Positions 1 to 64,000 of a stretch of 64,000 bases of DNA are shown here, in pieces. Source of the DNA: Urechis unicinctus. Taxonomy: Eukaryota; Annelida; Polychaeta; Xenopneusta; Urechidae. A program made the position numbers and the translations under genes. The stretch is from positions 8,513,563 to 8,577,562 of the forward strand of contig CM067348.1 in assembly GCA_034190875.2 (NCBI GenBank), in the 5' to 3' direction. Positions within the stretch are counted from its first letter, which is position 1. Each line of letters opens with the position of its first letter. Below the pieces are notes generated by a model. The model had not been told where the DNA came from, did no database searches, and was given only the letters and a program-made list of their open reading frames with translations.

Positions 1-1204
1 CCACACCCCACCCACCCCGAATATAATCTCCCCACCCATACCGCAACATCAACACCCAGCCTTCACACGCCCGGCTGTGGTTTTCTATAGAATAAGTTAA
101 AACAACAATTTGTGGTTAGGGTTTGTTGTTGTTTGTTTTTCTATTTCAGAATTCCCATGCCTTTTCTATGTTAAAGCGAATAAACACACGGGGCAGTTAT
201 GCGCAGCAGCACGTGGATTGTGTTGTCTGAGTTGTCCTAGCCATGAGTCAACTAGTCTAGCTGTAGGAAATCAAGAAGCCGGCTGCTAATTAGTGATGAC
301 AAACAGGCTAACACACAATCTCTTCCAGGTATTTCCTCCACATAGCACTTGCAATAGATGATGTCACCCTCGCCACGTGACTTGTGTTGATAATGCATTG
401 TTCCATGCGATATAGATTAAATCACCTGTGGTAATAACAATTGATAATAAAACTTCTGCTTTAAATCCATAAGATTTTTAATTAACATGCTTCAATTTTT
501 CAAAATTGAGTAAACATATTCTATCAGGTTTCTTTCATCAAAACTGACACTTTTTTAAGTCTAATTGTTTTATGTCACTTCGACTGTTATGTGTTTTATT
601 ATGAATATAAGTTGCTATGGTGTTAGTCCGGAGGTATCACACCACAAACTGATGCTATCCGTGCGTCTGTTTCAACTGTGATCACGAACCTTACCTTTTT
701 ATCTTGGCAAACACAGGTATATAGTGATAGTAAGTTGAGGCTGGATCAGCCTCCACTGCGGATTCGCCGGGTGGTCTGAACATGAGCAGGCCCAATCATC
801 CAGTCAGTCATACCAAGTACAGCATCGTGTGAGGTTCTCCGCAATTCTCAAAAAAACATCCGCTTTAGCTTAGGGGGCTAATTTAACAAGTACCTGTTAT
901 TGTAAGTGATATAGAAGTGTGTCTCGAGTCGATGCGACCCACTCAGTGTGACTATTACCCTTCATCACCGGGACTTGGCCTCTTCTCCACGGGCTTGTTG
1001 CTAAGACAAAGAATCCCTTGCTGTGTAACAGTTGAGGTCCACCATTCTACTCGTTTTACTGCTGACAATTCAAGTGCTTGGTTTGGATATGAAACAGCCA
1101 CCTATTCTTTATCAAATACCAAGTGGTCCAAAGTGAATGCATGAGGCAGTGTATATCGATTGAATACGGTTTAAGCCCCGAAATTTTACCCACTATCCAG
1201 GTAT
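1..1204. other. Non-coding, nothing recognised
   Basis: Unique-looking DNA. Only short open frames, none with splice context or recognisable protein features. Confidence 0.5.
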
Positions 1205-1995
1205 ATCATGTTCCTCGTTTGAACGATGTAATGGCCCTATTGAGTTAATGGCCCTATTCAAATGGCCCTATCCACGATGTGACATACCTCACGATGTGGT
1301 GGTCCTCGGTTGACGATGTAATGGTCTCATTGTGGTCCTCGTTTGACGATGTAATGATCCTATTGTGGTCCTCGTTTGACGATGTAATGTAATGACCTCG
1401 TTTGACGATGTAATGATGTGGTCCTCGTTTGAGATGAATATAATGGCCCTATCCCTATTGTGGTCCTCGTTTGACGATGTAATGGCCCTATTGTGGTCCT
1501 CGTTTGAGGATATAATGGCCCTATCGTGGTCCTCGTTCGACGATGTAATGGCCCTATTGTGGTCCTCGTTTGACGATTGACGACCTCGTTCGACGATGGT
1601 CCTATTGTGGTCATTGTGGTCCTCGTTCCTCGTTTGACGATGTAATGATCCTATTGTGGTCCTCGTTTGACGATGTAATGGTCTCATTGTGGTCCTCGTT
1701 TGACGATGTAATGATCCTATTGTGGTCCTCGGTTGACGATGTAATGACCCTATTGTGGTCCTCGTTTGACGATGTAATGACCCTATTGTGGTCCTCGTTT
1801 GACGATGTAATGACCCTATTGTGGTCCTCGTTTGACGATGTAATGACCCTATTGTGGTCCTCGTTTGACGATGTAATGGTCTCATTGTGGTCCTCGTTTG
1901 ACGATGTAATGACCCTATTGTGGTCCTCGTTTGACGATGTATGACCCTATTGTGGTCCTCGTTTGACGATGTAATGACCCTATTGTTGTTCTCGT
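1205..1995. repeat. Minisatellite, 33-bp unit
   Basis: TCCTCGTTTGACGATGTAAT followed by GACCCTATTGTGG repeats about 22 times, with small deletions and one-base variants, mostly at the left half. The period is a multiple of three, which keeps several frames open by chance; these are not genes. Confidence 0.9.
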
Positions 1996-2487
1996 GTGAT
2001 GAACCTCGGGCCCCTCCCAGCTCCTAGAAGCAAGCCAGTCTCCTGGAAGCCTAATCTTTTGTAGGCGCTCTCGCAGAACGATTCCATTGTTGTGTTTTGC
2101 ATGAAGAGTCTGGCCCTCTTTAGGTTTGCTATTTACTCTGTGGCCAGACAAAACACAGACCACCGTGGTCGAACCACTTCCTCGTGAACTCATGCCATGT
2201 GAAGCAACACAGAAGCCAGGCATTCCCAACTCTTGTATTACACGCACCACAATGGGGCATCTACCGCTAGACTGGGAATACATCTAATTGGCCAAAATGA
2301 AAAAGTGTAATGAAATGGGAAGGGGGAAGTACCTGTTACAGCTGGGTGATTGAATTCAGGTGGGCATTAAGTCGTGCAAGACGTACGGCTGGTTGTGGAG
2401 ACTGGGGTACGTGTTTCTGGGAGTGAACGAGGGCAGGAGTGGGGGGGGGGACAGTGGACGATGCTAATGATGAACACGAGCATATTG

Positions 2488-2490
2488 TCT

Positions 2491-2524
<34 letters not shown>

Positions 2525-2800
2525 GGTTAATAGAAGAGGTAGTAGTAGCAGCAGTGGTTGTAATAGTTGTAGTACTAGTGGTACTAGTGGTAGTAGTACT
2601 AGTGGTACTAGTGGTAGTACTAGTGGCAGTAGTAATGTAGTAGTAGTAGGGTTAATAGTAGTAGCGTGGTAGTAATAGTAGTAGTACTAGTGGTAGTAGT
2701 ACGAAGTAGTAGTAGTAGTAGTAGACGAAGTAGTAGTAGTAGTAGTAACAGTAGTAGTAGTAGTAGTAGAAGTAGTAGTTGGAGTAGTAGGTGTAGATTT
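2488..2800. repeat. Interrupted (GTA)n microsatellite
   Basis: Long runs of GTA/TAG with GTACTAGTG interruptions and a few point changes. Open frames here are poly-Ser or poly-Val and are artefacts. Confidence 0.9.
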
Positions 2801-3288
2801 GATAGGAGTAGTGGTTCAGCGCATACTACTAGTTCCTATTCGACTACTTGCATCTGTATTATTTCACAATAACAAGAAGGATGTTAGCGCCGCGCCAGCG
2901 TCCACTTATGTCGGCACCACCTCTAAATGATAGCTGGAATATTAATGGCGGTGATATGTTGATAAGTTTACAGTATCAGGCTACTTCTTTAATTGCAACC
3001 CGACCGCATTGAGCTGTTGACGTAGTTTTACAAACCACCATAGCTCTCGTTGTACTGCATATTGTCGCGCTTCGCCCGCCCCCATCAATTATTACACAGG
3101 AATCAAGCTCACTTAGAGCCGAATTTGAAAATATGCAGGTATTTCATTAATTGAGGTGTTCGTAAATTGGGTGGGGGTTTGGTAGGACATGATGAGTCCT
3201 TTAACATATAACAACTTTCCATTCCCATGTCTATTCTCACCAAAAGCAGCGAAATCATCTGCGTATCCGTTGCAGATTTACCTTTTCC

Positions 3289-3368
3289 TGCGCATGCGCA
3301 GCTCATTGTTCCACTGGTATGAGGGATGGCACCAGCGGCGTTCGTCCCTGCCCCGGGCCGCCATGTTT
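3289..3368. promoter_or_regulatory. Promoter-like cluster: NRF1 and YY1 motifs
   Basis: A perfect NRF1 palindrome TGCGCATGCGCA (3289-3300) and a YY1-type GCCGCCATG (3357-3365, inverse CATGGCGGC) lie within 80 bp in a locally CpG-rich patch. Both motifs are typical of animal housekeeping promoters. No exon could be supported next to it. Confidence 0.3.
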
Positions 3369-4082
3369 TCCTTTCAGTGATCTGTGACGGAGGTGTCTGG
3401 CTGCGCGAGTTCGCCTTTGAGGATCCTTGCCTGTTTGTTAGTAGAGATTTCGAGACTGCATCGCCCCATTGGCCTCCCAGCTGTACCTCTCATTCCGGGC
3501 CTCCGTCTCCTTTACAGATTCATATTTCCTCCACTTTATCGAGTTACATCAATACCACTTTCTGTATCATCCTGGAATGGACAGCCCCATTCGTGTATAA
3601 CTCAAAGCAGATACTCCCCTTGAACACTTTGTTCATTGTGTCTGTGGGAGCAAAAACTAAGCATGTTTCTTCCAGCGAAAAAACAGCTTCTAAGATAATA
3701 GAAACTTACTAAATGATACCAGAGGAAGTTAGAGGCGTGAAGAACAGGTGAGATGGAGGGAGATGAGATGACTTAATGCCGATCTTATTGCTGACGACAT
3801 CCGTAGTTCACGTTTGGTTGCAGGGCTGGCCTTGTTCTGCCAGTCTGCGCTGCAATTCTTTCTTCCGCTGCATAATGACAACTTACATAAGTGCACAGCT
3901 CAAGGTATCTGCGTCAGATGTAATAAGTGCTTTCTGAGTGGATTATTGTGGGTTTTTTGGCATACTGCTAAACCCTAATAATGTATGTGACGAATTACAT
4001 CATCTGCTGCAATATCTGGATAGAAAGTTACAAGCGTTGTGTGGCTAAATCTACAAGGACCAGTTGATTGTTGGTTTTATAT

Positions 4083-4098
4083 GGGGGGGGGGGGGGGG
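4083..4098. repeat. Poly-G run
   Basis: Sixteen consecutive G, flanked by ordinary unique-looking sequence. Confidence 0.9.
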
Positions 4099-6589
4099 CT
4101 ACTGGCGCGGGTTAACGAGATGACGTGGACTCCTCCATCCCGTTAACTGCCCGCGAGATCTGGCCGAGCATTACTAGCGCCTTCATCGTCTTATTTCTCG
4201 TTGAATTCTCATCATGAGCGAGAATTGGCAGATTCTACGTATCTACGACTGTGTGTAGATGGTGTAACGGCCCTCATATAGCCTGGATATTGCGGGGAGA
4301 ATTGGTCAATTATCACGGCTCAATTTCATCAATTCTGTGCTGTCACACCTCAAAGTAAATTACATCAAAGGCTACTATTGTGACGTCATCTGACGGCGAC
4401 CCAGTCTTACGCATGCGCACGAAGCTCTCTCCCAATTCAACAATTACTTACGCATGGAAATAATCTATTTGAAATGAGTCGCCTGTTTGATGAATAACGT
4501 CAAGCAAATAGCTTTCAAACGTGTTATCGTAGGTGATTTAAATCGCAGCCTAACTATGGGTATAACTAAATGCAATTTATGTAACTCGCCGCCCTTTTTC
4601 CCGCGGTGCCCTGAACGATCGGAAAATGACAGTTTTCTGTTAAAAGATATTTCGTAAAGAACCATCAGCGGTGTGATGTAATGTGATTTGTTCTTAATTG
4701 GTCTCCCGCGGAACAGTTGGCCCACGCGTTGGCGAGCTTTCAGAGCGGAAGACAAGCCCCGCGGCTGTTGGTATGGCAAGCCGTGTTGCTGTGAATTAGT
4801 GAACTTTATGAGTCCGGTGAGCCCGCCATTCCCTTTTATTGTCATCGCGCTGGGCGTGAGTGCATTCATCAGCTACTGTTTGAGTTTACATACAGTAAAT
4901 ACGTATTTCTGGTGGCGCTCGTCGCTTGTCTATATATGGTCAGGTTATGAGGGTGTCGGCGGAAGTTGGATACTGGTTGAGAATGACTATCATCATATGG
5001 ACTCTATTCCTCATCACGACCGCGCCATGTCATCCGATGACCAATTAACCAGACTCATGAATACCAGATGAAAGTAGATCCTATTGCCCAGTCAGGAACA
5101 CTCGAGCTTTCCCTAACTCTTTTTCCTCGCTTCTCACTTGGTGCGGCATCTTACAGAAAGTGTCTGATTGGAGACGACACGGAAGGGACGACACCCGCTT
5201 CTTCATATTAGGGAATCTATCGGGCATCAGGGGCGAAGTTAAAATGAAGGACGGCGAGGCTTTCTAGGAAGCGACCACATCCGTGCGTGCTGCTGAGGGT
5301 TTGCTATGGGAATCAATGCTAATTGTGTGTGACAGTATGGTGCGCTAGGTAGGATAGGAACAGCCATACCCGGACAAGTGGTGCAGTAGGAGGCGGGGAT
5401 GGGGCCTTCACCCGAGGCTACGCTCGCTTTTTTAACGAAGCTGCACATATGGCAGCCGCCCGTTGGTGACACCTCGAGAGCCCACGTGACCAAATCTCAT
5501 CATCTAAGACCCTGTAAACCGGAGGTATTGTCTTGCAAGACGCGTCAGAACGCATTCGTATCATCGGGAATAATGATGGACGCTCTGACCTTGACCCCCT
5601 GACCTCAGGATGCACGGCTATTAAACCTTTGACCTATGGCTTCATACAAGTATAACGCCCTATAACATCCCAGGTGTTCTAGACGAGTACCTACCTGTAC
5701 ATTCAGCGCAAATTACATCGTGTAGTCCGTTTCGTCAGGTGAGACAAGATGTGGTTAAGTCATTCTGACATCTTGGTTTCGCACCAGAGGAATAAAAAGA
5801 GCCGAGCCTTAGCTTGGGTACGGCACACACGTGGGGGAATTTAGCAGCGCCTACCTTTAATAAATGCGTCGGAGTCACTCTTCCAACTTTCGTTCATGGG
5901 AAATAAGTTAATTGAATTTCGTTCTAGGTTTTGTCTGGCACGGTGTTGCGATGGTGAAGTTGAGATGTACGTCACGGGAAGGGGTGGGGTGCTAGAGAAA
6001 GGTATTGGAGCGAGTGTGATTGCCAACTCGCTGCCAACTGGGGATTGAACGCTGGACAGAGAAAGAAAAGCACACAATGCTCAGGTTCTCTCTATATATA
6101 TATGTAGATGTTGGACTCAATGTCAGATATGTTTTGTTGCAAGTACATCAAAGGTTAGGCTACACTGTAAATTGAACCATACGATGCCCCTGGCGATGGT
6201 AAAGAAACCGATTGAAGGTGTTGATACAGGGGTACGGGACAAGTGAGCGAAATGGGGTGAGGGGTGTTGTGTGGTGTTAATGAGTGCAGAGGTGCTACGC
6301 CGGTGCACTTGGTATAAACAAGTGTTGCGTGTACAGCCTCCTCACGCTCAAGTTGAAAGGTAGCATAGGAAACAAAAGACGCGTTGGCAATCGACTCGAT
6401 CCCTTGAAACCAATATCGACATGGCCAACGCTATTTTAGTCCATTCGCCAGAAATCTAAATGACGTTGGTGGCCAGAAAGTCGACCACGGTTCAATACCA
6501 CAGCCACCTCTAACACGCGGTCGCTTGATTCTAACCGCGTGGATGGAAATCAAGCGGGAAATCAGAGGTCGGGGTTCTCCCCGGCCAAA

Positions 6590-6885
6590 TGTCTTCACTC
6601 CCCGAACGCCCGTCATCCCAGGGTTCTCCCCGGCCACGCGGCACGTCTTCACTCCCCGGCCACGTGGCACGTCTTCACTCCCAAGCCACGCGTCTTCTCT
6701 CCCCGGCCACGCGACACGTCTTCTCTCCCCGGCCACGTGGCACGTCTTCACTCCCAAGCCACGCATCTTCTCTCCCCGGCCACGCGGCACGTCTTCTCTC
6801 CCCGGCCACGCGGCACGTCTTCACTCCCAAGCCACGCGTCTTCTCTCCGCGGCGACGCGACGCATCTTCTCTCCCCGGCCGCGCT
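6590..6885. repeat. GC-rich compound minisatellite
   Basis: Alternating modules CCCCGGCCACGCGGCACGTC / TTCTCTC and CCCAAGCCACGCGTCTTC repeat about ten times. All six frames are open by composition. Confidence 0.85.
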
Positions 6886-9539
6886 AATACTCGCTATATA
6901 CTCAACGAAATGCCAACTGAGCAGTTTTTCTTGAGTAGCGTTCAAGAGACCTCGTCCTGTTCATGCCAGCCAGGTGATTGGCCATCACAGGTGGCAGGTA
7001 GGTTAATTAACGGCACTGACCAGCGCTGAGCATGGTGTGCTGGTCAAGGTGAGTTGACGTCAGAATAGCTCTGTAATGAGCCTATACATTCCTCTTCCTG
7101 ACTTGATGGCCCTATCTACACCCGTCTGTCAGGCCGCAGCCCGCGCTGCCTGGAGGATTTAGAAATGTTTGGTTTTTCGGCGACCTGTTAGCTTGATGCT
7201 TTCGCATAATAAATGAGTACAGCTCAACTGGATCCAATGGGACAGAGATATGTAGGTAGAATTAAGGTCCGTTCGTGGCTGAATCGAGTGGGTCTCATCC
7301 AATGGACACCTGAGGGGAACATTTAGGGAATGTGGCACTTCTTGGAGTGAAGCTGTGTTGTTCACTGGAGAAGAGGTACTTGAGGGACGGGGTGGACCGA
7401 TGAGGTCGAATTACGTCACACAGTGTTATAGGGTCACGCGGATTGATACGAGAAGGACGAGAGCAAGCCGGGACATCCAGCTGCCGGAATGGCCAGCTGT
7501 CGCGATGGCCAGCTGTAAGATAATGAACAGTGCATGGAGACGGCTCATGGCCAAGCGACAGTGCCATCTTCTGCAGTCACCAACAAGCTTCCACAAAGTA
7601 CATCTCCTATCAACTCATGAAGTGTGACCCGTGTGCTACCAATGTTCTGGAAACATACATCATGTTCATCTAAAACTCGAACATGGCGACATCATCTTGT
7701 CGTTTTCTCAGATGTGATGCTGCTCGACGCGCCCCCTGGTTTGAATCTCTCATAAACACATGATCCAAGTTACCGTTCCCTGTGTCACATGCCTAGCTGT
7801 TCCCTCGTGACTTTATTGTCTGACTAACATCGCAAGAGGATTATCATTTCAGGATCCCCATAAACAAAGAAATAATGAAAGGGCGCCATTAATAAAGAAA
7901 GGCCGCCATGGCAAGCGTTCAAACCAGACCGCCTCACTCTCACAGCCCCCCACCTCAAACATCCTCTCACATCAAGGGCGCAAGCGTCAGAAAAGCAATG
8001 ATTCCGTGCGAGAAAACTCTTAAGAGTCAGGCTATTAAATGTGAACGACTTTATCAAGAGGCCAGGTTTGGCCTCATGTCTCTGAAATGCTTTCTTATCA
8101 GTTTATCATACTGAGAAATATTTGTGCACCTAAAGAACCCTTTTGGTTTCATGTGGCCCAGCTTGGCTGAGTTTGATGCTACTTGAGTTGGTCTGGTTTG
8201 TCGACACATGTGTCACAGATGTGTTCTCAATGACCCCCCAGCGCTAACCCCCGCCCCCAGGGGGAGGGGGAAGGAGGCGGAGCGATGAGTGAAGGGGGTG
8301 TTGGAGAGTAACCTGCTATTGTTTTGTTTCTTGATAACAAGTGATCCTCAGAACGACTTGATTCCATCAGTTAACCGCTATGACAGACTAGTTTGAATTC
8401 TAGCGGTCTCCGCCCAGGTTGTGTCCACGTGACAGGCATTGCACTTAGGCTGGCTTTGACATGATGCCCTGTCATGCAGCCCCGTTTCAATTCCCGATGG
8501 GGCATCATAAATATATTAGCCGAATACTTATTTTTCAAGGTGGGGGCTATTTTGATAATTTCCTTTTACACATATTGCACAATGATACACGTCCAATATT
8601 TGATGAAGAATCTCCTTGTTAAGCGATATGTCCAGACTGACCGTCTGTCAACGTGTTGTGGGATGGGCTGCAGAGAAGAGACATGCATCAAGTCCACCCA
8701 CTCTGACAATCACTCGTCAGCTAATATTAAGTATTGCCATAAAAACCAGAAAGGCCTACTTGGCAAGCACCCCCATGCCCCCCCCCCCCCTAAAGCACCC
8801 TTCCTGGCCATTTCCATACCCCCCCCCCCTCTCTCACACACACACACACACACACTGCCCCTACCTCACCCAAGCTGCTTTCTACCACAGTTCCCCGACA
8901 CATCTCTCGGTTTACCGGCCTCCACAAATGTTACATGTATATCATAGCTCACGTCTGTTGGACCTCTCTGGGGGTCAAGTGGGTGCACTTGAGCTGACGA
9001 TGACTGGCTGCCTCTTAGCTAGAATAATTACCCATTCTTTTTCTCTTGCCATGCGTCGCTCCCCGGGCCTCTTGTCTACGCGAGAATCGCAAAAGAGACA
9101 AGAGCTAGGCGAGATCTGAGTGAGATTTTCTCCTTTCCTGAATGGTTAGCGACCAAAGAGAGGCCCCTTTTCATTGATTCCCCCAAATAAGAGAAGATTT
9201 GCCGGAGAAGCATTAAAATTAAGAAATATTATGATTATATTCGGCCATGTCGAGAATGTCCAATTCGGCGTATGTAATCTACTTATCATTATTGTGTCTA
9301 ATAGTTTGTCATGTTGAACAAGTTGTGATAACGTACGAAGTCGCGATCTCATATCTCGCCATGGCTGCATGCAAGACTAAGTGAATGATGAAAGATATGT
9401 CATGCTTACAAGGCGAGCAATATGGTGCACGGAAATCGTTCCGCTCAAATTACCATTGCTTTACATTTTGCCAATGCTAAACAACATATTTGACAAGACG
9501 AAAATTAATCAAAGAAAAGATGAATATCTACAATGCATA
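6886..9539. other. Non-coding stretch
   Basis: Unique-looking sequence; poly-C and CA tracts at 8.8 kb. No exon supported. Confidence 0.5.
8778..8855. repeat. Poly-C runs and (CA)n
   Basis: C13 at 8778-8790, C11 at 8819-8829 and a (CA)n run at about 8836-8854. Confidence 0.9.
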
Positions 9540-9845
9540 TATTTATGATTGAACTTGTCATTGTAGTAATGCAAATATCCATTGTAAGACTGCATGCTCA
9601 GTGGGGCAATGCAGTATTCAGTATAGGAATTGCCATCGCTGTTAAGGCAAGTATTCAGTGTAAGACTTGCAATTGCTACAAGGCGAAGGCAAAGTCTTGC
9701 CATTGCTCCGTATAAGTCTTGCCATTGTAATTGCTACAAGCCAAGTATTCAGTATAAGGCTTGCCATTGGTGCGATGCAAGTATCAAGTAAAAGTCTTGC
9801 CATTGCTGCGATAAGTCTAGCCATTGCTGCGATGCAAACACTTGA
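9540..9845. repeat. Degenerate tandem repeat around CTTGCCATTGC
   Basis: TCTTGCCATTGCTGCGATG-like and GCAAGTATTCAGTATAAG-like blocks alternate about seven times with variable spacing. This looks like an old, decayed minisatellite. Confidence 0.65.
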
Positions 9846-12359
9846 GACCCGTTGCAAGATGATTTTGAGCTGCGCAAAAGCCAGACATTCGTTCACCATC
9901 AGCAGTTGAAAAATACCCCTAGCTGGCGGATATGAAATCGTGAGATTTTGTAATTAAAATATTGTCTAAGCCCAAAGATCCGAGGCACATATGTTGGCAT
10001 ACATACTTTGATTGCTTAAATGGGCATTCAGTTCATCCTGGAATGGTGTGGTATTTGTGTAAAGCGCTACGTGTATTACCAGCTGTGGTTTATAAGCCAC
10101 GTAAAAGAATAACAAAACAAACAAAAAAAATGTTGACAGATGAATCATTAGTCTACGCGGTAATCACTAGGTGGCGCTACAGACAAAGAGTTAATCGAGG
10201 AACTATGGATGGCGTGATATGGACCAACCAGTAGCGTCGTTTGACCAGACTAGTTTTGCCCCCAGTGCTGTGTGATCCGCAACTTCGCTTGCAAAGAGCA
10301 ATTTCACTACAGAGATGAAAGGACAATACGTCCTTGAAATATTTAGTATATGGTAAGGTAGCTGTGGGATATCTCCTCAGTTCAAATAAAGACAATGTTG
10401 TAAATAAAAACTCAAAGCCAACGGGCCGCGAAATGCTAGCTGACAGGTAACTTTCAACAGATGCTAGTGAAACATCTGTCGGCCATTGTGAATTAAGTGT
10501 AGCATGAGAAATAGTGTCTGTCATGTTGGGAGGAATAAACACAACAAGTTCGTCAGTGCATGGACATAAATCTCCGCGCTTAATTCGTCGTTGCTGTCGC
10601 GGTGCTTGTCTGTTTCGTCACAAGCAATCCGTTTCCATGTCAACTGTTTTAAAACAAATCTCACGATTAATTATTGTATACGTCTGCGTTGTTGACGTGA
10701 TGCCGCATCGTCCTTCACCACGGCGCGAGCGATAAATGGCTTCGTCAGAAACTCCTCCGTAGAAACAAACAAGGACACCTGCCTCTTAATCATTCAATGG
10801 GCGTCCGCAAATCTATGCCAAATGATGTTACGTTATGTATATTAATCGATGTATTATTTAATGTCCATTACACAAGAGTCGAGGCGAGTGGTATACGTAA
10901 GGAAAAGGATCATTTCGGCCCCCCTGCAAATCGTCCCTGGTTGGACCGCATTTCGTCCAACATTAACATCGCACGATGCAGGTCTTGCTATCTCATTTCC
11001 TTGGAATCGTTTCTTAATACATCCAATGTTGGCAATGCAAGACTTACAAGCGTCAGTAATTAGACTGGTGTGATTGGCCGCGCGCATCGCCGCATCCTCA
11101 TGCTATAACAACATCCTTTTGTTTCTTCTAAATCATGGTTTAACCCTCGCCCTTTTCAGTCATAAATCACACCAATCCCGCGCAGGGGGAATTAACCGGG
11201 GGAAAATTTATTTACATATAGCGAATTAACATATATCACACGAGAACGAATAATCTCTCATCACTGTCAAAGTTACATTCCTAAACACTGCCATGGATCC
11301 TCGTTCTGACGAGAGCGGCATTTTCGTTCAATTATCTCCCAGTTGCCTCCCAGAAGTCGTCTGTTTTGGGCAGAGCTCTGGCCAATCAAACCCTCTGAAT
11401 TCATGTGCGCAAATATATGATCGCTCATATGTATGTGTTCGGGTTTCACAAATCTTCTCTTTATCACTGGCATAACATGTATATGCATCCTAAACATAGG
11501 TTAGTGAAAGCTATGAATGCCTGGAACACGGAACACCTGTACGGAATCTGTGAGAACTCCTGGGGCAGACGGTGAAATCAAACACAGGTGGTGTGAGAGA
11601 CGTATTATTTTAGTCCAAAACAGACATTAATTAAGGTGTAAGAATTAGTCTGATGTATGTTATATGAAGGAACATATATTATGTTCGTTAGCTCATGAAA
11701 CAGCAACACTTGGACATTGTTTCCTGCTCTGTGATATTACCTCAATATCCCCATTAATGTTATCATGATATGGAGGAATTTTTGCTTTTGGTATCCCTTC
11801 AGCAATGAGGGTCTATTGTTCGGGAATGTCGCATCATAAGCTCGTTGCATTAAGGTACCAACTTTGAGACATCCCCTCATGAGTGACATGCATACAAAAG
11901 TTCTTTGAGGCGTTCCCTCGTTTTCGCCTTTGAGGAGGACCACACCTTACAAAATCAAGTCTTATCAATGACTCCGTGCTTGTGTTCGAGTTGCCACTCT
12001 AGTGATAAATACATACATGCCTTGTTAAGAAGAATAGAATCCCTCTCTTTTGTTGTTGTTATTCCCAGAAGCCATGCTAAAGACCTCTTCATCACAAGCG
12101 CCAAGGTCTACAAGTCACATGCTAGCCTCTTCCAGTCTCAGCAGCCGTGTCTGCACGCCCCTAATTTTTACTCTCCATTTGGCTGGTGATGCGCGTGGGT
12201 TGCCATCCTAACAGCCCGCCTCAGGCCATCGTGTCTCCTGTTGGCCGTACCCTCAGGCCGTTATTAGTAGTTAAACTTCGCGCTGTCTGTCCGTCTGTCT
12301 ATCTCCCTGTCCCGGTCATCAACTGTCTATCCATGTGTCTTTTGATATCCTGTTTGTCT
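9846..12359. other. Non-coding stretch
   Basis: Unique-looking sequence with homeodomain-type TAATTA-like patches, which could be conserved regulatory DNA. This cannot be tested without another genome. Confidence 0.4.
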
Positions 12360-13190
12360 CTCTATGTCTTAGACAGTCGATATCAGTCTGTCAGCTTGTC
12401 TGTCTGGCTCTATACCGGTCTGTCAGCTTGTCTGTCTGGCTCTATACCGGTCTGTCAGCTTGTCTGTCTGGCTCTATACCAGTCTGTCAGCTTGTCTGTC
12501 TGGCTCTATACCTGTCTGTCAGCTTGTCTGTTTGGCTCTATACCGGTCTGTCAGCTTGTCTGTCTGGCTCTATACCGGTCTGTCAGCTTGTCTGTCTGGC
12601 TCTATACCGGTCTGTCAGCTTGTCTGTTTGGCTTTATACTGGTCTGTCAGCTAGTCTGTCAGACTCTATACCGGTTCTGTCAGCTTGTCTGTCAGGCTCT
12701 ATACCGGTCTGTCAGCTTGTCTGTTTGGCTCTATACCGGTCTGTCAGCTTGTCTGTTTGGCTCTATACCAGTCTGTCAGCTTGTCTTGTCTGTCTGGCTC
12801 TATACCGGTCTGTCAGCTTGTCTGTCAGGCTATATACCGGTCTGTCAGCTTGTCTGTCAGGCTCCATACCGGTCCGTCAGCCTATATATCGGTCTCTCAG
12901 TTTGTCTGTCAGCCTATATATCGGTCTCTCAGTTTGTCTGTCAGCCTATATATCGGTCTCTCAGTTTGTCTGTCAGCCTATATATCGGTCTCAGTTTTGT
13001 CTGTCAGCCTATATATCGGTGTCTCAGTTTTTCTGTCAGCCTATATATCGGTCTCTCAGTTTGTCTGTCAGCCTATATATCAGTCAATCTACTTGTCTCT
13101 CAGTCTATATATCAGTCAGTCTACTTGTCTCTCAGCCTATATATCAGTCAGTCTACTTGTCTCTCAGTCTATATATCTGTCTGTTTGTCT
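12360..13190. repeat. Minisatellite, 32-bp unit, two subfamilies
   Basis: About 26 copies. The left block has GGTCTGTCAGCTTGTCTGTC with a GGCTCTATACC end. The right block (from about 12880) has GGTCTCTCAGTTTGTCTGTC with a CCTATATATC end, then a further CAGTCTACTTG variant. The three-frame cysteine/serine open frames are artefacts of the 32-bp period. Confidence 0.9.
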
Positions 13191-14167
13191 ATACACCCAT
13201 TGGTCTGCCTGTATGTACGTCTGACACAGACAGCTACAAGAAATCGCGATGCAGGGTACCCAGGAGGCCCGGCCTAAGACAGCGGACTCCGTCATTTATC
13301 ACTAACACCTGATAGCAACGCAGGGGGTATGTCGGGACAATGACCTGGTTTGATCGCACAAATTGATAACATAACAATGTGTGGTAAAAGGAATGGGCGT
13401 TTTTCTGATACGTTATTTTATTCGACGGTCATTTCTTAAGCAATCCAAAGCAAACTCATGCTCTCAAGCAGTCAGTATTGTTCTCACAACTGATAATTAT
13501 CATCATATTTTTTGTCAAATAAACCGCGTGTATTAATAACCACCGCGTATGGATTTAATAATACCTCTCCCGTTTTGTTTTGCGTCGAATTGAACAACTT
13601 GGGCTGCTTCCGACTAACCCTCATGTTGTATTCGCGCACGTTGCGTATGGCGGTGAGCGCGAGCTCCCTCGACTTCAGATTGCATTAGGGTCCTGATCAA
13701 TATTGGTATCAGCGCAATCCAGGTGGGTAGATCATGGTTACCCTCACTTGACCTGGCTTTACACGCGGGATATGTCTTCCAATTTAGAATATCGCGCTGC
13801 GAGCAGGTGGTTTGGTCGTGTTAGGCAATAGCTGGTGAAGATGAGTTGAATTGACATCCGGGTATGCGGGGAATGCTGGGCGGGAAATGAGGCACGTGGC
13901 TGGCGGTAGCGTTATGATCGCTAGATGGCGGGAGGTGATCTTGATCTGTGACGTGTTGAAGTAGAAATAACTGTTTGCCAGGAGCTGGTGATGAACGGGA
14001 GTAGGGGTGGGGGTGGTGAGGAAAGGCGCGAGCCAGCGGAAGTGACGCATCAAGTGTCTGTAAAGTCACAGAGTCAGCAACGCAAAATGATGTCATCAGT
14101 GATTCCTGCGATGAAGCTTACTGTGTGAGTTAAAAGGACGATCTGTCTGTCTGTCTCGCTCTCTATC
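13191..14167. other. Non-coding stretch
   Basis: No repeats and no credible exon seen between the 32-bp minisatellite and the CT tract. Confidence 0.5.
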
Positions 14168-14168
14168 G

Positions 14169-14262
<94 letters not shown>
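14168..14262. repeat. (CT)n microsatellite
   Basis: An almost pure CT dinucleotide run of about 90 bp, followed by CATCATCAT. Confidence 0.95.
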
Positions 14263-14267
<5 letters not shown>

Positions 14268-17200
14268 CATCTTATTGTGATTCACGCTGACGACGAGAAA
14301 ACCAAATGAAGCTAGGAACTTCGACAACTAAGCGACTTGTTGACACAGCGAGTTATGATAATCTTATGTGGTCTAACGTGTGTTGCTCTTACGAATCTAA
14401 TCACCCGTCCTGCACCCGTCCCGCTGATAGCGAATACACCAGTGCGTCTCACGTTCGCCTCCCTGAAACCAGAATATAATTTACAGTCGGATATAAAATT
14501 CGGCGCGAAAAAAGCTGGTTACGCGCGCAACTGTGAGTAGACGGCTTGAAATTCAAAACCACAACCTGTTTCAAACAGGGAATGATATAAAAATCAGTAA
14601 AATAAATAGAGCTAGCAAACATTACCCCACAACTTACCTCGTCTCTTTGTAGACGACACATGTTGTGTCTGGGGGAAAAAGCGCCAATAACGTCCGCATT
14701 GTTTATTCGATTCAAATCTGTCTTTGAGGCTGTTTCTTGCAAATGTCGTTTGTAACTTGCGGTGATGTAATTTTTGCTAAACACAATCCCAGCTGACATC
14801 TGTCCTGCGTAGTCAGGAATTCAGTAAGCGCGCGAATCAAAGGGTTGTACTTGGATTGTGAAGTCAACTTGACTGCATGGAGATGACGGGAAGGATGTTG
14901 AATTGCTTGGAAGGACTAGGGATTACATAAACGATGTCAACTTGATGCTTGTCAACTTAAATGGTGTTAATTTGAAAGATCCTGTAGGGATGTTGGCTTA
15001 GGTATTACAGACAAGCTTGAAGGCAGAGAGAGGGTTTTACTCGAACTCTGATTGATGTCGGATATTTGAGCGTCCATTGTAGTAGCAAGAAACAAATGAC
15101 CTCTGACATGAAGATGGAACGCCCATAAACTGACGGATTGGTCAGCGTCTTGACTGCTCAAGCGATCCGCCGTGTGCAGCATTGGTTGGCGCAGCCGATG
15201 TCTGCTGAGCTTAATATAAAACATGCCCTACATCAGCAGAATTTAACGCCATTTTACAGCAACCTAACACAGCTTCTTGTATAACGCCGTTGACCAGCAA
15301 CGTCTAGACTGCAGCGGCCAATAACCATTGATAGTCAGTTACAAGAGAGGCCGCTAGTTTCACCTCCAACGCAAAAACCATAATTGGCAATATGGTGAAA
15401 ACTTATCACTCCCCTACGATAATGAAATCATAAGAAAACATAAACTGCGGCTATAATGGGATAAAGAGAGGGCAGAGGGCCCTTCTGTGGCTGCTCGGTC
15501 AGAGTCGACAAGCTGGTTATTGGACCGGTCACGTGGGTTCGATGGGAACTCGTCATTCAGAAAGGGTGCTATATTCATAGAAACCAGTGAATATGTTACG
15601 ATGTCAACAGCTGACGGTATTTTTTAGCGGAACCTTATTGATCTCAACTAAATTAAGACTTTATGCTTTTTTTTAAGATGGCTCCCTAATGCATTGAAAC
15701 TCGCACTCCTTTCCATGGGTGTATTCGTAGGTGTCCTGATGCGTGTCCGCAAGGCTCCATGTAGGGACGGTCGTTCTCCCGGGGAAATCACATGGCTTAT
15801 CTGGGACGTACATCACTTAACGTCCCATCTCATCACGCTTTCATACGCCCGCCATGACAGACCATACACGCATTGACAAGCCGTGATGGCTCGGCGGAGA
15901 TTAACCCGACTTTACGCGGGTCAGCACACGAACTCCACTGTCTCTCTCACGTCCCAGCTTAAGTTCTTAACATTTCGACACCTTTCAGAGCATGCCTTAC
16001 TTTAGAGATAACCTCCCTTAATCCACCTCGCAGTTCTCTATCCCCGAAAATCTCCCCATCTATTGATGTAACCAGGGCACAGCTGCAGCAACCGTAGCTC
16101 CAGCATCTCGCTAAATATGTGCAAGGAAATTGATATTATGGTAGCGAGCGTGGAGCAAGCGCCACATCGGGTAACCGACACTTTGCCAGCTCTGCCTTTT
16201 AGAAGATGTTTGCCGCGCTGGAGGTATTAACGCGCGAGCCGTCGGCGCTACAAATAGGAGCCTTTAATGAAAACCTGACAGGAATGGTTTTCCCGGTGGC
16301 CAACTTATCCCTCGCTAGAATCACGAAACAGGCTCGATAAGGCTTCATATTGCGGTGTATTGGCTCATTGGCTGTCTACACGGAGCTGTCAAAATCAAAG
16401 GCTCCCGGATCCCTTAGTTAGAGTTCCGAGATTCAGCACCGTGGACTTGGGCTGCTGATGTTGGGATGCGGGCGAGGGAGGTGATGATGCTGTGATTAAG
16501 CCCCATCCGGCTTCCTGTCCCAGCAATAAAGCATAAGGCATAAAGCATAAGGTATAAAGCATTAACTTTAAAGTATAAAGCATAAGGTATAATCGGGACA
16601 AGTTTGGTGGAAGCGCTGAGCCATTGACGTGTTACGAGAGTCCGCTGGGTTTTGCTTTATGGGCGTTGACAAATCTGGAGGTAGCAAGAGGATTGCTGTT
16701 TCTGATCCCTCGCTGTGTGCTGAGCAAGCCAGGGGAAAGCCTCACAACCTCAGAATAGCTCGGTTAAGTAGTAGCTCCGTCGAATGAGGGCGTTTTATGG
16801 GCATACATAGGTAGCCCTCTGCGTAATGTCTGTCGTCACAAAAGAGGGCGAAATGGAGGTCAATTCTAGGTGCGCGACATAGATCATTTACGGCGGGAAT
16901 ATTTGTTTTCTGGTGGACGATATTAGGTGAGTTTTACGAACCGCGTTGACATTTCAATTCGTTGTTATGGAGCAGTAATGGCGTGGAGTAGCGTTTGCGT
17001 GTGACGAGAGGCTAATCCCATGGACAGAGGACGAAAATGAACTGAACTAACGGGAAGTACAATCTCCTCCCTCGACTCAATTGTGATCTATGGAATTCAT
17101 AAAAAACACGAACGACTTGGTTGTTGTAAAAACGGGAACCTGTATCGCAAATCAATTTACCTCAAATAATACGTGACAGATCTTTAAGCTGAATTAAAGG

Positions 17201-20200
17201 ACGAAATGAATGCTGAAGTCGGCAAGAATGGAAAACCAAAATGCGAAATAAAGACGATTCAATGTTGAGGCAAGTTTAAATCAAAAGTTGGCGAGTTAAC
17301 GGCATCTATTTAATGCGGAACTTGATTATGTGTATTGTGGGCGAATGCTATGGGAAGCCAATACGTATGGAGCTCTCCGAATCAACCATGTTATGACAGC
17401 TGCATAAACATTAAATAAATATTCCCTCCAATGAAAAAATAATGTCTGATAATTATGTATAAATTTAATACAGTAAGCTACCATTCTGCCTCTTTAATTC
17501 ACGTCCGGATTTACCCAGAGTATTTAGTCTGATTTAGTTGGATATTTGTGTAATTCTTCACATAACGACAGCTCTGTAATCCATCAAACAATAAATCTCC
17601 CTGTGCCTCGCCGAGATAAATAAAGTACAAACAGCTAAGGTGACAGTTGTGGCACAAATGAGTGATATGGCCCGCAGGAGTGATCCATTGCGAGCAGAGA
17701 ATCTCCTTCTCCACAATGGAACAAAAGCCCCAACGCAACAAGTGCCAGTGTATTACCTACAAGGCTACATAGGTATATCACATATCCTCATACAAGCGAT
17801 AAATCCCGGAGTCGTAGATAGTTCCCGGATTTATAGGGGAAAGTTGGAGGCAAAGGGACGCTTCAAGTGGCTAGTATTATCAGACGGATTAGTGCGCCTC
17901 ACAGCGGAGGGATTAGGCGCAGTAATATTGTTGCTATGGCCGCTCATCCATCAACGTGGATGTCACACGGGATGGCCTAGAACACCTAATCAGGATTTTA
18001 GGGACAATTTTAAGGAGCAGAAACAGCCAAACCGGGGTTTTTTTTCTGTTGCGGAAGCCGCGATGTGACGGGGCTGCAGGGGGGCGGGGGATAATAGGGT
18101 GGTATTATAACCAGACGACAGGTGACAATCTCACTCTGGAATAGGCAATATCACTCCCTATATAGGCGCTCTTTTTGTCCGACGGCACCGTTAAATGTCG
18201 AAAACATGGGTAGCTTTGCTTGCATGAGCCAGTGATTAACATAGTTATCTCTGGGTCGGTTGATCCCGACCGTTTTGGCGGGAAGGCGTACCCGCGACAG
18301 CTTTTTATATCTTGCTGGGTGTTTGGGGACGGGGGGAGGGGGGTATTCGGTGTATGACAGGCTGTACTGCAGACGAGTCTCATCAGTCGGGTACGTTGTC
18401 TTGATAACCGCCGTCTACATCGGCGTCCGCTTAATGGCTTGATATGCTCTCGCTGGATGGGCGATGTATTTGCAGGTGTGTCATTCCCGTCATTCCCTTC
18501 TCATTCGTTCAAATAATACGATGTCTTATCCTGTCTTCCATCCTTCTTATTCTGGAGTCAATCGGAGCTATCACGTGACGTACACAAGGGGCCCTTTTGT
18601 CCTAAAACGACAGCGTCCTCAGCACGTGCTGGGTGAGCGTCCTGGAGGACTGCGGTTTTACTCTCTCTGACACGTCGTCAATCCTGAAAAGGCCCTGGGG
18701 CTTCTCGCTCAACTCACCCGGATCGCAACGAGATTTCACCAGTTGCCATGTGATAATCGTGATAGCGAGCATCGTCACAGCTGACAGTCACACTCCGTAA
18801 CCCACTTGTTGAGTTAACAATTGTAAATCCAGAGCGCCTTGACTCAATCAACCGGATACTTGTAATTAAAAGGACAGTATACCTTCTATTATTAACTTTA
18901 AAATTGAAAGTGGGCAAGGCTTAGTTTCTTCAAGTTACAAGATATATAAACAAGATATAAGCATGCGGTATATTTCCATATTTTCCTTCCCATAGCCACA
19001 AGGTTTGCACCAAGGTATTTTCTAGCCACAATTAGTTCAACACGTTGCTTTCATATAACTTGAATGACGTCATAGGGTTATTCATGCAGTGGGCGATGGT
19101 AGGACAATATTTCAACTCAGCAGGGTGTATCATTTATAAGTTGTAGGGAATGAATACGGGCTGCTGTCTGGTAAAACGCGCCATACTACATCTCTCTGAT
19201 GGCCGCCATGAATGTGGAGGCACGTGGCTGCTTGTGTCGTCACCCCCGCCGTGAATATTAAGAAGTAAATTGCTTATGTCCACAAATAAGCGACCTCGAA
19301 GCCGTTGTAAAAAGCACCCACCCCCCGACGAATAGGAACACCTCGCCACGTTGACCCAGATTTGCAACAAGTCTTTCCTGTACACCAAGCTACTTCAACA
19401 CCTACCTCCTTCAAGCAATGACCTCTTTCTAAAGCTCCTTTCCCTCATCAACACCATGCTTCTTTTCCCACATGACTGCTGCTGCTGCTGCTGCTATCTT
19501 GTCAATTCCGCCCTATATCCAAGCACACCACACCCCCCACCCCACCCCAACCCGCCCTTCATCAACCCATCTCCCCGCCCCACACGCAACACATTTTTCC
19601 CCGCAACCCTCCAAGTAATGCTGACTCAGCCATTTTTATCAGTCGCTGTCTCTTTTCATCGCTGTCCTTGCTCGGCTACATGCTACCCATCCCAGCGAAC
19701 TTCTCCAAGCAACAACATACATACATAGGCAATTACACGGCTGCTCTCGGCACACGTGTAAATAACATAGCGCACGGTCTTGCGCTGCGCTCGGAATCTG
19801 TCGTCGTGACATCAATCGGCTTAAGAATCCGATTTTTTTTCTATAATCTACTTTTGAAACAAGAGCTTTATAAAGCCTCCTCTCGCAGATATATCTCCGT
19901 GCGACGCAGTCATCCATAACACCAAGCTAGTAAGCCGCATTGCCATACAATGGCCAGGTGATACATAACGCGCCACCTAGAACGATGTCGAAGTGGAGAT
20001 AACTGCCATCGGCATTTTATTTACGAGCATTAAATGTATTTGTGACACCTTGTCCTCTCACCAATCATAAAGCTAAGGCCCAGAACGCGTAAGCCTTTCG
20101 GGCGCGGTATCGATTTGGGCGATAAAGCAGCCAGGTACACAGCTTGTCACTCATGTGCACACCTGCAACGACGCAGCGTTCAATATCGCACGTGAATGTC

Positions 20201-21018
20201 TCCATTCAAGACGACGGGAATGGCCCCCAGGCGAAAACTAGAATGATCATAGCCAGGCATTCATGGTCTCTATCGTGCATTTATTATGCAATAAATACGG
20301 AAGATGTGACAAGCAAACCAGATGAAACAATTTCGCACCGGTGTACCTTACTAACTCTATTATCGCTCATCACGTGGGACTTCTCTGTCAATTCATCCCT
20401 CAGATCTGCGGTTAAAAAATGCAGAGGAATTCTGCTGTGTGTGATCAGGCGAGATGTGAACATATGTTAATACGCCCCCTTGTTGGCGGTAATGGAATCC
20501 CTCGTGACAAGGCCACGAGGCGCTCTCGGGATGTTATCTGAGAACGAACGCTCAGCTTGGTTGTAGCTACAATCGGAGAAGTAATTACGCGGTTACTAAG
20601 TGGGACTATAACGACCTCAAAACCTGACGTGACTGAATCAATCCAAGTTTCTTACCTCTTTGACTATGTCGGTCACAACTAAGACGAGAATAAAAGTATC
20701 CCATTAATCTCATCTATTATGTATTATATGTATCAAATAGTCGACTTTAGTGTGCTGTTAAAAGTTTTCCATAAACTTGACTTTAAATCTACGTTGCCGT
20801 GGTTTCTAAGACCTATATTGCGATCATTAATTGAGTGAGTGCCGATGAACATGTATTCTGTAGCAGGACGACGAGTACGAAGATCATTATTATATTACGA
20901 TGCTAAATATTATGATTGTGACGTAGATGACGACGACGATGATATTAATCATTAGTATTGTTGCCATGCTGTTGTTGTTGTTGATCATGATAATGATCAT
21001 TGAGATCTCAACGACGAC

Positions 21019-21075
<57 letters not shown>

Positions 21076-23610
21076 AGAGGCGGTGGTTATAATCGATCAG
21101 TTAAAGCGCCATCAGATTTGCCTTTTCCCTCTGCGCGTCAGCCGCCAGATAACCCTTTCGTTCGCGAAGCACCCAGCTGTCAGCCTATACACAGCAGTCA
21201 TCACAGCGGGACCATGGAAGCTGCCGTGATCAAGTTAACTATAGAAACTTCAATGGCATAAATCCCTATGTGTCGAGATTGTTCAATTGCCCGTCAATTA
21301 TAACATATGCTGGTGGTGTGGTGATATCATTGTGGTAGTCAGGCTGCCGTGAATATGGACTCGACACAGAACGCCTCTCCTCCGGGATTTAGCCATATTG
21401 CCGCACCAATCTCTCGGCTTGTCAAGATACGATGCATTAAGCACGGAGCAGCTCTTTCGTTGCCAGCTGATCTGCCAGTCAGCCTGCAGCACTTAGTCGT
21501 CCCGCAAGCCATCCCCTAACCCCACTTTGCCTGAAACGTGTGCATTCTTAATGGTCATATTTTCCATTAGTTGGGTAAAGATATAAGATTTGATGGAGTT
21601 CGGTATCCTTTTGCAAGAGGATTATTCAGCTGCTTTACGAATGAGCGATATTAAGGGGACACGCTGATGGGCCGTAATGCCAGGTCTTCTAGTTTTCCTT
21701 CGCCCCTTGCTTCATTCCGCTCTTGTGCGTGTAGATTATAACCATCTTATCCCTCAGTCGGCGAGCAGGCAGAGATCACTCCCTCATCAAATTATACCTG
21801 CCACTCCAAAACATGCTTGTTTTACAGCAAGCCAGCATATATCCTAATTACATGACATACGAACAGTAAATAAAGAGTAAGCCAAAACATGCCGGCCATG
21901 ACAGAGTACAATTCCGCCATGTTATTACATTGTCAAATGTGGATTTGATGACATTACGAAAAAGTAGGATTTATTTGCCGAGATGGTCTATTATATAGTG
22001 TAGCCAGAGCACTATAGGCGTGTGCCGTGGGAGCCACGCCGATGTATGCTGCTCCGTATTGACCAGTGATGTTTCATGTTTCAGGGGGACAGAGGTCCGA
22101 CAGCCATGTTTTTTAACCGCTTCAAACAATCCAGATCGCTAGCCAAATGTCTCGAGCTTACAGAATGTACAGCAGTAAGTATTCTATATTTACACTCACC
22201 ATTTCACATTTTTCCAAGATTAATCTACCATGATCAGAGAATGTGTTTCTTTGATCCTGAAGTTGGGTACCATATGGTATTTCTACAAGGTGTACCGGTT
22301 TTTTTGCTGATGTCAAAGGAGGCGATTCACAATTGTCAAACACGCATGCGCGATCGTCGTCACACAAAGCCTGTTAGATTACTGACTGACATTTTATAAT
22401 ATCCAACCTTCCATCCAACCAGACACGTCGCACCGACCACAATGCCACTGCGTTTTTATTACTGCATTTCTTTTGTGCAAAACTTGCAAATGTGATATCT
22501 CCGAATGCATTGAATAACACGATCTCCATTGCTGAGATAAACACATGAAGAATTCTAGCAATCTGTGCCAACACAAGACGTCAATTGCTTACCCGTCGAC
22601 AGCCACGCATTGTCACAGCCTGTACATCAATCACCTGCCCCACGAGATTCTTTTTCTTTTAACTTTGGAATCAAAAATAAAGCCCCTGGTGAAACTGGCA
22701 AAGTCTGCCTCGAGTTTCTCTGAGGACGTCGACTCCGATTATCCGAAGACAAATACGAAGATCTCAGAGAGCGAAGTAAAGACATATCATGGATTGAAAA
22801 AAATGTCAACACTCCTGTTTCTTTTGCTTGTCCCGGACGCCAAAATCAGTAACTCCGCATCCTTGGTCTTATGGTGGTGAAAGATTAATTTTCTTAGAGG
22901 AGTGGTGCAAAATACGACGTGTTGTGTTTCCCTTACGTTATTAGATTGCGGGGAGTTTGTGGAGAGGGGGCTCTGAGGTGATACTGGACTGGTTGCGTGT
23001 GTGTTCGTTTGTATGCCTGGCATGGTAAGGCCAATTTGGTCGCTTGTCTCCTGGGGTTTTGTCAGCGGGATAGCTGCAGGCTTGACAAAGCTATGACCAT
23101 CGATGGAGGTGGTACGATGATGATAAATCTAGTTACGGAAACGGAATGACAAACGCGGCTGTGATGGATGTATTGCGGCGTTCCAGGGGCAGGGTTGTGT
23201 ATTCGATCATATGGAGTTGTACATCCTTGTTAAACTGTGAGATTGTCCCTGTTGACTCGGGATCCGGTGCGTGGCTCAGTAAAAAATGAAACTTTACAGT
23301 ACGAAGAAGCAAACAGCAAGCCTGTTCTCAATGCTGCACTTGTTGTACTGTACATCTTATCATCAACTCATAATCATGCATTTTTCGATCTTGTCCATTT
23401 TCTGAAATGAATCGTTTTGCTTTTCCTCCACACTTGGCTCTACCGAATTAAGCTGCATTCACATCTTGGTTCTAAATACGATCGGTAGAAACCCGTACAC
23501 TGCATCGCCAGAGCCATAAAAGACCTGTTGATCACTTTCTTTGCAAAAATGTTTACGTTTATAGCTGCAAGTTTCTTGGAGGACACGTATTAAGGGTGGA
23601 AGTAATCCTG
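14263..23610. other. Long non-coding stretch
   Basis: Over 9 kb of mostly unique-looking DNA with one GAT microsatellite and a short CTG run near 19.48 kb. No open frame above about 140 codons and none recognisable. Low repeat load for this window suggests constraint or simply old intergenic DNA. Confidence 0.45.
21011..21075. repeat. (GAT)n microsatellite
   Basis: About 20 GAT units after a GAC-rich lead-in. Confidence 0.95.
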
Positions 23611-23792
23611 AAATGTTATGAAACGGCCTGTGAACACAGGAGTACTGAGGTTATGAAACGGCCTGTGAACACGGGAGTACTGAGGTTATGAAACGGCCTG
23701 TGAATACGGGAGTACTAAGGTTATGAAACGGCCTGTGAACACGGGAGTATACTGAGGTTATGAAACGGCCAGTGAACACGGGAGTACTGAGT
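23611..23792. repeat. Minisatellite, 35-bp unit
   Basis: About five copies starting GTTATGAAACGGCCTGTGAA, each with a GGGAGTACTGAG end. Differences between copies are very few, so it is young. Confidence 0.9.
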
Positions 23793-23996
23793 AGAGCGAC
23801 TTGTTTTCAAATACAACCGCCATATTTTCTATAGCAGTTAATGCAGTACATAGCTGAGATATATCCTCGTAACACCCAACGCAGCCTACTCCTCATGCTA
23901 CAAATCTCGAAATACTCTCCCTACAATTTCGCGTAAATCATTCTCAGTTTTCTTCTCATTGCTCGCCTACCCACGACCCTTCTTACAGTCGAATAA

Positions 23997-24135
23997 ACCC
24001 CATACTATTCTCCATTTAATTCTCATTCAACCCCATACTATTCTCCATTTAATTCTCATTCAACCCCATACTATTCTCCATTTAATTCTCATTCAACCCC
24101 ATACTATTCTCCATTTTATTTTCATTCATCCCATA
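23997..24135. repeat. Minisatellite, 33-bp unit
   Basis: About four copies containing CCATACTATTCTCCATTTAA then TTCTCATTCAA; the last copy is diverged. Confidence 0.9.
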
Positions 24136-25857
24136 CTTGTCATATTTACCCCGACCTCGATACAAAACACCAACTTCCACAAACATGATTACACCGACCT
24201 CAACCTTTGCTCAAGCCAATGTCTACCATCGACTACGTTCGAGTCGCACCAAACTAATCCCAACACAAGTCACTTGCAATATGCTCCAATACATCTTTAG
24301 AAAAGTAACCCTTCCTACAGCACGGAATGACTTTTTCCCCGACATCCTCCAGACATTGAATCTTGTTCCTGCGGTGGTCTTCGGCACGAGTCATAGATTT
24401 TTCCATCCCTCACCACTGTGCTTGTGAAGTGAAGGCTAAAAATGGTTGACTGGGCAACTGCTCCATGATTTCGCTCAATTAGTCGAGCGATAATAGGGCA
24501 GACTTGCGAGCTACAGGTCCTGCTATGCTGGATTGATTGCACTTGATCGCTCGAGGTTTTGGGTCTTGCGATCCAAGAGATGACCGAATAGGAAGGATTG
24601 TTGTGGCTTGTTGCAGCAGAAGAAGTCGTTTTGGATATTCCATTTTATTATGCACAGATTTGCTTGATTACGCATGCGTCACGAAGCGGTCACCGATTTC
24701 TACATCGTCAAGGAACGGCTGTGGTTTGCTCGGTAGCGAGTGAAACAGATGGATTGATAGAGCGGCGCTGATTGTACCGGGGTTAGCTGAAAAGCTAGTT
24801 GACTCTAAAGGACGTAATAACGTCATTCGTTCCCTTTATGATGGACCACCAGCAACCATCACCGCAGTAATCTCACTCAGTCCGTACCACGTGCTTCATT
24901 CTGTGAACACGTCACACGTATGTGTTCATAGATGTCGTCTGCATTTCTCTACATCTCTTGCATTCATCTTTCCTTTGTTATTGTCAACAGTTAGGCCCCA
25001 AATATCCTAAGATCTTGTTAGATTAGGGCGCAAGTGTAAATAATATATTCCATTATGTGCACTTGACCAATTCATAAAATAACAGGCGCTCCAGCTGCAC
25101 CATTATGATTCTTACATCCAGCTCGGTTATTTATAGAAGAGTCTCAACTTTACAATACCCCTGCATGTGAGATTGGATAAGATCGCAGTCATCTAGCTCA
25201 AGCGCTTGTTATCCAATCAGTTACATCCATTTAAGCCCGATTATCAACTTCCAAGATGGCGGCCAGTACCCAAAGGACCCCTTATAGTTTTTTAACAATC
25301 GTTAGAAGAGGCCATTTCGTTACAAGTTAGTGCTGTCACATAACATGGAGTATATAACATGCACCTTGTGTCATTTGATTGCGGGCACTGCTTGCTGGGC
25401 AATTAACTGTAACAGTCCATCAGGAACACTCGTCAACGCCAAAGACCCAAAACAACACCATAACCTGACGACGGAGCAGCGGTCACGAGTTTACGCAGCC
25501 TGTCATTTCGAGGGGAGCCTTCAGTATTTGCGCCACCTTTATTGCCACCATGCTCTGTTAATACTTGCCTGTTAACGTTAATTTTGGACGAGTGACCTCG
25601 CCAGTGCGGAAATGTATTGAGCATGAGCTTGACAGTAGAAAAGGCTTCGCCCTCGCCCCTCAGCCTTCAGCGCCTTCAAGGGAGCGTGGACCGGCCAGTC
25701 TCCTTCGTGTCGTGATATGTCTTAAAGACGAAGGGAGGGATTAATGTTGTAAAGATGGCTGCGTCTCTTGGGAGGAGACATTTAAGGTTGATATGAGATG
25801 TGTACTTCGTCACGGGAGGCAAGGCACAATGTGTGGTTGGTGTGATTGATACTATGA
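24136..25857. other. Non-coding stretch
   Basis: Unique-looking DNA holding the CCAAT/YY1 pair near 25.2 kb. No exon supported. Confidence 0.45.
25211..25266. promoter_or_regulatory. CCAAT box and YY1 motif
   Basis: ATCCAATCAG (25211-25220) is followed 30 bp later by CCAAGATGGCGGCCAG (25251-25266), an excellent YY1 consensus. It could be a promoter, but no coding exon is evident nearby. Confidence 0.3.
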
Positions 25858-27200
25858 TACCGAGATAGGTGGTGCCTGGGGAGCGAGTGTGGGTAAAGAG
25901 GAGAGATAGGTGGTGTGGGGGGAGCGAGTGTGGGTAAAGAGGAGAGATAGGTGGTGTGGGGGGAGTGAGTGAGGTGAAAGAGGAGAGATAGGTGGCGTGA
26001 AGGGAGCGAGTGTGGGTAAAGAGCAGAGATAGGTGGTGTGGGGGGAGCGAGTGAGGTGAAAGAGGAGAGATAGGTGGCGTGAAGGGAGCGAGTGTGGGGA
26101 AAGAGCAGAGATAGGTGGTGTGGGGGGAGCGAGTGAGGTGAAAGAGGAGAGATAGGTGGTGTGGAGGGAGTGAGTAAGGTGAAAGAGGAGAGATAGGTGG
26201 TGGCGTGAAGGGAGTGAGTGTGGGGAAAGAGGAGAGATAGGTGGTGGTGGGAGTGAGGGAGAGAGTGTGGGTGGGGGGAAGAGCAGAGATAGATGGTGTG
26301 GTGGGGAGCGAGAGTGTGGGTAAAGAGGAGAGATAGGTGGTGTGGGGGGAGTGAGGGGAGTGTGTGAGAGGAGAGATAGGTGGCGTGAAGGAGCGAGTGT
26401 GGGGAAAGAGCAGAGATAGATGGTGTGGGGGGAGTGAGTGTGGGTAAAGAGGAGAGATAGGTGGTGTGGGGGGAGTGAGTGAGGTGAAAGAGGAGAGATA
26501 GGTGGTGTGGGGGGAGTGAGTGAGGTGAAAGAGGAGAGATAGGTGGCGTGAAGGGAGCGAGTGTGGGGAAAGAGCAGAGATAGGTGGTGTGGGGGGAGCG
26601 AGTGTGGGTAAAGAGGAGAAATAGGTGGTGTGGGGGGAGTGAGTGAGGTGAAAGAGGAGAGATAGGTGGCGTGAAGGGAGCGAGTGTGGTGAAAGAGCAG
26701 AGATAGATGGTGTGGGGGGAGTGAGTGTGGGTAAAGAGGAGAGATAGGTGGTGTGGGGGGAGTGAGTGAGGTGAAAGAGGAGAGATAGGTGGTGTGGGGG
26801 GAGCGAGTATGGGGAAAGAGCAGAGATAGGTGGTGCCTGGGGAGCGAGTGTGGGTAAAGAGGAGAGATAGGTGGTGTGGGGGAGCGAGTGTGGGGAAACA
26901 GCAGAGATAGGTGGTGCCTGGGGAGCGAGTGTGGTGAAAGAGGAGAGATAGGTGGCGTGAAGGGAGCGAGTGTGGGGAAACAGCAGAGATAGGTGGTGCC
27001 TGGGGAGCGAGTGTGGGGAAAGAGGAGAGATAGGTGGTGCCTGGGGAGCGTGTGTGGGGAACGAGGAGAGATATGTGGTGGGTGGGGAGCGAGTGTGGGG
27101 AAAGAAGAGAGATATGTGGTGTGGGGGAGCGAGTGTGGGGAAAGAGGAGAGATAGGTAGTGTGGGGGGAGCGAGTGTGGGGAAAGAGGAGAGATAGTTGG
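25858..27200. repeat. Minisatellite, mostly 41-bp unit, 1.3 kb
   Basis: More than 30 copies beginning GAGATAGGTGGTGTGGGGGG and ending in AAAGAGGA or AAAGAGCA. Variants with GCGTGAAGGGAG and GCCTGGGGAG are interspersed in a mosaic pattern. The purine-rich strand never makes stops on the opposite strand, so open frames of about 470-540 codons appear in all three minus frames; these are not proteins. Confidence 0.95.
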
Positions 27201-27739
27201 CATGGGGGGAGTGAGTTGAGTGACGAGAGCGAGTGGAGTGATAAAGAATGGAGCTTGTCGAATGAGTGGAGCGCAGTGAGCGTGTGGAACAAGGCGAGAA
27301 AAGCACGTGGAGTCAGTTGGGCGTGGGTTGTGTGTGAGTGGGCGTGTATCAGTACGCCAGAAGTGGTTATGACAGAACCGACGCCAGAGCCTACATACGT
27401 GAGTGGTTGGGCGAATTACTTATTATGTGACTGACTTGCCGAAAGATTGCCTGTCTGTCTGCCCGACAACCTGACTGGCAGTTTAACTGCCTCGTTGTCT
27501 GGCTACATGAATGGTCAACTCAAATCGTAATCCCCTCGCTAGATTATTCCCGTGTAATACAGTATACCTCAATATTAAAACATTCTCTCATAACAAAATG
27601 TGTCGACAAGCTGGCAGAGGACAGGGTCGTTTGGAGCTGACAAGAAATATAATCTTCAGTTCTGTCAGCACGCTTCTTTAGTGATTATAGCCACCTGCCC
27701 GTAAAGCCCAGCTTAATATAGCAAGCCAGCGAAACGAAC

Positions 27740-28480
27740 ATACGCCCCCTACTAACACGTGTACTTACCTCAACACAAACGCCAACCATAAGTACTCACC
27801 GCAACACAAACGCCAACCATAAGTACTCACCGCAACACAAACGCCTACCATAAGTACTCACCTCAGCACAAACACCTACCACGAGTACTCACTTCAACAC
27901 AAACACCAACCATAAGTACTCACCGCAACACAAACGCCAACCGTAAGTACTCACCTCAACACAAACGCCAACCATAAGTACTCACCTCAACACAAACGCC
28001 AACCATAAGTACTCACTTCAACACAAACGCCAACCATAAGTACTCACCTCAACACAAACGCCAACCATAAGCACTTACCGCAACACAAACGCCAACCATA
28101 AGTACTCACCTCAGCACAAACACCTACCACGAGTACTCACTTCAACACAAACGCCTACCATAAGTACTCACCTCAGCACAAACACCTACCACGTGTACTC
28201 ACCTCAACACAAACGCCTACCACGTGTACTCACCTCAACACAAACGCCTACCATAAGTACTCACCTAAACACAAGCACCTACCATAAGTACTCACCTAAA
28301 CACGAGCACCTACCATAAGTACTCACCTCAGCACAAACGCCAACCATAAGTACTCACCTCAACACAAACGCCTACCATAACTACTCGCCTCAGCACAAAC
28401 GCCTACCATAAGTACTCACCTCAGCACCATCGCCTGCCATAAGTACTCACCTCAACACAAACAGCTACCACGTATATAGC
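27740..28480. repeat. Minisatellite, 31-bp unit
   Basis: About 24 copies containing CATAAGTACTCACCTCAACA then CAAACGCCAAC. Edge copies are more diverged. On the minus strand each unit carries GAGGTGAGTACTT, a consensus 5' splice-site sequence. Confidence 0.9.
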
Positions 28481-29224
28481 AAAGCATTGTCATCATATGT
28501 CTCAGTTTCGATCTGTTCTCTTTAATACAGCTATAGGTGTTGCGCGGATCGGGCCTAGGTAGCTTTGCGGCGACGCAGCCTCTGCATCTTCCATGCGCTC
28601 CCCATCCTCACCTTAATTACCACGCCATAAAAGCTTTACCCTTTTCCAACACGAGCGTGCTTACTTACGCCAAGCCTGGCGCACGACAACGTTCGACCGT
28701 AAAACGGACCAACTTCTCTTGTTGACGACATCAGTGGGCAAAAGAGGCTGTAAAAGGCTGATTTTGGAAATATAAAAATCTATTATGTGTCTGCGTTGGT
28801 TTTGGACGTAGGGACTGGTTTACAAGGCACTCAGAAGCTGCTACAGCCCGCCTGATACAACGGCCCTGAATGCCATAGTTCCGTGTGCATCCGGGCATTT
28901 CCGGGAATGGGTCGTAACGAGTTTTTGTTGTGTCAGCATAAATTATTTGTGTTGGATGGCATATGCTTCAACACCATTGTTTTAATTCTATAGAAGATGT
29001 AATGTTTGGTGGGTATGATTTCCTGGACAACAATGCCAGCGAAGATGTGGCTGATGGGTTTGGGGCGAGCTAAGTTAATCAAGTGATCAATTTATGTGAT
29101 TCCGGAGAAAGATGGGATTAGGGGAAGAGTAGTCAGACGAGGAGGGTACGGACGTGTGTTGGAGGTATATCCTCACCACAGAATGTACAGCATTGGTAGA
29201 GGAGGATTGTTGACTTGCGTTACA
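28481..29224. other. Non-coding spacer
   Basis: Short unique-looking spacer between two minisatellites. Nothing recognised. Confidence 0.5.
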
Positions 29225-30220
29225 TAGTGCAATGTCACTGCGGACATGGTGCAATGTCATTCAGGACATGGTGCAATGTCACTGCGGACATGGTGCAATG
29301 TCATTCAGGACATCGTGCAATGTCACTGCGGACATGGTGCAATGTCATTCAGGACATGGTGTAATGTCATTTAGGACATGGTGCAATGTCATTCAGGACA
29401 TGGTGCAATGTCATTCAGGACATAGATCAATGTCATTCAGGACATAGTGCAATGTCATTCAGGACATGGTGCAATGTCATTCAGGACATAGTGCAATGTC
29501 ATTCAGGACATGGTGTAATGTCACTTAGGTCATGGTGCAATGTCATTCAGGACATGGTGCAATGTCATTCAGGACATGGTGCAATGTCATTCAGGACAGT
29601 GCAATGTCATTCAGTACATGGTGCAATGTCACTTATGTTATGGTGCAGTGTCACACCGGACAATTCAGTGTCATTTAAGACAAATCAGATTGTCACGTAC
29701 GACCCTGTGCAGTGTCACTTAGAACACAAAACAGTGTCATCAGGACCAAGTGCCGCGTCACTCATGACAGTGCAGTGTAATTCAGGACAAAATGTGATGT
29801 TACTAAAGAAATAGTGCAGTGTCACTCAATAAATAGAGTCACTCAAGAAACAGTGGTGCATCTCAATATGTAGTAAACTGTCAACCAGGAAGGAATGCAT
29901 TGTCACTCAGGAAGTAGTGCAGAGTCACTCAGGAAGTAATGCAGAGTCACTCAGGAAGTAGTGCTGAGTCACAGAGGAAGCAGGGCAGAGTCACTCAGGA
30001 TGCAGTGCACTGTCATGCAGGATGTAGTGCACTGTCACGCAGGACGTAGTGCACTGTCACGCAGGATGTAGTGCACTGTCACGCAGGATGTAGTGCACTG
30101 TCACGCAGGATGTAGTGCACTGTCACTCAGGATGCAGAGCACTGTCACTCAAGAAAAAAGGGATTGTTACTCAGTATGCAGTGCGGTGTCACTCAAGAAA
30201 AAGTGCAGTGTCACTCAGGA
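29225..30220. repeat. Minisatellite, 22-bp unit, about 1 kb
   Basis: About 45 copies. The left part has near-identical TGCAATGTCATTCAGGACAT units. The right part (from about 29640) is a diverged AGTGCAGTGTCACTCAGGA family that fades out near 30220. Confidence 0.9.
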
Positions 30221-30894
30221 TGCTTCGCGGTTCTCTCGTGAAATCATTTTGTTCGTTTCCCTTACTTTTGTCCAGTATAATAGTATCACAAATGGGCGGT
30301 ATTTTTACAGGTTATTGTCCGCTCTTTTCAAGACGCGTTTGTTATTGTCACTAGCCACGCTCAGTACGCACATCGCTTCTCACTCACAAAAACCATCACA
30401 ACGTCCTTACAGTCGCCTTACCAGAAGATGGTGAGAGCAGCGTTCGCGCGTATTAATCTATGGTCCGGAAATCAGCGTTTGATGCTCTTCCGGAACACTC
30501 GCAACAAGTCGTTGACCTGCGTCGTATCCGAGACATATTGTCAAACCCCAACACTACAAACTACTTCTATTAATATACTCAAGCCTCGTCAAACCCAGAC
30601 GCAGACTAGATGAAAGGCTTGAATGTCAATGCCGAGCTTTAATAACTTCCTGGAAGTAACCCTTTCCCGCGCGCGCATCGCTATATCCAGTAAGGTTATC
30701 CGCATTAATGTCACAGCATAATCCCAGTGCCTTGGATCCTCGCCCCGGTTCCCTAGTAAAATGTCCTGACAAGGTCATTGAGATGCCTTGGACCGAAGCT
30801 AGAGACGGCGTGTACAACGCGGAGTGTACAGCGAGCGTCACAAACGCGGAGTGTGCTCACCGACGAGAGGATACGTGTGATCATGGCTATTATT

Positions 30895-31135
30895 AGACGA
30901 TATGACGGCGTCGCGTGTTGTCATGGCGGTTAGCTGATCATATGACTGCGTCGCGTGTTGTCATGGCGGTTAGCTGATCATATGACTGCGTCGCGTGTTG
31001 TCATGGCGGTTACCTGATCATATGACGGCGTCACGTGTTGTCACGGCTGTTACCTGATCATATGACAGCGTCACGTGTTGTCACGGCTGTTACCTGATCA
31101 TATGACGGCTATGCTTGTTGTCATGGCGATGACCT
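30895..31135. repeat. Minisatellite, 40-bp unit
   Basis: Six copies with GATCATATGACTGCGTCGCG then TGTTGTCATGGCGGTTA. Copies are CpG-rich and two or three contain CACGTG. Confidence 0.9.
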
Positions 31136-32177
31136 AACGATACGTCGGTGTGAAAATATAATCTTCCTTGAAGCTGACCCCAAGCATTGAGCTCTCCCTG
31201 AGCTATCCGAACCTGGGCACTTCCTTTTAAACAGGAGTCAAGTGAAAGGTCAAGGTCGTTGTAAAACACGCAGAAGCTGTGTGTGAAGATGATAAATATG
31301 ATGCGTCGAGGAGGACTTCCTGTTGCCGTAAAAGGTCATCCATCCGACATCTTCGGCAAATAGACCCTCTTCACCAATTTGGGTTAATGATGGGGGTAAG
31401 TTCAATGCAACTGGCGTTCCATTAGCGTCCATATAAACCTCTTTGTGTTGGGCATTTTTGACGGGTCTAGTGGAGGGTGTTGTGTTAGAGAGCTCGTCTC
31501 GCCCAGCTTCAAGATGGATTTCTTTGAGCACACGATTAAGCGTGGCACTGCGATGCAGCCTGCGCGGTCTAATCAAGGCAAATAACGGCCCGCTAAATAG
31601 GGGAGGGTGGGGCCGATGTAGGACGTAAATCAAACCAAAGAGAGGGTTTAGAGGTAGGGCGTTGAGTGGGGTGACGTAGGACAGGTGCGTTATATTGCTC
31701 TTCCAAGCCTCACTTAAAACGACATCTTTTCTAAATCGCCCCAGTACACCCTTATCTGGGGCTATTGATGTCACTGGTAACACATGGTGGTGCGATATGC
31801 CTAAATCAATACTATCTTTTCAAGTCCTTGTCTTCCAGAGGATCAAGAAATATAGGTCTGTCTAGGGCAGGAGCCGTTGCTAGGACAATCTTGCCAGGGT
31901 CTTAACGCTGGTTACAGAGGAGATAGAGGCGACTGCAAGTAGAGTTGATGGTTGGTGACGCGTTGTCAGATGGGGATGTACCCGGTACCTAATGGCCATG
32001 TTTGTCTTGAGAAGGATTAGAGCTGGCTGTGTTTGGCCTGGCTCCTTAATGCGACGCGGACGTCCTCCACGTGAGCTAGAAACATCTCATGAAGGACACA
32101 CACTCTAGAGGTCGCTGTAGGTGATGCATGGGGGACATGAATCGTCTCTGATCATCGGTTCGTTAACCATGGCGTCG
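31136..32177. other. Non-coding stretch with one unrecognised open frame
   Basis: A 177-codon frame lies on the minus strand at 31783-31250. It has ordinary composition but no motif I recognise and no flanking exon signals, so I do not call it a gene. Confidence 0.4.
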
Positions 32178-32470
32178 TCATCCTCCTCCTCCTCCTCCTC
32201 GTCGTTATCATCATGATTGTCTTACACACCCGTTATAGAAATGGCATTGGTGATTCTCTCTGTAAACGTTGTTAATATCGCTGTCGTCATCATCATCATC
32301 ATCATCATCATCGTCGACGTCATCATCATCATTATCGTCATCATTATCATCATCACCATATTCATCATCGTCATCGTTGTCATTATCATTGTTTTCGTTG
32401 TGATCATTGTTGACGTCATTGCAACATGGTTGCCGTCGCCTCAGTTAACTCAACCCCCCCCCCCCCCCAC
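32178..32470. repeat. Imperfect (CCT)n/(ATC)n and poly-C
   Basis: A CCT run, then ATC/GTC/ATT trinucleotide tracts to about 32420, and a C15 run at 32454-32468. Confidence 0.9.
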
Positions 32471-34239
32471 CCACACCCCACTCCCACTTCACTACCCCGA
32501 CCACTACCATATCTATCCAACGTCCTTTCCTACCTGGCTAACCACTAAATCACCAAGATGGTCCTCATCTGACTCTACCCAACCCCCTTCACATTGCTCC
32601 ATCAGGGGAACGCTGTCACACCCAGCATCCCACCCCAGCCACCTGTATGCAGACCTCAAGCGCAATTAACCCTGCCGTATGCCTTACCTGTGTGCATTCA
32701 AATGCCCTGAATGCTTCTATTGTCGCCATCTTCTGTTTTCTGTTCTTCAAAGCATAGAGCCCCCGTGCTACTGACAAGACAGCTCGCCCTACACCCTTAA
32801 CGGCCGCATACCTATTCCTTTTTATTCCACTCTTCCAGAAAAAAATGCATAATGCGGTCCTTTCTGTGGAGAGTGTAATCTGCTTACCTGGGGTGGTTCA
32901 CCTTTAGAGAAGTGGCGCAGATCAATGACATACCAAGGCACGAACACGCAAATCTGAGCTTGTCGCCGGTATTGAACTTCCTCGACGGTACCATCCTCCT
33001 AACGCCTCCCCTCCCCCTCGTACCCCCTACCCCACTCACACTCCCCAGACGCTTCTCCGCGAAGGTTGCCTCCGATATTGACAAGCTTGCAGGTTTCATC
33101 CGTTGACGTCCGCGCCTTGGGGGATCGTGGGCGGTCTTTTTTAAACACCTCGTAGACAGACAAAATTATCACGTTTTAACGTTAAGTTTATATCTATTTG
33201 TTCAGGCCTTTGTATAAAGATGATTATAATGTACTTTTACATTGATTTTCAAATAGAAAAAACGACCCGATTTTTCGTTATTGAGCTTTATATGTCAAAA
33301 ATGGTCCGAAACTTACCTTCGTAGATTGATACTTTCCTCGGGGCTTATTAAGTCGAAATAAAGGATTCAAAGATCATCCATAGTGTGTAGTAGGCTCATA
33401 TCTGTCGTTGACAGGTTTTTTTAATTTAAAAAAATGGCTGTCTACGCCTGACACAGTTGGAGTTTGCATCCGCTTGTCCTGTCATAGCCAGATACCCCAT
33501 GTTGCACATCAAAAGTAGGCCTATCAACTTTTTCAAGTTTTTCACTTTTTGTAACAACATAACTCAATGAAAAAGATCTGAGAAAGAGTCAAAGTCATAT
33601 TTGATATATATCAAATAATAAGGCGGCTTAAACATGCATATTTAAAATGTTATTTCATTTTTGCGTATTTCTTAACCCTAGCGGTCCCTTTTGGACGTCG
33701 AGTATATTTTAAAATCCCGATAACGTACTTATCATAGCAATATAAACGTCAGTAATTCAGGGATTTACTCAGTGTCGTCGCCTCATAATCTGGCAGCAGC
33801 AATAACCACGTTTAAATTCCTAAGTGGCTCTCCAGAAAATAAATAGGGTTACGCACTAGGGTTAGCGATTTCATGTAAACCAGATGCAGCAGACTTATCA
33901 TTTAGCTACAATTAGCTAGCTTTTTGAATGCGCAATAAAGCAACAAGTACTAGAATGACACATCCCTTTTAATAAATTTAAAACAAATAATATAATCAGC
34001 ACTTGCTGAATCACAAACGTGCGGATTTTTGTTGTCTGAGTCAACAAAAACAACAGCTTCATGGCTTTTTCGATGTTAATCAAGAAAGGTAGATAGATAG
34101 AAGTAAGTGGGCCTTTTGTTACATTTGTGGTCCTAATGTTATATGCAAATGCATAGACTTAAGATATGCCGCTATGCCATGCCATGGCAAATAATCCCAT
34201 GGCCCATGGAAAGAATAAAAAGACGACAGTGTACTCTCA
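32471..34239. other. Non-coding, A/T-rich towards the right
   Basis: Base composition shifts to A/T-rich at about 33.1 kb. An 18-bp perfect palindrome (ATTTGATATATATCAAAT) lies at 33599-33616. No exon supported. Confidence 0.5.
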
Positions 34240-36775
34240 TGTTGAATGTAGCCACATAGATTTCTTAACAACGGGCTGATTGGGCATGCCAGTATAATCC
34301 CATGCTGAATGTAGCCAGACCTATATACTCTGGGTACTCCCATGCTGAAAGTAGCCACATCTACAAACTCAGGCTACTTTCTACACGCCAGTATACTCCC
34401 ATGCTGAAAGCAGCCACATCTACAAACTCGGCGTACATTGTGCATGCCAGTATACTCCCATGATGAAAGTAGCCAGACCTATATACTCTGGCTACTTCCA
34501 TGCTGAAAGTAGCCACATATATAAACTCAGGCTACTTTCTACACGCCAGTATACTCCCATGCTGAAAGCAGCCACATCTACAAACTCGGCGTACATTGTG
34601 CATGCCAGTATACTCCCATGCTGAAAGTAGCCAGACCTATATACTCTGGCTACTTCCATGCTGAAAGTAGCCACATATATAAACTCAGGCTACTTTGTAC
34701 ACGCAAGTATACTCCCATGCTGAAAGCAGCCACATCTACAAACTCGGCGTACATTGTGCATGCCAGTATACTCCCATGCTGAAAGTAGCCAGACCTATAT
34801 ACTCTGGCTACTCCCATGCTGAAAGTAGCCACATATATAAACTCAGGCTACTTTGTACACGCCAGTATACTCCCATGCTGAAAGTAACCACATCTATAAA
34901 CTCAGGCTACTTTGTGCATACCAGTATACTCCCATGCTTAAAGTAGCCACATCTATAAACTCAGGCGACTTTGTACATCCAGTATACTCCCATGCTGAAA
35001 GTAGCCACATCTTTAAACTCAGGCTACTTTGTACACGCCAGTATACTCCCATGCTTAAAGTAACTACATCTATAAACTCAGGCTACTTTGTACACGCCAG
35101 TATGCTCCCATGTTAAAAGTAGCCATATCTATAAACTCAGCCTACTTTGTACACGCCAGTATACTCCCATGCTGAAAGTAGCCAGACCTATGTATTCTGG
35201 CTACTTTGTGCATACCTGTATAATCCCATGCTGAAAGTAGCCAGATCTATAAACTCAGGCTACTTTGAGCATACCTGGCTACTCCCACGTTCAATGTTGC
35301 CATATCAATATCCTCGGGCTACTCCCATGCTGAAAGTAGCCACATATATAAACTCAGGCTACTTTCTACACGCAAGTATACTCCCATGCTGAAAGTAGCC
35401 ACATCTATAAACTCGCGTACATTGTGCATGCCAGTATACTCCCATGATGAAAGTAGCCAGACCTATAGGCTACTCTGGCTACTTCCATGCTGAAAGTAGC
35501 CACATATATAAACTCAGGCTACTTTCTACACGCCAGTATACTCCCATGCTGAAAGCAGCACATCACATCTACAAACTCGGCGTACATTGTGCATAGCCAG
35601 TATACTCCCATGCTGAAAGTAGTAGCCAGACCTATATACTCTGGCTACTCCCATGCTGAAAGTAGCCACATATATAAACTCAGGCTACTTTCTACACGCA
35701 TACCAGTATACTCCCATGCTGAAAGTAGCCACATCTATAAACTCAGGCTACTTGTGCATGCCAGTATACTCCCATGCTTAAAGTAGCCACATCTATATAC
35801 TCAGGCTACTTTGTACATGTATACTGCTGAAAGTAGCCACATATGCTCCCATAAAAACTCAGGCTACTTTGTACACGCCAGTATACTCCCATGCTGTAAG
35901 CAGCCACATCTATAAACTCGGCTACTTTGTGCATGCCAGTATACTCCCATGTTGAAAGTAGCCAGATATCTATATACTCTGGCTACTTCCATGCTGAAAG
36001 TAGCCACATATATAAACTCAGGCTACTTTCTACACGCCAGTATACTCCCCATGCTGAAAGCAGCCACATCTATAAACTCGGCGTACATTGTGCATGCCAG
36101 TATACTCCCATGCTGAAAGTAGCCAGACCTATATATCTGGCTACTCCCATGCTGAAAGTAGCCACATCTATAAACTCAGGCTACTTTGAGCATACCTGGC
36201 TACTCCACGTTCAATGTACCAATATCCACTCTCGGGCTACTCCCATGCTGAAAGTAGCCACATCTATAAACTCAGGCTACTTTGTGCATACCAGTATACT
36301 CCCATGCTTAAAGTAGCCACATCTATAAACTCAGGCGACTTTGTACATCCAGTATACTCCCATGCTGAAAGTAGCCACATCTTTAAACTCAGGCTACTTT
36401 GTACACGCCAGTATACTCCCATGCTTAAAGTAACTACATCTATAAACTCAGGCTACTTTGTACACGCCAGTATGCTCCCATGTTAAAAGTAGCCATATCT
36501 ATAAACTCAGCCTACTTTGTACACGCCAGTATACTCCCATGCTGAAAGTAGCCAGACCTATGTATTCTGGCTACTTTGTGCATACCTGTATAATCCCATG
36601 CTGAAAGTAGCCAGATCTATAAACTCAGGCTACTTTGAGCATACCTGGCTACTCCCACGTTCAATGTTGCCATATCAATATCCTCGGGCTACTCCCATGC
36701 TGAAAGTAGCCGCATCTATAAACTCAAGCTGCTTTGCGCATACCAATATTGCTCCTGTGCTGAAAGTAGCTTCCA
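34240..36775. repeat. Satellite array, about 59-bp unit, 2.5 kb
   Basis: About 40 copies around CAGTATACTCCCATGCTGAA / AGTAGCCACATCTATAAACT / CAGGCTACTTTGTACACGC. Each unit holds the inverted pair AAAGTAGCC and GGCTACTTT, 15 bases apart. The blocks 34888-35341 and 36258-36711 are near-identical, 1,370 bp apart. The many short open frames across it are artefacts. Confidence 0.93.
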
Positions 36776-36930
36776 GCATCAAGTTCATAACAATGGGTTA
36801 TTAAAAGATGTTTATTCTTGAGTAAAATATCAACATGGAGCAATTACAAGCACAACTGTGAAATAGGTCTCTGTGCGGAGCGTGCCCAATGAAAGTTTTC
36901 TGAAACATATACACATGTAAAATGAAATCT

Positions 36931-36965
36931 GAGTATATAGATGTGGCTACTTTCAACATGAGTAC
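36931..36965 (-). repeat. Single inverted copy of the satellite unit
   Basis: GAGTATATAGATGTGGCTAC then TTTCAACATGAGTA is the reverse complement of part of the 59-bp satellite unit, directly outside the left inverted repeat of the small element. Confidence 0.6.
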
Positions 36966-37224
36966 GTCACATGCAGAAAGTTTAAGGGGCGAATACTAGC
37001 ATACACACACTTTAATATTTCTATTCATATGATCACAGTAAATGCGCTCTGGAGCTCGGCTCACTCTCGCTACTTTATGCGTGGCGCAGCTCTGATCCTC
37101 TCCGCTCTTGTGCTATGCTACTTTCTGCATAGCGCTACTTTCTGCGGAAAGTATCCGAGGATTTTGCGCATGCGCAGTGCGGCCTTTCGCTACTTTGTGC
37201 ATGAAGCTACTTTCTGCATGTGAC
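36966..37224. mobile_element. Small inverted-repeat element next to the satellite
   Basis: GTCACATGCAGAAAGT at 36966-36981 is exactly inverted at 37209-37224. The interior has several GCTACTTTCTGCAT-like boxes and an NRF1-type TGCGCATGCGCA at 37165-37176. It shares GCTACTTT with the satellite. About 259 bp, no open frame of note. Confidence 0.55.
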
Positions 37225-37905
37225 ACCGATTAGCAGGGCTACCCGCGTCAGTTATTCTTGCTCAAATAAATCTTAGTTAGCAGACCAAAGTTGTCAGTCC
37301 TGCAACCTGAATCATAACTTTTAGTTTCTCCCGTTAAAAAATTTATTCGTAAGAAAGATGAATTTCTGTGACATTTAGATCTATTACCATTGTAGCCAGT
37401 AAATAATATGCATAAAAAGTGGTGTTTAAAATGTGTGATACATTGTGTCACATTTATACACTATGTAGAGAATTTTTGAAAGCTGTGTGCATCATATGTG
37501 CAGTGTTACAAATACTTATAATTGCATTATAATCAGAGGGAGTATATTATGTCTTAAGTTAAACATGACTTTTAACTTTTCCCAAAATGGAATTGTGGAG
37601 CTATGGCATGCATAGACTAACTGACGCATACATCTCACAAACAACATGAATAGGTTCTGATGACACATGCTCTGATTTCTTTAATGAATGCAGACTAATC
37701 TTTTGTTCAAGAATTATATCTAGGTCAATTAAAACAATTTGAATATGTTGCTATTATTTTATCATGAGTACAGAAGATAAAGTACTTATTGTTTGTGTGC
37801 AACTGTGTAATCAGTGTCTTGGTTATTTATAAAAAAAAATTCATAATAGCCATGAGGTCCATAAATTATGAACACATAAAACAACTATAATCACTGATGA
37901 TAAGC

Positions 37906-37911
37906 TTTATT
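37906..37911 (-). promoter_or_regulatory. Candidate polyadenylation signal
   Basis: AATAAA on the minus strand, about 630 nt after the stop codon of the recombinase-like gene, in an A/T-rich 3' flank. It is the first canonical hexamer I noticed downstream. Transcript ends are needed to confirm it. Confidence 0.3.
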
Positions 37912-38039
37912 TGTGAGGCATTGTGATAAGAATTACACACAGTGAAACTTTAAATATGTGCTGTAATATATGAAATCTCTCCTCTCAGAGCTACAAGTCT
38001 AATAACTCAAATATACCACCTATCACACTGCAGATCATT

Positions 38040-38365
38040 TACATCATCACAGAGGAACCTGATATTGGTATTGCACTCTTTATGAAAACTCATATTTAGA
38101 AACTTCACATGTATTACAACATATCTCAGTGGTAGCTAAATTCAGAAATAAAACCCTTAGCCTTACAAATTAAGATTACCTGAATAAAACTAACTATGCA
38201 GCTGCATCTGATACTGGCATATAACTGTAAACCAGAACTCCTATTTAGAAACTTCACGCTTTATCACACAGCTGTGTCAGTGAAAGGAAAATTCAGAAAT
38301 ACAACCGCATTACAAATTAAGATTACCTGAATACAACTTACTAAACAGTTGCATCTGAGTTGGTA
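38040..38365. repeat. Two-copy direct repeat, about 149-bp period, in the 3' flank
   Basis: TTTAGAAACTTCAC recurs at about 38094 and 38243, followed in both copies by TTCAGAAATA, ACAAATTAAGATTACCTGAA and a GCATCTGA block in the same order. The copies are diverged, so this is an old tandem duplication inside the likely 3' untranslated region. Confidence 0.6.
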
Positions 38366-38541
38366 TTCTACAATTTACCAAGTTGAGGTTGATGTACGGC
38401 TACTTAGACAAAGTTATCAAAGTGACTTCAAATTGCTGCCAACCATTTCACCATACCCTGGCAGCCCAAACATTTGCCAACAACTAAACAAAGTAAAACA
38501 ACAACAAATACATTTTTTCTGAAGTGTGTAACAGAAAATAA

Positions 38542-38781
38542 TTATTTCTGTTCCCTTGGATTGAATTTCCGTAATATGTCCCTAATGCGCCGAAACCTGA
38601 TCTTGTCTGGAGTGTCAGGGTATTTTAAATTGAGGTAGTGTCTGAAGGTCTTATCAGACGTCATTTCTTCAATGTCCTTCAAAGTATTCCCAGTTACACC
38701 AACATCCCTAGCTGTGGTGACCAGATACAATATTTCTTCATCAGAAAGCTTGGCTCGGGGCATACTCGGTTTGACACTTTC
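38542..38781 (-). CDS. C-terminal exon 19 with unrecognised basic domain
   Basis: The acceptor TTACACAG at 38783-38782 is phase 0 and gives 79 residues before TAA at 38544-38542. The core (PRAKLSDEEILYLVTTARDV, GNTLKDIEEMTSDKTFRHYL, then KYPDTPDKIRFRRIRDILRK) has the mixed charge and helical periodicity of a small globular domain with a basic last helix. I do not recognise it; a Myb-like or nucleic-acid-binding helical fold is only a guess. It is not part of a canonical tyrosine recombinase and would have to be added to, or kept with, the gene. Confidence 0.7.
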   Translation of the reverse strand, partial: ESVKPSMPRAKLSDEEILYLVTTARDVGVTGNTLKDIEEMTSDKTFRHYLNLKYPDTPDKIRFRRIRDILRKFNPREQK

Positions 38782-41700
38782 CTGTGTAACATAATAAATG
38801 GGAGGTTGAATAATCATATGCAAAGACTTTTGATTTTGGTTGGAGTTTAATGTCCACTCAATATATACATGTGTTATTTGGAGTAAATTATAAGCAAAAG
38901 TTTTACAAATGACTGAATTTAGTCACTAGGAAAGCTTACCAAGAAACAGTCCTCTGTGCTGTCGTCAGTATGGTCAGAGTGAACATCCTCCTCCTCCTCA
39001 CACACGGGTCTATCAGTGTTTGCTGACTGACGGGGTGAAGGACAGTCATTTGTTGCTTCTTATATTAGCAATAACACAATCATATAAATATTTCAACGCT
39101 CAGCCACAATAAATATGTTATTCAGTTACTGCATCTCAAATGCCTATGTTATCAATAAAATATTGCACAAGTGATTTTGCATATATTTTGCATGTTAATC
39201 TTTTGTATGAATAAGGCCAGTACACCAAAAAATATGCGATACAACTTGTCGCTGCACTGTTATATGGAATGCCTGTTATTGTTGGAATACTAAACACACC
39301 TTTGCTGCTGGATGAAGCACCAATCTTGATTTTTTTGATGTCATATCCAGGCACTTCTAAACAGCCAAAAATGTTAACAGCTGGTAATAATTTGTTCAAG
39401 ACAACATAACTACAAATAAACCTAGAATAATTACATACCAAACTCAACATCGTTTAAGTCTTCCTCGTCCACTGCTGACTCAGTGAGTATCTTCTTTAAA
39501 ATTGATGATATGCGGACATTTTTCAATGTTGCCGTGCACTTGTTGTAGGTCTGCTGTTGCACTGTTGAACTGTGCATCATGAAAGATGCCAAGTCATTTC
39601 TGTCCCTCTCGGTCAGCAGACCAGACACTAAAGTGGCTGCCATGTGTCTGAGTTTGGTCATGGTAATTCTGAGTGGTACACAAAGAGGGCAGAAACCCAC
39701 CACATCAAATAACTCCCCTGCATGTGACAATATTTCTAGTTAGCTCACACAATATAAACTTCATCATCAAAAATTACTGTAAATTATGCGATAAACATGA
39801 TGCAAACCTCTTCTCAACTCCTGCATGCCCTATTTCGGTTGTCAGTGCCCCTGCAACAGCACCACTGTCTAGCTGTGTTCCATTCCATGTTACGAACAGA
39901 AATGGGGAGTCGGTAGTGACTCTGTAAGAAGCAATATATGTCTGAACATCTTCAAACAATTTGTTGTCCATTACCACATCAGCTGGACCATATGTGTGGG
40001 ATGTTTTGTGATCCAAAACTTCAACAACATAATGGCCGTTTCTCTGACTGGCTTTGTGGAATTCCTCCAGCCTCAAGTTGATGATACAACCAGTGCGGTG
40101 GCAATTGGCTAGGGCAACACGCATCATCAGAAAGTTGCGCACTGAGGTGTGGTTGCCGTTACTTTTTAGTTCTGTCGATTTGCACAACTTTGCTGCTGAT
40201 TTGGCTCTTGTACTTGTCATATATGCCATTATGTCATCAGGGTTTATCATAGAACTGGCATCTCTTGGGCGCTGCTTGTCCTTTTTAAGCAATGACTTCA
40301 ACCATGTGCCTAGTCCAGCTTCAAATACTTTGAGCTGAGCACAGTTATAATTGTAATGTCCAGTGGAACACACCATGATCAAATATTTCATAAATAATTT
40401 AAGAGAATTCAGATATGTCCTCGCCGTGTTTGGCAGCCACTCCCCACATCCCAGCTTGGCCTCTATCAGATCTGCAATAGGCTGGTACGCATCGTCGATG
40501 GGAACATTAACATGCCTCAGAAGATATGACACTTGAAGCGAGTGTTTCTCAGCCTGGGATGGTCTGAGAGTTCCTCCTCGAAAACTCTTCAAATATGCCT
40601 TGAAATGAGCTAGTTCTTTTCCTAGATAGCAAAAGACACATGTATATATATTATAAGTTCCCTGATGACATATTACTGTATTACCTCGCTCACAAGCCCA
40701 TACTTGATCATAAACCCACCCCACTTTGAGAAATTCGCAATTTTGTCATTTTTCGCCCCCTGCCTGTCAGACATCTTCTGTCCCTGGCCTAAGCTACTTC
40801 TTTATCCACTCTATGCTTACATTAAGAAGCATGACCTACTTCTCACCATACTCTGTTATCGCGCTTGTTGTGAAGCTATAAAAAATAGCTCGGCATAGAT
40901 ACACTGCAGGATGTTTTCATGCCTCTGAATTGTTTTTTAAACTAATGAACCTACAGTCTGTAAGTCTGATAGCAATTTAATACCAGCAGGGAAAAGATAT
41001 GATTGGCACAAACACAATGTTCATTTATTAAGTCGACAAATACGGAAGCAATGTCACCATATGACATCAGAATTAAGCTCATCCCCCCTTTTTGGTAAAA
41101 TTCTAGCTCAAAACTATGGGCTTGTGAGCAATATAATATGGTAGTCACAGATAAAATGTTTCCCATGCAAATGAACATTATTGCTCACCATATCATCACA
41201 TGTGTGGGTTTTCTCATAACTTGATTGAAGTTCCCTACTACTCAATTTAGCTGCTGTGTCAGAACTTGATGCTGTTGTTGACGTGTCTAAGAAGCAATCG
41301 GTATTGTCATATTGACAACCCTTCTGTTAAAACAAAACAAATATAATGATAAGCAACAGGGTGGATAATTCACTAGTTCTATGTTTTTCATTGACATTAA
41401 TAAGCAGTATGAAAAACAAACCTGCACAACATTTTATACATGCACTAAGCAAATAAATGGAACATATTTTAAGAGGTACAGTCACTATAGGTTACAGTAA
41501 GTAGCCTCTTCAAACCTCAGAGTATGATGCTGTAACTGTTGTTGATGATGTTGATGGTCTCACTGATGTATTAGAAATTTGACTGCTTTTGTCATGCAAA
41601 AGGCTTTCCTGCTAAAAGAAGAAAGCCACTGGAATATAATGATATGTGACACAGGTATATCATGTGTTATGATTTGTGTATTATTTACATCTACAAGATG

Positions 41701-44700
41701 GTATCAAGATAACAAACATGCACCTTGTATTTACATAATCACATGAAAAGCACATCTGTTTGGAGGTACAGTGATTCACAACTTAAGAATTTTTACAATA
41801 AAAAATCATTATTTCCTCAAACCTCAGAGCAAGATGCGGTTACTGTTGTAGATGGTGGTCGCGCTGAGATTTGATCACTACTGTAACACTGACAGCTCTT
41901 CTGTTAAAGCAAAAAAGCACCTTTAATTTAATAATAAACAAGAACAATACAATACAAGTTTTGATAACAATAACACATGGTGCAGAAAATAATTGTATTC
42001 TACATCGCTGTGCATATTATTACATATAAGTGGTTCTCATCTTTGCATCTTTTCTGTCAAATTAAAGTGTGTGCATGCAAAGGGTTTCTGTTGCAAGGGG
42101 TAATTTATTATTGCAAGTCTTTTCAGCCAACGCGTTCTGGCAAGGCGTTATCTAAGAGCGGGTCAAAGCATCTACTTCAACACCAACCAATCATATTTTG
42201 CATTAAATTTAACGACCATCTTAAAATAATACAAAACCAAAACAATATATAATTCAATGCCAAGATTCTTAAATTCTACAAGCACTATATTACCTTAAGG
42301 TTCTTATATGTGTCGTCATCTTTGGACAAACCATGCTTATTTCTGAGATGGTGATCGATGCGGACCACCACAGAATCACACAGTGGACACACTTTGAGAC
42401 GTCTCTTAGTCTGCATTTTTAAAATTTAAATAACCAATCAATTCATCATTTAAAGTTGACAAAATTAACATGTGGGACCTGAGTTGATGCTTCATGTATG
42501 TTCCCTGACCGGAACTAATCTGGGAAACAACCAAAGGAAATGGCCGATGACGTTTATGCATGGCTCATTGTAACTTGTTCTCGTTCTTATACATACATAT
42601 GAGAGATCAAGTGAAGCAGGAAGATCCAAAGATCAATCTCTCTGATAAATAGTCATGGAGCCATGTTAAGGCTAACAGCATGAAAGTTGGCAGCCCTCAA
42701 TTTCTTGCCACAGCTCTGTTTTACTGTCGCCGTGGGCTGTCGAAAGTGACAGCTCGGTACGTCTTTTATTCATCACTACAAACATCCGAATCTTCATCAA
42801 TACTTTGACACACAAGCGTTCTCATGCAACTGCAGCCTATACTTATTTGTTGTCACTATATTCTGCTCCACTGAAGATAAACGAGTGATTAACATTGTTT
42901 ACAAACGCAATATCCGCAATCGTGAACGCCAACTCGAAACCAATAGTTCCTATATTTGCGTGTAATTGGATAAAACTAGCTCTAATGATGAATATTTATA
43001 ATATTAAGTATACCCCACTATCTGGGTCAAAGTTTAGCGATGTCATGCACATAAAATTCGATTTGCTAGAAACGTCACCGGTCAGAGGTCACTGTTAAAA
43101 GTCTGCGCCCCGGGATGCATAGATATTTCTCCCGGTCAGAGGTACAGGATGCATTAATGCAACTTGCGCCGTGAAAGGGTATACAAATTAACTAAAATTT
43201 TCATTATTCACACAAAGAAGTATATAGATAGTAACCATTAAATAATGAACATGAACTCATCAATAACTTATCAATATCAACAAGATCAAATTCATAACAT
43301 CTGACATTAAAATACCAGCTAAAGCAAATAAAATCAAGGAGCTGTTGCTTACTTTACTGGATCGTTGCTTGTAGCTCTCTTCCACAAGGCGAGGCATGAT
43401 ATTAATATTGCGATACCTCCCAGAAAAACTCCCATGCATCTGACCAAATGTCTATTCAAATTAATCACTGCCTTTTTACACTTCAGACAGGTCTTCTTTT
43501 TGTTTTTGGCAGAAGTCTTGAGCGTCGGATCGCAGGCTTGGGTCACATTCAGTTTCCTGTTGTGAGAGATATCGCATGGTTCATGTTGGGTGGATATCAC
43601 ACCTTCCACAATATGATATGCATGCTTTATAGTTACACCATATGATGCTGTGAATATTTGTATAATATCTAAAACATTATAAGACTGACCTTTTTGGGGG
43701 TGGTGTTGGGACTTTGTTGGCTTCATTAGGCTCCATCAATGACCCAGACTCACTGCTATAACGAAATATCCAAAACATAAGATTGTAGAACAACAGCAAG
43801 GACAATATACTTAAATTTTTGGGATATTCTACACCAGGTACTTACCTGCTTAGATAATCTATATCAGAAACACTTAGCATGTATTCATCGTCACTAGGAT
43901 TGTCACTTTCAGCATCCTCCTCGATAGCTATATCACACAAAATGTATGGTAAGTATAATACAAAAGATACTGGGTACTTCATGCATAACATTTACATTGT
44001 ATGAATACCAACTGGACAGAAATTCTTTTTTCTTTTGGAAATAAGACTTGCTTTGTTTCATGGTTATAATGCCACTGTGGTGAATTAAATGTGAAATATA
44101 AAGGGTTGAATGTTGCTTCTGCCCTCTCTATTGCTCGTTCACAAGCCCTTACTCGGTCATAAACCCATCCCTTTCTTTGAGGGAAACTTGATTGAACATG
44201 CACTTGGTCACCCTGCTTAGTGTACTTGTTTAAATGTTACAATACACAAGAAGGCCTGCTTTTCTCAGTAATGTATTATAGACGCGTGACCTTCTAAAAG
44301 TGATACTTTGTTCACCGTGAAAATCTTTGGTAAGTGCCAGTCCAATGAACTCAGCCCATCCGCCAACTTTTTGGGAAAATTCCAGCTAAAAAACTATGGG
44401 CTTGTGAGAAAGGTAATACAGAATATGGCAAAGATATCAGGTGATATCACAACAGATGATGATAAGATGAATTGGCAAGCATATTGCTGCTACTGGCCAC
44501 ATGACAACGTCAGTGCAGCAGGGTGGTGTCAAACTCAGAACCCAGAGGCTCCTAAGCGCACACACTAACCACCGAGTCACTCGGGCGCCCCTACTTTGTT
44601 GTTTAACATGATTTGGTAACTATAATGTAATATTAGCCCAAACAACAAAATAATAGCAGTAAATGCAAAGTCACTATTAAAAAGCAAGGTAATGAACATG

Positions 44701-46967
44701 ATAAAATGGTGTTAAGACACAAACAGTCCAACAAATGCACAATGTGAGATTAATATCTAACTGTCAAATGCCAATAATTAAGATTCATACCATCACCATC
44801 CACTGCTGATCTTCGTTTCTGACAAGTACAATATCATTTTTAGTTTCATTATTTGATGATTAATAAGAAATCTGACTGAGTATAAACAAACTTAAGAACA
44901 CATAAAGAGAGAGACCACACCAGATTGTTGTTAACAAGCCCACTGTATTTTGTTAACAAGTTTTGGTAGCCACTATTCTCCTGTAACACAAAAGCAGTGC
45001 TCTGTCATCATTTGAATCATGATGCTCATGTTTATTAGGAGCAGGTAGCTCTGGGAATTTACCTTGTGTTTTGTAGGTGTTGGTGGTATGATATCATCAT
45101 CAGCACTATCCATATCATTATAATCTGAAGATAAAAGTTTATCTGAAAGCAAATCCAGTATAAATAACCACAAAATCATAATGCTGTAAAAATGACTCAC
45201 ATAGGCTTCATCCAACAACATTACCACGCCCCAACAAAGGACAAGGAGCACAAATTTATTTGTCAAAACTTTCAAATATTTATTTACCTTCCTCCTGAGA
45301 ATCAGTGCACTTGGTTGCCTGTGGTAGCTCATCAGTTTGCATCTCTGTCGTTAGAGATACTTCAACAAGTGGCTCAGAAACCTGGAACTCTGTGCCTGTA
45401 ATTATAAAAACAGCGCACTAGTATTTTTGCAATATAGCAACCTCATTTCAGAGTCAGTTTAAATGTAAATATCCAAGAAAATGTCTTACCATCTTGCTGA
45501 GAAGTACTAGCGTTATGTGGTTGATCAAGTGGCATCTTTTCAGGCTCCATCTGTGTCATAAGAGATCCTTCATTCCTTGGCCCTGATGCCCGACAGGCTG
45601 TGGTAAATATAAAAATCATGCTGTTGTGATTATTTGGAGGCATAAAACTTAAGAAGTTGGTTAACTCTCTGAAAACAGGTATATCTAAAACAATTGCTAT
45701 TAACTGTACCATATACTGGACTTTCCTTCAATGTCACTGCCCTTGATATATCCTCAAGATACGTGTTAAAGTAACTGGGCAATTTCTTCTTTACCAAAGC
45801 TGTAACAGCACACAATAGGGTTATAACTTATTGATGCACATTAACTGGTTATTTTCAACAAAACAAATTGTAACTTAATGGACTAAAAGATATAATGCAT
45901 TGCCTTGCTCACAAACCCAGGGCTTTTCATAAAAAAATTGAGAATGAGCTGCACTACACTACTGCTATTTTAGCCAGGGATGGGTGAGGCCTGACTGGGG
46001 CAATGCTGGTCACCCGCCTTATCAGCAGCACTAATGTCAAACAAAGTTAATTTATTTCAAATATGGGGATGGGTTTATGGCCAAGTATAGGCTTGTGAGC
46101 AAGGAGATACAGTAGTTACGACAAAATGGGAATCAGTTGTTTACAACTCTTTATATCAAAATAATACATACCTTTGCCCTTTTCCAAATATGGATCTTCT
46201 GCATCAAATTCTCTGATGTTGCTAGGCAGGACATCAATCCTATTCAAATCCAAAATGTAACATGTAAAAAAAATGAAATTTATCTTTGTGTGTGTGAATG
46301 AGTTGTATTCAAAAATTAACATTTTTGCATTGCCATGATTAATAAAAACCGTGATGCATTTCCGCAGCAAACTGTCTATACGAATAGCTATGGTAGTCTC
46401 AATGTAGTCTGATAATGAAAGCTTACATGAAACAGCAAGGCTAAATTTTCCATAATGGGGGTGTGAGCTGTTGCATGGATAATTCTGAAAATCACTCACG
46501 CATCTGGCTCGTTCCAGAATTTGCACTGTGTTAGATGATTCCTTTCTAAAGAAGTCTGCCCAACTACAAATCCAGGCCACCATACCCTGGGTCTTTTAAG
46601 GCACACAAGTACTGCTGTTCCTACTGCAAAAATACATAACAGTAGAATCAATTGAATTTAATCTTATACACCAAGCATGCATTCATCTCCAATATTTCAA
46701 GTGGTATCCAGTCAAAAGTTTATTCCTAAAATAGCTCATGACACTAATATTGCTAACTTATATTCTGACATTAATCGACAGAATAATGCATAAATATCAC
46801 TTTGAGAGTTTTATTAACAAATTAATGAATACAGTGTGGGACCACTCCAGTTGGCTCTTGTTCACTGCAGTTGATGGGTCCATACCGTAGAAATTGAATG
46901 TTTCATCAGCTTGTGAAACATTAGCAGCCGGAACAGACTTTTTCATTTTTCTTTTCCCCATTTTCAT
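38542..46967 (-). CDS. PWWP - zinc finger - tyrosine recombinase-like protein (multi-exon gene model)
   Basis: I built this model from splice sites and phase. Coding exons, in transcript order: 46967-46886, 46623-46500, 46239-46172, 45799-45710, 45597-45490, 45395-45288, 45124-45063, 44818-44791, 43927-43846, 43752-43690, 43556-43353, 42410-42294, 41900-41823, 41608-41516, 41323-41189, 40621-39808, 39668-39439, 39058-38940, 38781-38542. The first ten coding joins keep frame perfectly. The product is about 948 residues: basic N-terminus, PWWP domain, duplicated linkers, two zinc fingers, Ser/Thr-rich repeats, tyrosine-recombinase domain, acidic linker, unknown C-terminal domain. PWWP domains bind methylated histone tails and DNA, and tyrosine recombinases cut and join DNA, so a nuclear chromatin role is inferred. 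Exon 11 carries an apparent 1-nt frameshift and the 41189/40621 join is out of phase. It may be a domesticated Crypton-like recombinase, or an element that captured PWWP. Gene structure is well supported; function is not known. Confidence 0.82.
38940..39058 (-). CDS. Acidic linker exon 18
   Basis: The 119-nt exon joins phase 1 to phase 0 and reads EATNDCPSPRQSANTDRPVC, then four Glu and a run of Asp, Ser and Thr (DVHSDHTDDSTEDCFL), with donor GTAAGC. It is open in only this frame, which matches both neighbours. The sequence is acidic and likely disordered, a spacer between the recombinase domain and the C-terminal domain. The acceptor's pyrimidine tract is weak. Confidence 0.62.
39439..39668 (-). 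CDS. Tyrosine recombinase active-site exon 17
   Basis: A pyrimidine-rich acceptor (CTGCCCTCTTTGTGTACCAC then TCAG) joins in phase to give EKRITMTKLRHMAATLVSG. The RH pair fits box II of tyrosine recombinases, but the usual His three residues before the Arg is Thr. Further on, DLASFMMHSSTVQQQTYNK gives the box III His and, nine residues later, the Tyr that would be the nucleophile. The end is acidic (SAVDEEDLNDVEF) and stops at a GTATGT donor, phase 1. Arg, Lys, Arg, His and Tyr are therefore all kept and only one position differs, so catalysis is possible but unproven. Confidence 0.78.
39808..40621 (-). CDS. Tyrosine recombinase-like domain, main exon 16
   Basis: The 814-nt exon begins after CTATCTAG and stays open to an AGAG/GTTTGC donor. 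The first part (KELAHFKAYLKSFRGGTLRP and the helices after it) fits an N-terminal core-binding domain. The catalytic half holds NCHRTGCIINLRLEEF, whose Arg fits the first catalytic Arg of tyrosine recombinases. VLDHKTSHTYGPA follows, with the hairpin Lys, and then SPFLFVTWNGTQL, a common strand before the second box. The family cuts DNA through a covalent 3'-phosphotyrosine. The exon's open frame continues further upstream, but that part reads into a MITE and is not coding. Similarity to Cryptons is my recollection of the family, not a search result. Confidence 0.78.
40681..41134. mobile_element. MITE copy A, GCTCACAAGCCCATA inverted ends
   Basis: The left end reads TCGCTCACAAGCCCATACTT and the right end is the inverse, AAACTATGGGCTTGTGAGCA. 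There is no coding capacity. It fills most of the intron before the main recombinase exon. Related ends occur at 44130-44414 and 45900-46105, so this is a small non-autonomous DNA transposon family. Confidence 0.65.
41189..41900 (-). CDS. Three paralogous Ser/Thr-rich exons 13-15
   Basis: Exons 41900-41823 (78 nt), 41608-41516 (93 nt) and 41323-41189 (135 nt) are all phase 0-0. They start alike (KSCQCYSSD, ESLLHDKSS, KGCQYDNTD), and the first two end in near-identical STTVTASCSE and STTVTASYSE; the third has DTSTTASSSD in its middle and then a longer tail. They look like tandem exon duplicates, and their symmetric phases would allow skipping. All have clean TTTTAACAG- or TTTTAGCAG-like acceptors. 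The peptide is low complexity and has no recognised domain. The third exon's donor (ATG then GTGAGC) is phase 0, whereas the next exon needs phase 1. Confidence 0.66.
42294..42410 (-). CDS. C2H2-type zinc-finger exon 12
   Basis: A 117-nt phase 0-0 exon encodes KVCPLCDSVVVRIDHHLRNK followed by HGL. That gives a Cys-x2-Cys pair, then two candidate His ligands spaced as in BED- or C2H2-like fingers. The RxDxHL and KHxL pattern is what I associate with N-terminal fingers of Crypton-like recombinase proteins in marine animals. The exon ends TYKNLK at a GTAATA donor. With the preceding C2HC finger it forms a two-finger DNA-binding module before the recombinase domain. Confidence 0.72.
43353..43556 (-). 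CDS. C2HC zinc-finger exon 11, with apparent frameshift
   Basis: The acceptor at 43557 joins in frame to give KRKLNVTQACDPTL, a lysine stretch, and then the finger CLKCKKAVINLNRHLVRC, with ligands Cys295, Cys298, His308 and Cys312. After the finger the frame runs towards a stop. The +2 frame, however, reads NINIMPRLVEESYKQRSSK to a good donor (AAA then GTAAGC, 43353/43352) that is phase 0, as the next finger exon requires. The exon is one base short of closing. A sixth T in the run at about 43425-43429 would restore frame. The alternative is a 38-nt GT..AG intron from 43416 to 43379. A short-read check of the T-run would decide. Confidence 0.66.
43690..45124 (-). CDS. Acidic and basic linker, exons 7-10
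   Basis: Four small exons join in frame: 45124-45063 (62 nt), 44818-44791 (28 nt), 43927-43846 (82 nt) and 43752-43690 (63 nt). They encode acidic clusters (MDSADDDII, IEEDAESD, SDIDYLSSESG) broken by proline and basic patches (PPTPTKHKKRR and VPTPPPKRK). The 28-nt exon is a microexon whose KRRSAVDGD completes the first basic patch. The two proline-threonine-lysine patches resemble each other and could be nuclear localisation signals. Introns here hold a MITE copy and a tRNA-derived SINE. The region is likely disordered. Confidence 0.7.
44130..44414. mobile_element. MITE copy B, same family
   Basis: The left end TTCACAAGCCCTTACTCGGT and the right end AAACTATGGGCTTGTGAG match copy A. The subterminal CATAAACCCATCCC is shared with copies A and C. 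It is shorter than A and intronic. Confidence 0.6.
44430..44591 (-). mobile_element. tRNA-derived SINE
   Basis: On the minus strand the element starts GGGGCGCCCGAGTGACTC and runs through an A-box-like TGACTCGGTGG to a B-box-like GTTTGACACC at 44534-44525. The tRNA-like head is about 73 nt (44591-44519), followed by an unrelated body. The acceptor stem is not intact enough for a functional tRNA. The 3' boundary and target duplication are not clear. It sits just after MITE copy B in an intron. Confidence 0.6.
45288..45597 (-). CDS. Duplicated linker exons 5 and 6
   Basis: Exons 45597-45490 and 45395-45288 are both exactly 108 nt, both phase 1 at each end, and encode similar peptides. One contains SLMTQMEPEKMPLDQP and ends TSQQD; the other contains SLTTEMQTDELPQATK and ends SQEED. 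This is direct evidence of a tandem exon duplication. The phase symmetry means either exon can be skipped or duplicated without breaking the frame. The sequence is acidic, rich in Thr, Gln and Met, and probably unstructured. No known domain is recognised. Donors are GTAAGA and GTAAAT. Confidence 0.72.
45710..46623 (-). CDS. PWWP domain, exons 2-4
   Basis: Three exons (46623-46500, 46239-46172, 45799-45710) join in frame, phases 1-2, 2-1 and 1-1. They encode the PWWP fold at about residues 28-120. The start GTAVLVCLKRPRVWWPGFVV matches the first strands and the signature Pro-Trp-Trp-Pro turn, here VWWP. CKFWNEPDA corresponds to the usual strand with an FF or FW pair. IDVLPSNIREFD fits the 'v..pe.l..f' strand, and GKALVKKKLPSYFNTYL fits the closing basic helix. 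In other PWWP proteins the aromatic cage reads methyl-lysine on histone H3 and a basic face binds DNA; whether the cage is complete here needs a structural alignment. A PWWP module is typical of host chromatin proteins and, to my knowledge, not of Crypton-type recombinases. Confidence 0.8.
45900..46105. mobile_element. MITE copy C, same family
   Basis: The left end CTTGCTCACAAACCCAGG and the right end TATAGGCTTGTGAGCAAGG are inverted. The right subterminal GGGATGGGTTTATGGCCAAG is the inverse of the left arm of copies A and B. About 205 bp, in the intron between exons 3 and 4. Confidence 0.6.
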
Positions 46968-46968
46968 G
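46886..46968 (-). CDS. First coding exon: start codon and basic N-terminus
   Basis: A strong acceptor (a T-run followed by CTGCAG) precedes one untranslated base and then ATG at 46967-46965. The reading starts MKMGKRKMKKSVPAA, a lysine-rich segment that could be a nuclear localisation signal, and ends in NFY at a GTATGG donor in phase 1. I chose this ATG because it is the first in the exon, the frame joins exactly to the PWWP exon, and no upstream coding is needed. The acceptor implies a further 5' untranslated exon, which I could not find. Upstream lies a long microsatellite and then transposons, so the promoter is probably further away, above about 50 kb or beyond the window's repeats. Confidence 0.75.
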
Positions 46969-47087
46969 CTGCAGGAAAAAAGTTATCAACAGAATACAAA
47001 AATTATGCCTAGTTCAGTGTCATTTTTGAAAGCGCATGTGAACATGTTTGATTTAAAAACATCACTCTGCCATAAAATTATGCCTAG

Positions 47088-47090
<3 letters not shown>

Positions 47091-47166
<76 letters not shown>

Positions 47167-47356
47167 ATGTATGTATGTATGTATGTATGTATGTATGTAT
47201 GTATGTATGTATGTATGTATGTATGTATGTGTATGCATATATGCATGTATGTGTGTATATATGTATGTGTGTGTGTGTGAATGTGTGTGTGTGTATGTGT
47301 GTATGTATGTATGTATATATTTGTGTATGTATGTATATATGTATGTATTGTGTGTG

Positions 47357-47388
<32 letters not shown>

Positions 47389-47805
47389 TGTGTATTATGT
47401 GTATGTATGTATGTATGTATGTATGTATGTATGTATGTATGTATGTATGTATGTATGTATGTATGTATGTATGTGTATGTATGTATGTATGTATGTATGT
47501 ATGTGTGTATGTATGTATGTGTATGTATGTATGTATGTATGTATGTATGTATGTATGTATGTATGTGTATGTATGTGTATGTATGTATGTATGTATGTAT
47601 GTATGTGAATCTGCGTGTGTGTATGTATGTGTGTATGTATGTATGTATGTATGTATGTATGTATGTATGTATGTATGTATGTATGTATGTATGTATGTAT
47701 GTATGTATGTATGTATGTATGTATGTTTGTATGTGGGTGTGAATGTGTGTGTATGTATGTATGTATTTATATATGTATGTATTTATATATGTATGTATGT
47801 ATATA
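47091..47805. repeat. (GT)n and (GTAT)n microsatellite
   Basis: About 60 bp of pure GT, then about 650 bp of GTAT with GTGT and TATA interruptions. Long Cys/Val/Tyr or Tyr/Ile/His open frames on either strand are artefacts. Confidence 0.97.
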
Positions 47806-49341
47806 CAGGGGTAGACACTAACGGCTGTCCGCTTGCCCGGAACAGGTGGTTCTGTTTGTGGGACAAGTGAAAAGTCCCAAGTACTTGTCCGACCGGACAT
47901 GTTCATTACTTCGCCAATCACGAGTGTTATCTCGAGCAAATACTGAAGCCTTGAAGACTGAGGTTTCAGCGTCTTTCAATGTGCAGCCGAGCGTGTAAGA
48001 CAGAATAATCAGTAACCGTACAGCCAGTTTCGTGTGTGTGAAGTTCTTTCACTGCTAGTAATGAAGACTCACTCGGTCATGTACAGTTTAACCGCAAGTT
48101 GCTTTATTCTACCAGTACCCGATGAATCGAAAACAGAGGCACTTGTTATGTGTCGTAGTATGCATTGTCTCGATAACTAGCTAGCGTCATGACAGTGATG
48201 TAAGCTTGTTGCAGGTGGTGCGTGACACGTTTATAACGCGCTATTGATTTAACACAATATATGCGCGTTGTGACGTTGGCGCGGTACGCACCGCGCTACG
48301 ATGACAGAGCGTGCGAGCCAACACGTTGTGTTTTGGTGGACTGTTGTACAACCAATGTTTGATGGCGCAACAGACACAAAATATATATAAAGGGCCAATA
48401 TGACCTCAGCTGATAAATTCAACTGCTATGACCAACTATGGAATGAAGCCACGAATATCTTGCAAGGTGGGGCATATGGCCTTATCCCGGATTGGGGTGT
48501 GCCGCGGGACCTCGAAATCCCGTACCCGTCGTACAAGGTGAAAATGGCATAGCCCGTCATACAAGGTATTATGCGAATGTATAACCCATCGTACAAGTAG
48601 AAAATGGCAAAAAAGCATACCCCGTCGTACAAGGTATTATGGAAATGTATAACCCACCGTACGACGTAGGCAGGATAAGTGTCAGAAAAATCTCAAAATC
48701 TGATCAGGTGATTTCTGATTACATTCAGTAACAACCTTGTGCGCTTGCACGGTCGAGCGTGTGATTCTCAGCGCGTCACACAGGGACCATTCATTTCATT
48801 TGCATTGTCAATGATCGGTGGGAAATCCCGAAAGAAAATCTCGACATACTGAAACAAAACATATTTTAAACCCGCTGTACAGATAGGAAGAGAAAAACAT
48901 ACCTCGTCAAACAAAACCAAGCCCCCCAAAAAACCTGTTGTACAGATTGCAGCTGGAAAAAAACCCGTAGTATAAGTACGAGGCCCGACAAAACCCGTCG
49001 TACAAGTCAAGAGGCTGAAAAAACATACCCCATCGCGCGACACATGTATACTACCTCTATACACTTAAGTGCCCCCCTACCATTTAATATTTTTGAAAAC
49101 CTGTTTTCATTAAGCTGTAAAGAAATTGTAAAGGTACATAACATGTAATGATTGGAGTATAAATAATTTTAATGCAATTAACTTTTTACCTAAGAGATTG
49201 TTACTTATATCAATAACAACAACCATACCCTGTGAACTTCCATGTCTTATGGGACAAGTAGGTTTCACATTGGACAAGTACAAATTGCCATTCACTTGTC
49301 ATACAGGACAAGTGAATGCTGGAAGTTAGTGTCTACCCCTG
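47806..49341. mobile_element. Non-autonomous DNA transposon with 17-bp inverted ends
   Basis: CAGGGGTAGACACTAAC at 47806-47822 is exactly inverted at 49325-49341. Inside each end are repeated GGACAAGT / ACTTGTCC boxes, possible transposase-binding sites. The middle holds a degenerate repeat around TTGTACGACGGGT. There is no transposase-like frame. CAGGG-type ends suggest hAT, but the target duplication is hidden in TA-rich flanks. Confidence 0.7.
48480..49035 (-). repeat. Degenerate repeat around CTTGTACGACGGGT
   Basis: On the minus strand CTTGTACGACGGG-like boxes (with AT, GT and TG variants) recur at least ten times with uneven spacing and a TTTTTGCC or TTTTGTC-like tail. It lies inside the TIR element and is probably a decayed array. 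Confidence 0.55.
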
Positions 49342-49351
49342 ATATATATGC

Positions 49352-50302
49352 CAGGGCTCTCGCTAGCCAAAAATTATCAAGGGTCCAGGACCCTCAGGTT
49401 AAAATTCGCAAGGGTCCCCAACACATTTCGGGGGTCCACAAGAAACTCGAGGTTCCGAATAGATGTTTATTGATAACTGAACACAACACCACAAACGCCT
49501 TTGTACAAACATTACATGCATATTAATTCGTTTGTCAGCAATAGAGTTAATAGCTGCTTACTGACAGTCAAAGTCCTGAACAGCTGGACCCTCAATCTTG
49601 ATGCGCATCAGTATCTCCAGCACTCTTTCTGACAACGAAGCACTTTTGCAAGATTCTGTGATATTTGTATGGAGAAGTTCATGAAGCAGCTCAGAATAAA
49701 ATCTCGCCACAAACTCGACGCTACATGAAACGCGCGATCGCCCTTTGATGTCCTTTCACCGAGTTTGGCTAACACAGCGCTGCCATGGTAACAAACTAAC
49801 TGGGTGAAGTTCAGTTGGTAAAACACGCCAAGAAAATGCATATCTCTTCCCAATAGAACATCTTTTGCCAGATAATGTCAATACTCTGAAACCAAACCAT
49901 CTCGTCACTATCATCTAGACCAATGATTGGCTTACATTCGCCGAGTAAAGAAGCGCAACACCCGTACAATGTAGCGCATTTCTTGGCGAGAAAAGCTGAT
50001 GCCACCGCGTTGACTTGGTGGGCACAGAGTTAGCTTATCAGCGTGCTCTATTTATTCAAACAAGTCAGGAGACGTTTAGTTGGTAGTTTCAACTTGCACT
50101 CGTCAGTCGGGCGACGACTTTCGAGTTTTCATTTCACCCGCAGGCGGGCCAATTAACGATCTCGCGAATTTTGTAGCTTTGCGTAATGGATGCACGGCAT
50201 CACAAATCTCGCTCGTCCACGGGACCCGCAGGCTGTATTGACGCAGGTCCACTGTAAGAATTGCGGGTCAGGGACCCGGAACCTCGGTTCCCGAGAGCCC
50301 TG
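49352..50302. mobile_element. Non-autonomous transposon with CAGGGCTCTCG ends
   Basis: CAGGGCTCTCG at the left is inverted at the right as CGAGAGCCCTG (11 bp exact). The flanks are TATATG-rich on both sides. Interior open frames are short and I recognise none as a transposase. hAT-like by its ends. Confidence 0.6.
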
Positions 50303-50425
50303 TATATGTATGCTTGCCTGCATGTTAGTTTGTATATATGTATGTGTATGTTTGTATGTATATATGTATGTATGTGTTGGTGTATGTTTGTATGCATGTT
50401 TGTATGTCTGTCTGTCAATCTGTAT
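50303..50425. repeat. Continuation of the TATG-type microsatellite
   Basis: A GTAT / GTTTGTATG-rich stretch that looks like the displaced remainder of the tract at 47.1-47.8 kb, split by transposon insertion. Confidence 0.6.
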
Positions 50426-51150
50426 CAGGGGTGGAAACTATCTATTTCAGCTACTGGCCTCCCGAGCCGGTAGATGAAAAAAGTTACCGGCCCGCCTATG
50501 AACCTACCAGCCCAAAAAATACGAAAGAACTAACTGCTCCCTGAGTGTCAAATTTATTCAAACATAAATGCATATACAGAACAAAAACACCAATATGGGG
50601 AAAAAACTGTAACCTCAGTAAATAGAAGACAGGTGGTCACATAATTTGAAAAAAAAACTGCTCATACAAAAACCTAAATAAACAAATCACAGATTAGAGG
50701 TCCTTTAGCTTCTCCCTGTAGGCAAGTTCTTGGAGCCTTTCAAGAGCGACACACACAGTTAAAGTGTCATCTTCCTCACCATCACTCTCCTCATCAGTGT
50801 CTCCTTTCCCCTCCATGAACATGACTTACTTCTTCATGGGGCCACCGTTACTCAACGGTTCACTATGGGTCATAGCTATCAATGTGGTGATACGGTCATT
50901 TAGGTCTGTTGTATTGAGGCTGAAGTGTCAGTCACTCTTGATAAGCCCCGTTGAGCTGAAACCACGCTCACATTCTGCAGCAGAGGTAGTAAAAGTTAGG
51001 AGAAGATCCACCAAAAGGAAGAGGTTCACACATTCTTCACCATATAGACTGTTCATGTGGAGTCAGCTGTTCATGGCCATGTGAACGTCTATGTTCTTTG
51101 ATGCTTTCGAGCTTGAAATGTCCAGTGCCCTTGTAAAAACCGCAAACTAA
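50426..51150 (-). mobile_element. Partial hAT transposon, one terminus visible
   Basis: The end CAGGGGTGGAAACT at 50426 is a hAT-type terminus. A hAT transposase remnant lies inside with its C-terminus towards this end. I could not find the opposite inverted end, so the right boundary is arbitrary. Confidence 0.5.
50830..51140 (-). pseudogene. Broken hAT transposase C-terminal (dimerisation) region
   Basis: The minus-strand reading gives FTRALDISSSKASKNID, then an in-frame stop, NSLYGEECVNLFLLVDLLL, TFTTSAAECERGFSSTGLIK, a second in-frame stop and DLNDRITTLIAM. The SAAECERGFS block is the signature of the hAT C-terminal dimerisation domain, which holds transposase dimers together. The RNase-H-like catalytic part is not seen. 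With two internal stops and no start it is a dead remnant. Confidence 0.75.
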
Positions 51151-51749
51151 ACCGATGTTGATATCGCTGAGTGAAATTAATCCAATACACATTGATTGTT
51201 TTCACTGCGCTGCGCGTTGCCAGGGTCGCCGGGAATTCTGGGTGGTGCGAGGTTCCCGGATAACCGAGATCGGCAATTTATAAACACTGTACACTGCATA
51301 TCTTTTCTAAACACTATCTATATCCACTATACCCAGTGCACCTTGTCATCATTCACTACATACACATTACATAGATTGTATATCTTTTCAACAATCAGCT
51401 ACGCGAATACTGCATGAAGTTTGGCGGGAGAAAGTTGGGATTTCACCTATTATCGCTCTTCGTATCGATTAACGGGTTGCTTACTTCCACATAGTTTTTA
51501 AGAAAATGCCAGAAGTTCTGCGAAATTTATTTCAAAAGTCGATGTTGTTATCATTATGGAGATACAACCTTACCAACTGCTCAGCTTTTATAGACAAAGG
51601 TCTAAACACAACAACGTACGTTGACGCCAAGCGTAGCACGCCGCGATCTAATGGTAAACCGCCTGGTGCTGTAGGGATCATTTTGTATTCGTTACTCAGG
51701 AACGGTCCCAGGGAGCCTACATTTCTTCAATGTATCTACCATGTGTTCG
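51151..51749. other. Non-coding or transposon-derived spacer
   Basis: A 104-codon plus-strand frame at 51506-51820 begins in normal-looking sequence but runs into the AAAGGACCA cluster. Not recognised. Confidence 0.4.
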
Positions 51750-51955
51750 CACCCTCGATCAAGAAATGTAAAATACAGAAAAGGACCACTGGTTTGAAAA
51801 AGGACCACCAAAATAACTGAAAAGGACCGCAATGGCGCTTTCTTGACATTTAAATGTTTGAGAAGGACCACTCAAGTGTATAAAGGACCACTGAGGTCGT
51901 TTTCATAAAATTTTAGCAAAAAAAAGGACCAAAAACGTAAGGAAAGGACCCACCC
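51750..51955. repeat. Cluster of AAAGGACCA motifs
   Basis: AAAGGACC occurs seven times in about 200 bp with irregular spacing (for example AAAAGGACCACTGG, AAAGGACCACTGAG), ending directly at the (ATCT)n tract. It may be the end of an interspersed repeat with a microsatellite tail. Confidence 0.45.
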
Positions 51956-51958
51956 ATA

Positions 51959-52235
<277 letters not shown>

Positions 52236-55200
52236 TGTACCCTTATATATATGTATATAGGGTATGTACCCTCCATTAAGTACATACTAAATGATAAATA
52301 GCAATGCAGAATTGTGTTGTATTCTGGTCATTTCCGATTTTACGATTGCAGATGCTTTTTTTATGTAAATTTTATTTTTAATTTTTTTTTTCCATCAAAA
52401 TTAAAGGTTCCGGATTTTATGATAGTCGGCGTCATCTATTAATCTCAACTGTATGGATTTAATTTCTTGAAATATACATTTAATATTAAGCTAAATGTGA
52501 GGTACATTTTTCATAGTTTATGTTTACAGTTGGAGCAGCAGTTGAGTTAATTATTTATCTCCCATTCGGCATTCACATCGTTTAGGGTTTCATGAACTCT
52601 GATCGGTTCAGTTGTTATGGAAGGCGGTCCACTAATGAAATGCATAAACTTCAATGTACTACAAAAAGTCACATCGAAAATAGCACCTGCAGCACAGTGC
52701 ACGATTTCCTCAGGGAGGTTTTAGAAAAGTCGTATGCATCGGTAAATAACTGAGGAGGACAGTACGAGTGTGTAGAGAGCAGGGGCTCTCTGTCAACATA
52801 GCCCCGGCAATGGCAACCCCTATAAAGTGCTAGATACATTGACACAACCCTAAGTTTATGATCCTAAGCTCGATTCGGAATACACCAAATAACTGACACA
52901 TAACGGGAGTTTATGAATTCTCGCGAGAGCTTTCCACTGGGTAGCGTTCATTGTCTCTGTTGCTAACGGCGTGCCATGCTGTGGTCACCTCGTCCACTGA
53001 ATAGTCACGCAAGCACTTGTTTACTGAGTTACACATGTATAAGGTACACTAGGGAACGGGGTGACAGGTTAGAGCCATTTGTGCAGTTTTCCCAGCTGGT
53101 CGGTAAAATTGTTACTTCTGTAGGTAAGGGAAAGTATATTGTGAGTGAGCGATAAAGGGCGAGGAGGGGACAGTTGTCAACATGAATCTCCATGGAACAC
53201 CGAATAAGCTGCTCAAGGAAGAACGAACCATTATTGTTTTTCACTCTGGAACATCCGTAGGGAATTGGAGTGTGATTTGCTGACAGTGCGTTAATGTATT
53301 CCGCTACCCTGTTGCATATTCATAGAAAAAAGAATTTCATTTCCTCCCTCTTTGATCGTTAATTAGAAAGCGTGGGGAAGGATCGGCTTCCATGAAGCAT
53401 TCGCCTCATCACGGCTCTCTTCACTTACTTTCTTCATCTATATACGCGGGTGATTTTTTTATGTTTTTCTTTCTTGGTCTTATTTTATATTCATCCGTAA
53501 TTAGGTCACATTTACAGCGCAGTGCACGCTGACGAACCGTATAAGTGCAGAACGAAAACCGTCCACACTATCTCACACTGTCCCTGGTCGGGCATTGGGC
53601 GATAAATGGGCACTAATTACTTGCCGTGCGACGGAAGACTTATAAACGCGGCGTCAGGTTGAGATGTTAGGGTTTCTCTGGAAGACCATGTAGATTAGGT
53701 CTACAAGAAAACCCCTATTTGCTCAGCACGTTCCACTAGGCTTCGCCACTCCACTGGGAAATACGATTCTGCTTGGGTTTCGGCGTTTCTCTGCAGGACC
53801 TTTTCTTTCTCAATTGCTAAGGCTCAGGTGGCAGTCGGCGCTGAAATTTGCTGACATGACAGTTTTTCTTGGAGTGTGTCACGCGAATGTCGAAGCAACC
53901 GTTGATTGGGATGTGTGCAAATGACGGTGGCAAGCTCCTGTCTGCAATAGTAATTTGACCAAGCGGCAATGCCTAGCTCGTGTCTATGTTAACGCCCGTG
54001 TGGGGGAATGCTTCGTATGTCTCGTGTTTTCTCGCGCTCTCTCGCCTCGCTCACTTACCGCTCTATATCAGTGATCTATACATCAGTTAAGACGAGACAT
54101 GAGACCACCGACGTCATCCCCTGTAAATGGATTTATGAGACCGGGGTCTTATTGGTCATCCTGGTGCATCCCCGGCATCTGCATGCATAGTGGATCTCAG
54201 CGCATTAGCATAACGACCTACGTCTTGTTGCTGTCACCAGGCTAATCTCCTATATGACAATGTACCGACCCGCCTCGCTAAATGACGAATGCTTGTCGAC
54301 AGGTTTACCTATACGTTGGTACCCCATCCGGCCTATCAGCCGTTAACTCGCATCAAGTCTCTCTTCAGCTATATCATCTTATTTCTCTTATTTGATGCTT
54401 TTTTCATCTTGAGGAAGACAAATGTCTCTGTAAACTCATAACTCATAAATCATAATCCACACTGCCGTGACCTCGCCCACAGTACCTGCCCAAAAAAACA
54501 CGAACATTGCAGACGCTGAGTTTGTAATGGAGGCAGAAAAGGCGACGCGTGAAGGAAAGAATTGAGAAGGAGCACTTAGTGTTTCTGTAATGGCTTGAAT
54601 ATGTATGAGCTGAGGTATCGACATCAGCATTTAAGGCACACCGGTAAGCAGACCTAAGTGTGCTTATTCCACCAGAATGATCCATGCCAATGTTCAAGAT
54701 GTACCGTGTATGGTAAGCCGACTAAGACCATGATAGCTTCCGGTTGCATTATCTTACGCAGATTTCGCACTTTCTGCTCGGACAATGTCTTCAAGGATAT
54801 ATCCCTCGTTGTTTTATCCGCGGTTAACGCGACTGAACACAAAAAGAAATCGTCGCGTCTGTCGGCGTTAAACGCTTGCTTCTTTAAGCGTTAGAATCTG
54901 ATCAATTCGGTGAACATTACCACTTGACAAGCCCACTGCGTCTTCGTGTAAGGGATCCTTCGAGCAGCCACAGTCCTGACGAGTCGCGCGAGTTTTCACG
55001 TGGCGTTGTGTTTGAAGTTTTATTGGACAAACATGCGCGATGACAGCGAGGTTAACGTCGACTGCGATGAGTAAAAGTGCATCGCATAACTGGCGCGACC
55101 TGAAAAAAGTGCTAATGATCATAGGGGAACGAGTGCATGCAGGCCTGAGATGATTTTTGTCTGTGTTGGGTGTGATATTATATTGACGCCAGCACGCTAA

Positions 55201-56239
55201 CTGCAAGAAATGACAACAATTATTGGGACAATATGATGATGATGATAATTGTGAGATATAAGAGCAATATTTACAATGATTCCGACGACGATAACGATGA
55301 TGCTGATTACGATGATGATGGTGAAGATGATGATGATGATGATGATGATAATTATATTTATCATCATCAGTATTATCACTGTAATGCGTATTATTGTTAC
55401 GCTGATGACGACGACGATGATGATGATGATGATGGCAAAGCTGAAAAAAGAATGTCGATATTGATCATTATAATTATGACGACGAGAACGATGATGGCGA
55501 CGATGATGAACATGAACAAGATCGTCTGCCTGGTCCTCTACAGTGAGGACGAATGCTGCCCTCTCTCTCCGCCTATCCGCTCCCTACCCCATATACCCGG
55601 TCACCAAGCTCCCCACATGACGCGCCCTGCATCTTAACGCTGATAGCGTGCGCTTGTTAGCCGGGTCCCAGCACGGAAATGGCTCAAATTAGGTTTATGG
55701 AAATGGGGTCAGACGCGAATGACCTTGGGGTCACCTTCATGATGTGTCAGACCAGATCACGGTAAAGAGGCTTTAGTTGTGTTCGGAGACCGGCACACTA
55801 GGCTCAGGAAGAGGAGCTTGTTTAAGTTAGCTTTGACGCGCTATTGGCGGCAGCGCTGTATGATACGGCGATGAGAACTCCTCAGAGGGATGGGCGCTGT
55901 CATGACGAGTGGAAGTGAGAGTAAGCGAACGCCAGTCGGGTTCAAGCCGAGATGTGAGTGTACTGAACGGTGTTCAGTTGGCGGAAAACGTTTGTCACGA
56001 AGGTGTCACGGTCCATCGACGCAAACAAAACCACGTACGCAGCCTCTGCTGCTAGGCAACCGAGGAGAAGCTTGCGTGTGTCTACGCCTTTTTCTTACCA
56101 CGAGCAATGACCATGAGAGGAGGTATTGACATGACACGACCTCCCCCAGTACCGCGTGGCGGCGCGCGCACGGCATGGCACCATCAATGGAGAACAACAA
56201 TGAATGGCATTACTCTCAATGACCCTGCAGGGTGGAGAA
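52236..56239. other. Non-coding stretch
   Basis: Unique-looking DNA with the GAT tract near 55.3 kb. No exon supported. Confidence 0.5.
55225..55440. repeat. Imperfect (GAT)n region
   Basis: GAT/GAC/ATT trinucleotide tracts with interruptions. Open Asp-rich or Met-rich frames are artefacts. Confidence 0.85.
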
Positions 56240-56860
56240 TCATTGATCATATCAACTATATGTTAGGTCACATCAATTACACCATAGGTCACAATAATAA
56301 CATCTCAGGTCATAGTTGATGCATCGTAAGTCAAGCCAACACCATCTCAGGTAACACTTATTTCATCAGAGGTCACTCTTGTAGCATCCCAGGTAACGTT
56401 AATTACATCAGAGGTCATTGCAATAGAGTTATAACACGAGAGGTCACAGTATTAGAGGCTAAAGCAGCAACACCACAAGTAACTTCCAAATCGCAGTCAC
56501 AACAATAACATCGGAGGTCAAACCCACAACATCGCATGTAACAACAACAACATCGTATATCAAAACAACAACATCGCAGGTCACAACAATACATCAAGGA
56601 TCACAACAACAACATCCAAGGTCACAACAACATCACAACAGCATCGAAGGTCACAAGAACAACATCAAAGATCACAACAACATCGCAGGTCACAACAGCA
56701 ACATCGAAGGTCACAACAACAACATCGCAGGTTAACAACAACATCGAAGGTCATAACAACATCGAAGGTCATAACAATAACATCGCAGGGTAACAACAAC
56801 ATCGAAGGTCATAACAACATCGAAGGTCACAACAATAACATCGCAGGGTAACAACAACAG
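56240..56860. repeat. Array of about 21-bp units rich in AGGTCA
   Basis: Units of the type AACATCGAAGGTCACAACAA repeat about 28 times. The left third is much more diverged than the right. AGGTCA, a nuclear-receptor half-site, is kept in most units. Confidence 0.85.
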
Positions 56861-57746
56861 CATCATCTAACAATACGAGAAGATACTCGCGAACAACCAC
56901 ATGCCCTCCCTCACACTCTCACTCTGCAGTAGAAGTTGTACACTGGTCACAACAGTACAACAGGGACTCTCATGACACCCTTGTTCCTGATATGGTATGG
57001 TGCGTTTCTACGCCAGCGTGTCGTCTCGGCCACACCGCCCTCCACCCGGACACACGACTCCACCAAGTCTCTTTTTACCCACAATGCTAAGCACCAATTG
57101 CCATTCCTATTATTCTCTCCATGTAATCCACACAATTACTTTCTGACAACATCCCCACTCCCTCCTCCGCATGGCTATCATATATCGCACTTCTTCCCTC
57201 CCCCACCCCCCCCCCCCCACCCCTCACATCGTCTCCCCAGCCCGACATCCACCCCGCGTCTATCACAACCCTAATACTAGCCTCCACCCACTTGCCCCCG
57301 CCCGGACGAGACATCCCATCTTACCCCTCTACTGATGAGATGACGAATTATTGGTTCTCTTGTAGCTGACATTGACCTCTGTATGTCAACTCAGCCGCGC
57401 CATCCAATGCTGATCTCTTTATTATGTGAATCCATAACGTTATCCAATTTGTTCATCGCTTGCTGGTCTATTTATCGAGCATCCCTAACCCTGCCTTTGA
57501 TGGTATTTTTAACAAGACTCGCTGGTGGAACTAATACCGGTCACTACTGGGTCCGCTGTCTGAGTAATGTGTGCTCAATTGATTCGAGAAATGGTGAATG
57601 ACTGCTCGCTTTCTACTAAATCAAGATGGCACCACTTATTTGGGGGGAAAAGCAGAAATTGTTGCTGCGGGAAAGCTACATCCATGAGCCTATTTCATAC
57701 CGTATCTGGAGTCGTCCCAGAGAAAAGCAAGCTAGCCTGCAATTGG

Positions 57747-57771
57747 ATAAGCGCTATTAGATAGCGCTTAT
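57747..57771. other. Perfect hairpin, 11-bp stem
   Basis: ATAAGCGCTAT, loop TAG, then ATAGCGCTTAT. It stands alone and has no neighbouring gene. Confidence 0.6.
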
Positions 57772-58626
57772 GTGCAAAACGGACCTAGTTGCGACGAAAT
57801 GGCGGTAGAGGTGGTTAGTGGCTGTACTACGTAATAAGGGGACATTATTCAATGAAACTGCCATGGAGTCTTACAGAAGAACCAAGCGACAGTATAACGC
57901 CGCATTTCGCCGACTTTTATGGGTTCTAAGACGGCCCCGAGTTTCCGCCATTACTTGGCAACATCGAAGCTAATGTTGTCTGTTTATGTGCAGGCGGTGT
58001 TAAAGAAGTCTACACGTTTATATAATTCATGTTTTTGAGAGAGAAAAGGTCACTTTGCCCTTGACCTTGACACGGGATTCATGTTTCTGACGCCCGTGCA
58101 ATATCTTTACGTTAATAATCTCTGCAAAACCAATAAAATATTGTTTAAGGTACTAAATTTAATAAACAAACTTTCGATCAAGGTCATTTATCTAATCAAC
58201 GACCTATTGTTTTACGGTTTATCAAATCATGACGGTGACTAGTGAGTCTGAAATGGTTGTTTGCGTTGGTGTCGGGGTGTGGTTTCTCTCGGAGGGGTAG
58301 ACGTGTTGGACGATCAGCTACAAGATATCTTTATCGCTAATTATGTACATCTCACCGAACTCCTGTCACGGACCTTACCCTGTTTCCTGATTGGCTTGTT
58401 CCTGTTCATACGTCAATGGGGTTACTGGCTGGCCCGCTGAATATGTTGCTAATATCAGGACAGGCTCGTCATCGCTTCTTCGCCAAGGTATACATTTTTC
58501 ACGTGTATATTTTAACGTGTATCTTTTTACGGAACAGCGACTCTATAACAGACGGCAAACAAACAATGGTTTGACATGCTTGATGGTGGGTCGAAAGAGC
58601 CCTCCATGTTTTAAGACACATTAACA

Positions 58627-58662
58627 GCGCAGACGGCAGTGGTTGGACCACGCCGTCTGCGC
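58627..58662. other. GC-rich hairpin, 16 paired bases
   Basis: GCGCAGACGGC, one unpaired A, GTGGT, loop TGG, ACCAC, GCCGTCTGCGC. Too short for an ordinary pre-miRNA; it could be a folded transposon-end palindrome. Confidence 0.6.
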
Positions 58663-59114
58663 AGGTTCAGAAGCACTAGTAATTATGTCTTGCGCAATTC
58701 ACAACAGGAAAACTGTGGAGTTTACACAGCTGGTGGCGCGGGGATTACCTCTCTTATGTGCTAACACAATTCGTACAAGCTGTGTTTAGAGTTATTATTG
58801 CAATAGACATCATGAAAGCAAGTTTCTTTACGGGGATTAGGTGGTCAATAAATTAATGATTGCCAAGAATTGAGGGAGTGGGGAATACAGAGCGCGTGTA
58901 AGGCGGGATGGCAATGATGCTGCTGTACAATCACACAGCGCCCTCCACCTCACGGCTGGCCACAGGACCCTCATCCGAGCACTAGTTCTCTTTAAGATGT
59001 GATGCTGCTTTGTTTTACTTCGGAGGTATTTCTGAGGCTGTTGAAAATAGCTTTCTTGTTTTAATTACGTTCGTGTATGTATTGATGCAGGGCTATTTAT
59101 GTCTGTCCATACCA

Positions 59115-60005
59115 TACTCTAATTTAAGGCACTTAGCCGTCCATACGTTGCTCGCATTTATGGCATAAGGCCGTCCATACCTTGCTCGTGTTTATGGCAT
59201 AAGGCCGTCCATACCTTGCTCGTGTTTATGGCATAAGGCCGTCCATACCTTGCTCGTGTTTATGGCATAAGGCCGTCCACACCTTGCTCGTGTTTGTGGC
59301 ATAAGGCCGTCCATACCTTGTTCGTGTTTATGGCATAAGGCCGTCCATACCCTTGCTCGTGTTTATGGCATAAGGCCGTCTACACCTTGCTCGTGTTTAT
59401 GGCATAAGACCGTCCACACCTTGCTCGTGTTTATGGTATAAGGCCGTCCATACCTTGCTCGTGTTTATGGCATAAGGCCGTCCACACCTTACTCGTGTTT
59501 ATGGCATAAGACCGTCCATACCTTGCTCGTGTTTATGGCATAAGGCCGTCCATACCTTGCTCGTGTTTATGGCATAAGGCCGTCCACACCTTGCTCGTGT
59601 TTATGGCATAAGGCCGTCCACACCTTGCTCGTGTTTGTGGCATAAGACCGTCCATACCTTGCTCGTGTTTATGGCATAAGGCCGTCCATACCCTTGCTCG
59701 TGTTTATGGCATAAGGCCGTCTACACCTTGCTCGTGTTTATGGCATAAGACCGTCCACACCTTGCTCGTGTTTATGGCATAAGGCCGTTCACACCTTGCT
59801 CGTGTTTATGGCATAAGGCCGTCCATACCTTGCTCGTGTCTATGGCATAAGGCCGTCCACACCTTGCTCGTGTTTATGGCATAAGGCCGTCCATACCTTG
59901 CTCGTGTTTATGGCAAAAGGCCGTACACATCATACTCGTGTTTATGGCATAAGGCCGTCCACACCTTGCTCGTGTTTATGGCATAAGGCCGTCCATACCT
60001 TACTC
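59115..60005. repeat. Minisatellite, 34-bp unit
   Basis: About 26 copies around CCGTCCATACCTTGCTCGTG / TTTATGGCATAAGG. Substitutions are C/T-type at a few fixed positions. Weak GGCATAAGGC-like echoes continue to about 60160. Confidence 0.93.
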
Positions 60006-61994
60006 AAGAATATGGCATTAGGCTGTTTATAGCTAATTATATTTATGGTTTAGGCTGTTAAACTGGGGATGATGATGATGATAATAATTAGGGTGTAAGG
60101 CTATTAATGCATAAGATTGTGGCATGAGTCTGCTAATTACTAACCCACGTTAATGGTATAAGGCTGTTAACGATTCCGCATCTTACATCTGTTAATGCCT
60201 CTCCTGTATTGCCGAGCCCATTGCAACACGACTGAATCCATGTTAATGAGTTCATCCCAGCCTTTGGGTTATTGCCTGTGGGAAGAAGGCGCCAACTTTA
60301 TCCCTTGATTAAAAGTGAAAATTTAAATAGTCAGAGGGGGCCTTCCTCGGACCAATCACTCGACTCGCGTGTGACTGAGCATACCTAAAATCGACAACGT
60401 CTGGCGGTCTATGGTGATACTACGCCGCCTGGAAATGGGAGAGCTTCAGAAAACCAGTCCAATTAGCAACAGAAATAACATAAAATGGCGAGCGAAGTCA
60501 TAGAAATTGGAGGGTTGAAGCGGAGAGAAAAACCTCAGTGATCCCGAAGACCTTGGTACAAAGTGGACAATTAGTTAGACACCCTCCTCGGGGGAAGTTA
60601 AGCAATAAACGGCCGTTATTTAGTTGTAAGGTGGACGCTGTTTTTAATTAAGTATGGCTTGGTTTGTGGGTAATTAAGGTGAATGTAGTTGGGGGTAAGC
60701 TGAGGGCGTGCTGTCCACGTGAACCGTGTACTGACGAGAAGCTTAATTCAATTGCTGCGGCTGCCTGAATGATCTTTGCTACCTCCAGATATGTGACCGG
60801 ATGCTCCGATTACATTCGATGTCTAACAGACGCCATTTTAGTGTCACGTGACTGCTATAACGTACTCGTTCGCCTTATTCATGCCTGGATTACCTGGGGA
60901 AGATCGCCAGTTCCCGTGTGAGGGTATGTATGATAGCCCTGTACGTGCTTCATTTTGGGGTCATTTTGTCGACAAGCTTGTGATAGAACGTTAATGGTGC
61001 CACAACGAAGAGAAAGTTTTCTTTTAACATTACAACTCACAAAGGACGTGTCCTTTGGCAAGGTCGTATTTCAGCCCATATGTGGCTTGAATGTTGTACG
61101 GACTGCCCTGGAGCGTAGACAAAAAGATATCATTGAGTTACAGTGTGATTTCCTATACTCTATTCATGGCTAAGTGCCAGAAAATAGCCCGCTGGACCAT
61201 CCTGCCTTATATAAATGTCTACAGGAATAAAACATGGCTCTCACTATTGTGACAAAATGCTGGGCTTCCCGCAAACAGCTTCGATTTCGCCACCAAGTCC
61301 TGTTTGAAAAAAGTGACATTCTCTTCAAAGTAATAATTTCTTGTAGACCTTCGCAATAATGTAATATTAGTTTTAAGGGTGTCGTCTCAATGGGATGACA
61401 GCGGGAACACGGTTATTTTCGGCCTTCAAGGGAAACTCGTCGATGTGATACACGAGCAGAATGCAAGCAGACTTTCTATGTATTAGCAGACCGCGATTGG
61501 AGCAAATGAATGGAAACTACCACATATCAAACAGTAATCTGGCAGCATTTTGGTCGCCATTGCTGCTTGCCCTCTTTGCATTTATCAATTTCCTGTCACC
61601 ATTAGTGTTGTCACGTGACGATGCAGAGGTGAAGGTCACTTCTAAGCATCAATCCAAGTGTTCCAGTTAATTCGTCAGTATGACTTTATAAGTGGGCAGA
61701 GGATATTTCTTATCACTTGGAACTTTCTTGCCGATCATGCGCAGTACATGGTTGAATAGCCGCGTTTTTGCACTTCATCTATTCGCGATTTTTTACATGT
61801 TTATTTTGCGCTCGGTTTTTTGTCAGCTACACTCATGAAAAAGTTCCTCTGTAACTTGGTTTCCAGGGAGATGGCACGCTGGCTTAGTCGCTGACTACAT
61901 TATGCCTGTAACATTCTATCATAGAGCTGCCCCCTCACCCACCGTCCACTGCTCCGTGTGTCTGTGGCAACCGCGTCCTCTCATCATAGATCGC

Positions 61995-62048
61995 CGTTAG
62001 GTCGGCGAGTACCCCCGCCGTTAGGTCGGCGAGTACCCCCGCCGCCTG
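61995..62048. repeat. Two-copy 27-bp GC-rich repeat
   Basis: CGCCGTTAGGTCGGCGAGTA CCCC occurs twice in tandem without change. Confidence 0.85.
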
Positions 62049-62283
62049 ATTGGCAGCTCCCTTGCCTACCCTATTATCGTCCACCTCGGCATGCCATCTA
62101 CCAATCAGTCACGTGATTAGTTGCGCCGCACTAACGTCTGCGGGTTATTTGGCGGTTGTATCGCGAAGCAGAAACCGAACATTTGTTACATGTTTACTGC
62201 GATAGGAGGAGTTGGGGGCTGTTATTCAGTCGGCTTCACGGTTCCCCATGTAAGGAGTGGTCGGTGTGCGACATCGTGGGTTT

Positions 62284-62286
62284 ATG

Positions 62287-62317
<31 letters not shown>

Positions 62318-62320
62318 CAT
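62284..62320. repeat. (GAT)n microsatellite
   Basis: About 11 GAT units, then ATGATCATGATC. Confidence 0.9.
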
Positions 62321-62444
62321 GATCATTGTGATTGTGACTACGATGATGATGATATTGATAATGTTTGCGACAATGGTGACAAAATACAATGATATGTTGA
62401 ATTCAATTCTGATATTTGCATCGTCATTTTCACATCTATCATCA

Positions 62445-62512
62445 ATCACCACATCACTTCAATCACCACATCACTTCAATCACCACGTCACTTCAATCAC
62501 CACATCACGTTT
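62445..62512. repeat. Short tandem repeat, 17-bp unit
   Basis: About four copies of TCACTTCAATCACCACA. Confidence 0.85.
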
Positions 62513-63023
62513 TTAACTATCACAACACTATGCTCCAAATCCAGAACTTGATGTAATCTCTGATTCCCTCAAACGCCTCTTGTTCATTCCGAAACACTTT
62601 CACTGCATCAGAGCCGTAAGCCGCGTCAAGGTCGTTTGCGCAGGGGATTGCTCATTGCCATTTGACGAAAATTGGACATGGAAAATGGCGCCAAAGGATA
62701 CGGAGAAAAGGCGAAATGTCCCGTCAAATTAAAGTCTATCTGTTTGGCCGTCTCGCGATGTACAACCGGGATTGCGCAAACACCTTTCCGCCTTGCAAAA
62801 CGTGAGCCCGCCAATCAGCTGTCACAGTTATTACACGTGACAAGGGGGTCTCTCTGCACGCGAGCACGATGCACTTTGGGTAATGAGAGGTGGCGGGTAT
62901 TTTAGAGGATGTAAATCTGAGAATATAAAATACGCCTGACAAATGTGTGCGTCTTAGTCACTTAGGTTGTATCAGACAACTAGCAGCGCATGTTGTATAA
63001 ATAACATTCAGGTTTTGTCTTTT

Positions 63024-63168
<145 letters not shown>

Positions 63169-64000
63169 GTTCTTAATAATTACCTTCAATGTACATAAAA
63201 CAGGTGACTGTGAGTGCAGGGTTTAAGGTCAAACCAAAGCATAATTACCGCTTAGAACTTGGTGTGCACTGTGCAGTATTTTGCTGTGTTCAGCTGAGCT
63301 TGCAACTATACCTTTGTTGCAACTGTAGCCAATGAAATATTATCGTAATTTTCGCCCTTAGACCTAGCCTACGTTGATAACGAAAAGGTACAATCTGCAT
63401 ATATATGATGTTAACATAAAGGCTAACACAAACCACTGCTTCAAAGCTCTCCTTCTCCAAGGAGATAACGGCGCTATTTATAGTAGTGGTACTTTGAAAA
63501 GTGGGACTGGTGACAAATGCGACAGAGCTGATTTCATCATGAGTTAACTTATAAATGCATGTCGTTTCTAAAAGAGATGCGCTTGACTGGCGTCAGTGGT
63601 CGTTCTATCATCGTGAACAATGAGTTTTGCTGGTTAAGGTTTTCACTCGTTCACTGCAGCAAAACCTGATATCCGTGCTGTTCAGAGGCACTGGGCAATT
63701 ATGCAGACCAGTTAATCTGAGAGGGTTGTACCCGTCAAAGAATCCTCGTTTTGACAGGCGGGCTATTGCTGCTTAATAAGGTTATGTTTAAATAATGAAG
63801 CTATGAGCTGCACTGTGATAGCTAGACACGATGGTTTGCGAGAGGGTGCGAGAGTACGCGACTGGGGACCAACTGACACCAGGCCTAATACCAGACAAAT
63901 CACTGCATAATCCCTGGAGACTGGCCTGATTTACTTTAGGGCCGTGTAGCGGTTGTCGGTGACGATGGAGAGGATGCTCGCTTTGAGGCGCGTGGTTGCT
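63169..64000. other. Non-coding, to window end
   Basis: Nothing recognised. Confidence 0.5.

Follow-up and report, generated by a model that had tools for sequence, protein, structure and literature searches.

A twenty-exon gene with a PWWP-like domain and a tyrosine recombinase in a probable mobile element of Urechis unicinctus

The gene described here lies in a window of 64,000 nucleotides (the whole stretch of DNA that was analysed) from the genome of Urechis unicinctus. We find that it is very probably the sole gene recognised in an 18.8-kb element located in GATA/GATG microsatellites and mobilised by tyrosine recombination. Judged by its sequence, this element is best read as a recombinase transposon of Crypton-like type, rich in introns and probably equipped with a chromatin reader. 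The copy in the window is frame-shifted, and the final bases of its right end are missing. Little is known of tyrosine-recombinase transposons in animals, and a many-exon gene that has a built-in reader and targets tandem repeats would illustrate how elements of this kind acquire a preference for site and chromatin. If true, the family would offer an example from nature of insertion into non-genic repeats.

Gene model and reading frame

A model of twenty exons was built from a three-frame reading of the minus strand from 46,967 to 38,542 and has GT-AG borders. Its domains follow one another as PWWP-like domain (E2-E4), C2HC finger (E11), C2H2 finger (E12) and tyrosine recombinase (E16-E17), with acidic and low-complexity linkers between them, which confirms the order given in the initial annotation of this DNA. 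The interval 38,542-46,967 named there covers the coding exons, but the element itself is larger (33.1-52.0 kb). The exons are listed below; where no evidence is given in brackets, the exon is based on the exon model and the comparison of copies.

46886..46967, minus strand: E1, first coding exon (ATG)
46500..46623, minus strand: E2, PWWP-like domain with VWWPGF (exon model, Pfam, genome search)
46172..46239, minus strand: E3, PWWP-like domain (exon model, 72% subfamily)
45710..45799, minus strand: E4, where the C-terminal helices of the PWWP-like domain are expected (100% amino-acid identity in the 72% subfamily)
45490..45597, minus strand: E5, linker
45288..45395, minus strand: E6, linker
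45063..45142, minus strand: E7, acidic linker
44791..44818, minus strand: E8, short exon
43846..43927, minus strand: E9, acidic linker
43690..43755, minus strand: E10, linker
43354..43556, minus strand: E11, C2HC finger CLKCKKAVINLNRHLVRC; window copy frame-shifted beyond the finger (model, copies)
42294..42410, minus strand: E12, C2H2 finger CPLCDSVVVRIDHHLRNKH (exon model, copies)
41823..41900, minus strand: E13, linker
41516..41608, minus strand: E14, linker resembling E13
41189..41323, minus strand: E15, linker; its end ATG/GTGAG fits relatives (copies)
39808..40621, minus strand: E16, N-terminal part of the recombinase and first half of the domain, with the R and K catalytic columns (model, Pfam, genome search)
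39439..39668, minus strand: E17, second half of the recombinase domain with TKLRH, H and Y (model, catalytic columns)
39300..39356, minus strand: E18, C-terminal region
38940..39058, minus strand: E19, acidic C-terminal region
38542..38781, minus strand: E20, last coding exon with stop

The neighbouring exons E13 and E14 encode similar short peptides (TTVTAS(C/Y)SE), apparently as a result of exon duplication. Copies of a dispersed repeat, its ends inverted relative to each other (CTCACAAGCCCATA / TATGGGCTTGTGAG), are found in three introns, at 40674-41143, 44134-44421 and 45893-46114; the repeat looks like a MITE family inserted into the element. No tRNA was found, and no Rfam family reached its gathering score.

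Phase is consistent within E1-E11 and, separately, within E12-E20. The earlier description of exons that splice in frame holds inside these two blocks but not at the junction of E11 and E12, and at E15-E16 only by way of the weakest donor in the model. In the window copy, use of the strong donor at 43,353 does not carry the frame of the E11 finger into E12, and the weaker E15 donor, at 41221, is the one that fits this copy's own frame and the only one that joins E15 to E16. Two close copies, C9:13.49M and C2:66.0M, match the window over the gene, its introns and flanks at 92-99% and about 97%, respectively, and contain all 20 exons with the AG/GT borders kept. Small indels occur in E1, E11 (plus two bases lost in the donor region) and E16 of the C9 copy and in E11 and E16 of the C2 copy, where one of them breaks the recombinase frame. 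A run of T in E11 and a run of A at the start of E16 differ in length between the window and both close copies. With the run lengths of the close copies, the E11 frame continues in the C2 copy, and E16 opens with EKELAHFK in both. Six finger exons at C2:66.0M, C2:10.9M, C8:8.14M and C5:20.6M, the 50%-identical family included, stay in one frame as far as the donor; the finger of the C9 copy gave no match to the motif searched. Since finger exons are open to the donor at four other loci, the layout is real in the family. The two junctions reflect either frame shifts in the window copy or errors of run length in the assembly.

A dispersed multicopy family

The assembly from which the window derives (1,190,315,542 bases in 926 contigs) was searched in six frames with a recombinase query of 348 amino acids; scores were obtained for 116 of 233 candidates, and a single copy accounts for several rows. 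At least 153 match rows with E<=0.01 were obtained over many contigs. Their amino-acid identities group at about 90-99%, 72%, 50% and lower. Two pairs are free of differences, namely C5:20.6M and C11:62.4M (0/1041 nt) and the window and C1:13.8M (0/738 nt). Contig C16 holds many diverged recombinase matches, by eye the most of any contig among the matches listed.

In close pairs with 23-39 differences, changes that alter an amino acid are rarer than silent ones (dN/dS of 0.011/0.063 for the window and the C9 copy, 0.019/0.096 for L008/L015 and 0.017/0.117 for L022/L028). Values scatter in pairs with fewer differences and come near 1 in the uninformative pair L010/L011 (0.0037/0.0043); between subfamilies, dS is saturated.

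A second query, made of the PWWP exons E1-E4 (121 amino acids), returned 96 match rows, 26 of which cover the WWP motif. All but the weakest of these (C9:31.9M, E 0.005, 36%) were checked, that is 25 of 26, and the rows were compared with 38 recombinase positions among the matches listed. At 22 of the 26 loci, window included, a listed recombinase lies downstream in the same orientation at a distance of less than 20 kb; one recombinase is common to two of the 22 rows, and the C9:31.9M row has no listed recombinase nearby. In the window and 72% families, the PWWP-like exons, the fingers and the recombinase travel together as a unit. The 72% subfamily keeps E1-E6 and E9-E11, has E7-E8 in part and, ahead of the C2H2 finger, contains an additional C2HC exon of another type. 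This subfamily (L049, L050) looks mosaic, perhaps by exchange between subfamilies. Near the 50% subfamily, the upstream stretches read contained no PWWP match.

The initial annotation had left a choice between an intron-rich host gene and an element. Copy number, shared ends and microsatellite flanks (the latter two are presented below) fit the element and contradict the host gene, and a lone host gene was rejected on the at least 153 match rows, the shared ends and the GATA flanks. A domesticated, intron-rich host gene that was later spread by segmental duplication would account for twenty exons with conserved splice borders and for the excess of silent over replacement differences. It is nevertheless hardly likely, given match rows on so many contigs, copies that are near-identical within subfamilies, ends that are common to copies with different flanks, and GATA arrays at those flanks.

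Ends of the element

In the window, the unit extends from 33,122 to 51,962 and comprises 18,841 bases. Its ends, its internal repeats and the adjoining microsatellite are as follows.

51959..52082, minus strand: (GATA)n microsatellite adjoining the left end, target flank (30 perfect units)
51781..51962, minus strand: left end GATGTATGGGTGGGTCC... with GGTCCTT iterons (iteron count, copy comparison)
47092..47802, no strand assigned: (TGTA)n array inside the element (repeat scan)
34279..36693, no strand assigned: minisatellite of 59-bp period inside the element, 3' of the gene (repeat scan, copies)
33122..33321, minus strand: right end ...GACCGCCCACGATCC, without the last 7 bases of other copies (copy comparison)

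The word GTGGTCCTT occurs four times in the window, always at the left end, against 0.46 expected, and none of 100 shuffles reached four. A similar left-end layout is seen in the copies at C2:10.9M and C8:8.15M. At the right end, three copies (C2:66.0M and two 72% copies) cease to be homologous to the window at one and the same base, 33,122. Beyond this base, the two 72% copies continue with ATTCACA followed by (GATA)n, and C2:66.0M continues with ATTCACAGATA followed by other DNA. Homology between the C2:66.0M copy and the window extends from 51,807 to 33,122; in place of the first left-end stretch, this copy has different DNA that is AT-rich and in part GATA-like. It also holds an extra 3 kb at 51.1 kb (seen at C2:65,997,454-66,000,453), with a 6-base overlap at the joint relative to window positions 51,134-51,139, which suggests a further insertion with target duplication. 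A comparison of the terminal 600 bp of three copies revealed no match longer than 14 nt in either direct or inverted orientation.

The right-end word ACGATCCATTCACAGATA is present 16 times in the genome and its reversed control not at all. Ten of these right ends are preceded by a listed recombinase at a distance of 6-7 kb. By eye and among the matches listed, the other six (C7:6.24M, C8:68.5M, C11:58.1M, C13:12.6M, C14:12.9M and C16:18.3M) have none nearby and may be gene-less derivatives. Minisatellites also occur outside the element in the window, at 1299-1999, 12386-13184, 25862-27216, 27761-28470, 29222-30220 and 59136-60023.

GATA arrays at the flanks

The 16 right ends are followed by 38, 13, 1, 25, 43, 1, 19, 20, 3, 45, 28, 14, 2, 27, 40 and 1 uninterrupted GATA units, the search word itself including one such unit. 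Five or more units are thus found at 11 of 16 right ends and only one to three at the remaining five. Six left ends were read and adjoin 30 (window), 51, 33, 1, 28 and 24 units, i.e. 24-51 in five of six; the left end was not present in two further stretches examined (C12, C4). The array is confined to one side at C9:8.8M (left only) and C11:8.75M (right only), and occurs on both sides in one orientation at C2:10.9M, C8:8.14M and C15:27.7M. One-sided arrays together with two-sided arrays of the same orientation fit insertion into standing microsatellites. In the 50% family, the iteron end is found on the 3' side of the gene, with (CATC)n directly adjoining it in three of four copies; this family has the same type of end and flank with the gene reversed. 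GATA is found at both ends of the element, and because these motifs mostly lie within arrays, a core at the ends is unreadable. An empty site was not encountered.

Some molluscan mobile elements lie next to tetranucleotide arrays. By comparison with these, and from the presence of arrays at most ends read, one might argue that the element is mobile but that the GATA arrays belong to its ends and are not its target. We regard this as improbable, as arrays are missing on one side of some copies, have the same orientation on both sides of others and range in size from 1 to 51 units.

The recombinase domain

The spliced exons E12-E20 match the Pfam family PF00589 with E=1e-5 and 25.8 bits, just short of the cut-off of 27.1. 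Relatives score 29.1 bits (about 50% identical) and 23.7 bits (72%), so that E ranges from 4.7e-5 to 1e-6 across three subfamilies and the cut-off is passed in one of three. The tyrosine-recombinase domain of the initial annotation is upheld. The NCBIfam model XerA gave 31.4 bits (E 1.3e-7), below its cut-off of 220, and XerA was also the best match to the recombinase in a sequence search of the PDB (E 0.04-0.05). A structure model of E16 alone was poor, with a mean pLDDT of 38.8.

The catalytic columns were read over 30 loci (L005-L034), with loci uncovered at a column omitted. Arginine was found in 28/28, lysine in 26/26, the second arginine in 27/27, histidine in 27/27 and again in 28/29, and tyrosine in 27/29 loci, the two exceptions in the last column being a stop and an F. 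The position that we take to be HisII, in the second catalytic box, is threonine rather than histidine in 27/27 loci. This threonine is a trait of the family, and recombinase activity is not assured. A protein set of 5.8 billion sequences contained no homologue of E12-E20 at E<=10 among 7992 scored candidates, which says little because the set seems to lack animal proteins.

The PWWP-like domain and the fingers

The N-terminal domain is probably a PWWP domain, a type known for binding methylated histone H3 and DNA. In the profile search, PWWP was the sole Pfam family at E<=1, and the WWP motif and the barrel pattern are both present; this part of the PWWP assignment in the initial annotation stands. 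The cut-off of the family was not reached, with scores against PF00855 of 13.3-16.0 bits (E 0.12-0.018) at a threshold of 25.6. The best score, 16.0 bits (E 0.018), came from a trimmed piece of 89 residues, longer pieces giving 13.3-14.3; this match spans profile positions 3-79 of 93 and aligns VWWPGF(VV). Counting PWWP as a single family named in advance out of 24,736, we arrive by our own arithmetic at a best value of about 7e-7. In the 72% subfamily, amino-acid identity is 93-95% for E2 and, as listed, complete for E4.

A different small barrel would agree with the sub-threshold Pfam scores and with the sequence search of the PDB, in which the N-terminus found no PWWP chain and SH3 domains were among the weak matches (E 0.3-1). 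Such a barrel is unlikely, if by no means far-fetched, in view of the single Pfam family at E<=1 and the extent of the profile covered.

Both fingers named in the initial annotation, C2HC and C2H2, were seen again. They are recognised solely from their C-x2-C...H...C/H motifs, and no Pfam finger family scored above cut-off for either.

Proposed mechanism

Through its two fingers and the core-binding part, the protein would bind the left-end GGTCCTT iterons and perhaps also arrays of GATA. The enzyme would then cut with its tyrosine and excise the element. The excised form would probably be circular by analogy with Cryptons, for which the accessible text of PMC3212892 proposes a circular intermediate. 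Finally, the element would recombine into a (GATA)n array. The choice of sequence would come from the fingers or the core-binding part and the choice of chromatin from the PWWP-like domain, which may tether the enzyme to nucleosomes bearing a preferred mark. The sequence-level target, (GATA)n/(GATG)n, could be recognised by the fingers or the recombinase alone.

It is possible, and we suggest it tentatively, that one protein unites the reading of nucleosomes through a histone mark by PWWP, the recognition of iterons and site-specific insertion into GATA/GATG, with the repeats serving as a safe haven. Were this somewhat speculative combination true, the element would be a recombinase transposon with its own chromatin reader, using a histone mark to find short tandem repeats as a haven.

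Comparison with known systems

Histone readers fused to the integrase of a mobile element are known from chromoviruses, whose integrases bear a chromodomain. The protein described here likewise joins a probable histone reader to the enzyme of a mobile element, but enzyme, reader and type of element are all different.

As in Cryptons (CryptonA/CryptonI), a tyrosine recombinase is the sole enzyme recognised and terminal repeats are lacking. Non-autonomous copies have been described for Cryptons (Kojima and Jurka 2011, PMC3212892, in the part available) and are suspected here from the six of 16 right ends that have no listed recombinase in their vicinity. The recombinase of animal Cryptons is their sole recognisable domain, and no C-terminal domain exists, as stated in the accessible part of PMC3212892, whereas the present element has a PWWP-like domain, two fingers, 20 exons and a length of 18.8 kb. 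It further differs from Cryptons in that the H of the R-H-R-Y tetrad is T, which leaves the tetrad incomplete under the column assignment that we presume. DUF3504, a feature of CryptonA, had no match at E<=1 in the Pfam scans. The element would work in the manner of a Crypton, but with this missing match and the incomplete tetrad we file it as a variant tyrosine-recombinase transposon and not as a Crypton.

The host proteins KCTD1, KIAA1958, ZMYM2/3/4, QRICH1 and WOC also carry a recombinase-derived domain within a larger multi-domain protein. Crypton-derived host genes have, according to the available portion of PMC3212892, lost the catalytic tyrosine and the second arginine. In contrast, both residues are kept at nearly every locus of the family described here, which is a multicopy element.

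We found no description of a layout of PWWP and tyrosine recombinase in the open-access literature searched, and none that joined 'PWWP domain' and Crypton; the one paper found to mention both PWWP and tyrosine recombinase treats a different topic.

Crustacean nimaviruses encode recombinases with a C2H2 zinc-binding domain and insert into (TAACC)n telomere repeats (Kawato et al. 2023, PMC10871703, in the part available). The same portion of this source reports multi-exon recombinase genes in two whispoviruses and states that five of seven key residues were located in nimaviral recombinases. The recombinase could stem from an endogenous large DNA virus similar to these repeat-inserting nimaviruses, with the window as a remnant. 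We consider such an origin highly unlikely. The unit is bounded at 18.8 kb, and ten ORFs (eight from 33-52 kb) compared with Pfam showed no family above cut-off; the best matches, TMEM238 (E 0.0022) and IBV_3A, a viral name (E 0.029), fell on the same ORF and were both well below cut-off. A search of viral contigs for close relatives with E16 returned five stretches that matched the pattern and no relatives. Neither this set nor the large protein set, which likewise gave none, need hold such viruses.

The element would parallel the repeat niche of the crustacean nimaviruses, without viral genes seen among the ten ORFs scanned. The two systems share, as far as the available part of PMC10871703 describes the viral one, a C2H2 domain with a recombinase, insertion into tandem short repeats, multi-exon genes (there in related viruses) and key residues that are partly kept, one catalytic column being replaced here. 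They differ in that the nimaviral recombinases reside in virus genomes and target (TAACC)n, with no PWWP mentioned in that part of the source; the likeness is one of description. Among the reports that we found, and within the accessible part of PMC10871703, the C2H2-bearing nimaviral recombinase that inserts into (TAACC)n is the nearest functional parallel in print.
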